NCBI GenBank assembly: GCA_019116705.1
Contig: DXBF01000055.1
Coordinates: 1-38,138 of the forward strand
DNA from: Candidatus Gemmiger avistercoris
GTDB taxonomy: Bacteria > Bacillota > Clostridia > Oscillospirales > Ruminococcaceae
Direction of reading: 5' to 3'
Length of the DNA: 38,138 nt
The notes below the pieces were generated by a model. The model was not told the origin of the DNA and did no database searches. It worked only from the letters and a program-made list of their open reading frames with translations. Positions within the stretch are counted from its first letter, which is position 1. Each line of letters opens with the position of its first letter. Shown in pieces: positions 1 to 38,138 of the stretch. Position numbers and translations under genes: made by a program.

Positions 1-536
1 ACCGGCCGCTGTTCCAGGTGGTGAACTTGCTGCAACGCATCTGCAATGGAATCGTTGACCACGATGCTGAACGCGCACCGCTTCATCAGAAATCCTTCCT
101 CCTGCTTTACACGCCAGGTTGCCAGCTGGCCTCGCTTGCCGTTGGTATTGCGGCCGATTTCAAACTCGTGAGCATCGTAAATCAGCGCAGGCCGGTCGCG
201 CTGCGGCACAGAACGTACATAGAGCCACGCAATCTTCAGGGCCTTGAGATCATGCGCGGTAATGATATCCGGGCGGATCTTGCGCATAGCGCGCAGCCAT
301 AGTACATAAGTTGCCACCCAGTTAAGCTTTGTCGAAGCATTTTCTCCCAATGGGCGGGTCGCATAGCGCAGCACCTCAAAGCCGTCCACAATATCCGACT
401 GGCCGTGGTCGCCGGGTTCGCCGCCGGCCAGCACCAGTGTGTACAGCCCCAGTTCCCGGCAGGCGGCAAGTTCCCGCTTATCCCTGCTGGCACTGTCCCA
501 TTTCCCAATGCAGACCTTCAACACCAGTTTGCTCAT
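1..536 (-). CDS. Glycosyltransferase, GT4-like, N-terminal part (runs off left edge)
   Basis: The first 178 residues of a protein are readable on the minus strand from ATG at 536 to the window edge with no stop. It begins MSKLVLKVCIGKWDSASRD and contains a TAHDLKALKIAWLY segment and an IYDAHEFEIGR segment, which resemble the N-terminal (acceptor) Rossmann domain of GT-B glycosyltransferases where 'DAHE'-type motifs are common. The stop of the upstream GT4 gene lies only two bases before the start and a GGGAGAAT ribosome site overlaps that stop, so it is the last visible gene of the polysaccharide operon. It probably transfers a sugar onto a lipid-linked glycan at the inner membrane face. Sugar and acceptor cannot be told. 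The family call is by resemblance; the nucleotide-sugar domain is outside the window. Confidence 0.75.
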   Translation of the reverse strand, partial: MSKLVLKVCIGKWDSASRDKRELAACRELGLYTLVLAGGEPGDHGQSDIVDGFEVLRYATRPLGENASTKLNWVATYVLWLRAMRKIRPDIITAHDLKALKIAWLYVRSVPQRDRPALIYDAHEFEIGRNTNGKRGQLATWRVKQEEGFLMKRCAFSIVVNDSIADALQQVHHLEQRP

Positions 537-538
537 AA

Positions 539-1645
539 TCATTCTCCCTGCAATTCACGATACAGGGCCAACAGTTTGACTTCCTGCGTTTTCCAATTGA
601 ATTCTTTTTCCACCGCACGGCGGCCATTTTCCCCCATTTGGCGGGCCTCTTCTGGATGGCTACACAGATAGCCGATAGCCTTAGCCAGCGAATCCACATT
701 CTCTGGCTGCATATACACACCAAATTTATATTTCTTTACCATTGCACGAGTGTAAGGAGCATCCGGAAGCAGCACCGGCAGTCCCAGTGATATATACTCG
801 TACACCTTAACGCCAAATGTATCGACATGCTGATATTGACCAATGTTCAGGTCCGTAAAAGCGCCTGCCACACAGCCAGAGATTGCGTTAGCCACCTGGG
901 CATTGGGAATCTCCCCCAAATAGGTAACGCAAGCATATTCCGGCATTCTACGCACGCGTTCTTCAAATTCTCGATCCGCAAAAGCCCCCACAAGTAACAA
1001 TCGCTTACCGGCCCGGAAGGTTGCCTGCACCAAATGCTGGATTCCTCGGCTGTAGGTCAGACTGCCCACATAGCAGATTTCCTCTTTTCCCTGTGTGCGC
1101 TCTCTAGGTTGCTGGAAATCTTCCAGGATTGGGTAGTTTGCCAAGATGCACACCCGTTTCGCCCGGCCTTCAAAAATATTTACACCATCAAAGGTGCAAG
1201 GTACTGCCACTGCATCTAGTCTTTTAGTGATATTGGTTTCTGCCGCTTTGTATACAATGGACGCCAATCTCCTAACTGGCTTGGGCAGATAAGTCTTTAT
1301 AGAAAACTGGGCAGGCACATTCTCATGGCTGTCAAAGATGACCTTTTTGCCGCGCTGCTTGAGTTTACAGGCATAGGGTAGCAACTCCGGGTCATGGATG
1401 TGGTAAAGGTCTGCGTCCAGTTCTAGAGCGCGGCGGTAGACAGTGCGGGCAAAGGTGGTCATCCGCTGCAGCCTTCCCTTCGGGGCCGGGCCCACCCCCA
1501 CCACATGTACACCGCGATCTTCCCGGCTTTCCCCCTGAGCAATCAAATAAGTATCATATCCTGCCGCCGCCAGAGAAACACATTCCTTGCGAAAGATGCG
1601 CACGTCGGTGCTATCATGGGCGCTGGTCATATGGCATACTTTCAT
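539..1645 (-). CDS. Glycosyltransferase family 4
   Basis: A 368-residue GT-B glycosyltransferase starting MKVCHMTSAHDSTDVRIF. The N-terminal half has the open acceptor domain with a YHIHDPELLPYACKLK segment and an FDSHENVP motif. The C-terminal half has YVGSLTYSRGIQHLVQA, typical of the start of the nucleotide-sugar domain, and the KVYEYISLGLPVLLPD donor-binding segment of GT4 enzymes. An in-frame extension to 1909 exists, but GAGGGGATAA just before ATG 1645 and the position five bases after the WbqC stop make 1645 the start. It is cytoplasmic or membrane-associated and likely extends the operon's repeat-unit glycan. Donor and linkage are unknown. Confidence 0.88.
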   Translation of the reverse strand: MKVCHMTSAHDSTDVRIFRKECVSLAAAGYDTYLIAQGESREDRGVHVVGVGPAPKGRLQRMTTFARTVYRRALELDADLYHIHDPELLPYACKLKQRGKKVIFDSHENVPAQFSIKTYLPKPVRRLASIVYKAAETNITKRLDAVAVPCTFDGVNIFEGRAKRVCILANYPILEDFQQPRERTQGKEEICYVGSLTYSRGIQHLVQATFRAGKRLLLVGAFADREFEERVRRMPEYACVTYLGEIPNAQVANAISGCVAGAFTDLNIGQYQHVDTFGVKVYEYISLGLPVLLPDAPYTRAMVKKYKFGVYMQPENVDSLAKAIGYLCSHPEEARQMGENGRRAVEKEFNWKTQEVKLLALYRELQGE

Positions 1646-1650
1646 GACGA

Positions 1651-2382
1651 TTATCCCCTCTCTGAAAATTCCTGTACAGAACGGCAGGTTTCCCAGAAAA
1701 TACGTTTGGTTTCCTCGATGCCGCAGTTGAAAAGCATATCCAGCATCGAGATACCGGGCACGAACTCCGCCGCATGGGCCTGGGGATAGGCAGGCTGGGT
1801 AAACTGCTGGTAGCGGATCTGCAGCCCGGCGGCGGCAAAGGAGTCCTCGTCGGTATATTTGCGGGCACCGTTGCCAGACAGATACCGGTCCCCGCCCACG
1901 GCCTGGCACAAAGCAATGACCAGATTGTTTTTGTGCGCTTCAGCGTCGGTAGTCAGATCATGCTGGTAGACAATGCGGGTGGGAATCTCCAGCAGTTCCT
2001 TCACCCGTAACACACTGCGCGCGGCGTAGGCGCAGATGGTGGATTCATCGTTGACGAACAGATCCTCGATGCGGCTCCACACCTCGTCGAACCAGGGGGA
2101 CTTGCCGTAGGCCGCCCGCAGGGCGTTTTTGTGCTTTGTCAGCCAGACGTCGTTGTTGGTGCTCTGGAGTTGCCAGTATTTCTTGTCCAGATAACCGTGC
2201 TTGTCCCCCGAGATGGTGAGGTATTCCACCTTGCCGGTGGCGGTCAGAATGCGGTTGCGGTACATTAGGGACCCTTTTTCCAGCTGGACGTCGTCCATCA
2301 GGATAAAGGTATCGGATTTGGCCATCTTGTCATAGTAGCCCATCCAGGGGAAATAATGGGGCTGGTGAATGCCTACGATCAT
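1651..2382 (-). CDS. WbqC-family protein
   Basis: A 243-residue protein opening IVGIHQPHYFPWMGYYDK and followed by FILMDDVQLEKGS, the conserved N-terminal signature of the WbqC-like family (PF08889) found in O-antigen and capsule clusters. The family's biochemical activity is poorly defined. Members are often encoded beside amino-sugar modifying genes, and a role in modifying a nucleotide sugar or glycan is inferred. The start ATG overlaps the stop of the PIG-L gene by four bases (ATGA), indicating translational coupling. The whole family length appears present and no frameshift is seen. Confidence 0.85.
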   Translation of the reverse strand: MIVGIHQPHYFPWMGYYDKMAKSDTFILMDDVQLEKGSLMYRNRILTATGKVEYLTISGDKHGYLDKKYWQLQSTNNDVWLTKHKNALRAAYGKSPWFDEVWSRIEDLFVNDESTICAYAARSVLRVKELLEIPTRIVYQHDLTTDAEAHKNNLVIALCQAVGGDRYLSGNGARKYTDEDSFAAAGLQIRYQQFTQPAYPQAHAAEFVPGISMLDMLFNCGIEETKRIFWETCRSVQEFSERG

Positions 2383-3020
2383 AGCGATTCTCCTTCGTTG
2401 AAAATCAGGCGGGGCACCTCAAAGACTTCTGCATAGCGGCGACCGATCTGTACGCCGTGGGTGATAAGCAGCCCGCGCAGGAAATCGGGATGGACATAAT
2501 CCCGTCCCTCCTGTGAGTCATAGCACTGGATGGCGCGGATCTTGTTTTCCACGTCTTCCTCGGTAACGCAGCAGAACACCTGGTTGTCGAAGGTAAAGTT
2601 GTTCCAGGGCGCTTCATACTGGTAGATGGTCTTTTTCTTGAAGCAGCGCAGGCATTCGTTGGCGATGGTGGCGTGGTCCTGGTGCACGTCGTGGACCGAC
2701 GGCGAAAAGACGATATCGGGATTGATCTCCCGGTTCAGCTTCACCATGCTTTCCAGCACATCCTGGCGGTGGTCCTCAAAATGGCGGACCTGGAAATCCA
2801 GCACCCGGGTATTTTCTTCGGGAATTCCCAGCGCCGTCGTGGCACGGTGCATTTCCCGGATCAGGGTATCGGGGGCGGCGCCTGCGGGCAGAGAGTCCAC
2901 GCAGGAGGAGAAGGCCACATAGTAGACCTGGGCGCCCTGGCGGATCAGTTTGGAGATGGTTGCCCCGCAGCCCAGTTCACCGTCATCGGTGTGAGGGGCC
3001 AGAATCAGCACTTTGCGCAT
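2379..3020 (-). CDS. PIG-L family deacetylase
   Basis: A 213-residue member of the PIG-L/LmbE zinc deacetylase family, which removes N-acetyl groups from GlcNAc-containing substrates. Near the N terminus LAPHTDDGELGCG is a variant of the metal-binding (A/P)HPDDE motif, with threonine for proline. VHDVHQDHATI supplies the later histidine ligand. An ATG 12 bases further upstream would overlap the preceding gene and sit one base from the GGAAGGA ribosome site, so ATG 3020, giving MRKVLILAPH, is preferred. The context between a GT4 enzyme and WbqC suggests deacetylation of an amino sugar in the surface glycan. Confidence 0.87.
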   Translation of the reverse strand: MRKVLILAPHTDDGELGCGATISKLIRQGAQVYYVAFSSCVDSLPAGAAPDTLIREMHRATTALGIPEENTRVLDFQVRHFEDHRQDVLESMVKLNREINPDIVFSPSVHDVHQDHATIANECLRCFKKKTIYQYEAPWNNFTFDNQVFCCVTEEDVENKIRAIQCYDSQEGRDYVHPDFLRGLLITHGVQIGRRYAEVFEVPRLIFNEGESL

Positions 3021-3021
3021 A

Positions 3022-4275
3022 TCAGTCGGCACATCCTTCCATGATTGTCAGATATCGTTTGGCCAGCATGGGGTAATCATACTCCTGCCGGATCACCGCC
3101 TTGCCCTGCCGGGCCAGCTCGGCGCGCTTTTCCTCGGTGAGCGCCCGCACCTGCAGGATGGTCCGGGCAAACAGCGCCGCATCCCCGTAGGAAATGGCAA
3201 ACTGCCCGGCCTGCTGCACCACGTTTTCGGCATCACAGGCAAACACTGTGGGCACGCCGGAATACAGGTAGTTGTTGAGTTTGTACATGCTCAGCCCGAA
3301 GCGGGCGATGCCGGCATCCCGGCAGGCCGCCACGCAGCACCGGGCTCCGTCCAGCGCCTTGGCCACCAGGCTGCTGTCGATGGCCGGGAACATCCGCACA
3401 TGATCCAGTTTTTTTTTCGCGATCATCCGGCGGACGGCCTCCGTCTCATGGCCGTCGCCCACAATGGCGAAATAGATATCGGTGTCCCGCAGCCGTTCCC
3501 ACACTTCCAGCAGGAAATCCAGGCACTCGCTCTTCACGATGCTGCCGGTATAGATGCCACACCAGTGGGCGGCCAGAAAATCCGCCAGGTCCCGGGGCAG
3601 CGGGGTGTCGGCGGCCAGCTCGGCGTCGGCGCGGGCGGTGTTGATGCCGTTGGGAATCCAGTGGATCTTTTCCCGGGGAACGGGCGCCACCTGCTGCACA
3701 TGCCGCCAGGCGTAGGGCATGGTGGAAACAATGGCATCGGCCCGGCGATAGGCCCGCTTTTCAATCTGCGCCAGCAGCACCACCAACGGATGGCGGGGGG
3801 ACACATGCTGGATCTCCACCAGTGACAGCGGCCAGATATCCCGGAACTCCGCGATGAACCGCGCCCCGAACCGGCGGGCCAGGGCATAGCCGGCCTCCCA
3901 CACGAAAGGCGGCGCCGAGGAGGCGATGATGTACTGCGGTGCACCGGTCTTTTTGGCGATGGCCCCGGCGTACCGGCGCGCCATGCGGCAGAAATCCAGC
4001 ATATTCAGCACCCGTTTGCCGCCGTTGGTGGGATAGGGCGGCCGGGATTTCAGGTACACAAAGGTAACGCCGGGGCTGCGCTGCACGCAGGTCACCGGCT
4101 CCTCATAAAGATAGCACCGGCGGCCATGATGGAACCCCGAGGTAATGACCACCGTGGCGTAGCCGTTGGCCGCAAAGCCCTCGGCCAGTTCCCGGTGGCG
4201 GGTCTCCAGATGGGAGGCGTAGTTGTTGATGATCCAAATGGTTTTCTGCGGCTGTGCCGCCCCTGCCTTTGCCAT
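3022..4275 (-). CDS. Glycosyltransferase family 4 (WbuB/WcaI-like)
   Basis: A 417-residue GT4 enzyme. The N terminus IWIINNYASHLETRHRELAEGF with VVITSGFHHG resembles WbuB-type glycosyltransferases that add a second amino sugar in O-antigen or capsule units. IHWIPNGIN ends the linker region and GIYTGSIVKSECLDFLLEVW opens the donor domain; the C-terminal KLNNYLYSGVPTVFAC segment is the donor-binding helix region. GTG at 4278 is in frame, but AGGAG is spaced seven bases before ATG 4275, which also overlaps the stop of the sugar transferase (TGATG). It is likely the second enzyme acting on the lipid-linked sugar made by that transferase. Confidence 0.87.
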   Translation of the reverse strand: MAKAGAAQPQKTIWIINNYASHLETRHRELAEGFAANGYATVVITSGFHHGRRCYLYEEPVTCVQRSPGVTFVYLKSRPPYPTNGGKRVLNMLDFCRMARRYAGAIAKKTGAPQYIIASSAPPFVWEAGYALARRFGARFIAEFRDIWPLSLVEIQHVSPRHPLVVLLAQIEKRAYRRADAIVSTMPYAWRHVQQVAPVPREKIHWIPNGINTARADAELAADTPLPRDLADFLAAHWCGIYTGSIVKSECLDFLLEVWERLRDTDIYFAIVGDGHETEAVRRMIAKKKLDHVRMFPAIDSSLVAKALDGARCCVAACRDAGIARFGLSMYKLNNYLYSGVPTVFACDAENVVQQAGQFAISYGDAALFARTILQVRALTEEKRAELARQGKAVIRQEYDYPMLAKRYLTIMEGCAD

Positions 4276-5663
4276 CACTGTACTCCTGTCTGTTCCGGCT
4301 CACTGATCGCAGTGGTCTGTCCCTGGTCCACGCCCTCGGTGCTTTCGGGCACAAAGAGGATCTTGATCGTGGCAAAGATGATTTTCAGATCGGTGACAAA
4401 GCTCTGCTGGGCAATATACATCAGGTCCATCTGCAGCTTGTCATAGGGCGCGGTGTTGTATTTGCCGTACACCTGGGCATAGCCGGTCAGCCCGGCTTTC
4501 ACCTGCAGACGCAGGGCGAATTCCGGGATGTGTTCCTCGTACTGGGCCGCGATCTCGGGGCGTTCGGGGCGCGGCCCCACCAGCGACATATCGCCCCGCA
4601 GGATGTTGATGATCTGGGGAAGTTCGTCGATGCGGCAGGCGCGGATGACCTTGCCCACCGGGGTAATGCGGTCGTCCGCCTTGGCAGCCAGCCGGGCCAC
4701 GCCGTCCTTTTCGGCGTCCACCCGCATGCTGCGGAATTTGAGGATCTCAAATTTCCGGCCGTCCTTGGTCAGCCGCGTCTGGCGGAAGAGCACCGGCCCG
4801 CCGTCATACAGCTTGATGGCCAGCGCCGCAACCAGCATGAACGGGCTGGCGATAACCAGCCCCACCAGGCCCAGCAGCAGATCGGCCAGCCGTTTGCCGG
4901 CAGCGTAGACCACGCTGGGCGTTGCCCGCTGGCACATCATGACCGGCAGGTTGTCCATCTGCAGGATGGGGGCGCTGTTCATCACAAAATCCCCGATGTT
5001 GGGGCGCACCATGCAGCGGATATCGTTCATGATGCAGAATTTGAGAATATCGTTGCGCTGGCTGGAGGCAATGCCGCAGAGCATGACGGTATCCACGCCG
5101 CTTTCCCGGATGGTTTCGCAGATTTCCTGCGTGGGTGTGGACGCGCAGATCTCCTGTTCCAGGTCAAAGCGCCAGCTCAGGCTGCGGATGATGGCCTTGC
5201 CGTTTTTGTGCGCTTCCTCGTTGAGGTAGATCAGGATGGTTCTTGTCGGCGGGCAGATACGGTTGGTTGCCTTGTTGGCCGGGCGCGCCCACAGAAAGGC
5301 GAAGAAGCAGCTGACCGCCCAGGCCAGCAGCAGCGGCACCGGGTTGGGCCACACGCGCATGAGCAACCCGGTGACGATATACATAATTCCGTAGGAGATC
5401 AGCAGTGCGACCCCCTGGGAATAAATCAGTTCCGTGATACGGCTGATCGTCAGGGCGAACCCGCCGTACAGCCGTGCCAGCAGGCTGTATACCACCACAA
5501 ACAGCAGAATGACGGCGTAATCGCCCTTGGCATAGAAGGGTTTATCCAGCCGGTCGGCAAAATAAAGATACCACACCATTGCAAAGACTGCTGTGTTGAG
5601 GACAACCAGAACAAACTGCACAAAAAATAGCTGCAGAGCCTGTTTCTGCCTGATATGAAGCAT
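4275..5663 (-). CDS. Polyprenyl glycosylphosphotransferase (initiating sugar transferase)
   Basis: A 462-residue membrane enzyme that transfers a sugar phosphate from a UDP-sugar to undecaprenyl phosphate, the first step of glycan repeat synthesis. Four to five hydrophobic segments occupy roughly residues 10-135, a CoA-binding-like cytosolic domain follows, and the C-terminal bacterial sugar transferase domain (PF02397) begins near residue 265 with KRLADLLLGLVGLVIASPF. It includes GGPVLFRQTR, FEILKFRSM, DELPQIINILRGDMSLVGPR and the AGLTGYAQVYG motif, all diagnostic. GAGGAAG precedes the ATG. It is the first gene of the polysaccharide operon and lies behind a good promoter and a structured leader. 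Flippase and polymerase genes are not in this window. Confidence 0.95.
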   Translation of the reverse strand: MLHIRQKQALQLFFVQFVLVVLNTAVFAMVWYLYFADRLDKPFYAKGDYAVILLFVVVYSLLARLYGGFALTISRITELIYSQGVALLISYGIMYIVTGLLMRVWPNPVPLLLAWAVSCFFAFLWARPANKATNRICPPTRTILIYLNEEAHKNGKAIIRSLSWRFDLEQEICASTPTQEICETIRESGVDTVMLCGIASSQRNDILKFCIMNDIRCMVRPNIGDFVMNSAPILQMDNLPVMMCQRATPSVVYAAGKRLADLLLGLVGLVIASPFMLVAALAIKLYDGGPVLFRQTRLTKDGRKFEILKFRSMRVDAEKDGVARLAAKADDRITPVGKVIRACRIDELPQIINILRGDMSLVGPRPERPEIAAQYEEHIPEFALRLQVKAGLTGYAQVYGKYNTAPYDKLQMDLMYIAQQSFVTDLKIIFATIKILFVPESTEGVDQGQTTAISEPEQTGVQ

Positions 5664-5683
5664 AGTTCTTCCTCTTTTATCTT

Positions 5684-5721
5684 AAATTGCTGCTGCAATT
5701 TCATACCATTACCGCAGCAAT
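5684..5721 (-). promoter_or_regulatory. Leader with two mutually exclusive hairpins
   Basis: In the untranslated leader of the sugar transferase, 5684-5690 pairs perfectly with 5695-5701 (AAATTGC/GCAATTT, four-base loop). The overlapping block 5686-5693 also pairs perfectly with 5714-5721 (ATTGCTGC/GCAGCAAT). Only one of the two stems can form at a time, and the first lies about 15 bases upstream of the ribosome site. The pairing is seen in the sequence; any switching role is inference. Confidence 0.4.
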
Positions 5722-5753
5722 ACGGATATTTTTATAAAAATATAGTGCTTTTT

Positions 5754-5782
5754 AGTATATCATATTTTCTTATTCTTTTCAA
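5754..5782 (-). promoter_or_regulatory. Sigma-A promoter of the polysaccharide operon
   Basis: On the minus strand TTGAAA (5782-5777) and TATACT (5759-5754) are separated by exactly 17 bases. Transcription would start near 5747, giving a leader of about 84 bases before the sugar transferase ATG at 5663. It lies in an AT-rich gap after the stop of the membrane gene at 5808. Confidence 0.75.
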
Positions 5783-5807
5783 TCAAGGGGGAAACAGTGC
5801 CTTTCGC

Positions 5808-6854
5808 TCAGAAAAGCGTCAAGACTGCACAAATCGACGGCGGCAGCAAACAAAGGCAGATGCCTGCCGTTTCCCGGTACCGCCGGGTAAAAAGCAGATA
5901 TACTGCCCCCCACAGCGCGAGCTGTACCGGCACCACAAAGAACAGCGAAGCGGAAACAAAGCAGGCAGCACAGGAAGCCAAAAACAAAATTTTCCACAAA
6001 GTCAATCGTTGGGCAGCACCCGGGGTATCATACAATTCCATCATCATCCACAGGATCAATGGCACAACCATGCCGCCCCCTACCGACTTGCCTGTCCAGC
6101 AGTTGACCACCATCCACCATTCGATACCAGTCCCGGTCATTTTTTCCGCTGCCACCAGAAACAGCAACTGGAACAGCAGCAATGACATCAAGGTGCGGGT
6201 TCGGTCCTTTCGGAAAAACATCGTCAGAATGGCTCCGCCGATCCACCAGAATGCCGGGATTTCCAGCAGGGGCAGCAGTGTACGATAGACCACAGCCGGG
6301 TGCAATCCGCCCAGGATCGCCAGCGCCGCACTGTAAACAGGCCAGCTGGCCAACACGTATTTCACATTATGAAACGGCGCAAGCAGTGTGCCGGCGGTTG
6401 TGGAACATCTGTACACGGTATCCGTATACCAGGATGTCACCGCCACCGCACAGTAGGTTTCATCGTCCCAGTTGCCGTAATAGGTACCAAACACTGTGTT
6501 CACAGTCTGCAATACCACAAACGCTCCTACCAGCACCAGAAGGATTTTTTGGACCGTGTTCCAGGGTTTATGCTCGCCCCACCGCGTTTGGAAAATCTGT
6601 TGGCCGCCACGAAGATATCCCGCCATCGCAACAACCACACAAATTCCCATCCAGATGCCTGCCATGACTCGCAAGCTCCACAGCATGGTGTGAAATATCA
6701 TAGCCAGCAATTCAAAAACCGTCCAGCTTGCCATCAGTCCTCCAAAGTAAACCAATGTCAGCTTCCGAGCCCGACACAGTGCCAATCCCATCCCCAAAGG
6801 GAGTATCAACAAGCAGAGAATCAGCATCCCTGCACCGCGTATTGTTGTAATCAT
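5808..6854 (-). CDS. Polytopic membrane protein, DUF6077-like N-terminal half
   Basis: A 348-residue integral membrane protein with about nine hydrophobic segments. A motif region with NWDDETYCAVAVTSW followed by KYVLASWPVYSAALA and HPAVVYRTLLP resembles DUF6077-type membrane proteins of Clostridia, which I recognise from memory rather than a search; their function is unknown, and some resemble GT-C glycosyltransferases. ATG 6854 is preferred over an upstream in-frame start at 6935 because it lies 10 bases after the preceding stop at 6865, with GGGAG upstream. Base composition is lower in GC than the flanking cassettes. It is cotranscribed with the 270-residue membrane gene and precedes a polysaccharide operon, so a surface-glycan role is plausible but unproven. 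Confidence 0.75.
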   Translation of the reverse strand: MITTIRGAGMLILCLLILPLGMGLALCRARKLTLVYFGGLMASWTVFELLAMIFHTMLWSLRVMAGIWMGICVVVAMAGYLRGGQQIFQTRWGEHKPWNTVQKILLVLVGAFVVLQTVNTVFGTYYGNWDDETYCAVAVTSWYTDTVYRCSTTAGTLLAPFHNVKYVLASWPVYSAALAILGGLHPAVVYRTLLPLLEIPAFWWIGGAILTMFFRKDRTRTLMSLLLFQLLFLVAAEKMTGTGIEWWMVVNCWTGKSVGGGMVVPLILWMMMELYDTPGAAQRLTLWKILFLASCAACFVSASLFFVVPVQLALWGAVYLLFTRRYRETAGICLCLLPPSICAVLTLF

Positions 6855-6864
6855 TGTTTTTACT

Positions 6865-7677
6865 TCACTCCCGCCGGTACAAAATATATGCCTGGTAATA
6901 GGCAGAATCTCCCCGCTCCGGGTACATATGCACACGAGAAATTTCCTTATATCCGTTCTCTACCAAATCTCCGATATAATCTCCCTGCTCTGCCAGCACA
7001 ATATAGGTATACCCCCCTTCTTTTGCCAGTCTTGCCAGCTCATCAAGGTTCACGGGATCCGTTCCCACTTCTCCGTATAAATCATATAACGCTTCTGCTT
7101 CCGGAGTGTCTTCCTTGGTATTCCAAGCAAACGGCAGCTGAATTTCCCCGGTATATTGCCGCACCCACAAATTCAATGGGGACGGAAAAACGGCCGTCTT
7201 CCTCTCACAGTCATCCTGCAGAATATCGTCGCACAGTTCCACTACCACCTGTGGCACTTTATACCAATTGTCTGTATAGGCTTGCCATGTAGTCCGCAAC
7301 CGGGTAAAACCGTTTGCGTAAAACAATACCGCACAACACACCAGCGTAAACACTGCCGCCCGCATATACCCCTTGCGCAACCGGCTTAACACCAGCACAA
7401 TGCATATAGCTATTATCAAAGTCATCGGCACAATCCACAGAAAGCGCTGCACCTGCGTATCATGGAACAAAGCAACTGCGAAATGAGTCGAAACCGGATT
7501 CAGTAACAACACAAGCAACAACGTGGACGGCAGAACCAATATTGCACACATGCGCACCATTCCAGAGGTGCGCGTTTTCCAAGTCCAAAACAAGACCGCA
7601 ACACAGCAAAGCACCAGCATTCCTAACATCCACTGGTTTTGCCCATAATATTTCAATATATCCCGTAATGAACTCAT
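6865..7677 (-). CDS. Membrane protein with C-terminal soluble domain
   Basis: A 270-residue protein with about four hydrophobic segments in residues 15-125 and a soluble C-terminal domain of roughly 140 residues (VPQVVVELCDDILQDD to the end). The segment LNPVSTHFAVALFHDTQVQ followed by FLWIVP looks like the C-terminal half of large polytopic membrane proteins such as DUF6077 members. GAGGGAAAA precedes the ATG. It is first in a two-gene operon and shares its lower GC content with the next gene. No catalytic motif is recognised. The soluble domain ending in YYQAYILYRRE probably faces outside, as in GT-C-like proteins, but this is inference. Confidence 0.72.
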   Translation of the reverse strand: MSSLRDILKYYGQNQWMLGMLVLCCVAVLFWTWKTRTSGMVRMCAILVLPSTLLLVLLLNPVSTHFAVALFHDTQVQRFLWIVPMTLIIAICIVLVLSRLRKGYMRAAVFTLVCCAVLFYANGFTRLRTTWQAYTDNWYKVPQVVVELCDDILQDDCERKTAVFPSPLNLWVRQYTGEIQLPFAWNTKEDTPEAEALYDLYGEVGTDPVNLDELARLAKEGGYTYIVLAEQGDYIGDLVENGYKEISRVHMYPERGDSAYYQAYILYRRE

Positions 7678-7813
7678 GGATTTTCCCTCATCATACAGTG
7701 TTGTTTTAACTTACTTAGATCGTTTTCTACCACACTATTTATATCTACTCCGAATTATTTTATAATATTATAAATCGTATATATCATGTATATAATAGTA
7801 GTGTATACATATA

Positions 7814-7842
7814 ACAATAGATACAACAAAAAAGAAAGTCAA
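7814..7842 (-). promoter_or_regulatory. Weak divergent promoter for the membrane operon
   Basis: Minus-strand TTGACT (7842-7837) is 17 bases from TATTGT (7819-7814). Its -35 lies in the left arm of a dyad whose right arm holds the -35 of the plus-strand promoter at 7857. Other -10-like sequences occur in the AT-rich stretch 7735-7810, so the true start is uncertain. Confidence 0.35.
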
Positions 7843-7863
7843 GCACATTAAGTTGCTTGACTT
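7836..7863. repeat. Ten-base-arm dyad between divergent promoters
   Basis: AAGTCAAGCA at 7836-7845 and TGCTTGACTT at 7854-7863 form perfect 10-base arms with an eight-base centre. On the minus strand it is followed by a T-rich run (TTCTTTTTTG), so it could act as a terminator in that direction, but each arm also contains a TTGACT -35 hexamer, which fits an operator for a divergent pair. Confidence 0.5.
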
Positions 7864-7885
7864 CCCTTTCGAATCTGCTTATAAT
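7857..7885 (+). promoter_or_regulatory. Near-consensus sigma-A promoter without a protein gene
   Basis: TTGACT (7857-7862) and a perfect TATAAT (7880-7885) are separated by exactly 17 bases. The predicted start near 7892 opens a region with no credible reading frame and ends at the terminator of 8094-8127, so this promoter most likely drives a non-coding RNA. Confidence 0.8.
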
Positions 7886-7891
7886 AGTTCT

Positions 7892-8128
7892 GATAAGAAC
7901 TCCACTCTGGAAGCCACCGTTCAAATCTGGCAACCAGTAACCACAAGGCTAAAAATGCAGCAGCGTTGTGGGGTAACGTGGTACTAAGCAATACAATCTG
8001 TGTTGCATATCTGTATGGTTATAAACCAATTTCCGTTTGGTTTATCGCCTAAACAGTGTACAATACAGTTTGACCTTTGTCAAGGTACACCAGACCCCCA
8101 CCGTTGTGAAATGGTTGGGGGTTTTTGT
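7892..8128 (+). ncRNA. Putative structured RNA of about 235 bases, family unknown
   Basis: The stretch between the 7857 promoter and the terminator has no ORF with a ribosome site but many local stems: CCACAA pairing with TTGTGG around 7942-7972, GCAATACA with TGTGTTGC (loop of three) around 7988-8006, and ATAAACCAA (8021-8029) with TTGGTTTAT (8037-8045). TTGAC and GTCAA pair at 8070-8083. A long imperfect hairpin at 8081-8140 closes it. I do not recognise it as RNase P RNA, tmRNA, SRP RNA or a common riboswitch. No coding gene follows on this strand, so it is more likely a trans-acting small RNA than a leader. Confidence 0.55.
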
Positions 8129-8140
8129 CGTTGTACCTTG
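8081..8140 (+). terminator. Terminator hairpin nested in a longer stem
   Basis: ACCCCCACC (8094-8102) pairs with GGTTGGGGGT (8113-8122; one bulged T), followed by TTTTTG: a rho-independent terminator on the plus strand. Outside it, CAAGGTACA (8081-8089) pairs perfectly with TGTACCTTG (8132-8140), so the terminator can be embedded in a 60-base stem, a form that could also be an RNase III target. Confidence 0.7.
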
Positions 8141-8149
8141 AAAATCGAA

Positions 8150-8336
8150 TATGTTGTTCCTGTGGAAGTATTTACTTCTTTTGTACTGTGGTCGGCCTCA
8201 AAGGCCGCTGGGATGCAACAGACCCCGCCATCAAGTACAACCCTCATAGGCAGAAACCTCCCAGCCGGGATGCTGGGTCGGGGGAAAGCGGGAGAACACC
8301 CGCTGCCAGGAACACTATAGAAATACGCTTTTTTCT
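8150..8336 (+). ncRNA. Putative 6S-like structured RNA (strand uncertain)
   Basis: The ends 8150-8162 and 8307-8319 pair over 13 positions with one mismatch and one G-U (core GTTCCTG/CAGGAAC). Inside lie GAAGTA/TACTTC (near 8165-8178), CGGCC/GGCCG (near 8193-8207), CCCAGC/GCTGGG (near 8260-8276) and AGCGGG/CCCGCT (near 8287-8304), and a T6 run follows at 8330-8335. A closing stem, a large interior bubble with a small hairpin on its 3' strand and a length of about 180 bases match the layout of Firmicute 6S RNA, the RNA polymerase-binding regulator. The T-run favours the plus strand, but the pairing is nearly symmetrical and no good dedicated promoter was found. The family call is inference. 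Confidence 0.45.
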
Positions 8337-8420
8337 GATTTTCAGATCGGATTAACGGCAGTGACCGCCCTCGCAACGATGGTTGCCGCCGTTTGTGCGC
8401 TTTGAAAAAAGCGATACAAA

Positions 8421-8453
8421 CAAAAATGCACCGAGGCATCTCTGCCCCGGTGC
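8421..8453 (-). terminator. Terminator of tRNA-Arg
   Basis: On the minus strand the arms 8453-8443 and 8438-8428 pair over 11 bases with one G-U around a four-base loop, followed by ATTTTTG. It begins seven bases after the encoded CCA end of the tRNA. Confidence 0.85.
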
Positions 8454-8459
8454 GGTGCA

Positions 8460-8536
8460 TGGTGCGCCGGAAGAGACTCGAACTCCCGACCTTCTGATTC
8501 GTAGTCAGACACTCTATCCAGCTGAGCTACCGGCGC
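8460..8536 (-). tRNA. tRNA-Arg(ACG)
   Basis: A full cloverleaf reads on the minus strand. The acceptor stem is GCGCCGG (8536-8530) with CCGGCGC (8470-8464), discriminator A, and CCA encoded at 8462-8460. The D arm is AGCTCAGCTGGATAGAGT and the T arm GGGAGTTCGAGTCTC. The anticodon loop CTACGAA within the TGA/TCA stem reads ACG, for arginine CGU and, after A34 deamination to inosine, CGC and CGA. It has its own promoter and terminator and stands alone. Confidence 0.95.
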
Positions 8537-8549
8537 AAGTGCAGTTAGT

Positions 8550-8578
8550 ATAATACTACGCCTGCGCCCAAATGTCAA
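8550..8578 (-). promoter_or_regulatory. Promoter of tRNA-Arg
   Basis: TTGACA (8578-8573) and TATTAT (8555-8550) on the minus strand are 17 bases apart, placing transcription start about seven bases before the tRNA 5' end. The -35 hexamer is a perfect consensus. Confidence 0.85.
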
Positions 8579-8609
8579 GCACTTTTTTGCGAAAAAGTTC
8601 CGCGCCGCT

Positions 8610-9449
8610 TCAGAGCAGGGCGGCGGCCAGGTAGAGCGCCGCGATGTGGGCGGGGTAGTACAGGTAGAACAGCGGTTTCCAACCGCGGCCCGGCCTGCCG
8701 TTGTAGAGCAGTATGGGCAGCGCCGCAGCGGCCATCCAGCACTGGATGTCGCCGGGGCGCCGCAGCCATACCAGGGCCGTCAGCGCCCCCAGCGCCGCCA
8801 CCTGGGCCGCCCGGTTTTTGCGGAAGATGTAAAACAGCACCCCCAGCGCCGCCAGGGCCGGGCCGCCCTCGATCAGCAGCGGGTTGGGCAGCAGCAGCGA
8901 GAGGAACGCCAGCCCCCGCAGCACGGCCAGCGGCACGTCCTCCCGGAAAGAGAGCACCCCCGCCGCCAGGGCCGGGAGCATCCCCGCCAGCGGGAGCAGC
9001 GCGGCCAGCAGACCCCGCAGCACCAGTCCGGGCCGCCGCACCAGCCCGGAGCGCCGCGCCCGCAGGCCGGCGGTCAGCCAGTCCCAGCTCTGGATATACA
9101 CGCCCGTGACAAAGAAGGTGCTGAACGCATTGTTCATCAGCACAACGCCGGGTTCGGGCACGGCCTGCTGCAACACCGTGGTGAGCAGCGTCATGCCCCA
9201 GCTGGCCAGCAGCAGCCGCAGCAGGTAGCGCCTGCGGCTGCGGGTATAGTGGAACCCTTCCGCCGCGGCGAACAGGAACAGCGGGAACACCGGCCGCCCC
9301 AGGATGGTGAGCCACAGCGGCGCGCCGGCCGGCGCGAACATCTGGTGGATGTGGTCGGCCGTCATCAGCGCCATGGCCAGCAGTTTGAGGGCGGTGCCGT
9401 CCAGCACCTGCCAGCGGCGGGCCGGGACCCGGGCGGAGGAAGCGGTCAT
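8610..9449 (-). CDS. TraX-family membrane protein
   Basis: A 279-residue polytopic protein of the TraX family (PF05857), named for the F-plasmid pilin N-acetylase but widespread in Firmicute chromosomes, where it is probably a membrane acyltransferase. The family's N-terminal signature is present: LDGTALKLLAMALMTADHIHQMF with GRPVFPLFLFAAAEGFHYTRS, followed by seven or so further hydrophobic segments and a C-terminal YLYYPAHIAALYL motif that is also typical. ATG 9449 overlaps the stop of the XRE-TM regulator by four bases, so the two are coupled. No conjugation genes are nearby, so a role in acylating a surface polymer is more plausible than pilin modification. Confidence 0.88.
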   Translation of the reverse strand: MTASSARVPARRWQVLDGTALKLLAMALMTADHIHQMFAPAGAPLWLTILGRPVFPLFLFAAAEGFHYTRSRRRYLLRLLLASWGMTLLTTVLQQAVPEPGVVLMNNAFSTFFVTGVYIQSWDWLTAGLRARRSGLVRRPGLVLRGLLAALLPLAGMLPALAAGVLSFREDVPLAVLRGLAFLSLLLPNPLLIEGGPALAALGVLFYIFRKNRAAQVAALGALTALVWLRRPGDIQCWMAAAALPILLYNGRPGRGWKPLFYLYYPAHIAALYLAAALL

Positions 9450-9838
9450 CCGGCGTCCACCTCCCCGTCCGGGCAGCCCCGGGCGGCCGCCCGGCGCAGC
9501 AGTTCCTCCGCCGACACGCCGTAGAGTTTTGCCAGGGCGATCAGGTTGGACGTGCTGGGGTCGGCGGCGCCGGTCTCCCAGCGGGAGACCGCCTGGCGGC
9601 TCACGCCGATGGTTTCCGCCACGAATTCCTGGGTCATCTTGCAGCGGATGCGGTTTTCCTTTAAAAGTTCCGCCAGCGTTTTGCGTACTTCCGCCTTTTC
9701 TTCCCGCACGTCCTGGGTGCGGATGTATTTACGCAGCGCACGCACCACCAGCGAAACAAAGTAGACCGCGAACGCCATCCCCGCAAAATACAGCAGGACG
9801 ACCACCGCGGCGGCTATGGTGTGCAGATTCATGCTCAT
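9446..9838 (-). CDS. Membrane-anchored XRE-family regulator
   Basis: A 130-residue protein with an N-terminal transmembrane helix (about residues 7-32), a charged linker (KYIRTQDVREEKAEVRKT) and a C-terminal Cro/C1-type helix-turn-helix (MTQEFVAETIGVSRQAVSRWE, about residues 70-90), followed by the rest of the XRE fold (NLIALAKLYGVSAEELL). The usual XRE order has DNA binding first; here the membrane anchor is first. AGGAGG precedes ATG 9838, and an in-frame extension to 10033 would run through the promoter and into the holin gene. It is coupled to traX and probably controls it or a neighbouring gene. The signal sensed is unknown. Confidence 0.85.
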   Translation of the reverse strand: MSMNLHTIAAAVVVLLYFAGMAFAVYFVSLVVRALRKYIRTQDVREEKAEVRKTLAELLKENRIRCKMTQEFVAETIGVSRQAVSRWETGAADPSTSNLIALAKLYGVSAEELLRRAAARGCPDGEVDAG

Positions 9839-9861
9839 GGTAAAACCTCCTTTTGCCTGCC

Positions 9862-9890
9862 AGTATAGCGGTTTTGGGCGGTTGCGTCCA
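9862..9890 (-). promoter_or_regulatory. Promoter of the XRE-TraX pair
   Basis: TGGACG (9890-9885) and TATACT (9867-9862) on the minus strand are separated by 17 bases, about 24 bases upstream of the regulator's ATG. It lies between the holin stop and the regulator, so the pair need not depend on the phage-like operon. Confidence 0.6.
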
Positions 9891-9959
9891 GCACGGATCA
9901 CGCAATTTCCGGTTTCCCCCGCCTTTTTTTGCGCCCGCCGCGCGCCGTTCCCCCGCTTT

Positions 9960-10205
9960 TTATGCCGTCCGCTCCGCGCTGTCGGGGATGCCGTCGCCGT
10001 CCGCGTCGGGCAGCTCCGGCAGGCCGGCCACACTCGTCAGCAGGCTGAGCACGCCCGCCAGTACCGAGGCGCTGGCCACCAGCCGCCAGTCCACCTGGCC
10101 CAGCGCCGCCGCCGTGCCGATGGTGGCCACCGCGGTCTGCGCCACCGTCTTGATTGCGCGGACGCCTGCGGCGTGCAGCCACATACAGATTTTCTTCTTG
10201 TCCAT
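9960..10205 (-). CDS. r1t-type phage holin with acidic C-terminal tail
   Basis: An 81-residue protein with two hydrophobic stretches (about 10-35 and 40-62). The sequence WLHAAGVRAIKTVAQTAVAT followed by GQVDWRLVASASVLAGVLSL is typical of the r1t-like holin family, which forms membrane holes to release endolysin. An unusual tail, DADGDGIPDSAERTA, matches the calcium-binding loop seen in type-3 thrombospondin repeats and dockerin-like motifs. AAGGGGGAAAA favours ATG 10205 over an in-frame ATG at 10223. It is the last gene of the particle cassette, placed with the endolysin as in phage lysis modules. Confidence 0.85.
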   Translation of the reverse strand: MDKKKICMWLHAAGVRAIKTVAQTAVATIGTAAALGQVDWRLVASASVLAGVLSLLTSVAGLPELPDADGDGIPDSAERTA

Positions 10206-10219
10206 GGTTTTCCCCCTTT

Positions 10220-10498
10220 TCATTCCGTGCGCTGCCGTTCCAGCAGCGTGATGCGCTTTTCATGGTCCTCCAGCCGCTCGTCCTGCCCGTCGCTGTGGGC
10301 CCAGATGCGCCGGTGGCTCTCGGCGGCGTGGGCGCGCTGGTCCCGCGTCTCCCGCTCCACCTCGTCCAGCCGGTGCTCGATGGCCTGCAGCAGCGTGGTC
10401 AGCCGGGTGATGCTGCCGTTCAGCTTGAGCACCGGCCCGCCCACGGCGGCCGCCAGCCCTGCCAGGGTGACCAGCACCCCCACCACGTCCCATTCCAT
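10220..10498 (-). CDS. XhlA-like membrane/coiled-coil lysis accessory protein
   Basis: A 92-residue protein with an N-terminal membrane helix (VVGVLVTLAGLAAAVGGPVL) followed by a heptad-rich coiled coil (LTTLLQAIEHRLDEVERE to RITLLERQR). This is the layout of phage XhlA/hemolysin-type accessory proteins encoded next to holins; here the helix is N-terminal. ATG 10504 overlaps the endolysin stop, but GGGGTG sits six bases before ATG 10498, which is therefore preferred. It probably assists membrane lesion formation. Function by position and shape only. Confidence 0.65.
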   Translation of the reverse strand: MEWDVVGVLVTLAGLAAAVGGPVLKLNGSITRLTTLLQAIEHRLDEVERETRDQRAHAAESHRRIWAHSDGQDERLEDHEKRITLLERQRTE

Positions 10499-10503
10499 GG
10501 ACA

Positions 10504-11289
10504 TCACCCCACAAACCGGCTGTGATACAGCTTGCGCTTGTCCCAGCCCTCTTTTTCTGCCAGCTGCACGACCCGCATGGCGTCGCCGTTGCTCACGGTC
10601 ATAGCCGCCGCAAAATGGGCGGCGTCCACCTGCAGCATGCTGTAGCGATCCGCCCCAAGCCGCAGCGATCCCGCCAGGGCCGCCACCCTGGCCGCCTCGC
10701 CCGCGCTCAAAGGCCCCACGGTCACCAGCTGGATACTGCGCAACTCAGATACGGAACCGGGCTGTTCCTCCTCCGCGCTGCCGTAGGTGCCCGCCGCGTT
10801 GGGCACGCCCGCATAGGCCGTGGGATCCAGCCCCGTGCCGGTGGCCGTGGCGCGCGCTTCCAGGTGGCAGTGCTTATAGGGCGGGTCGTTGAGCGCCGCG
10901 TTGCCCGAATTGCCCATGATCGCCAGCGCGTCGCCGCTCTGCACGCGCTGGCCCGCCTGCACCAGCAGGCGCTCGCAGTGGCAGAAGTACAAAAAGTTCA
11001 CCGCGTCCGGCGTCTGGGCGGCGTCCAGCTGCACGCAGACGTACCAGCCCCACTCCCAGGTGGGGTCGCCGGTGCTCCTGTCCACTTTCCGCGCCCGGGT
11101 CACGGTGCCCCGGATGGCCTTTTGCGCGCCGTCTGCGGCGGTGTAGTACGGCATGCAGATGGTGGGATCGTCCAGCCCCACCAGGTCGATGCCGCCGTGC
11201 CAGGTCTTGCCGCCGCCGCGCGTCCAGCCATAGCGCCCGTAGGCGTAGGGGATCTGCACGCGGCCCTTGAAGATCCCTGTCCGGGTCAT
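10504..11289 (-). CDS. M23-family metallopeptidase endolysin
   Basis: A 261-residue protein. The N-terminal zinc peptidase domain carries WHGGIDLVG (ligands H31 and D35) and KHCHLEA (H140 catalytic, H142 ligand), the hallmark pair of lysostaphin/LasA-like M23 enzymes that cleave peptidoglycan cross-bridges. IMGNSGNAALNDPP between them is also typical. The remaining 90 residues form a separate domain of no recognised family, perhaps for wall binding. AGGAGGGAG precedes ATG 11289; longer in-frame starts overlap the upstream small gene. No signal peptide is seen, so export would depend on the adjacent holin. Confidence 0.88.
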   Translation of the reverse strand: MTRTGIFKGRVQIPYAYGRYGWTRGGGKTWHGGIDLVGLDDPTICMPYYTAADGAQKAIRGTVTRARKVDRSTGDPTWEWGWYVCVQLDAAQTPDAVNFLYFCHCERLLVQAGQRVQSGDALAIMGNSGNAALNDPPYKHCHLEARATATGTGLDPTAYAGVPNAAGTYGSAEEEQPGSVSELRSIQLVTVGPLSAGEAARVAALAGSLRLGADRYSMLQVDAAHFAAAMTVSNGDAMRVVQLAEKEGWDKRKLYHSRFVG

Positions 11290-11311
11290 GTTGCTCCCTC
11301 CTGTTCCGCGC

Positions 11312-11506
11312 TCATGCGTCATGGGCGGCGCCCTCCTGCGCGGCAGACGGTTCCTCCGCCGGGGCCTTCGCCGCGTCCATTGCCAGCCGGACCCGCAGCA
11401 GCAGGTTCTCCAGCGCCATGGCCTTGACGGCCAGCGGCAGGGCGGCTGCGTTGACGTCCTGCAGCAGCTGCTCCTGCAGCGCCGCCACTTTTTCGTTATC
11501 ATTCAT
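11312..11506 (-). CDS. Small phage protein, unknown
   Basis: A 64-residue protein (MNDNEKVAALQEQLLQDVNA at the start) predicted to be mostly helical, with a central VKAMALENLLLRVRLAMDAA helix and an Ala/Glu-rich tail. GGGGGGAAC precedes its ATG. It lies between the tail-tip gene and the endolysin, where siphophages often carry short helical proteins of unknown role. No family is recognised. Its last bases approach the endolysin ribosome site, suggesting coupled translation. Confidence 0.65.
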   Translation of the reverse strand: MNDNEKVAALQEQLLQDVNAAALPLAVKAMALENLLLRVRLAMDAAKAPAEEPSAAQEGAAHDA

Positions 11507-11522
11507 GGATGTTCCCCCCTGT

Positions 11523-13643
11523 TCAAAATCGTTTGACGCCGTTGACCCAGACCTCGGCGTCACCATTGCCGTTGATGTAGACCTGGAACTTGGCTTCCTG
11601 TTTGGCGTTGTAGATAGCGAATTCGCCCCCGGCATAGCCGGAAAAAGCTGTCAGATTCCAAACCTGGCCGCCGGTGGCCCCCGGCCCCAGCAGGTACAGG
11701 TTGCCGATGGCTGCGTTGTTGCCGGAGGACGCCAGGGTGGCGGCCTCTCTCCAGGTGTTATCGTTGATTTTCCGCCACACGCGAATCAGCCCGTCCTGCA
11801 CATCCACACGGGAAGTCCCATCGGACGTGTGGAAAGTGCCGGTGATGGTCACACTTCCGTCCGATGTCAGTTTGAAGTTTTCGCTGTCCACCACCAGCGT
11901 GTTGGCGGCAAAGGTGATGGTGCCGCTGTTGATGGTAACGCTGTGGTCGCTCTGCGCGAACGCGTCCCGTGCACCGTCGATTTGCACCACATTCGGGGCC
12001 GTTCCAATAACGATTCCATCCCTTGTCAGCGAAATGCTGCTCCCGGCTTCTGTGCGTATCGTTGCCTTGACGTTCCGCACAGAGAACGCCCCGTGACCGC
12101 CGCTGTAAATAATTGCCTGGAATTGCAACTTGTTTATGTCATCTTCTTCCAATGCAATCTTATAAGTGGCAGGAATCCAATCTGTAGGTGCTACATCGTC
12201 CCCTGAAGTGAGGTACAGGGCGTAGCTTCCGCCGTCACTCTTATTTGCGTAATCGTACCAGACAATCACACCGCACGTACTTCCCCCGACCGTAGATTCG
12301 ACTTTGTACTCGAAGGTGTAGGTAACTTCTTTTGCTCGAATCCGGGAAAGGTTCTTTTCCGGGATGAAGATCGACCCGTACTCATTATTTGAGGATGCCG
12401 TTATGGTCAGCATATCCCCGGCGACCACTGTGTTCACGGAAAAATCCGTCCACGCGGCCCCATCCGAAACATCCATGTCCGCTCCTGCTGACACTTCCAG
12501 ATCGATGCTGTCCACCGTCTGCTGAAGCTGCGAATAATTTCCATCCAGCTGGGACGCCCTGATGTTCAGCCCGTCCACATCGGCCTGGATCTCCAGCATT
12601 TTGCCCTGGAGGTTCTGCCATCTCCGGGTATTGACCGCCGAGGCGCCGTCCCGCCGTGCGTGGCCGGTGCTCTCCAGCGTGACTTTCTGGCCGGAGATGG
12701 TCCGCCGCATGATATATGCCTGCATCCGGCGGCCGTAGGCGTCCTCCACCGTGACGATCTCGCCCGGCGCGGGGGAATCGGCATCCAGCGGGACGCTCAC
12801 CGTCAGGGGCGTATACCGGATGTCTTTCATGATCTCATAAATGGCCTGCGCCACCGGGCGCAGCGCGTCGGCGGTCTGGGACGTCAGCAGCAGGTTGCCT
12901 TCCAGCACCAGCGCGTTGGCGGCGGTCTCGTCGGGCGGGTAGAGCACGCCGACGTCCTCCGCGCTCTGGCGGATCTGTACTTTGTCGATGGGCGCGGTCT
13001 GGTAGTCCTCATAGGTCAGGCCGTCCGCAAAGTACCCTGCGGGCCCGATGCCGGTCCCCGCAGGGGCGTACCACGCGAATTCCAGCTGCCCCGCGGGGGT
13101 CATGCGCGCAAAGCGGCACATGGCCTGCGCAGCCCACTGGACGATCTGCCGCCCGGTCATGCCGTCCGCGTAAAACGGCAGGACGCTGTACGACGTATTG
13201 GCCTGTGCTTCCAGGTTCCCCGGCAGCAGTTCCACGCCGCATTGCGCGCAGACCGCTTCCACCAGCGCCCCCAGGGGCATCGGGAAGCTGCCCTGCTGGT
13301 CCCGCAGCCAGGGCGAAAGGTCTTTGTCCAGCAGCGTCATGCGGTCGTAGGCCGTCACCCGGATGACGTTGGCGCTCTTTTTCTGCGGTTTTTCGGCCAG
13401 GAACACGCCCACCGGCGTCTGCGCGCCGCTCTCCGCGTCGACGCGCGCCAGCGTGAACTCCGCCCCCTGTGTGATGCTCCGGCTGTTTTCCGGCGCCCAC
13501 AGTTCGATCTCTGCGCAGGCCGCGCAGGCAGCGCCGGGGCAGAGGTCGGTCTGGTCGTTGACCTGCCCGGTGAGTTGTACGCTGCGGATGGCGCCGCTGT
13601 CCAGCGTGGCGCCGTCCGGCAGCGTGATCTTGTGCAGGAACAT
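11523..13643 (-). CDS. Tail-tip protein with C-terminal receptor-binding region
   Basis: A 706-residue protein following the distal-tail gene. Residues 1-340 look like a siphophage tail hub/tail-associated protein (AYDRMTLLDKDLSPWLRDQQ; a P-G-E-I-V-T-V-EDAYGRR segment near 300). Residues 345-385 form a short helical connector (LDGNYSQLQQTVDSIDLEV). Residues 390-545 form a beta-rich module resembling a jelly-roll carbohydrate-binding domain, in DNA that is less GC-rich than its flanks. The end (about 545-706) is a repeat-poor beta structure like fibre tips. It probably sets the binding specificity of the particle. Hub function is inferred from order and weak similarity. Confidence 0.75.
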   Translation of the reverse strand: MFLHKITLPDGATLDSGAIRSVQLTGQVNDQTDLCPGAACAACAEIELWAPENSRSITQGAEFTLARVDAESGAQTPVGVFLAEKPQKKSANVIRVTAYDRMTLLDKDLSPWLRDQQGSFPMPLGALVEAVCAQCGVELLPGNLEAQANTSYSVLPFYADGMTGRQIVQWAAQAMCRFARMTPAGQLEFAWYAPAGTGIGPAGYFADGLTYEDYQTAPIDKVQIRQSAEDVGVLYPPDETAANALVLEGNLLLTSQTADALRPVAQAIYEIMKDIRYTPLTVSVPLDADSPAPGEIVTVEDAYGRRMQAYIMRRTISGQKVTLESTGHARRDGASAVNTRRWQNLQGKMLEIQADVDGLNIRASQLDGNYSQLQQTVDSIDLEVSAGADMDVSDGAAWTDFSVNTVVAGDMLTITASSNNEYGSIFIPEKNLSRIRAKEVTYTFEYKVESTVGGSTCGVIVWYDYANKSDGGSYALYLTSGDDVAPTDWIPATYKIALEEDDINKLQFQAIIYSGGHGAFSVRNVKATIRTEAGSSISLTRDGIVIGTAPNVVQIDGARDAFAQSDHSVTINSGTITFAANTLVVDSENFKLTSDGSVTITGTFHTSDGTSRVDVQDGLIRVWRKINDNTWREAATLASSGNNAAIGNLYLLGPGATGGQVWNLTAFSGYAGGEFAIYNAKQEAKFQVYINGNGDAEVWVNGVKRF

Positions 13644-13655
13644 CGGTCCACCCCC

Positions 13656-14033
13656 TTAACACTGAATGATGTTGAATTTGTAGTTGCGCCACTCGCCGGT
13701 GACCTTGCTCTTCCAGGCGGCGCTGCACTGGGAGCGGTAGGCGGTGCAGGTCTCGGCGGCGCCGCTGTCCCCGAATTTCGGGTGCGTGAAGGTGAACTCC
13801 GCCTTGCCTGCAAACAGGCTTTCCATATAAGCCAGTTCCGCGTCGGTCAGGTGGGCGTACTCGAACCCCCAGGTGCCCACGCCCTGGCGCACCATGACGC
13901 GGTGCATCACGCCGTCCTCGGTGCGGCCCGAATCGCTGGCGTCCAGGTCGGAAAAGGAGAAGCCCGCCCCGGCGTCCGGGGCCAGCATGGGCTGGCCGTC
14001 GATCTGGTAGCAGTCGGTTTTTGCTCTTGCCAT
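13656..14033 (-). CDS. Phage tail protein (distal-tail position)
   Basis: A 125-residue protein starting MARAKTDCYQIDGQPMLAPD, with a WGFEYAHLTDAELAYMESLF segment and an FTFTHPKFGDSG turn. Small phage tail proteins of this layout, including DUF6711-type ones, lie between tape measure and tail hub in Clostridial siphophages; the exact family is a guess. ATG 14033 lies two bases from the stop of the tape measure gene with GGAGGG inside that gene, so translation is coupled. It probably joins the tail tube to the hub. Confidence 0.65.
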   Translation of the reverse strand: MARAKTDCYQIDGQPMLAPDAGAGFSFSDLDASDSGRTEDGVMHRVMVRQGVGTWGFEYAHLTDAELAYMESLFAGKAEFTFTHPKFGDSGAAETCTAYRSQCSAAWKSKVTGEWRNYKFNIIQC

Positions 14034-14034
14034 T

Positions 14035-15753
14035 TCAAGCCCTCCCCGTGATGATCGCCTGCCGGTTGGTGTAGCGGGCCGCCGCCTGGCCGATCACGTC
14101 GTCCCCGATGTGGATGCCGTACACGGCCTCCAGGATCTGCCGCAGCACGGCCACGACCTGTTCCAGCGCGGCCAGGTTGCCGTCCTGGTAGTCCTGCATG
14201 ACGGCGGCCACCGCCTGCTGGATGGTAGCCAGCGGCGCTTCCACGTTGGTGCCGTGGCTCTGGTCGCCCAGCACGGCCAAAAATTCCCGGTTGGGCGGGA
14301 TGACCGCGCCACGGGCCAGCGCCGGGATGGGCGCCGCCTGCGCATAGGCCAGCGCCGGGGCGGCGCTGCGGCCCGCCAGCCACTGCCCTGCCGAGGCGAT
14401 GGCCCCCGATGCCGCCTGCCCGACGCCCGACAGCCCCGACAGGATGCCGTTGATGAGCGACCCGACGGCCCCGGCCAGGTTTTGCACGACGCCCAGGATG
14501 CCGTGGACGGCGTTTTCCACCGTGGCGGTGATGGTCTGCCACACGGCGCGCACGGTCCCGGCGATGGCGTTCCAGGCGGCGGTCCAGTCCTGCTGCAATA
14601 CGCCGGTGACAAAGTCCGCCAGGCCGCGCAGCACCGCCAGCACGGCGGCGACGGCACCGCCGGCGATGCCTGCCGCCGTGGTCACCGCCCCGCTCACGGC
14701 CAGGAACACCTGGCTGAACACCGGGCCGAAGGTAGCCGCCAGCCAGGAGGCCAGCGGCGCCAGGGCGTTGTTCCACAGCGCCAGCACCAGGTTCGCCACA
14801 GCGCCCAGGGCCAGCGTCAGCTGCTGCCACAAAGGTTCCAGGCAGCCGGACCACAGCGCCCCCAGTTGGGCGATAAGCCCCGCCAGCACCGGCTGCACGG
14901 TCCCGTTCCACAGCGCGGTGAGCAGGGCGGTCAGGTTCTGGAAGGCCAGCGCCACGCCGTCCAGCAGGGGCTGGCCGTAGGCGCCCCAGGCGCTTTGGAT
15001 GCCCGCCATCAGCCCCTGCCAGACCGTGAGCAGCAGCGCCAGCGCGGGCTGCACCACGGTGGTCACGGCGCTGTCCACCAGCCCGCAGAGCCACTGGAAG
15101 GTATTGCCCAGCACGGCCAGCGCCGTCTGCACCGCGCCGCCCACGATGGGTGCGAACGCCTGGGACAAGCTGTTGACCACACCCGGCAGGAACACCGTCG
15201 CCAGGTATTGGGCCAGCGGGGCCAGCGTGCCCTGCCACAAGGCCAGCGCCGCCGTGCGCAGCGGTTCCCATACGGCGGCGGCCGCCGCCCGCATCTGCGC
15301 CCAGGCTGCCTGCCAGGCGGCGATGGCCGGGGCGTAGTACCGCTGCAGGTAGGCCCAGAACTGCGCCCACAGCCCGCGCAGCGCGTCCAGCGCCTGCCGC
15401 CACAGGCTGACCCGCGCTTCGGCGTCCTGCGCCGCGCCCTTTTTGCCGCCGCTGCCTTTGCCGCTGCCTTTGCCGCCGCCTTTGCTGCCGCCTTTGCTGC
15501 CGCCGCCGGTTTTGGCGGTTTCGGGCGCGGCCAGGCGCTGGATCTCGTCAAATTTTGCCAGGCTGCGGGCTGCCCTGGCGCCCTGGGCGGCGGCGGAGCG
15601 CAGGCTTTTGCGCAGGTCGTCCAGCACCTTGCGGGCCTGGGCCCCTGCGTCGCCCAGGTCCTGCAGCGCGGCGGCCATGGCCTGCAGCGAGCGTTCCATG
15701 CTGCCGTCAGCCCTCAGCCCGCCGCCCGTTTCCAGCACGATCTCCTGTGCCAT
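14035..15753 (-). CDS. Tape measure protein (short)
   Basis: A 572-residue Ala/Leu/Trp-rich protein. The N terminus is a helical domain (MERSLQAMAAALQDLGDAGA), then comes a low-complexity Gly/Ser/Lys linker at about residues 84-107, then long hydrophobic helices with recurring W residues at intervals (LWAQFWAYLQRYYAPA, TVWQGLMAGIQSAWG). It closes with an amphipathic tail. Position between tail chaperones and distal tail supports tape measure function, in which length sets tail length. 572 residues would predict a short tail by family rule. GGAGGAGT precedes ATG 15753; the gene starts 46 bases inside the preceding gene. Confidence 0.88.
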   Translation of the reverse strand: MAQEIVLETGGGLRADGSMERSLQAMAAALQDLGDAGAQARKVLDDLRKSLRSAAAQGARAARSLAKFDEIQRLAAPETAKTGGGSKGGSKGGGKGSGKGSGGKKGAAQDAEARVSLWRQALDALRGLWAQFWAYLQRYYAPAIAAWQAAWAQMRAAAAAVWEPLRTAALALWQGTLAPLAQYLATVFLPGVVNSLSQAFAPIVGGAVQTALAVLGNTFQWLCGLVDSAVTTVVQPALALLLTVWQGLMAGIQSAWGAYGQPLLDGVALAFQNLTALLTALWNGTVQPVLAGLIAQLGALWSGCLEPLWQQLTLALGAVANLVLALWNNALAPLASWLAATFGPVFSQVFLAVSGAVTTAAGIAGGAVAAVLAVLRGLADFVTGVLQQDWTAAWNAIAGTVRAVWQTITATVENAVHGILGVVQNLAGAVGSLINGILSGLSGVGQAASGAIASAGQWLAGRSAAPALAYAQAAPIPALARGAVIPPNREFLAVLGDQSHGTNVEAPLATIQQAVAAVMQDYQDGNLAALEQVVAVLRQILEAVYGIHIGDDVIGQAAARYTNRQAIITGRA

Positions 15754-16372
15754 AAGCACTCCTCCTTTCTCCCGATCCTATCACAGCCGCCTCTCCCGGG
15801 CGGCGCGCGTCCAGCAGGGCCAGAAGCCGCTGCTTCTCCTCGTCGCCGCCGGCGTCCGGGCGCAGGTCCACGGCGGCCCGGTGGCTGCGGTAAAATTCCA
15901 GTTCCCAGGGTTCCAGTTTTTTGCCGCGGCGCAGCTTGTCCCGGATGCCCACCACCGTGGCGAAGGCCCCCTCGCCGATGGCGTCGAACCAGCCCAGGAA
16001 GCTCCACCAGTGCAGGTAGGGCAGCGCCCGCACATCCTGTCCGGCGGCCCGGCTCACCCCCGCGGCGATCAGCGGCGCGTCCTGCTGCCAGTCCATCAGC
16101 CGGGGGCCGGGGCTGCCGGACCCCGGGCGGCCCGCCGCCAGGAACTCCGCCAGGAAGCGCGTGGCTTCCGGCCAGTCCTGCCGGGGCATGGCGGCAAAAT
16201 CCGGGTAAAACAGCCGCATGGCCACATACCACCGTTCGCCCCGGTCCAGTTCCGGCGCGGCGCCGCCGTCCAGCCAGCGCAGCACTTCCAGGATGTCCCG
16301 GTAATCGGTGCGGATCTCGTACACCCGGTCCTCGATCTCCGCCCGGGTGGGCAGGCCCCAGGCCCCGGTCAT
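15707..16372 (-). CDS. Gp15-family phage tail chaperone partner
   Basis: A 221-residue protein matching the bacteriophage Gp15 family (PF06854): IRTDYRDILEVLRWLDG near the start, MDWQQDAPLIAAGVSRAAGQ, then ALPYLHWWSFLGWFDAIGEG, the most conserved stretch, and KKLEPWELEFYRSHR. Gp15 follows the tail assembly chaperone in many siphophages and is thought to act with it in tape-measure assembly. Its ATG overlaps the chaperone stop by four bases. The C-terminal 15 residues overlap the tape measure gene in another frame. Confidence 0.85.
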   Translation of the reverse strand: MTGAWGLPTRAEIEDRVYEIRTDYRDILEVLRWLDGGAAPELDRGERWYVAMRLFYPDFAAMPRQDWPEATRFLAEFLAAGRPGSGSPGPRLMDWQQDAPLIAAGVSRAAGQDVRALPYLHWWSFLGWFDAIGEGAFATVVGIRDKLRRGKKLEPWELEFYRSHRAAVDLRPDAGGDEEKQRLLALLDARRPGEAAVIGSGERRSAYGTGDRAGNGRRAEG

Positions 16373-16821
16373 TCGGCGCCCCGGGCGGCCCGGGCCGCCG
16401 CGGCCTCCGCCTCGGCGGCTTCGGCGCGGGCTTCCAGGTGGCGCTGCGCCCCCTGCTGCAGAATGGGCGCCAGCGCTTCCAGCAGGTTCTGCACCACCCG
16501 TTTGCCGTTGGCCGCCACCCCGGCCAGGTTCACGCCGCCCAGCGCCGCGTCAAAGTCGTTTTCCGGCCCGAACACACCGCCCAGCAGGGCCTTGATGCGC
16601 CCGTCGTAGTCGGCCAGCAGGGCCAGCCCGGCCTCGGCCCCTTCGGGGCCGTCGGGCAGTTTGGCGGCGCGGCGGTCCAGTTCTTTGTCCAGGGCTTCCA
16701 GTTCGCGGCCCGCGTCAAAAAAGCGGTGGTAGAGGTTGGGGTCCGCGGGGTTGAAACGCAGCACGCCCCGCCCGTTGACGCAGAATTCCTCCACGCCGGT
16801 GTCAATGTTCAGTTGCCGCAC
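16369..16821 (-). CDS. Tail assembly chaperone-like protein
   Basis: A 150-residue protein starting at GTG 16821 behind GGAGGCAGAA; it begins VRQLNIDTGVEEFCVNGRGV and has the helical middle FFDAGRELEALDKELDRRAA. Phage tail assembly chaperones occupy exactly this place, after the tail tube and before Gp15 and the tape measure. It ends in an Ala/Glu-rich helix. An in-frame region further upstream overlaps the tail tube gene and lacks a ribosome site. I found no obvious slippery site for the frameshift many phages use here; Gp15 is a separate coupled gene. Confidence 0.72.
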   Translation of the reverse strand: MRQLNIDTGVEEFCVNGRGVLRFNPADPNLYHRFFDAGRELEALDKELDRRAAKLPDGPEGAEAGLALLADYDGRIKALLGGVFGPENDFDAALGGVNLAGVAANGKRVVQNLLEALAPILQQGAQRHLEARAEAAEAEAAAARAARGAE

Positions 16822-16844
16822 AGTTCTGCCTCCTTTCCCGCCGG

Positions 16845-17321
16845 TCAGGACGCCGGGGTGAAGGTGCAGGTATCCGGCGCGAAGGTGCCTTTGGTCTTGA
16901 CGCCGGTGTAGTGCACGTTGAAGGGGATCTGGTAGCCGGTGGTGTCGCCGCCGTAGCTGACGATCTCCACGTAGCATTCCTCCCTGACGGCGGGGTAAGC
17001 GCCCTCGTTCTCATCCCAGAGCTTGACCTCCACGATGTCGGTCTTGAGTTCGTCCAGCACCAGGTCGCCGTCCAGGATAGCCTGCAGCTTTTCAAACAGC
17101 GGGTCGCCCTCCTCGGCGTAGAAGGGGGCCACCTCGCCCTGTTTTTCGTAGCTGTCGATGACCACCGAGGTCTGGCCCAGGATGTTGGTCTTTTTCTCCA
17201 CATTGGCGTTGAGCTCGGGGGCGTATTCCTCCAGGTCGCGGCCCAGGCGGACGTAGGCCGCCTCCTCCGCGGCAAAACCCGCGTTGAGGTAGTGGGCCAT
17301 ATATTTGCGTTGGATCTTCAT
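16845..17321 (-). CDS. Major tail (tube) protein
   Basis: A 158-residue protein, MKIQRKYMAHYLNAGF at the start, that keeps the features of siphophage tail tube proteins of Gram-positive phages: TSVVIDSYEKQGEVAPFYAEEGDPLF, then a WDENEGAYPAVREECYVEI strand pair and a final IPFNVHYTGVKTKGTF. It would polymerise into the tail tube around the tape measure. AAGGAGGAAAA precedes ATG 17321; longer frames upstream overlap the tail-completion gene. It appears full length. Confidence 0.85.
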   Translation of the reverse strand: MKIQRKYMAHYLNAGFAAEEAAYVRLGRDLEEYAPELNANVEKKTNILGQTSVVIDSYEKQGEVAPFYAEEGDPLFEKLQAILDGDLVLDELKTDIVEVKLWDENEGAYPAVREECYVEIVSYGGDTTGYQIPFNVHYTGVKTKGTFAPDTCTFTPAS

Positions 17322-17419
17322 GCAGTTTTTCCTCCTTTTTATAAGGCAGGGGCCTGCGCCCCCGCCGCGGACTGTCGAAAAAGGTTCAAAAATCGTTGCC
17401 GGCGGCGGACATGCGCCCG

Positions 17420-17866
17420 TCAGGGCTGCGGCGTCCATTCGTATTCGGCCCGCAGCGTCAGGCTGTAACGGGCGGTGCCGCCCGTGTCGGCGCGTTCCAG
17501 CCGCCCGTCTTCGGCCCGCAGGCTTTCGCTCTGCGGCAGGCCGGTGCCGAAAACCGGGGCGCGGCAGGCGGCGCTCTCGGCGGCCACCCACGCCTGCAGG
17601 GCCAGCAGCCGTCCGGCGTTGCGGGCCGCCTGTACGCCGTCGCCGGGCGGCAGCGGCAGGCAGAGCCGCAGCAGGAACTCGGCGCGGCAGCGCAGCGTCA
17701 CGCCGCCCGCCACATCCTCCCGCCGCTGCAGCACCCGCACGCCCCGGGGCCACAGGCCGCCGGTGTCCGGCGCAGGGCCGGCGTCCTCGGCCCGCAGGGC
17801 CACGCCCGCCAGCGCGGGCGCGCCGGAAAGAAATGCCAGCAGTTCTGCCAGCGCGTTTTCGTTCAT
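17420..17866 (-). CDS. Tail terminator/completion-like phage protein
   Basis: A 148-residue protein, MNENALAELLAFLSGAPALA at the start, with a central beta region (RREDVAGGVTLRCRAEFLLR LCL as two adjoining strands), and a C-terminal YSLTLRAEYEW strand. It sits between the head-closure and tail tube genes, the usual place of a minor tail-completion or terminator protein. Ala/Arg-rich composition reflects high GC. GGGAAGGGAGGG precedes its ATG. The assignment rests mainly on gene order. Confidence 0.65.
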   Translation of the reverse strand: MNENALAELLAFLSGAPALAGVALRAEDAGPAPDTGGLWPRGVRVLQRREDVAGGVTLRCRAEFLLRLCLPLPPGDGVQAARNAGRLLALQAWVAAESAACRAPVFGTGLPQSESLRAEDGRLERADTGGTARYSLTLRAEYEWTPQP

Positions 17867-17897
17867 GGGGTCCCTCCCTTCCCGTCCCAGGCCGCGT

Positions 17898-18305
17898 TCA
17901 ATTCGTCAGGCTGTGCGCCCCGGTGCCGCTGCCGGTCCACCAGGCGCCCGCCTCCACATGGTGCAGCACGCCGCCGCGTTCCATGGGCAGCACATACTGC
18001 ACCACCGCCACCCGCGGGTCGGCCCCCGGCACAAAGGCGGGCCAGCCGTCCCAGTCCAGTTCCGGCCCTTCCCCGGGGTACAGGCGGTCGCCGGGCTCCA
18101 GCGTGTAGCCGCTCCCGTAGCGGGCGGACGTTTCCGGCACCACCAGCAGCAGGACGGCCCCCTCGGCGGTGCCGTCGGCCGCGGGGGTGCGGCGGCGGCC
18201 GTGCTGCCAGTACACCCCGTGCAGCACGGTGCGCTTAACCCGCCGGGCCGCGCCGTCGCCGTGGTACAGCGTCACCGTTTGGCAAAACAGGCGGCTCTTA
18301 CGCAT
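17898..18305 (-). CDS. Head-closure-like phage protein
   Basis: A 135-residue, beta-rich protein beginning MRKSRLFCQTVTLYHGDG, with VLHGVYWQHGRRRTPAADG, then VPETSARYGSGYTLEPGDRL and a final VVQYVLPMERGGVLHHVEAG. This pattern is common in Clostridial phage minor structural proteins placed after the first connector, probably a stopper or head-closure protein. Its ATG overlaps the stop of the connector gene by eight bases (ATGCGTAA). No family name can be given with confidence. Confidence 0.65.
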   Translation of the reverse strand: MRKSRLFCQTVTLYHGDGAARRVKRTVLHGVYWQHGRRRTPAADGTAEGAVLLLVVPETSARYGSGYTLEPGDRLYPGEGPELDWDGWPAFVPGADPRVAVVQYVLPMERGGVLHHVEAGAWWTGSGTGAHSLTN

Positions 18306-18669
18306 GGGGCAGCCACCGCCCGATCTGCAGGTAATACCCGGCTTCGTGCCGGTAATGGGCGGCCCGCAGCGCCAGGGTGGTGGCGCACAGTTCCGGCGGG
18401 GCGGCGTAACTTTCGCTGACGCTGCCCACCGTCACGCCGGTCAGGCCCCGGACCTCGTCCTCCTGGGCGAACTCATAGACCGCGTCGGCCACGGCGCAGG
18501 CCGCCATGTCCCAGGCGGTCTGCTCCTCCAGCCCCGGGCGCGGCGCCACCGCATACACCGCGCGCATGCGGTCCAGTTCGGCCCCGGCGCGGCGGATCAT
18601 CCGGGCAAAGTCCGCCTCGGGGATGTCTTCCCCCAGGTAGACCTCCCGGTAAAAGGTGTAATCGGGCAT
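18298..18669 (-). CDS. Head-tail connector (gp6-like adaptor)
   Basis: A 123-residue helical protein starting MPDYTFYREVYLGEDIPEAD, with two long helices (ADFARMIRRAGAELDRMRA and WDMAACAVADAVYEFAQE) and the EVRGLTGVTVGSVSESY turn that typifies phage gp6/gp15-like head-tail adaptors. It would bind the portal ring. It follows the capsid gene by 12 bases, with GTAAGGAGGG before the ATG. Family assignment is good by shape and place. Confidence 0.8.
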   Translation of the reverse strand: MPDYTFYREVYLGEDIPEADFARMIRRAGAELDRMRAVYAVAPRPGLEEQTAWDMAACAVADAVYEFAQEDEVRGLTGVTVGSVSESYAAPPELCATTLALRAAHYRHEAGYYLQIGRWLPHA

Positions 18670-18681
18670 GGGCGGCCCTCC

Positions 18682-19539
18682 TTACTTTTCCTTGAACTTG
18701 GCCAGCACCACCTTGGCTTCGTTGGAGAGCACCGCCACATAGAACTCGTCGGCGGTGATCTCGGTGGTGCGGGTCTTGGGCTTGCGCTCGGTCTCGATGT
18801 TCACATCGCGCTTGCGGTAGATGGTCAGGGCCGGGATCTCGTCGTCCACCTCGGGGTCGGCTTCCAGCTTGACGATGGGGCAGGTGTAGACGCCGGTCGC
18901 CAGCGGCACCTTCTTGCTGGGCACCAGGCGGCAGCCCGCGATCATGCCGATCTCGCCGGTCAGGCTGACGCCGGGGGTGTATTTGTCGGCGCTGAGGAAG
19001 TCGGGATCCTTGCGCAGCTGGGTGACCTGCTTGGGGTGGACGAACATCACCTTGTCGGAGCAGCCCATCTCCTCTTCAAACAGGTCCACGGCGTCCACGA
19101 TGGCGTCGTAGTTGATGGTGGCGGCGGAGCCGTCGTAGGTCAGGGTAGCGGTCTGCAGGGCGTCCATGCAGTCGCTGTCGATCTTGGCGGCGATGGCCAG
19201 GGCCAGCTGGGTGTTGGCCTCGCCCACGGGGTTGCCGTAGCCCGAGAGCACGGCTTCGTCGGTGAGGCCGATGCCCTTCATGGCCTTCTTGATGGTGGCC
19301 TTGCGGGTGGAGGTGGTCATCTTTTCGATGGCGACCTCGCCGCCTTCGGCCACGTCGGCGGCGTCGCCGATGTAGGTGTAGGCGGGCACGGTGATGGTAT
19401 CGCCGGGCACGCCCACGAGGGTATCGTCGATCTTGGCGAAGGGCGCGACGCGCAGCTTTTTGGGGATGCGGGCCGATACCATATCGCCCATGACTTCGGG
19501 ATCGATCAAATCGGAAAGTTTGGTGATGATGTCTGCCAT
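18682..19539 (-). CDS. Major capsid protein, N4-gp56-like (HK97 fold)
   Basis: A 285-residue protein. The start MADIITKLSDLIDPEVMGDM and the sequence VPGDTITVPAYTYIGDAADV, GLTDEAVLSGYGNPVGEANT, MFVHPKQVTQLRKDPDF and the C-terminal EFYVAVLSNEAKVVLAKF match the N4-gp56 family major capsid proteins common in Clostridial prophages. It should assemble the icosahedral shell. No head protease is encoded nearby and there is no long delta domain, so maturation may be protease-free. AAAGGAG precedes ATG 19539; upstream in-frame sequence overlaps a GC palindrome and is not coding. Confidence 0.93.
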   Translation of the reverse strand: MADIITKLSDLIDPEVMGDMVSARIPKKLRVAPFAKIDDTLVGVPGDTITVPAYTYIGDAADVAEGGEVAIEKMTTSTRKATIKKAMKGIGLTDEAVLSGYGNPVGEANTQLALAIAAKIDSDCMDALQTATLTYDGSAATINYDAIVDAVDLFEEEMGCSDKVMFVHPKQVTQLRKDPDFLSADKYTPGVSLTGEIGMIAGCRLVPSKKVPLATGVYTCPIVKLEADPEVDDEIPALTIYRKRDVNIETERKPKTRTTEITADEFYVAVLSNEAKVVLAKFKEK

Positions 19540-19640
19540 AGCGGCTCCTTTCTGTTGTGTGTTGTGTTTGTGTTGGAGGGCGGGGGTCCTGCGATCTGCC
19601 GGAAAGGGAAAAACAAAATGCCGTTTGTGTCCGTTTGCAG

Positions 19641-19659
19641 GGCGGGGTCGTACCCCGCC
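19641..19659. repeat. Type A GC palindrome inside the phage operon
   Basis: GGCGGGGT and ACCCCGCC with a three-base centre, flanked on the left by GTCCGTTTGCAG, the same flank as the copy at 33032. It lies in the 176-base gap between the small portal-linked gene and the capsid gene, so a stem can form in the mRNA there. Confidence 0.8.
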
Positions 19660-19715
19660 GCGGGACATCACGGAAGATGCAGCGCGTCCGGGCAGCAGGC
19701 CGCCCCGCCGGCGGT

Positions 19716-19889
19716 TCACCGCCCCCGCAGCGCCGCATACCCCGCGGGGTCCTCCCGCTTCAGGGCCAGGCGCTCGCGGTACCCCATGCGGTCAAAGGCC
19801 GCGCGGTCGGGGGTCACCGGCACGCTGCCGGTGCCCGCCGCGTAGGGCGCGGGGCGCTGTTCCGGCGCTTCGCGGATCGGTTCACTCAT
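19716..19889 (-). CDS. Small protein between portal and capsid
   Basis: A 57-residue protein starting MSEPIREAPEQRPAPYAAG and ending in a basic helix (GYRERLALKREDPAGYAALR). A perfect AGGAGGTGA ribosome site lies inside the portal gene and its ATG overlaps the portal stop. Scaffolding proteins usually occupy this position but are longer; the C-terminal helix could play the capsid-binding part of a minimal scaffold. No family is recognised and no other scaffold is present. Confidence 0.65.
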   Translation of the reverse strand: MSEPIREAPEQRPAPYAAGTGSVPVTPDRAAFDRMGYRERLALKREDPAGYAALRGR

Positions 19890-21216
19890 GGCGTTCACCT
19901 CCTTCCGGCATGAACTGGCGGCGGATGCGCCGCAGATCGGCCTCGCTGCCGTGGGGCAGCCCGAAATACCAGGCCAGCGCCAGCTCGGGGCGCAGCAGCC
20001 CGTCGGCCACCATGGCCCGCTGCTCCGCCCAGACCCGGGCGCGGTCATAGAGCACGCCGTCGCCCCAGTCGATGCTCAGCGCCGCCGTCGCCGCCTGCCC
20101 GCCGTCCAGCCCGTACAGGCTGCCCAGCGTGCGGCACAGGTCCAGCGCTTCCCGGGCGGCAGCCTCCCACATGGCCTGCAGGTCGCGGATGGTCAGGTCG
20201 TAGTCCACCGCCGTGGCGTTGACCTCGGTGGCGGTGCGGGGCTCGGCTTCGGCCTCGGTCTCGCTCAGGATGCCCCGGCGCAGGCCCAGCAGGCTTTCGC
20301 ACCCCCGCAGCAGGTCCTGCTTGCGGGCCAGGTAGCTCTGCTCCCGCAGCGCGGGGCTGTAGACCGTGACCCCCACGTTGGCGGGGTCGTCGGGCAGGCC
20401 CACGAACAGGTCGTCCCGCAGGGCGCGGCGGCCCTGGGCGTCGGGGCGCAGCAGGTCCTCCGACGCGAACACCCGGGACGCGCCGTTGGCGAACTCGGTG
20501 TTCAGCTGTTCCTCGCAGCGGGCCAGGGCGTGCAGCAGCCCCGCCGCCGGGGCGTAGATGCTGACCGCGTCGGCGCTGCCGTCCACGCAGTTGGCGCCGG
20601 GGGCGCGCAGCACCGCCAGCCCCACCCCCGGCACGCCGGGCAGGAAAAGCTGGGGCACCAGGCCGGCGCAGGCTTCCAGGGTTGAAAGCGGCACGCACCG
20701 CCCCAGCGCCTGGCCGTTGAGTTCAAACAGCCGCGTCTCGATGGTCAGCCCTTCCGCCCCGGCGGTGCGGCGTTCCAGCAGGGCGTAGCGCACGCCGCCC
20801 CGGCTGTGCTGTTCCATGGTGCCCACGGCCAGCAGCCGCCCGTGGGCGTCCCGGGCCAGCGGCACGTAGCAGTCCCGCCGGATGGGCACAAAATCCAGCG
20901 CGCCCTCCGCCGGCACCGGCTTGAGCAGGCACTCCCCGCCGATGAGGGCGTACTGCACGGCGGTGCGGCCCGCGGCGTCCAGCGCCGCCAGGCTGCGGCG
21001 CAGCCAGTCCCCGGCGTCCGCGTCCAGCCGTGCCTCGTACTCGGCAAAGACCGTGCGGCACAGCTTGGCCACGATCAGCGCGGCCAGCCGCGGGGCGGGG
21101 TCCTCGCCGGGGCGGGGCGCGCCGTAGTACAGGTCCAGCCATTCCCGCAGGGCCGCGCGCATCCGCGGCGTGGTCACGTCGCTTTTGCCGAAGGCTTGTT
21201 CCAGATAACTTTGCAA
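19882..21216 (-). CDS. Phage portal protein
   Basis: A 444-residue protein with portal features: an N-terminal WLDLYYGAPRPGEDPAPRLA region, AALIVAKLCRTVFAEYEARL, a wing with YALIGGECLLKPVPAEG, and a long C-terminal helix region (YDLTIRDLQAMWEAAAREAL). It resembles SPP1 gp6-type and Clostridial prophage portals and would form the dodecameric ring through which DNA passes. It starts at TTG 21216 behind AGGAGGAACG. Unusually, no terminase precedes it: the next gene upstream is the sigma-like activator, and a terminator lies between them. Confidence 0.88.
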   Translation of the reverse strand: MQSYLEQAFGKSDVTTPRMRAALREWLDLYYGAPRPGEDPAPRLAALIVAKLCRTVFAEYEARLDADAGDWLRRSLAALDAAGRTAVQYALIGGECLLKPVPAEGALDFVPIRRDCYVPLARDAHGRLLAVGTMEQHSRGGVRYALLERRTAGAEGLTIETRLFELNGQALGRCVPLSTLEACAGLVPQLFLPGVPGVGLAVLRAPGANCVDGSADAVSIYAPAAGLLHALARCEEQLNTEFANGASRVFASEDLLRPDAQGRRALRDDLFVGLPDDPANVGVTVYSPALREQSYLARKQDLLRGCESLLGLRRGILSETEAEAEPRTATEVNATAVDYDLTIRDLQAMWEAAAREALDLCRTLGSLYGLDGGQAATAALSIDWGDGVLYDRARVWAEQRAMVADGLLRPELALAWYFGLPHGSEADLRRIRRQFMPEGGERHE

Positions 21217-21327
21217 ACGTTCCTCCTTTCCGCGCGGGACGGGCCCGCGCTGTTGCCGCGGCGTTTCCCCGGGGCCGCGCCCCCGTTCCCGTATGCCGCC
21301 GCCCTCCTTTCCCGGGAAAATAAAAAA

Positions 21328-21355
21328 CCCGCGAAAGGTCTTGCCCTCTCACGAG
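21328..21355 (-). terminator. Terminator between activator and portal operon
   Basis: On the minus strand arms 21355-21345 and 21338-21328 pair over 11 bases including G-U pairs, around a six-base loop, followed by TTTTTTATTTT. It would end transcription from the activator gene and from the promoter at 21369-21397 before the portal gene is reached. Confidence 0.85.
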
Positions 21356-21368
21356 TTTCAACGGTACC

Positions 21369-21397
21369 ATATTACTACTTTAAGTTGTTAAAAACAA
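21369..21397 (-). promoter_or_regulatory. Promoter aimed into the terminator before the portal gene
   Basis: TTGTTT (21397-21392) and TAATAT (21374-21369) on the minus strand are 17 bases apart. The predicted start near 21362 is about seven bases before the terminator stem, so without read-through it would give only a tiny leader RNA. The -35 overlaps an AACAA/TTGTT dyad. Confidence 0.5.
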
Positions 21398-21425
21398 TGA
21401 ATTTGCGGGAAAACTTTTCTCCCCG

Positions 21426-21857
21426 TCAGGAAGCGTTTTGCTCCGGGCGGCCCAGCGGCAGGGCCAGCACCCCGGCGCGGTGGATCTGGTAGACCCGGCG
21501 CAGCACCACGCCCATGGCGTCGGCGATGTCGGCGTAGCTCTCGCCCAGAATATAGCGGCGGCGCAGCACCTCCTGCACGGCGGGGTCGGCCACGGCGGCC
21601 ACCACGCGCATCACCTCGGCGCGGCGCACCAGGCAATCCCCCACCTGTTCTTCGAGTTTTTTCTGCGTTTCTTCGATTTTTTCTACCGCTTTGGGCAGGC
21701 GGTCGGGGTCCTGCCCGGCCCCCGGCATGCCGCCCAGGCAGGCCGTCACACGCTGGGCGGCGCTGCGCAGGGTCTCCATTTCGCCTTCCAGCAGGCGTTC
21801 CCGGTTCACGGCCGCGCGGTACTGGCGCAGCCACTCGATCTTTTCCTGATAGGTCAT
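21426..21857 (-). CDS. Sigma-70 region 4-like phage activator (DUF1492/ArpU-like)
   Basis: A 143-residue protein. Residues 1-90 are helical with a coiled-coil-like stretch (DRLPKAVEKIEETQKKLEEQ); residues 100-140 (VQEVLRRRYILGESYADIAD, then AMGVVLRRVYQIHRAG) form a sigma-70 region 4-like helix-turn-helix. Such DUF1492/ArpU-like proteins sit at the end of early regions in Firmicute phages and switch on late structural operons. CAAGGAGGAACG precedes ATG 21857. It is the first phage-type gene here, directly before the attenuator-like site and portal operon, so it is the likely trigger of particle genes. Confidence 0.8.
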   Translation of the reverse strand: MTYQEKIEWLRQYRAAVNRERLLEGEMETLRSAAQRVTACLGGMPGAGQDPDRLPKAVEKIEETQKKLEEQVGDCLVRRAEVMRVVAAVADPAVQEVLRRRYILGESYADIADAMGVVLRRVYQIHRAGVLALPLGRPEQNAS

Positions 21858-21922
21858 CGCGTTCCTCCTTGATTTGCAGGGTGCATGGCTCCGGCGCTGG
21901 GATTCCTTGTTGGTGCTTCCAT

Positions 21923-21951
21923 CTTAGTATAACAACCATTAGTTGTCAATA
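21923..21951 (-). promoter_or_regulatory. Promoter of the phage activator with overlapping dyad
   Basis: The minus strand has TTGACA followed, 17 bases on, by TAAGAT. Immediately after the -35 lies an ACAAC/GTTGT dyad with a five-base centre, well placed for a repressor. The exact edges are approximate by one or two bases. Similar GTTGT half-sites occur at the second promoter near 21385-21397. Confidence 0.5.
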
Positions 21952-22009
21952 TCTTTTTTGGGACTTTTCCTTTTCAGTCCCGTTAAAAGGATTTTTACCG
22001 CTTTTTCCG

Positions 22010-22055
22010 CAAAAAAAGAAAACGGCGGGGAAGCCCCGAAGGGGGCTTCCCCGCC
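22010..22055 (-). terminator. Terminator of the cardiolipin synthase gene
   Basis: Perfect 14-base arms (22055-22042 and 22037-22024, GAAG/CTTC loop) are followed on the minus strand by GTTTTCTTTTTTT. It separates the cardiolipin synthase from the phage-like region. Confidence 0.9.
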
Positions 22056-22086
22056 TGCGCCGCGTTTCCCGGCAAGCTCCGGCGGT

Positions 22087-23649
22087 TCAGCACAGCGGCG
22101 CCAGCAGGCGCAGGGCCGCGCTGACCATCGTGCCCACAAAGCCGGTGCGGCAGTCCTCCAGCGTGAGGGCGCGGCTCCGGGCTTCGATGTCCGCCAGATC
22201 GGCGCGGACATCCTGCAGCACCCTGCCGCCGTAGAGCAGCGCGCCGCACTCAAAGTGCAGGTAGAGGCTGCGGTAGTCGAGGTTGACGGTGCCCACGACG
22301 GCCACCTTGCCGTCGATCAGCCAGGTCTTGGCGTGCAGGAACCCCGGGGTGAAGCTGTAGATCCTGACCCCCGCGCGCAGCAGGTGGGGGAAGTAGCTGC
22401 GCGTCAGCAGGAAGATGGTGGGCTTGTCCGGGATGCCGGGGGTGTAGATGCGCACATCCACCCCGCGCTTGGCGGCCAGCCGCAGGGCCGTGAGCAGGTC
22501 GTTGTCCAGGATCAGGTAGGGCGTGCAGATGAACAGTTCTTTCTGCGCCTGGCCGATCAGGTCCAGGTAGGCGTTCTTGGCCACGCTCTCCCGGTCCACG
22601 GGGCTGTCCGCGAAAGGCTGCACCAGGCAGTCGGTGGGGCGGGGCGGCACGTCGGGCAGCATGGCGGGCAGGTCCAGTTCCTCTTTGGGGTAGTGGGCCC
22701 GCCAGAAGGTCAGGAAGATGTTGGCCAGGCTGCGGGCCGCCGGGCCTTCCAGGCGCACGCCGCTGTCCTTCCAGTAGCCGAAGCGCACCAGCTTGTTGAT
22801 GTACTCGTCCGCCAGGTTGACGCCGCCGGTAAAGGCCACCGCGCCGTCCACCACCATGATCTTGCGGTGGTCGCGGTTGTTCATGACCAGGTTCAGCAGC
22901 GGCACAAAGCGGTTGAAGGAGAATGCCTTGATCCCCTCGGCCCGCAGGGTCTCGTCGTAGTTGTGGGGCAGCAGGCTCAGGCAGCCCGCGTCGTCGTAGA
23001 TCACCCGCACGTCCACGCCCTCGCGGGCCTTGCGGCGCAGGATCTCATGGATGCGGCCCCACATCTCCCCCATGCCGATGATGAAACTCTCCACATAGAT
23101 GCTGCGGCGGGCGCTTTCCAGCGCTTCCAGCATATCGGGGAACATGGCCTCGCCGCTGGGGTAGTAGCGCACCGCCGTGCCCCCGTACACCGGCGCGGGG
23201 CCGAAGTCCCGCACATAGCGGGCGGTTTCCCCGGCGCGGGGGTCCCTGCGTTCCAGTTCGGCCTGGGCGGCGGGGTCCGCGGTGCGCAGGGGGGCCAGCT
23301 GGGCCTCGGCCCGTTCCAGGCAGCGGCGCAGATGCAGCGCGGGGCGCTTGTCGCCCCACAAAAGATAGAGCAGCCCGCCCTGCACCGGCATGACCATGAA
23401 CAGGATCATCCAACTCAACTTGAACTCCGGCACGGTGGAATCCTGCCGGATCAGCGCCAGACACATGATGCAGCTCAAGGCCAGCCCCACGCCGTTGATC
23501 CAGTCGGCGTAATCGCTCAGACGGTAGAACAGCAGGAACAGCCAGACGATCTGCAGGAGCAGCAGCAGCCCGGTGACCACCAGACGGCTGAACACCAGCG
23601 AGAGGGCCTTGCGCAGAATATGGCGCCATGTCATTTTGGGTTTGTGCAT
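22087..23649 (-). CDS. cls: Cardiolipin synthase (phospholipase D family)
   Basis: A 520-residue membrane enzyme that joins two phosphatidylglycerol molecules into cardiolipin. Three hydrophobic helices occupy about residues 20-100, with VMPVQGGLLYLLWGDKR typical of bacterial Cls. Two HKD active-site motifs follow: NRDHRKIMVVDGAVAFTGG near residue 260 and FLHAKTWLIDGKVAVVGT near residue 437. GAGGTG precedes ATG 23649; an in-frame start at 23670 would include the upstream terminator's T-run. Family length is normal. It may also act on related lipids. Confidence 0.93.
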   Translation of the reverse strand: MHKPKMTWRHILRKALSLVFSRLVVTGLLLLLQIVWLFLLFYRLSDYADWINGVGLALSCIMCLALIRQDSTVPEFKLSWMILFMVMPVQGGLLYLLWGDKRPALHLRRCLERAEAQLAPLRTADPAAQAELERRDPRAGETARYVRDFGPAPVYGGTAVRYYPSGEAMFPDMLEALESARRSIYVESFIIGMGEMWGRIHEILRRKAREGVDVRVIYDDAGCLSLLPHNYDETLRAEGIKAFSFNRFVPLLNLVMNNRDHRKIMVVDGAVAFTGGVNLADEYINKLVRFGYWKDSGVRLEGPAARSLANIFLTFWRAHYPKEELDLPAMLPDVPPRPTDCLVQPFADSPVDRESVAKNAYLDLIGQAQKELFICTPYLILDNDLLTALRLAAKRGVDVRIYTPGIPDKPTIFLLTRSYFPHLLRAGVRIYSFTPGFLHAKTWLIDGKVAVVGTVNLDYRSLYLHFECGALLYGGRVLQDVRADLADIEARSRALTLEDCRTGFVGTMVSAALRLLAPLC

Positions 23650-23668
23650 ATACACCTCATTCCCGGTC

Positions 23669-23710
23669 AAAAAAAGGAACGCACCCCGTCCGCCTGCGCG
23701 GCCGGGGTGC
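23669..23710 (-). terminator. Terminator of the 51-residue gene
   Basis: On the minus strand GCACCCCG (23710-23703) pairs with CGGGGTGC (23688-23681) around a GC-rich loop that can itself pair, followed by GTTCCTTTTTTT. It lies between the small gene and cls, so cls needs read-through or its own promoter. Confidence 0.75.
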
Positions 23711-23726
23711 TGCTTGTGCTTCCGTT

Positions 23727-23882
23727 TCAGGCGCGGCGGTCGATCGCCGCCATGCAGGCGTCCATCGTCAGAAAAGTCTCCGCGCAGTTGGACCCGATGA
23801 ACCAGCGCTCCTCACCGTTGCACACGATCTTGCGGATCAGTTTGCCGTGATACTCGGTCTGGATATAGATCCCGTTCGGCAT
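23727..23882 (-). CDS. Small protein of 51 residues, unknown
   Basis: An open frame begins MPNGIYIQTEYHGKLIRKI and ends in FLTMDACMAAIDRRA, with two cysteines and a central NGEERWFIGSNCAE turn. A strong GGAGGGAAAA ribosome site, a TTGCGA-17-CATAAT promoter and its own terminator make it a real gene despite its size. The predicted fold is three strands followed by a helix. It has no signal peptide or membrane helix and no family is recognised. Confidence 0.75.
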   Translation of the reverse strand: MPNGIYIQTEYHGKLIRKIVCNGEERWFIGSNCAETFLTMDACMAAIDRRA

Positions 23883-23946
23883 AGTTTTCCCTCCTCAAAC
23901 AGTGTGCCACGCCAGGCGGCCCCAAAACCGCGCCGCGCATGTTTTT

Positions 23947-23975
23947 ATTATGCCACAGTCCGCCGCGTTTCGCAA
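23947..23975 (-). promoter_or_regulatory. Promoter of the 51-residue gene
   Basis: TTGCGA (23975-23970) and CATAAT (23952-23947) on the minus strand are separated by 17 bases, about 65 bases upstream of the ATG at 23882. Confidence 0.65.
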
Positions 23976-24102
23976 GAGTCAAAATCGCCGTTGTCGCAGC
24001 CGGGGCGGGGGCTTTTTTCGTCACTCCGCACAAAACCCGGGCGGGGAAAGCCCCCTTTTTCGCGCCGGTACGACGGAAACTGCGTTTTTTTGCAAAACCA
24101 CC

Positions 24103-24130
24103 TTGCCAGCCGCCGCCGTTTGTGTATAAT
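24103..24130 (+). promoter_or_regulatory. Promoter of the transketolase operon
   Basis: TTGCCA (24103-24108) and a perfect TATAAT (24125-24130) are 16 bases apart. The leader to the ATG at 24198 is about 60 bases and contains a small GGCGGT/ACCGCC hairpin. Confidence 0.75.
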
Positions 24131-24197
24131 ATAAGGTAGTAAATTGCGCGGCGGTGGCATACCGCCTGATTTTGTATACGGACCGGAGGAACCTGAT

Positions 24198-25067
24198 ATG
24201 ACAAAACTGGAAACGCTGCAGTTGAAGCTGACTGCGACCCGTGTGCGTATGGGCGTGATCGAGTCCACCCACGGCGCGGGGTCCGGCCACCCCGGCGGCA
24301 GCCTGTCCTGCGCGGACGTGCTGACCTACCTGTATTTCCGTGAGATGCGCGTGGACCCCGAACAGCCCCAGAGCCCCGACCGGGACCGCTTCGTGCTCAG
24401 CAAGGGCCACTGCGCCCCGGCGCTCTACGCCGCCCTGGCGGAGCGCGGGTTCTTCCCGGTGGCGGACCTGCCCACGCTGCGCCACTCCAACAGCTACCTG
24501 CAGGGCCACCCCAACATGAACACGGTGCCCGGCGTGGATATGAGCACCGGCAGCCTGGGGCAGGGGGTGTCCGCCGCCTGCGGCATGGCGCTGGCCGCCA
24601 AGCGCCTGGGCAGCGACATCAACGTCTACACCCTGCTGGGCGACGGCGAGGTGGACGAGGGCGAATGCTGGGAAGCCTTCCTCTTCGCCAACCATTACAA
24701 GCTGGACAACCTGTGCATCATGATCGACATCAACGGCCTGCAGATCGACGGCCCCACCCGCCAGGTCATGAACACCGAGCCGCTGGACCGCAAGATGGAC
24801 GCCTTCGGGTTCAACACCATCGTCTGCAACGGCAACTCCTTCTATGAGCTGGAGCAGGCGTTCAAAATGTTCGACCTGTCCCACGGCAGCGGCAAACCCA
24901 CCTGCTTTTTGCTGCACACCACCAAGGGCCTGGGCGTGAGCTACATGGAAGATTCCGCCGACTGGCACGGCAAGGCCCCCAACGACGAAGAATACGAGCA
25001 GGCGATGAGCGAACTGCGCGAAACATACGAATCACTGGAAAAGGAGATCGAGCGCAACAATGGCTGA
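24198..25067 (+). CDS. Transketolase, N-terminal subunit
   Basis: A 289-residue thiamine-diphosphate enzyme half. GSGHPGGSLSCADVLTYLYF and the SKGHCAPALYAALAE block are the transketolase N-terminal signatures; LLGDGEVDEGECWEA is the ThDP/metal-binding GDGE...N-type motif with the following NHYKLDNLCIMIDINGLQID. It forms the active site with the separately encoded C-terminal subunit and exchanges two-carbon units between sugar phosphates in the non-oxidative pentose phosphate pathway. GGAGGAAC precedes ATG 24198. The last eight bases overlap the next gene. Split transketolases are common in Firmicutes and archaea. Confidence 0.93.
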   Translation: MTKLETLQLKLTATRVRMGVIESTHGAGSGHPGGSLSCADVLTYLYFREMRVDPEQPQSPDRDRFVLSKGHCAPALYAALAERGFFPVADLPTLRHSNSYLQGHPNMNTVPGVDMSTGSLGQGVSAACGMALAAKRLGSDINVYTLLGDGEVDEGECWEAFLFANHYKLDNLCIMIDINGLQIDGPTRQVMNTEPLDRKMDAFGFNTIVCNGNSFYELEQAFKMFDLSHGSGKPTCFLLHTTKGLGVSYMEDSADWHGKAPNDEEYEQAMSELRETYESLEKEIERNNG

Positions 25068-26028
25068 GATGAAAAAGGTCGCCACCCGCGACAGCTACGG
25101 TGAAGCCCTGCTGGAACTGGCCCGGCAGGGGGCCGACAACCTGGTCGTATTTGACGCCGACCTGGCGGAATCCACCCGCACGGCCTGGTTCCGCGACGCC
25201 TACCCCGACCGCCACTTTGACTGCGGCATCGCCGAGCAGAACATGGTGGCCGCCGCCGGCGGCATGAGCACGCTGGGCTACGTGCCCTTTGTGTCCACCT
25301 TTGCAATGTTCGCGGCGGGCCGCGCCTTCGACCAGATCCGCAACACCGTCGGCTACCCGCACCTGAACGTCAAGATCGCCGTGTCCCACGCCGGCCTCTC
25401 GGTGGGCGAGGACGGCGCTTCCCACCAGTGCTGCGAGGACATCGCCCTCATGCGCACGATCCCCGGCATGGTGATCCTGAGCCCCGCCGACGCGGTGGAG
25501 GCCCGCGCCGCGGTGATCGCCGCTTACAACTACAACGGCCCGGTCTACCTGCGCCTTTCGCGCCTGGCCACGCCGGTGTTCCATGACCCCGACGCCTACC
25601 AGTTCCAGATCGGCAAGGGCGAAAAGCTCACCGACGGCTACGACGTGGCGGTGGTCGCCACCGGCCTGATGACCACCGAGGCGCTGCGCGCCGCCGTGCT
25701 GGCCAAACGCCAGGGCATCAACGTGCGGGTCATCAACATGCCCACCATCAAGCCCATCGACGAGGAGATCCTCATCACCGCCGCGCGGGAATGCCGCCGC
25801 ATCATCACGGTGGAAGAGCACACCGTCATCGGCGGCCTGGGCGAAGCGGTGTGCGGCGTGCTGAGCGAGAAACTGCCCTGCCAGGTCCGCCGCCTGGGCG
25901 TGCAGGACCAGTTCGGCCACTCCGGCCCCGCCGCCGAGGTGCTGCGCGACTACGGCCTCTCGGCCGAGGCCATCGCCGCCGCCATCCGCGACATGGTCCG
26001 CCCCGACCAGCCCGAGGAAGGGGAATAA
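25060..26028 (+). CDS. Transketolase, C-terminal subunit
   Basis: A 322-residue partner of the preceding gene with the pyrimidine-binding domain (VVFDADLAESTRTAWF, FDCGIAEQNMVAAAGGMSTL including the catalytic Glu of the IAEQNM motif, and FAMFAAGRAFDQIRNTVGY) and the C-terminal transketolase domain from about residue 190. KIAVSHAGLSVGEDGASHQ is also characteristic. ATG overlaps the upstream stop (ATGGCTGA), giving coupled translation and probably equal amounts. A terminator follows the stop directly. Together the two make a full transketolase; a DXP synthase-like role is less likely by length. Confidence 0.93.
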   Translation: MAEMKKVATRDSYGEALLELARQGADNLVVFDADLAESTRTAWFRDAYPDRHFDCGIAEQNMVAAAGGMSTLGYVPFVSTFAMFAAGRAFDQIRNTVGYPHLNVKIAVSHAGLSVGEDGASHQCCEDIALMRTIPGMVILSPADAVEARAAVIAAYNYNGPVYLRLSRLATPVFHDPDAYQFQIGKGEKLTDGYDVAVVATGLMTTEALRAAVLAKRQGINVRVINMPTIKPIDEEILITAARECRRIITVEEHTVIGGLGEAVCGVLSEKLPCQVRRLGVQDQFGHSGPAAEVLRDYGLSAEAIAAAIRDMVRPDQPEEGE

Positions 26029-26043
26029 CCCGAAATTCCGCAA

Positions 26044-26072
26044 AGCCCCGCGTCCCGGACGCGGGGCTTTTT
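26044..26072 (+). terminator. Terminator of the transketolase operon
   Basis: AGCCCCGCGTC (26044-26054) and GACGCGGGGCT (26058-26068) form an 11-base stem with a three-base loop, followed by TTTTT. Confidence 0.93.
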
Positions 26073-26105
26073 CGCGCGCGGCGGCCCCTTTTTCCCCGCC
26101 CACGC

Positions 26106-26143
26106 AAAAGCGCCGCCCCGGCTCCTGGAGCCGGGGCGGCGCT
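26106..26143 (-). terminator. Terminator of the CobW-type operon
   Basis: An almost perfect palindrome at 26109-26143 (16-base arms, loop of three) is followed on the minus strand by CTTTTGCG. It lies 25 bases after the stop of the second GTPase gene and faces the transketolase terminator. Confidence 0.75.
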
Positions 26144-26168
26144 GCGTCCCAGGGGGTTCGCTTTTTTG

Positions 26169-27146
26169 TCAGCTGAACATCACCACGTCCTCGCGCGGGG
26201 CCTCGGCGGGCTCCACGGCCAGGGCGGTGAGCACGGGCCCCACGGCGCCGGGGGCCTGCCCCTGGTAGATGGGGTGGTATTTCAGGTTGATCTTGGCGGT
26301 CAGGGTGATCCAGCTGCGCTGTTCCAGGCTCTTGTAGCCGTCGTACCGGCAGGGGAAGCCCACGAACTGGATGTCCTGCACGCAGCAGGTCATGGCGAAG
26401 CGGCCGGGCACGAAGCTGTCCTTGCCCGCGCGGTTGGTCTGGCAGACCTGCGCCAGAAATTTCACCGTCTTGCCGTCGTATTTTTTGGGGTCGTCCATGC
26501 AGTCCATGTAGAAGATGCCGAAAAACTCCTCCGGCACCTCGATGACCGGGGCCTCCACGTCGAAGGGCAGCGGGTCGGGGATGTCGTCATAGGCCACGCT
26601 GCCGTCGCTGAATTCGTAGGCGATGTCGCAGCGGCGGCTGGCCTGACGCACCAGCTTGTGGATCAGCTGGCGGCTCTCGTCGTCGTTCACCTGCTCGGCG
26701 CGGTTGACCACCAGCAGTTCGCTGCCGCGCAGCTTGTCCAGCAGCAGGCTGCGCATGGCGTTGTCGCCCGCGTAGGTCTTGATGGTGGCGCCGTCGGCGG
26801 TGGCCAGGCACTGGTAGATCAGCCAGTTGTCGGGCAGCGCGTCGTAGAGTTCCTGGATCAGCCACATGCCGTTGTATTCGATGATGACCCGCCCGCAGCC
26901 GGACTTTTTCTCCAGCGCGGCCAGGTTTTCGCGGGTCAGTTCGCTTTTATCCTCCAGCTGGGCCACATGCACGCCGCCGAAGGCGAAGCGGCCGGGGTCG
27001 TATTCCTCCTCGCCCTCCTCGCAGACCAGCAGCAGCGTCTTGTCGCCGGAATCGAACTGGGGGTCCTCCATGGTCTCCTGGATGAACTTGGTCTTGCCGC
27101 TCTCCAGCTGGCCCACAAACAGGTAGACCGGGATCTGTCTTGCCAT
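26169..27146 (-). CDS. CobW-like GTPase fused to a YcgQ/TIGR03943-like domain
   Basis: A 325-residue protein. The N-terminal P-loop domain has YLFVGQLESGKTKFIQETM (Walker A, GQLESGKT) and LLVVNRAEQV as the NKxD-like base motif. The C-terminal part (about 200-310) with DGKTVKFLAQVCQTNRAG, VPGRFAMTCCVQDIQFVGFP and a SWITLTAKI strand resembles the OB-like domain of YcgQ/TIGR03943 proteins, partners of Firmicute metal-linked permeases. It lacks the CxCC metal motif of its upstream neighbour. It follows that gene by 31 bases with AAAGGAACC, forming a two-gene operon probably concerned with zinc or another metal. The fusion call is from remembered family features. Confidence 0.75.
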   Translation of the reverse strand: MARQIPVYLFVGQLESGKTKFIQETMEDPQFDSGDKTLLLVCEEGEEEYDPGRFAFGGVHVAQLEDKSELTRENLAALEKKSGCGRVIIEYNGMWLIQELYDALPDNWLIYQCLATADGATIKTYAGDNAMRSLLLDKLRGSELLVVNRAEQVNDDESRQLIHKLVRQASRRCDIAYEFSDGSVAYDDIPDPLPFDVEAPVIEVPEEFFGIFYMDCMDDPKKYDGKTVKFLAQVCQTNRAGKDSFVPGRFAMTCCVQDIQFVGFPCRYDGYKSLEQRSWITLTAKINLKYHPIYQGQAPGAVGPVLTALAVEPAEAPREDVVMFS

Positions 27147-27177
27147 ACCTCAGGTTCCTTTCTGCTTATACAGGCGC

Positions 27178-28359
27178 TCAGACGTGGAACAGCGCGGCGA
27201 TCTCCGCTTCCTTCAGCTGCGAGCCGATGACGCAGAGTTTGCCGGTCACGTCGGGGGTGCTGGCGCGGACCTCGTGCTCGCCGGGGACCATGTCGAACTC
27301 CAGCCAGCCGTCCGCGCCGCCGTCCACGATGCCCTTGGCCCGCAGGATCATGCCGTACTCGCCGCCGTCCAGCGCCGCCAGGGCCTGCTCCAGCGCGCCG
27401 CGGCTGTATTTGTGGGCGGTCTCCCGGCCCCAGCTGGTGAACACCTCGTCGGCGTCGTGGTCGTGGTGATGGTGCCCGCAGCTGCAGACGCCGTGCTCAT
27501 CGTAGTGGTGTTCGTGGTGGTGATGGTGGCAGCACTCGTGCTCCTCGTCCTCGTCATGGTGATGGCACTCGTGCCCCTCGTCCTCGTCATGGTGATGGTG
27601 GCAGCATTCGTGCTCCTCCTCGCCGTCATGATGGTGGCAGCACTCGTGCTCCTCCCCGTCATGGTGATGGTGGTGGTGATGGTGCCCGTCCTCCCCGGCA
27701 TGGGCCTCGTTGGCGGCGCGGGCCTCGGCCAGCAGTTCGGCCACCAGATCCCGCTTGCCGTCCATGACCGAGACGATCTGCGCGCCGGTGAGCACGGTCC
27801 AGTCGGTGGTGACGATGGTGGCGGTGGGGTTCTTTTCGGAGAGCAGCGCCACGGCGTCGGCGATCTTCTTCTCGCCGGCGTTGCCGGTGCGGCTGAGGAT
27901 GATGCAGGAGGCGTGGCTGACCTGGTCGTTGTAGAACTCGCCAAAGTTCTTCATATACAGCTTGACCTTGTTCACGTCGGCCACCGTCACGAAGCTGTTG
28001 AGCTGCACGGGCAGGGTCTCGGCCACGCCCTCCACGGCGCGGGTCACGTCGGACAGTTTGCCCACGCCGGACGGCTCGATGAGGATGCGGTCGGGGTGGT
28101 AGGTCTCCACGACTTTTTTCAGCGCTTCCCGGAAGTCGCCCACCAGCGAGCAGCAGATGCAGCCGGAGTTCAGTTCGTTGACCTGGATGCCGGCCTCGCG
28201 CATGAAGCCGCCGTCGATGCCGATCTCGCCGAATTCGTTTTCGATCAGGACGATGCGCTCCCCGGCGAAGCACTCCTGGATCAGTTTTTTGATGAGCGTG
28301 GTCTTGCCCGCGCCCAGAAAGCCGGAAAAAATGTCGATCTTGGTCTTGTTCTCTGCCAT
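27178..28359 (-). CDS. COG0523/CobW-family metallochaperone GTPase with His-rich insert
   Basis: A 393-residue G3E GTPase. FSGFLGAGKTTLIKKLI is Walker A (residues 13-21), VLIENEFGEIGIDG the switch region, and GCICC (67-70, CxCC) the metal site of COG0523 proteins, which deliver zinc or cobalt to client enzymes. ILIEPSGVGKLSDVTR is also family-typical. Between about residues 205 and 295 is an insert with roughly 36 His and 9 Cys plus many Asp/Glu, built from units like EHECCHHHDGE and HECCHHHHDEDE, then CSCGHHHHDHD. GAGGTG is five bases from ATG 28359. The C-terminal CobW_C domain (WGRETAHKYSRGALEQALAA) is intact. It likely stores or passes a divalent metal. Confidence 0.92.
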   Translation of the reverse strand: MAENKTKIDIFSGFLGAGKTTLIKKLIQECFAGERIVLIENEFGEIGIDGGFMREAGIQVNELNSGCICCSLVGDFREALKKVVETYHPDRILIEPSGVGKLSDVTRAVEGVAETLPVQLNSFVTVADVNKVKLYMKNFGEFYNDQVSHASCIILSRTGNAGEKKIADAVALLSEKNPTATIVTTDWTVLTGAQIVSVMDGKRDLVAELLAEARAANEAHAGEDGHHHHHHHHDGEEHECCHHHDGEEEHECCHHHHDEDEGHECHHHDEDEEHECCHHHHHEHHYDEHGVCSCGHHHHDHDADEVFTSWGRETAHKYSRGALEQALAALDGGEYGMILRAKGIVDGGADGWLEFDMVPGEHEVRASTPDVTGKLCVIGSQLKEAEIAALFHV

Positions 28360-28428
28360 CATGGCACCTCGGTTTCTATTCACAGTGGTTTCTCGATTTT
28401 TTGGCAGTCGCGCCCCGGCGCTGCTAAT

Positions 28429-28440
28429 ATCATTATACCA
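28429..28440 (-). promoter_or_regulatory. Extended -10 promoter of the GTPase operon
   Basis: On the minus strand TGGTATAAT is a perfect TGn-TATAAT extended -10 (TATAAT at 28437-28432) without a good -35. It is followed by TAATGATATTA, a small dyad. I see no exact Zur-type box (TAATNATTA core has one base too many here). Confidence 0.5.
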
Positions 28441-28593
28441 AACGCGTCAAGGGGTTTCCGGGCCCGCAGCCCCGGATCTTTTTGAATTTTTTGCAAACAT
28501 TGCCGCCCCGCCCGCCGGGCGCCACCTCACCTCCCAGGCAGGATTTTATTTTCCCCCGGCTGTCTGCATTTTCTCTGCCCGTAACGTTCCAGG

Positions 28594-28930
28594 CGGCGGG
28601 AATGTTCCCGCGGCGGGGTCAAGACCCCGCCCTACACGCCAACCCAAACGGCATTTGCTGTTACTATATTCCGGCAGAATGAAGGTCATCCCCGCCGCCT
28701 GCCGGACGTTGCCCCGTTTCCGGCTCCCGCCGCCTGTTCCCCCACGCCCCGTAGGGCGGGGTCTTGACCCCGCCGTCTGCACCTTCCGACGGGCACTCCG
28801 CTTCGGCTTCGTTTCGCACAGCCTGTTGGATGTAGGGGCGGCCTGCAGGCCGCCCGCCGGACGTTGCCCCGTTTCCGGCTCCCGCCGCCTGTTCCCCCTC
28901 GCCCCGTAGGGCGGGGTCGTACCCCGCCGC
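28594..28930. repeat. GC palindrome array 1
   Basis: Palindromes occur at 28612-28631, 28755-28774 and 28910-28928 (type A, GGCGGGGTC/GACCCCGCC or the GT-CGT-AC form) and at 28836-28855 (type B, GGGCGGCCTG/CAGGCCGCCC). Starts are 143, 81 and 74 bases apart. Each is edged by GTA on its G-rich side, so copies have a direction; the first is inverted relative to the others. GTTGCCCCGTTTCCGGCTCC recurs twice between them (near 28706 and 28864). The block fills most of the 797-base gap between the GTPase and aminopeptidase genes; besides it and two promoters I see nothing. Confidence 0.85.
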
Positions 28931-29052
28931 CGTTTCCCCCGCAGGCCGCCCAACAAAAACAGCCGCCGGGCCGGCGGCGGCGCGTTCAACGCCCGCTGCG
29001 GTCTCTGCCGCCTTGAGGTCCGGGTGGACCTTGCCGCCCCGCCGCCCCAGCC

Positions 29053-29080
29053 TTGACCTTTTTCCCGAACGTGCTATTAT
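29053..29080 (+). promoter_or_regulatory. Promoter of aminopeptidase P
   Basis: TTGACC (29053-29058) and TATTAT (29075-29080) are 16 bases apart, about 70 bases upstream of the TTG start at 29157. Confidence 0.6.
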
Positions 29081-29156
29081 AAAACAGTACGAACCGATCC
29101 GCGCGGGCGCAGCCGCCCTGCGCCCCGACCCTGCATAGAAAAAGGAGTGTTCCACC

Positions 29157-30944
29157 TTGACTATCCGTGAAAAGATCGCCGCCCTGCGCGCGGCCGCCAA
29201 AGCCGCCGGGGGCGACGCCGTGCTGCTGACCACCAGCGACCCCCATTGCAGCGAATACCTGCCCGACCACTACAACGCCCTGCCCTGGTTCTCCGGCTTT
29301 ACCGGGGAGAACGCGACCCTCGTCGTCACCGGCGAAGACGCGGCGCTGTGGTGCGACGGCCGCTTCTATGTCCAGGCCGACAAACAGCTGGCCGGCACCG
29401 GGATCGAATGTATGCACGACGGTTCCGCCGGGGTGCCCACGGTGGCGGACTACCTGGCCGCCCGCCTGGGGGCGGGCCGGACCCTGCTGCTGGACGGCAG
29501 CTGCGTGCCCGCCGCCCGCGCCCGCCAGTATGCCGAAGCCCTGGCCAAAAACGGCGCGTCGCTGCAAAGCCGCGACGTGGCCGGGCCCATCTGGGACGCC
29601 TCCGGCGAACGCCCCGCCCTGCCCGACACCCCCTGCCGCCTGCTGACCCCCGCCCAGACCGGGGCCACGGCGGCCCAGCGCATCGAACTGGTGCGTGCCG
29701 AACTGGCAAAGGCCGGGGCCACGGCGCTGGCCGTGACCGGGCTGGACTGCGTGGGCTGGCTGCTGAACCTGCGCGCGCGGGACATCCCCAACACGCCGCT
29801 GGCGGTGGCCTTCGCGCTGGTCACGCGGGACGCCTGCACGCTGTTCCTGGCGGACGGCCGCCTGAGCGCCGCCGACGCCGCCGTGCTGGCCGCCAGCGGC
29901 GTGACCGTGCGGGGCTACGGCGAACTGGTGGACGCCGTGCGCGCCGCCGGCGCCGGGGAAGTGTTCCTGGTGGACGAGCAGGCCACCAACTACGACCTGT
30001 ATACGGCGCTGGCCGCCCACGCCACCGTGGCGGGGCCCGACCCGATCTTTGCGCTCAAGGGCGTAAAGAACGAGGTGGAGCTGCAGAACATCCGGGAATG
30101 CCACATCCGGGACGGCGTGGCGCTGGTGCGGTTCCAGATGGATCTGGAACAGGCCCTGGCCGAAGGCCGCACCCTTCACGAGACCGACATCGAGACGATG
30201 CTCCAGCGCCGCCGCGCCGAACAACCCGGCTATTTTGAGGACAGCTTCCCCACCATCGCGGCCTGGGGCCCCAACGCCGCCATGATGCACTACCACGCCG
30301 AAGGCGAGGTGAACAGCCGCATCGAGCCCCGGGGCTTCCTGCTGGTGGACAACGGCGGCCAGTACGACTGCGGCACCACCGACATCACCCGCACCTATCC
30401 CGTGGGCCCGCTGACCGACAGCGAGCGCCGCTGCTACACCTGGGTGCTGCAGAGCCACATCGACATGGCCCGCGCGGTGTTCCTCGATTACTGCACCGGC
30501 TTTGCGCTGGACACCTTTGCCCGCGGCCCGGTGTGGGCGCACAAGATCAACTACCGCTGCGGCACCGGCCACGGGGTGGGCTTCATCTCGGGCGTGCACG
30601 AAGGCCCCCAGAGCCTGCGCCCCCACAACGCCGTGGTGTTCAAACCGGGCATGACCATCACCGACGAACCGGGCATCTACGAGACGGACGAAGTCGGCAT
30701 CCGCATCGAGAACGAACTGGAATGTGTGGACCTGGGCGAGAACCAGTACGGCCGCTGGCTGGGCTTCCGTCCGCTGACGGTGGCCCCCATCGACACGTCG
30801 CCGGTGCTGGTGGACGAGCTTTCCCGCGCGCAGATCGACTGGCTCAACGCCTTCCACGCGCACGTCTGCGAAACGCTGGCCCCCCGCCTGACCGAAGCCG
30901 AACAGGCCTGGCTGCGCGCCAAGTGCGCGCCCATCGGGCGCTGA
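29157..30944 (+). CDS. pepP: Xaa-Pro aminopeptidase (M24B)
   Basis: A 595-residue three-domain aminopeptidase P that removes N-terminal residues preceding proline. Two creatinase-type N-terminal domains cover about 1-310, and the pita-bread catalytic domain follows. The metal ligands are all present: D398 and D409 (LLVDNGGQYDCGTTDITRT), H472 (GTGHGVGFISGVHEG), E504 (ITDEPGIYE) and E518 (IRIENELE). The C-terminal segment with WLGFRPLTVAPID is the extension typical of the 590-600-residue eukaryote-like APP group. It starts at TTG behind AAAGGAG; no better ATG is present. No signal peptide, hence cytosolic. Confidence 0.93.
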   Translation: MTIREKIAALRAAAKAAGGDAVLLTTSDPHCSEYLPDHYNALPWFSGFTGENATLVVTGEDAALWCDGRFYVQADKQLAGTGIECMHDGSAGVPTVADYLAARLGAGRTLLLDGSCVPAARARQYAEALAKNGASLQSRDVAGPIWDASGERPALPDTPCRLLTPAQTGATAAQRIELVRAELAKAGATALAVTGLDCVGWLLNLRARDIPNTPLAVAFALVTRDACTLFLADGRLSAADAAVLAASGVTVRGYGELVDAVRAAGAGEVFLVDEQATNYDLYTALAAHATVAGPDPIFALKGVKNEVELQNIRECHIRDGVALVRFQMDLEQALAEGRTLHETDIETMLQRRRAEQPGYFEDSFPTIAAWGPNAAMMHYHAEGEVNSRIEPRGFLLVDNGGQYDCGTTDITRTYPVGPLTDSERRCYTWVLQSHIDMARAVFLDYCTGFALDTFARGPVWAHKINYRCGTGHGVGFISGVHEGPQSLRPHNAVVFKPGMTITDEPGIYETDEVGIRIENELECVDLGENQYGRWLGFRPLTVAPIDTSPVLVDELSRAQIDWLNAFHAHVCETLAPRLTEAEQAWLRAKCAPIGR

Positions 30945-30951
30945 GCACGGC

Positions 30952-31125
30952 TCACAGCAGCCCTTTGGCCCGGCAGTAGGCGGCCACGCCGTCCTCGTTT
31001 ACCGGGCCGCACACGTCGTCCGCCAGGGCCCGCAGCGCCTGCCGCGTAGGCTCCGTCAGACGGTTGCGCTTGCCGTCGATCAGCGTGCCGTCTATATCCA
31101 AAAAGAGAATGCGGATATCCTGCAT
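30952..31125 (-). pseudogene. HAD (Cof-type) phosphatase remnant: N and C termini joined
   Basis: A 57-residue frame with a GAAAGGAG ribosome site. Residues 1-31 (MQDIRILFLDIDGTLIDGKR and on to TRQALRAL) are the N terminus of a Cof-type HAD hydrolase including the nucleophile motif DIDGTL. It then passes straight into ADDVCGPVNEDGVAAYCRAK, which resembles the extreme C terminus of the same family (AxxVtxxxdEDGVaxxL). The middle, about 200 residues with motifs II-IV and the cap, is missing while the frame is kept. This is best read as an in-frame internal deletion. It cannot be a phosphatase; whether it is translated for another purpose is unknown. Confidence 0.7.
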
Positions 31126-31167
31126 CGTGTGGCTCCTTTCTTTTGCCGCGCGTCCGCGCATTCAAAT

Positions 31168-31197
31168 AAAGGCATGGCCTTACGGCCATGCCTTTTT
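31168..31197. terminator. Bidirectional terminator
   Basis: AAAGGCATGGCC (31168-31179) and GGCCATGCCTTT (31184-31195) pair perfectly with a four-base loop, followed by TTTTT on plus and TTTATTT on minus. It can end aminopeptidase P transcripts that cross the HAD remnant and transcripts of the CpeT-like gene on minus. Confidence 0.85.
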
Positions 31198-31198
31198 C

Positions 31199-31302
31199 AT
31201 TCTTTCTTTGCAAAGAAAGAATCAAAGAAACTCTCATAAAAATCGCACGAATGTGCGATTTTGGTTGAAAGTTCTTTGCTTACTTTCTTACAAGAAAGTA
31301 AG
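31199..31302. repeat. BIME-like pair of AT-rich palindromes
   Basis: A perfect 24-base palindrome at 31199-31222 (core CTTTGCAAAG) is followed by CAAAGAAACTC. A second palindrome with 11-base arms at 31279-31302 is preceded by GAAAGTTCTTTG, the reverse complement of CAAAGAACTTTC. So two copies of one unit (palindrome plus CAAAGAA tail) face each other. Between them AAAATCGCAC and GTGCGATTTT (31239-31262) form a further hairpin. It ends directly at the stop of the CpeT-like gene. Confidence 0.8.
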
Positions 31303-31845
31303 TCAGACGCGCTTATAGAGGATGGGCTCGTCGTAGCCGAAGGTGCGCCGGCCGTTCATCTCCATCTGTTCGGAAACTTCCAGCGCCTCGGGGCTGAAGC
31401 GCTCGAACAGCGTGAACTTGAGCGCCGGCGTGAACATGCTGGTGCTGCCGCCCTCCCACACGCCGTCGTGTTCGGTGTAGAGCGCCGGGGTGAATTTGGC
31501 CGAGGGTTTCAGGTCCGCATAGTCCAGTTCCGGCAGTTTCTCCGCCGTCAGGCAGTCCTTCGGGCAGGCGTCCGGGACCTCGTAGCTGGTCAGCCGGATG
31601 CCCCCCTCCTCCTGGGTGAACAGGAACAGATGGGGCGAGGCGTGGGTCTTGCCGTCCGTCGTATAGTAGCTTTCTTCCAGCAGGAACACCCCGGCAAAGT
31701 CCGCGGGCAGGCCCCGGATCTTGTGGTTGCAGGGGGTGTTCACATGCTCGGCATAGGGGAAACCCTCCCCCTTCTTGGCCTCATACTGGGCGGCATTGTT
31801 GAAACGGCCGCTCAACAGTTGAACGAATGATTCCAGTTTCCGCAT
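31303..31845 (-). CDS. CpeT/CpcT-like fold protein (tentative)
   Basis: A 180-residue cytosolic protein. FVQLLSGRFNNAAQYEAKK near the N terminus, PCNHKIRGLPADFAGVFLLE, ESYYTTDGKTHASPHLFLF and a final WEGGSTSMFTPALKFTLFER resemble the beta-barrel CpeT/CpcT family, known in cyanobacteria as bilin lyases but also present as uncharacterised proteins in heterotrophs. A pigment role is not expected here. AAAAGGAG precedes ATG 31845, which rules out the upstream in-frame extension to 31926, lying at the transcription start. Its promoter is TTGACG-17-TATCCT. The family assignment is from memory and uncertain. Confidence 0.6.
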   Translation of the reverse strand: MRKLESFVQLLSGRFNNAAQYEAKKGEGFPYAEHVNTPCNHKIRGLPADFAGVFLLEESYYTTDGKTHASPHLFLFTQEEGGIRLTSYEVPDACPKDCLTAEKLPELDYADLKPSAKFTPALYTEHDGVWEGGSTSMFTPALKFTLFERFSPEALEVSEQMEMNGRRTFGYDEPILYKRV

Positions 31846-31862
31846 GGTGGTTCTCCTTTTCC

Positions 31863-31880
31863 CGCCGCCTTCGGGCGGCG
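31863..31880 (-). promoter_or_regulatory. Stable hairpin just upstream of the CpeT-like ribosome site
   Basis: Perfect seven-base GC arms (31880-31874 and 31869-31863) around a CGAA tetraloop on the minus strand lie about six bases before the AAAAGGAG ribosome site. It may shield or expose the start; no known riboswitch is recognised. Confidence 0.4.
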
Positions 31881-31917
31881 CGCGGCCGGCACGGGACTGT
31901 CCCGCCGGTATCAGGCA

Positions 31918-31946
31918 AGGATACACCCATCCCGCGGTTTCGTCAA
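31918..31946 (-). promoter_or_regulatory. Promoter of the CpeT-like gene
   Basis: TTGACG (31946-31941) and TATCCT (31923-31918) on the minus strand are 17 bases apart, with a 65-base leader containing the CGAA hairpin. Confidence 0.6.
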
Positions 31947-31984
31947 GACGTTCCCGGAAAACTTTTTGTGAACGATGCGCCCCG

Positions 31985-32968
31985 TCAGGAGGAGATGCGG
32001 TCCGACGAGAGCCGCAGCACGCCGTTCTGGTAGTCCTGCCCGGTGCAGTTGGCCCAGCGGTCCACCTGCCACATGCCGTCCCGCCAGATGATCTGGAAGG
32101 TCATATACTCGCTGCCGGCGGTGTCCTCGCCGGTATCCCGGTCGGTGCCGGTCCAGCTGGTCTGGGCGTTCAGCGTCACCACGTCCTCGCCCCGCACCAG
32201 CCCCTCGGCGGTGAACCAGATGTCGCAGCGGTCCACGGCGTAGGCCACGCCGTTGTAGGCACCGCCGACGATGGCCTCCTCCCAGCTCTGGTCGTTCAGA
32301 TCGGTGGAGAAGCAGAGATCCTCCACCTTGCCGGAATTGTAGGCCGTCAGCAGCGAACGGTAGTACAGCCGCAGCAGCGTCTGCAAAAATTCGTCGTCGG
32401 GCGCCTGCAGGCCGTCCGCGTCACAGGCGGTCAGCGCGCCGAAACTGGCGGTCTGGTTGCCCGGGCGGGACACCAGCGCCACCGAGGTCAGGTACCCGGT
32501 GCCCTGGGGCAGGATGGCCCGCAGCAGGGTGTTGCCTTTTAGGATATCCTTCTGATCCAGGGTGGGGCGGCCCTGGGTGTCCACCGTGTAGGGGACCTGC
32601 ACGCCGTCGGCGGTGATCTTCATGCCCTCCACCACCGGCAGCCCTTCCAGGTAAAGCCGGGTGGGGTCCAGTTCGGCGGAAGCGGCCTCGGCGGTCTCCG
32701 CCGTGACGATGGGCGCGGGGGTGGCCGGGGCGTCCGCCGGTTCGGCAGGGCCCCCGCCGCGGTTCAGCCACCAGACCAGCCCTGCCAGCGCCAGCAGGAC
32801 GGCCACCGCCGCCGCGCCGCCCACAAGCAGCCGCTTGCGGCGCACGGCGCCCGCCGGGGGCCAGGCCGGGGCCTGGGGCGGCATGTCGGACAGGGGCGCG
32901 CCGCATTGGGCGCAGAATTTCTGGCCGGGCCGCGGGCAGGCGGCCCCGCATTTCGGGCAATGTTTCAT
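31985..32968 (-). CDS. Zinc-ribbon membrane protein with extracytoplasmic domain
   Basis: A 327-residue protein with an N-terminal zinc ribbon (HCPKCGAACPRPGQKFCAQC, two CxxC pairs), a proline-rich linker, one transmembrane helix (about 46-68, LLVGGAAAVAVLLALAGLVW), a Pro/Ala/Glu stalk and an outer domain of about 230 residues. That domain has a start like YcdB/TcaA-type sensors (GLPVVEGMKITADGVQVPYT) and an NTF2-like second half (LLRLYYRSLLTAYNSGKVED to WRDGMWQVDRWANCT). Such single-pass zinc-ribbon proteins are common in Clostridia and may sense or bind cell-wall compounds, but the function is unknown. AAAGGAG precedes ATG 32968; longer frames run into the palindrome array. Confidence 0.8.
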   Translation of the reverse strand: MKHCPKCGAACPRPGQKFCAQCGAPLSDMPPQAPAWPPAGAVRRKRLLVGGAAAVAVLLALAGLVWWLNRGGGPAEPADAPATPAPIVTAETAEAASAELDPTRLYLEGLPVVEGMKITADGVQVPYTVDTQGRPTLDQKDILKGNTLLRAILPQGTGYLTSVALVSRPGNQTASFGALTACDADGLQAPDDEFLQTLLRLYYRSLLTAYNSGKVEDLCFSTDLNDQSWEEAIVGGAYNGVAYAVDRCDIWFTAEGLVRGEDVVTLNAQTSWTGTDRDTGEDTAGSEYMTFQIIWRDGMWQVDRWANCTGQDYQNGVLRLSSDRISS

Positions 32969-33031
32969 CGTTCTCTCCTTTCTGTGATGGGCAATGTATC
33001 CTTTGTGTTCGCAATTTTCGCCGGTTTGCAG

Positions 33032-33364
33032 GGCGGGGTCGCACCCCGCCGGGGAACCTCCCGGCAGCCCGGAACACCCCGGGCAAGACCAAACCCCAAC
33101 GGCGGGGTCAAGACCCCGCCCTACGGGCAACAGAAACGCGGATGCAGCACCGTCCACCCCGCCGCAGCAAGGCACGGCTGCACGGGCGGCCTGCAGGCCG
33201 CCCCTACGACCTGCCGGAAATTGACCGTTTTCCTTTTGGTTCGGCATTTCCCCGAGGTTGTAGGGCGGGGTCTTGACCCCGCCGCAGGAGCGTCCCGCCA
33301 GCCGCGGCGTTCCCACAAACCGCCCCGTTTCCCTGTGGACGTAGGGGCGGCGTGTACGCCGCCC
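33032..33364. repeat. GC palindrome array 2
   Basis: Five palindromes start at 33032 (type A), 33101 (type A, inverted), 33184 (type B, inverted), 33264 (type A) and 33345 (type C, GGGCGGCGT/ACGCCGCCC): spacings of 69, 83, 80 and 81 bases. Two copies of a linker with CCCGGAACACCCCGGGCAAG flank the series (near 33068 and 33381). It fills the 452-base gap between the zinc-ribbon and GT2 genes; no gene is seen there. Confidence 0.87.
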
Positions 33365-33420
33365 GGGGCACCTCCCGCCAGCCCGGAACACCCCGGGCAA
33401 GCCTCCACAGTCCGCCCCCT

Positions 33421-34275
33421 TCAGCTTTCCGCCACCGCCACCAGATACTTGTAGATCTGGGGCTTGTACTCCTCATACAAGCCCATCTGTTCGTACAGTT
33501 CCTTGTAATAGTTGAACAGGGTAGCCCGGGTGGTCACCACGTTCACCGGGTTGAGCACCGTGTGCACGGCGCTGCCGGGGGTGTTGTAGTAGTTGTAGAT
33601 GGGGGTCGAAAGCGCATAGAACCGCTCCGCATAGCGGATGTAGCTCAGGTTGAAGTACAGGTCCTCCGACCAGTCCAGGTCCTCGGCGCAGACCACGTCC
33701 TCATGGGCGCGGACCAGCGCGGCGCGGTACAGTTTGTTCCACATCACGCCGTAGTAGAAGCTGGCCGGCTCCTGCATGAGCCGCGCGGCGAATTCCTCCT
33801 TGTCCATGGCGCCTTCCAGCAGGAACCCGAAGGTCTGCACCCGGTCGGGGCGCAGCGCCTGGGGGTGGCGGGCGGCGGCCTCCTCGCTGCGGGGGCGGGG
33901 CGGGCGGATGCGGTTGTAGTGGGCGATGACCAGGTCGGCGTCCGACCCCAGCGCCCGGTCCACCAGCAGTTCGGTGGCGTTGGGCTGCAGGGTGTCGTCG
34001 GCGTCCACGAACTGCAGGTATTCGCCGGTGGCGTACCGCAGCCCCAGGTTGCGGGTGGCGGCCACGCCGCTGTTGGCTTTGTCGATAAGGACGATGCGTT
34101 TGTCCACCCCGGCGTACATCTGGCAGACCTGCAAACTCACGTCCTGGCTGCCGTCGTTGAGCAGCAGGATCTCCAAATTTTCATAGGTCTGGCGGCGGAT
34201 GCTCTCCACACAGCGGGCGATATGGTCCTGCGCGTTGTAGATGGGCACGATGATGCTCACGAGCGGCTGCGGCAC
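33421..34275 (-). CDS. Glycosyltransferase family 2
   Basis: A 284-residue GT-A glycosyltransferase. VSIIVPIYNAQDHIARCVES with LLLNDGSQDVSLQVCQMYA is the GT2 N-terminal nucleotide-binding region. KANSGVAATRNLGLRYATGE and FVDADDTLQ supply the DxD-like metal-binding motif; SEDLYFNLSYIRYAERFYAL carries the catalytic-base ED pair. No membrane segment is seen. The start is taken as GTG 34275 behind GGAAGGAGG; the longer in-frame GTG at 34323 lies upstream of the predicted transcription start. It stands alone, divergent from the M32 peptidase. Probably acts on a cell-surface glycan. Confidence 0.9.
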   Translation of the reverse strand: MPQPLVSIIVPIYNAQDHIARCVESIRRQTYENLEILLLNDGSQDVSLQVCQMYAGVDKRIVLIDKANSGVAATRNLGLRYATGEYLQFVDADDTLQPNATELLVDRALGSDADLVIAHYNRIRPPRPRSEEAAARHPQALRPDRVQTFGFLLEGAMDKEEFAARLMQEPASFYYGVMWNKLYRAALVRAHEDVVCAEDLDWSEDLYFNLSYIRYAERFYALSTPIYNYYNTPGSAVHTVLNPVNVVTTRATLFNYYKELYEQMGLYEEYKPQIYKYLVAVAES

Positions 34276-34313
34276 GGCGGCGGCCTCCTTCCGGGGGAAC
34301 TCCCTCTGCTTAC

Positions 34314-34342
34314 ACCATACCACAAAACGCCCCGGAAGGCAA
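34314..34342 (-). promoter_or_regulatory. Promoter of the GT2 gene
   Basis: TTGCCT (34342-34337) and TATGGT (34319-34314) on the minus strand are 17 bases apart; start near 34307. Its -35 abuts the -35 of the divergent promoter at 34343. Confidence 0.65.
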
Positions 34343-34371
34343 TGGAAAAAGCTGGCGGAGTGTGGTAGAAT
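34343..34371 (+). promoter_or_regulatory. Promoter of the M32 carboxypeptidase gene
   Basis: TGGAAA (34343-34348) and TAGAAT (34366-34371) are 17 bases apart, with TG one base before the -10 (extended -10, TGGTAGAAT). It is back to back with the GT2 promoter. Confidence 0.6.
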
Positions 34372-34445
34372 GGGAAGAGAATTTTTGCGGCAGGGCCGCC
34401 CGCCTGCGCCCTTGGCCCGCCGCCGGAATAAGGAGGAGAGCGCAA

Positions 34446-35936
34446 ATGAAAGACTCCATCCTGCGCCTGCGCGCGCTGGAAAAACAGCTGTACGCCTACC
34501 GCTACGCCCTCAACGCCATCGACTTCGACGCCGAGACCGTCGCCCCCGAGGGCGGCGCCGAGGGCCGTGCCGAAGCCTGCGAGGTCCTCAGCCGCGCCAG
34601 TTTCGACCTGCTGGTGAACCCCGGCTCCGCCGCCCTGCTGCAAGCCGCGGCCGCCGACGCGGAGGACGGGCAGCAGGCCGCCGAAGTGCGGGAGCTGCAG
34701 CGCCAATATGACGAGATCGCCCGCATCCCGGCCGGCGAATACGCGGCCTTCACCAAGCTGGTCCAGCAGAGCGTCCCGGTGTGGACCAAAGCCAAGCGCA
34801 GCAACGACTTCGCCCTCTTTGCGCCGTACCTGGAGCAGATCGTGGCGGCCCGCCGCGCCCAGGCGCGGTATTTCGCGCCGGACCGCGACCCCTACGAGGT
34901 GTTCCTGGACCGCTACGAGCGGGGCCTGACCATCGCCCGCTGCGACGCGTTTTTCGGCGTGCTGCGCGCCGCCATCCTGCCGCTGCTGGCGGCCATCCGG
35001 GACCACGGCGCGCCCATCCGCACCGATTTTCTCGACCAGGACTGGCCCCTGGACGCGCAGAAGGAACTGTCCCGCCGCCTGCTGGCCCTCTGGGGGCTGG
35101 AGCCGGAACACACCCTGCTGGCCGAGAGCGAACATCCCTTCACCACCGAATTCTGGCGCGGCGACGTGCGCCTGACCACCCATTACCAGCCGCGGGACGT
35201 ATTCTCCAACCTGTACAGCGTCCTGCACGAAGGCGGCCACGCCCTGTATGAGCGGCACATCGACCCGGCGCTGGACTACACGGCGGTGGCCGGCGGTTCC
35301 ACCATGGGCCTGCACGAGAGCCAGAGCCGCCTGTTCGAGAACTGCGTGGGCCGCAGCCGCGCCTTCCTGCGCTGGCTGTACCCGCTGCTGCGGGAACTGT
35401 TCCCCGCCCAGCTGGCGGACGTGAGCGAGGAGGAAGTCTGGCGGGCCGTCAACCGGGCGGAGCCGGGGCTGATCCGCACCGAGGCCGACGAACTGACCTA
35501 CGCGCTGCACATCATGGTGCGGTACGAGCTGGAAAAGGCGCTGCTGCAGGGCACGCTGGCGGTGGCCGACCTGCCCGCCGCCTGGAACGAAAAATACCGG
35601 CAATACCTGGGCGTGGAGGTGCCCGACGACGCCCGCGGCTGCTTGCAGGACATCCACTGGGCCATGGGCGATTTCGGCTACTTCCCCAGCTACGCCCTGG
35701 GCAGCGCCTACGCGGCCCAGGCGGTGGCCGGCCTGCGCCGCACCATGGACCTGGACGCCCAGTGGGCGCGGGGCGACCTGGCGCCCCTGCGGGACGCGCT
35801 GTGCGCGCGGCTGTGGCGTTACGGCAGCAGCAGGGAACCCGCCTGGCTGGTGCGCAGCCTCTGCGGCGGGGATTTTGACCCGCGCTGTTACACCGACTAC
35901 CTGGCCCGCAAGTACACCGCGCTGTATAAGCTGTGA
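34446..35936 (+). CDS. M32-family metallocarboxypeptidase
   Basis: A 496-residue zinc carboxypeptidase of the thermostable Taq/Pfu type, an all-helical clamp that removes C-terminal residues except proline-preceding ones. The HEXXH motif is H261-E-G-G-H265 (SVLHEGGHALYE) and the third ligand E291 lies in GLHESQSRLFEN. DYTAVAGGSTMGLHES, IRTEADELTYALHIMVRYEL and the later DIHWAMGDFGYFPSYALG are family hallmarks. AAGGAGGAGAG precedes ATG 34446, and longer frames start within the promoter. No signal peptide, so cytosolic peptide recycling is likely. Length is normal for the family. Confidence 0.95.
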   Translation: MKDSILRLRALEKQLYAYRYALNAIDFDAETVAPEGGAEGRAEACEVLSRASFDLLVNPGSAALLQAAAADAEDGQQAAEVRELQRQYDEIARIPAGEYAAFTKLVQQSVPVWTKAKRSNDFALFAPYLEQIVAARRAQARYFAPDRDPYEVFLDRYERGLTIARCDAFFGVLRAAILPLLAAIRDHGAPIRTDFLDQDWPLDAQKELSRRLLALWGLEPEHTLLAESEHPFTTEFWRGDVRLTTHYQPRDVFSNLYSVLHEGGHALYERHIDPALDYTAVAGGSTMGLHESQSRLFENCVGRSRAFLRWLYPLLRELFPAQLADVSEEEVWRAVNRAEPGLIRTEADELTYALHIMVRYELEKALLQGTLAVADLPAAWNEKYRQYLGVEVPDDARGCLQDIHWAMGDFGYFPSYALGSAYAAQAVAGLRRTMDLDAQWARGDLAPLRDALCARLWRYGSSREPAWLVRSLCGGDFDPRCYTDYLARKYTALYKL

Positions 35937-35990
35937 GGCAGGCGCGCCCGCGTCCGGCCGGAATTTTACATTTTGTTCACGGCTGGGGGC

Positions 35991-36018
35991 TTGTTTTTGG
36001 GGCAGACTATAGTATACT
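35991..36018 (+). promoter_or_regulatory. Promoter of the flavoprotein-thioredoxin pair
   Basis: TTGTTT (35991-35996) and TATACT (36013-36018) are 16 bases apart, about 60 bases before the ATG at 36080. Confidence 0.6.
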
Positions 36019-36079
36019 ATTGTTATAGGAATTATGCCCGTACACCCGACTCCCCTTATTTTCCCGAAAGGAGCTTTCC

Positions 36080-36940
36080 ATGGAACGCTTCGACATTGCC
36101 ATCATCGGTTCCGGCCCCGCCGGGGTCTCGGCGGCGCTCACCGCCAGCCTGCGGGGCAAGCCGCCGCTGCTGTTCGGGTCCCGCACCCTCAGCGACAAGA
36201 TCACCAAAGCCCAGCGCATCCAGAACTACCCCGGCCTGCCGGACGTCACCGGGCCCCAGCTGCGGGACGCCCTGCTGCATCATCTGGACGTCATGGGCGT
36301 GCCCATCACCGAAGCGCGGGTCAACGCGGTCTACGCCATGGGCGACTATTTTGCCATCCAGACCGCGGCCGGGACCTACGAAGCCGCCGCGGTCATCCTG
36401 GCCACCGGCGTGGTGCAGGGCAAGCCGCTGCCCGGCGAGCAGGAACTGCTGGGCCGGGGCGTGAGTTACTGCGCCACCTGCGACGCGCCGCTCTACCGCG
36501 GCAAGCGGGTGGCGGTGGTGGGGACCAGCCCCGCCGCAGAGCCGGAAGCCGCCTATCTGGCGGAGGTCGCCGCGTCGGTGGTGTATTTCCCGCTGTACAG
36601 CGGCGCGCCCCGGCTGCCCGGCACGGTGCAGGTCCGGCGGGAAACGCCCACGGCCGTCCTGGGCGAAAACACCGTGCAGGCGCTGCGCACCGGCGGCGGG
36701 GACTACCCGGTGGACGGCGTTTTCCTGCTGCGGGACGCCATGGCCCCCACCCAGCTGGTGCCGGGGCTGGCGGGGGACGGCGGCCACGTGGCGGTGGACG
36801 CCCGCATGGCCACCAACCTGCCCGGCTGTTTTGCCTGCGGCGACGCGGCCGGGCTGCCGTACCAGTATATCAAAGCCGCGGGGCAGGGCAACGTGGCGGC
36901 GCTTTCCGCCGTGCAGTACCTGGCGGCCCGCAGGCAGTGA
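36080..36940 (+). CDS. Thioredoxin-reductase-like flavoprotein without NADPH motifs
   Basis: A 286-residue FAD enzyme. The FAD-binding GSGPAGVSAAL lies at the N terminus, the redox pair is C131-A-T-C134 (SYCATCDAPLY), and the C-terminal FACGDAAGLPYQYIKAAGQG closes the FAD domain. In the middle domain the usual GGGxSA and HRRxxxR NADPH motifs of thioredoxin reductase are replaced by VVGTSPAAEPEAAYLAE and a region without the Arg pair (SVVYFPLYSGAPRLPG). Such proteins in Clostridia include ferredoxin-dependent flavin thioredoxin reductases (FFTR) and the DTR-type enzymes. It is cotranscribed with thioredoxin 21 bases downstream, which is probably its substrate. Reductant is inferred. Confidence 0.88.
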   Translation: MERFDIAIIGSGPAGVSAALTASLRGKPPLLFGSRTLSDKITKAQRIQNYPGLPDVTGPQLRDALLHHLDVMGVPITEARVNAVYAMGDYFAIQTAAGTYEAAAVILATGVVQGKPLPGEQELLGRGVSYCATCDAPLYRGKRVAVVGTSPAAEPEAAYLAEVAASVVYFPLYSGAPRLPGTVQVRRETPTAVLGENTVQALRTGGGDYPVDGVFLLRDAMAPTQLVPGLAGDGGHVAVDARMATNLPGCFACGDAAGLPYQYIKAAGQGNVAALSAVQYLAARRQ

Positions 36941-36961
36941 ACAACGAAAGGAGTTTTTCTC

Positions 36962-37273
36962 ATGGTTTATGAAGTGCATCACAACGATCTGACCCAGGCC
37001 CAGGCGGCGGAAGCGGCCGTGCTGGATTTCAACGCCACCTGGTGCAATCCCTGCCGCATGCTGGCCCCGGTGCTGGAACAGGTCAGCGAGGAACTGGCGG
37101 GCAAGGCGCTGTTCTGCGGCATCGACGTGGACCAGAACCCCGCCCTGGCCGCCCAGTTCGGCATCCAGAGCATCCCGGCGCTGGTGGTGCTCAAGAACGG
37201 CCAGCCCGTGGCCCGGCAGGTAGGCTTCATGCCCAAGCCCGCCCTGCGCCAGTGGCTGGACGGCCTGCTGTAA
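36962..37273 (+). CDS. Thioredoxin with WCNPC active site
   Basis: A 103-residue thioredoxin with W27-C28-N29-P30-C31 (FNATWCNPCRMLAP) in place of the usual WCGPC. The cis-proline loop is present (QSIPALVVLKNGQPV) as is the KPALRQWLDGLL C-terminal helix. AAAGGAG precedes the ATG and it directly follows the flavoprotein gene, so the pair likely forms one disulfide-reducing system in the cytosol. The Asn in the CxxC pair may shift the redox potential. Confidence 0.93.
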   Translation: MVYEVHHNDLTQAQAAEAAVLDFNATWCNPCRMLAPVLEQVSEELAGKALFCGIDVDQNPALAAQFGIQSIPALVVLKNGQPVARQVGFMPKPALRQWLDGLL

Positions 37274-37292
37274 CCTGCTTTCTTTGCAAAGA

Positions 37293-37330
37293 CCTACTTT
37301 CTTTGCAAAGAAAGTAGGCAAAGAAACTCC
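37293..37330. repeat. AT-rich palindrome unit, second copy
   Basis: A perfect 26-base palindrome at 37293-37318 (core CTTTGCAAAG, ends CCTAC/GTAGG) is followed by CAAAGAAACTCC, the same tail as the copy at 31199. A partial copy of the core (CTTTCTTTGCAAAGA) precedes it at about 37278-37292. It lies just after the thioredoxin stop and can act as a 3' end stabiliser. Confidence 0.8.
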
Positions 37331-37369
37331 AGCCTTCCCTCCCGCAAAAGGGATGCAAAAAACCGCACG

Positions 37370-37401
37370 GCAGCCGCCCCTCTCCCGGGGCGGCTGCTTT
37401 T
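37370..37401 (+). terminator. Terminator of the thioredoxin operon
   Basis: GCAGCCGCCCC (37370-37380) pairs with GGGGCGGCTGC (37387-37397), loop of six, followed by TTTT. Confidence 0.8.
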
Positions 37402-37451
37402 GCTGTGTACCCGGGCCGCCCGGTCTTGCCTCCACGCCCCCTGATCCCGCA

Positions 37452-37822
37452 GGGCGGGGTTTTGACCCCGCCCTACGGCTTTACGGAAATTGCGAACAAA
37501 ATCGTAAATACCAATTCCCGTCAGGTCGTAGGGGCGGCCTGTAGGCCGCCCGTGCAATTTTATCTTGCCGTGAACGCCCGGTGCTGTATCTCCGTTCCCG
37601 CGCCCTGTAGGGCGGGGGCTTGCCCCCGCCGTGGGGTTTTGGGCGGCCCGCAACTTCCCTGCCTGCCGGGACGTACCCCGGCGCGGTCAAGACACGCGCC
37701 CTACAAATCCACGGAATTTGCAAACAAAAACGGTAAATTGCAAATTCCCGTCAGGCCGTAGGGCGGGGTTTTGACCCCGCCGTGGGATTTTGCATGACCC
37801 GCAACTCCCCTGCCTGCCGCCG
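37452..37822. repeat. GC palindrome array 3
   Basis: Five palindromes start at 37453 (type A), 37532 (type B-like, GGGCGGCCT/AGGCCGCCC), 37611 (GGCGGGGGC/GCCCCCGCC), 37680 (degenerate and inverted) and 37762 (type A): spacings of 79, 79, 69 and 82 bases. Spacers repeat too: GAACAAAATCGTAAATACC at 37494 against AACAAAAACGGTAAATTGC at 37723, both leading into ATTCCCGTCAGG; and CCCGCAACTTCCCTGCCTGC at about 37647 against a near-identical copy at about 37798. No gene is seen between 37402 and 37970. Confidence 0.87.
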
Positions 37823-37979
37823 CATCCCCCGCCGCCCGGTCTTGCCTTGCCCGCAGCTCCTCCCTCCCCCATGACCCAGCTTATGGCTAAGTAGATGTAA
37901 TCAAGAGAAGAAAGGGAAAGCACAATCCAGACGGAACCGGCGGTTGTGTCAAGAAATGTTCGTGGAATAGCAAGAACTT

Positions 37980-37988
37980 TGATATAAT
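37980..37988 (+). promoter_or_regulatory. Extended -10 promoter of the right-edge regulator
   Basis: TGATATAAT is a perfect TGn-TATAAT extended -10 (TATAAT 37983-37988) about 42 bases before the ATG at 38030. No good -35 is seen. Confidence 0.6.
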
Positions 37989-38029
37989 AGGAGCAGGAAC
38001 CCGTAATCGGGAGAAAGGCAGGAGGATAA

Positions 38030-38138
38030 ATGCACATAAGCTATAAACCCCTCTGGCACACGCTGGTTGAGCGCAATATGAGGAAAGAGGACTTGCGGAT
38101 TGCCGCCGGTCTTACCACAAATATGATTGCCAACATGG
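38030..38138 (+). CDS. XRE-family repressor, N-terminal part (runs off right edge)
   Basis: Thirty-six residues are visible: MHISYKPLWHTLVERNMRKE, then DLRIAAGLTTNMIANM. This is the start of a Cro/C1-type helix-turn-helix protein of the short YozG-like kind, whose members begin 'YKPLWHxLxxRxMxKxDL'. GCAGGAGGATAA precedes the ATG. Recognition helix and C terminus lie outside the window. Short XRE proteins of this kind are frequent in mobile elements and beside toxin or peptide-resistance genes, so the next DNA to the right may be accessory. Confidence 0.85.
   Translation, partial: MHISYKPLWHTLVERNMRKEDLRIAAGLTTNMIANM

Follow-up and report, generated by a model that had tools for sequence, protein, structure and literature searches.

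The window analysed here, a stretch of 38,138 nucleotides, makes up all of contig C23 in a Gemmiger genome assembled to 1.95 Mb in 69 contigs and 83% complete. Its minus strand carries, from position 21857 to 9960, a cassette of head, tail and lysis genes in which every named gene is open in the ORF reading of the window. The features are:

22087..23670, minus strand, flanking host gene, which we take to be PLD/cardiolipin-synthase-like (Pfam PLDc)
21932..21949, minus strand, SOS-type box of the activator promoter with overlapping -35 hexamer (TTGACAAC-N5-GTTGT)
21426..21857, minus strand, activator and possible antiterminator, 143 aa (coiled coil and sigma-region-4-like HTH)
21369..21401, minus strand, late-promoter motif TTCATTGTTTTTAACAACTTAAAGTAGTAATAT, common to the relocated terminase operon of relatives
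21324..21359, minus strand, leader hairpin followed by a T tract, terminator-like
19882..21216, minus strand, portal, 444 aa (phrog_533, E 1.4e-52; TIGR01542 below cut-off)
19716..19889, minus strand, mini-scaffold, 57 aa (C-terminal part of a PF06810-type scaffold)
18682..19539, minus strand, major capsid protein of N4-gp56/TP901-1 type, 285 aa (phrog_544, E 3.5e-82; TIGR04387, E 7e-59)
18298..18669, minus strand, head-tail adaptor, connector 1 (phrog_541)
17898..18305, minus strand, connector 2, by position (phrog_3366, unnamed family, E 3e-4)
17420..17866, minus strand, connector 3 or tail completion protein, by position (no family match; conserved in relatives)
16845..17321, minus strand, tail tube, by position (phrog_3099, E 1.6e-46, conserved unnamed family)
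16369..16821, minus strand, tail chaperone, by position (phrog_11299, unnamed family)
15707..16372, minus strand, Gp15 tail chaperone (PF06854)
14035..15753, minus strand, tape measure, 572 aa (phrog_1535, E 8e-41)
13656..14033, minus strand, distal-tail-like protein, by position (phrog_1194, unnamed family)
11523..13643, minus strand, tail tip, 706 aa (phrog_6616, tail protein)
11312..11506, minus strand, small protein, 64 aa (no family; homologue in some relatives)
10504..11289, minus strand, M23 endolysin (PF01551)
10220..10498, minus strand, coiled-coil protein (phrog_1009, unnamed family)
9960..10205, minus strand, holin of r1t type (PF16945, E 7e-13)

The first-pass annotation had described an open capsid-tail-lysis cassette, lying between host genes and devoid of terminase, integration and replication genes, and this description was borne out. 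The main assignments are backed by family searches, which returned no match for connector 3 and two small genes, and the structural proteins are caudoviricete-derived by sequence similarity. Searches with the cassette proteins showed no terminase in the window and gave no match to an integrase or replication family; nor was an integrase seen when the gene content of the clusters of two relatives (G228 and G220) was read. The flanks are host-like, with the PLD/cardiolipin-synthase-like gene on one side and an HTH gene, a TraX-like gene and a tRNA-Arg on the other. The activator resembles sigma-70 region 4 (phrog_36, E 4e-14; Pfam and NCBIfam matches below curated cut-offs) and has a predicted structure of a coiled coil plus HTH (pLDDT 86.5); the matches listed for it in the structure comparison all concerned the N-terminal coiled coil or similar parts.

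The gene between portal and capsid, recorded before as a plain small protein, is indeed open; it corresponds, however, to the C-terminal 40–45 residues of a scaffold protein, which is cut to 52–67 residues in the loci measured. The small terminase subunit (TerS) is shortened as well: it lacks the DNA-binding part in the loci measured, the in-cluster forms with an identifiable ribosome site have 61–88 aa, and one mini-TerS matches only positions 96–130 of the 141 of PF03592, below the cut-off. A TerS without a DNA-binding domain is a feature of gene transfer agents (GTAs) (PMC11841831), and, as judged from the protein sequences, it is one that this element shares.

The capsid gene was found in 25 of 35 Gemmiger genomes (16 of the 19 high-quality ones), adjoining the portal in 24 of the 25 carriers and lying near the same PLD/cardiolipin-synthase-like host gene in 20, which answers the earlier proposal to look for the same locus in relatives. 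Nine of the ten genomes without capsid keep the host gene without the element. The large terminase subunit (TerL) is encoded inside the cluster in 15 carriers, while the cluster is terminase-less in nine, the window included; these groups account for 24 of the 25 carriers, and one was placed in neither. A capsid split over two reading frames (G205), a cluster without portal or mini-scaffold (G227) and a lack of matches from chaperone to tail tip (G207) may reflect assembly error or real loss.

In eight of the nine terminase-less genomes, the exception being the window's own, orthologues of mini-TerS and TerL are encoded side by side at another locus, 236 and 664 kb from the cassette in the two complete genomes, and in each of the eight this pair is preceded by the late-promoter motif. 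The possibility of a GTA-like particle whose terminase is encoded elsewhere, one of several options listed in the first-pass annotation, is thus the one that gained support. The 24 TerLs of the element do not differ in the cores of their ATPase and nuclease motifs, and the tape measure has a length of 568–575 aa in eight terminase-less genomes. The terminase-less clade received an ultrafast bootstrap support of 98 in the structural tree (eight of nine members; G216 was dropped as too partial) and of 77 in the TerL tree, from which the window was left out; in the host-gene tree it was not recovered as one group. A single relocation of the terminase would be the simplest history for this clade.

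Whole-genome searches of six terminase-less relatives each gave two occurrences of the late motif and no more, one before the portal and one before terS, with no control hits. Since the motif is absent from 10 of the 14 terminase-in-cluster genomes scanned, this control scheme is not genus-wide. The box of the activator promoter has one perfect match per genome in all six genomes searched, and its core precedes a repressor gene of HTH_3+S24 type, uvrB and a gyrase-B-like gene in three of three relatives and recA in two of three. Of 22 leaders, 18 had the hairpin, which turned up in 13 of 1100 random windows and in none of 440 shuffles.

Selection rather than decay had been suspected earlier, and the substitution rates agree with it: no gene has a median dN/dS as high as 1, and the clade medians are 0.13 for the capsid, 0.23 for the portal, 0.10 for the relocated TerL and 0.20 for the host gene. 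Faster evolution is seen in the tail tip (0.63) and the tape measure (0.49). Values in the other terminase-in-cluster group are higher, as for the distal tail gene dit (0.81), tape measure (0.70) and connector 3 (0.64). No stop lies within the aligned part of the element genes except at the very ends (24 genomes compared). Pairwise distances are congruent among structural genes, TerL and host gene (r = 0.89, 0.92 and 0.94; 0 of 2000 permutations as high in each case), a test based on one host marker that is itself a neighbour of the element.

GTAs are defined as particles of caudoviricete-derived proteins that package mostly random host DNA, are fully endogenized, often at several loci, are encoded by a cluster too large for the head, are inherited vertically and deliver DNA to other cells (PMC9662315). 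As this definition is worded there, the eight terminase-less genomes place the element in the multi-locus, fully endogenized state, and the congruent distances point to its vertical inheritance and co-diversification with the host. The cluster measures about 13.4 kb in G228, as against 8.4–8.9 kb reported for the Gemmiger DNA from faecal particles.

We therefore consider, with a probability of roughly three in four, that the cassette encodes the structural and lysis part of a GTA-like element of Gemmiger, domesticated, damage-responsive and passed on vertically, that arose from a TP901-1-like siphophage. The particles that its genes build probably contain fragments of host DNA, and the element is a candidate source of the 8.4–8.9 kb fragments of packaged Gemmiger DNA (PMC12946183). 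In the proposed scheme, a LexA-like repressor (HTH plus S24 peptidase) would keep the activator promoter off through the ACAAC-N5-GTTGT box until DNA damage lifts repression. The sigma-region-4-like activator, possibly as an antiterminator, would then switch on two unlinked late operons. Both have the same promoter, which contains a variant of the box, and most of the leaders examined also have a terminator-like hairpin. One operon is the head-tail-lysis cassette of the window; the other, which this clade keeps elsewhere on the chromosome, encodes mini-TerS and TerL. Capsids would assemble with the mini-scaffold, and TerL, together with the TerS lacking its DNA-binding part, would fill them with host DNA by the headful, regardless of sequence; tails would join the filled heads, and endolysin and holin would lyse the cell. 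What we infer in this scheme is that the repressor binds, that the activator acts as described, that packaging is random, that DNA is delivered and that the window's own genome has the terminase locus as well.

A particle under host control could also pack host DNA and kill related cells without delivering it, as in PBSX-like killers. The gene content is compatible with this, the tail tip evolves fast, and the same option is left open for the Faecalibacterium element (PMC12946183); nothing in the sequence is decisive against it, and we regard it as rather unlikely.

If the terminase had been lost in the window's own species, the cassette would yield empty heads or tails only, or mark the onset of decay there. 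Neither a PF03354 family search nor a query with the TerL of G. formicilis found a TerL in this genome, 83% complete, and none was found after C41:46917-47711, a homologue (70% aa identity) of the gene upstream of the relocated TerL in four relatives. However, a query of TerL and its downstream stretch (from base 205 of 11 kb) gave only matches shorter than 160 bases in the genome, as expected if this stretch is missing from the incomplete assembly; moreover, the portal is intact and all eight other terminase-less genomes possess TerL, which makes such a loss quite improbable.

An ordinary prophage remnant, or the freshly deleted prophage considered earlier, is very improbable. Homologous prophages with full TerS, TerL and scaffold do exist (G020 and IMG/VR contigs), and the broken capsid of G205 and the missing portal of G227 would fit a remnant; but the shared locus, the purifying selection, the one relocation in the clade, the lack of a visible integrase and of internal stops argue against it, and no terminase stands at the locus in the window, as it would in a TP901-1-like prophage, intact or remnant. 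A fresh deletion in particular is contradicted, because the terminase-less state is common to a clade with a dS of about 0.3–0.85 per gene (window versus G218 or G228). A satellite using the terminase of a helper phage has next to no probability, for although some genomes also hold prophages with their own TerL and portal (L263–L266), the element has its own mini-TerS/TerL behind the same promoter, no integrase was seen, and its inheritance appears vertical.

For the GTA-like element we also put forward a more far-reaching version, to which we give even odds. Here the element would stand for a GTA family of Gemmiger, undescribed so far and directly SOS-controlled. Its scaffold and its TerS would each have been reduced to a short C-terminal remnant, resulting in small heads and unspecific packing, and the packaging motor would have left the cluster once while keeping the same promoter; the family would be the source of the Gemmiger DNA of 8.4–8.9 kb in human faecal particles, and its activator a GafZ-like antiterminator. 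The analysis thus names a candidate locus for packaged Gemmiger DNA, including that of G. formicilis ATCC 27749 (L086), and offers a case within one genus of a GTA-like element turning multi-locus, where the shared promoter shows how unlinked parts may stay coordinated. The damage signal that we suggest would act as a trigger of DNA exchange. A search that expects the terminase next to the capsid would give such elements the wrong name.

As for known systems, the 2026 report on FpGTA, which describes the 8.4–8.9 kb fragments from Faecalibacterium and Gemmiger, presents GTA-like packaging of Gemmiger DNA in the human gut but names no locus that encodes it (PMC12946183). FpGTA, as described there, shares with our element a Ruminococcaceae host, lysis genes, a TerS without an obvious DNA-binding domain and, in several strains, two unlinked operons. 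However, it is most likely podovirus-like as described, its split separates head and terminase from tail and lysis, whereas here the terminase is separated from head, tail and lysis, and homologues of its operons are reported absent from Gemmiger and Subdoligranulum; it is by this description that the two are set apart (PMC12946183). BhGTA (VSH-1) of Brachyspira, likened here by its description, has a non-contractile tail and its only identifiable TerL outside the structural cluster, but a host of a different phylum (PMC9662315). Since relatives within Gemmiger still keep the terminase in the cluster, unlike in BhGTA, its move can be placed on the tree. The activator is likened, again by description, to GafZ, the regulator of CcGTA with a sigma-factor-like HTH; CcGTA, like the element, has a palindrome between -35 and -10 and a terminator to be passed, which in Caulobacter lies after the first gene, whereas antitermination in Gemmiger is a proposal of ours (PMC11150451). 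Among phages, the TP901-1/P335 lactococcal phages have a capsid 42–43% identical to that of the element, and the clostridial prophage G020 has the same module order, but carries full TerS and scaffold, where the Gemmiger element has a mini-TerS, a mini-scaffold and no visible integrase.

The cassette carried by the window is likely a damage-responsive, domesticated gene-transfer-agent (GTA)-like element that lost its terminase from the cluster to another locus in a single move. Its two ends and the genes that directly follow it are:

21426-21857, minus strand: activator, start of the cassette
9960-10205, minus strand: holin, end of the cassette
9446-9838: HTH_3 protein with a hydrophobic N-terminus, directly after the cassette
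8610-9449: TraX-like membrane protein, directly after the cassette

Among the genes of the window, a terminase was not recognised, in agreement with the first-pass annotation, which had described a cassette without terminase. The capsid is of the N4-gp56/TP901-1 type (TIGR04387, E 7e-59 in the family search), and the capsids of TP901-1 and P335 share 42-43% identity with it. The small gene that separates portal from capsid aligns with the C-terminal end of a prophage scaffold (56%, 41 residues) from G020, a genome of another genus of the family, whose homologous prophage shows the same gene order, with TerS, TerL and scaffold all complete. Beyond the cassette, positions 1-7700 of the window have a GC content of 0.44-0.64 per kb, compared with 0.58-0.75 in the cassette, contain glycan genes (WbqC, PIG-L, glycosyltransferase, sugar transferase, DUF6077) and adjoin a tRNA-Arg at 8460-8536; this stretch may be a surface-polysaccharide island.

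Two states of the element were found in the related genomes, with G212 left out of the count because its contig is too short. TerL lies within the cluster, downstream of the activator, in 15 carriers, in 14 of them upstream of the portal and in G227 upstream of the capsid. In G221 (L080 3460-8403), TerL and portal stand about 5 kb apart, and the other sequence between them includes a coiled-coil gene homologue. The activator is directly followed by the portal in nine genomes (that of the window, G197, G199, G204, G216, G218, G219, G220 and G228), and the terminase encoded elsewhere that had been considered at first was indeed found in relatives, as eight of these nine possess TerL at a separate locus, with 84-86% identity to the TerL of G. 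formicilis ATCC 27749. Capsid and TerL are 664 kb and 236 kb apart in the complete genomes G228 and G220, respectively, and on different contigs in the other six. G198 (82% complete) contains a relocated TerL and no capsid match. The relocated pair of mini-TerS and TerL has common downstream neighbours and upstream neighbours of two kinds in the eight genomes; judged by their first residues, we take these neighbours to be sugar transport, glycoside hydrolase, BlaR-like and arsenic genes. Neither portal nor capsid was matched within the 10 to 20 kb examined around the pair, the sole other cassette match being a weak one (27%) to the lysin at locus L260.

TerL matches the families PF04466 and PF17288 and, among solved structures, 2wbn (terminase large subunit, E 6e-28) as well as 4idh (Gene 2 protein, E 4e-10). 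The cores of its ATPase and nuclease motifs are invariant in 24 element TerLs. G197, G228, G221 and G203 also contain prophage-like loci apart from the element (L263, L264, L265 and L266), each with a TerL and a portal of its own; their TerLs show 59-73% identity to the element TerL. TerL was not found in the window's own genome, which is 83% complete. With TerL and the sequence following the relocated locus as query, only matches of <160 bases were obtained there, which fits a missing stretch, but one upstream neighbour has a homologue there that is not accompanied by TerL.

The terminase-less genomes grouped together in the structural tree with a UFBoot support of 98 (eight of nine, G216 having been dropped) and in the TerL tree with 77 (the window, lacking TerL, being absent), and this clade is sister to the G. 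formicilis group with a support of 94 and 100, respectively. The distances of structural genes, TerL and the host gene flanking the element agree (r 0.89, 0.92 and 0.94 for 22, 19 and 19 genomes), with 0 of 2000 permutations reaching the observed correlation in each case. The host-gene tree alone, from which G218 and G199 are missing, did not recover the clade. A single relocation of the terminase out of the cluster is the simplest history.

The genus carries the element as an inherited locus. By coordinate match, its genomes include G. formicilis ATCC 27749 (L086 = G202), MCC627 (L072), An723 (L075), An812 (L082) and DFI.6.10 (L089), among others, and we therefore regard the genus as Gemmiger. 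A capsid profile search identified 25 carriers among 35 genomes of the genus, and 16 among the 19 with ≥90% completeness and ≤5% contamination; a single-protein search of an even draw across the family found the capsid in 12 of 197 genomes, including the window's own. The portal adjoins the capsid in 24 of the 25 carriers, and a PLD/cardiolipin-synthase-like gene lies ≤2 kb from the activator in 20, not being seen in the examined stretch of G218, G199, G221, G213 and G212. This gene is also present in nine of the ten non-carriers, where no cassette genes were matched beside it (3 to 15 kb on the element side), apart from weak HTH or TraX matches in three.

Selection was assessed as the median pairwise dN/dS within the terminase-less clade or the larger terminase-in-cluster group, leaving out the lysis genes. 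The values for the terminase-less clade were 0.10 for the relocated TerL, 0.13 for the capsid, 0.17 for the tube, 0.20 for the host flank gene, 0.23 for the portal, 0.24 for gp15 and mini-TerS, 0.25 for connector 1, 0.28 for the activator, 0.29 for connector 2, 0.30 for dit, 0.33 for the chaperone, 0.34 for connector 3, 0.37 for the mini-scaffold, 0.49 for the tape measure and 0.63 for the tail tip. They were higher in the larger terminase-in-cluster group, e.g., 0.64 for connector 3, 0.70 for the tape measure and 0.81 for dit, with TerL at 0.19 and the capsid at 0.27. Internal stops were absent from the aligned parts of the 15 element genes compared, aside from overruns at alignment ends (gp15 in six taxa, act and dit in one each). 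Signs of breakage in three genomes count against this picture of intact genes: the G205 capsid is divided between two reading frames (residues 1-92 and 116-283; L099 10001-10797), in G227 a stretch of about 0.4 kb containing short repeats takes the place of portal and mini-scaffold between TerL and capsid (L087 9623-10001), and in G207 there was no match from chaperone to tail tip. Assembly faults, divergence or losses may each account for these cases.

Scaffold and TerS of the element are truncated. The mini-scaffold, with 52-67 residues, starts with a ribosome site in 22 of the 23 loci measured; in G228 such a start is absent and the space after the portal is equally small. In two homologous prophages, the scaffold reaches 198 and 235 residues. 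Starts giving 61-88 residues were found for 11 of 15 in-cluster mini-TerS, the remaining four having no ribosome-like site and a longest open frame of 70-71, and the TerS of three prophages comprise 161-209 residues. The mini-TerS of locus L254 matches only positions 96-130 of the 141 of PF03592 (E 6e-4, below the cut-off), and prophage TerS covers positions 3-138. The tape measure has 568-575 residues in eight terminase-less genomes as opposed to 617-870 in five prophages.

The window's portal and the relocated mini-terS are preceded by one and the same motif. Allowing ≤3 mismatches, it was found 14 times in eight whole genomes (0 control matches): twice in each of six terminase-less relatives, once before each operon, and singly in ATCC 27749 (before terS) and in the window's genome. 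The scanned stretches of G197 and G199 contain it at both loci. It is absent from 10 of the 14 terminase-in-cluster genomes scanned (G217 left out), and the activators of those without it are more distant from the window's. At L081, L082, L101 and L215, another motif, TTACAGAA...GTAAC, was recognised by eye before terS and in the activator leader, which suggests that the control sites changed along with the activator in this group.

The activator promoter pattern TTGACAAC-N5-GTTGT has exactly one perfect match in each of six genomes, besides 14 one-mismatch matches. In the window's genome its core, ACAAC-N5-GTTGT, was located four times, in front of the activator, uvrB, a gyrase-B-like gene and an HTH_3+S24 repressor, and not in front of recA. 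G220 has six occurrences, which add recA and one further place to these four kinds. Of the eight in G228, five belong to the kinds named so far, recA included, two stand in tandem ahead of a different gene, and one lies close to the repressor; uvrB of G228 was read at the gene start alone, and each gene was confirmed by Pfam in one example. As a control, the reversed pattern turned up 0, 2 and 5 times in the window's genome, G220 and G228, respectively. The tandem boxes (L345/L348, G228:C1:458077-458156) precede a 340-residue protein. The core box would be the SOS box of the genus. The repressor promoter also carries ACAAC-N5-GTAGT, the box variant that the late promoter contains (by eye, 3 of 3). 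The repressors of L344, L346 and L355 combine HTH_3 and S24 domains, have the core box in their promoter and lack a PF01726 domain; this repressor is probably the LexA of the genus. In 18 of 22 leaders, the late promoter is immediately followed by a stable hairpin and then a T tract, a combination present in 13 of 1100 random windows and in none of 440 shuffles. In its structure model (pLDDT 86.5), the activator has long helices and an HTH-like end, and comparison of the model with solved structures was uninformative.

Of the six GTA features set out in PMC9662315, three were found here: structural proteins, endogenization (at two loci in relatives) and vertical inheritance. For a fourth, cluster size in relation to head size, the cluster of G228 measures about 13.4 kb and the packaged Gemmiger DNA reported elsewhere 8.4-8.9 kb. 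The other two, random packaging and delivery of DNA, are predicted parts of the GTA reading. A killer particle like PBSX is a less probable alternative. As a GTA-like element, it would be a candidate source of the 8.4-8.9 kb packaged Gemmiger DNA reported without an encoding locus (PMC12946183). The terminase-less state has a precedent in BhGTA, whose TerL is outside the cluster (PMC9662315), and the TerS of known GTAs are described as having no detectable DNA-binding domain (PMC11841831). The activator with its sigma-like HTH and the leader hairpin recall Caulobacter GafZ, an antiterminator that binds between -35 and -10 (PMC11150451).
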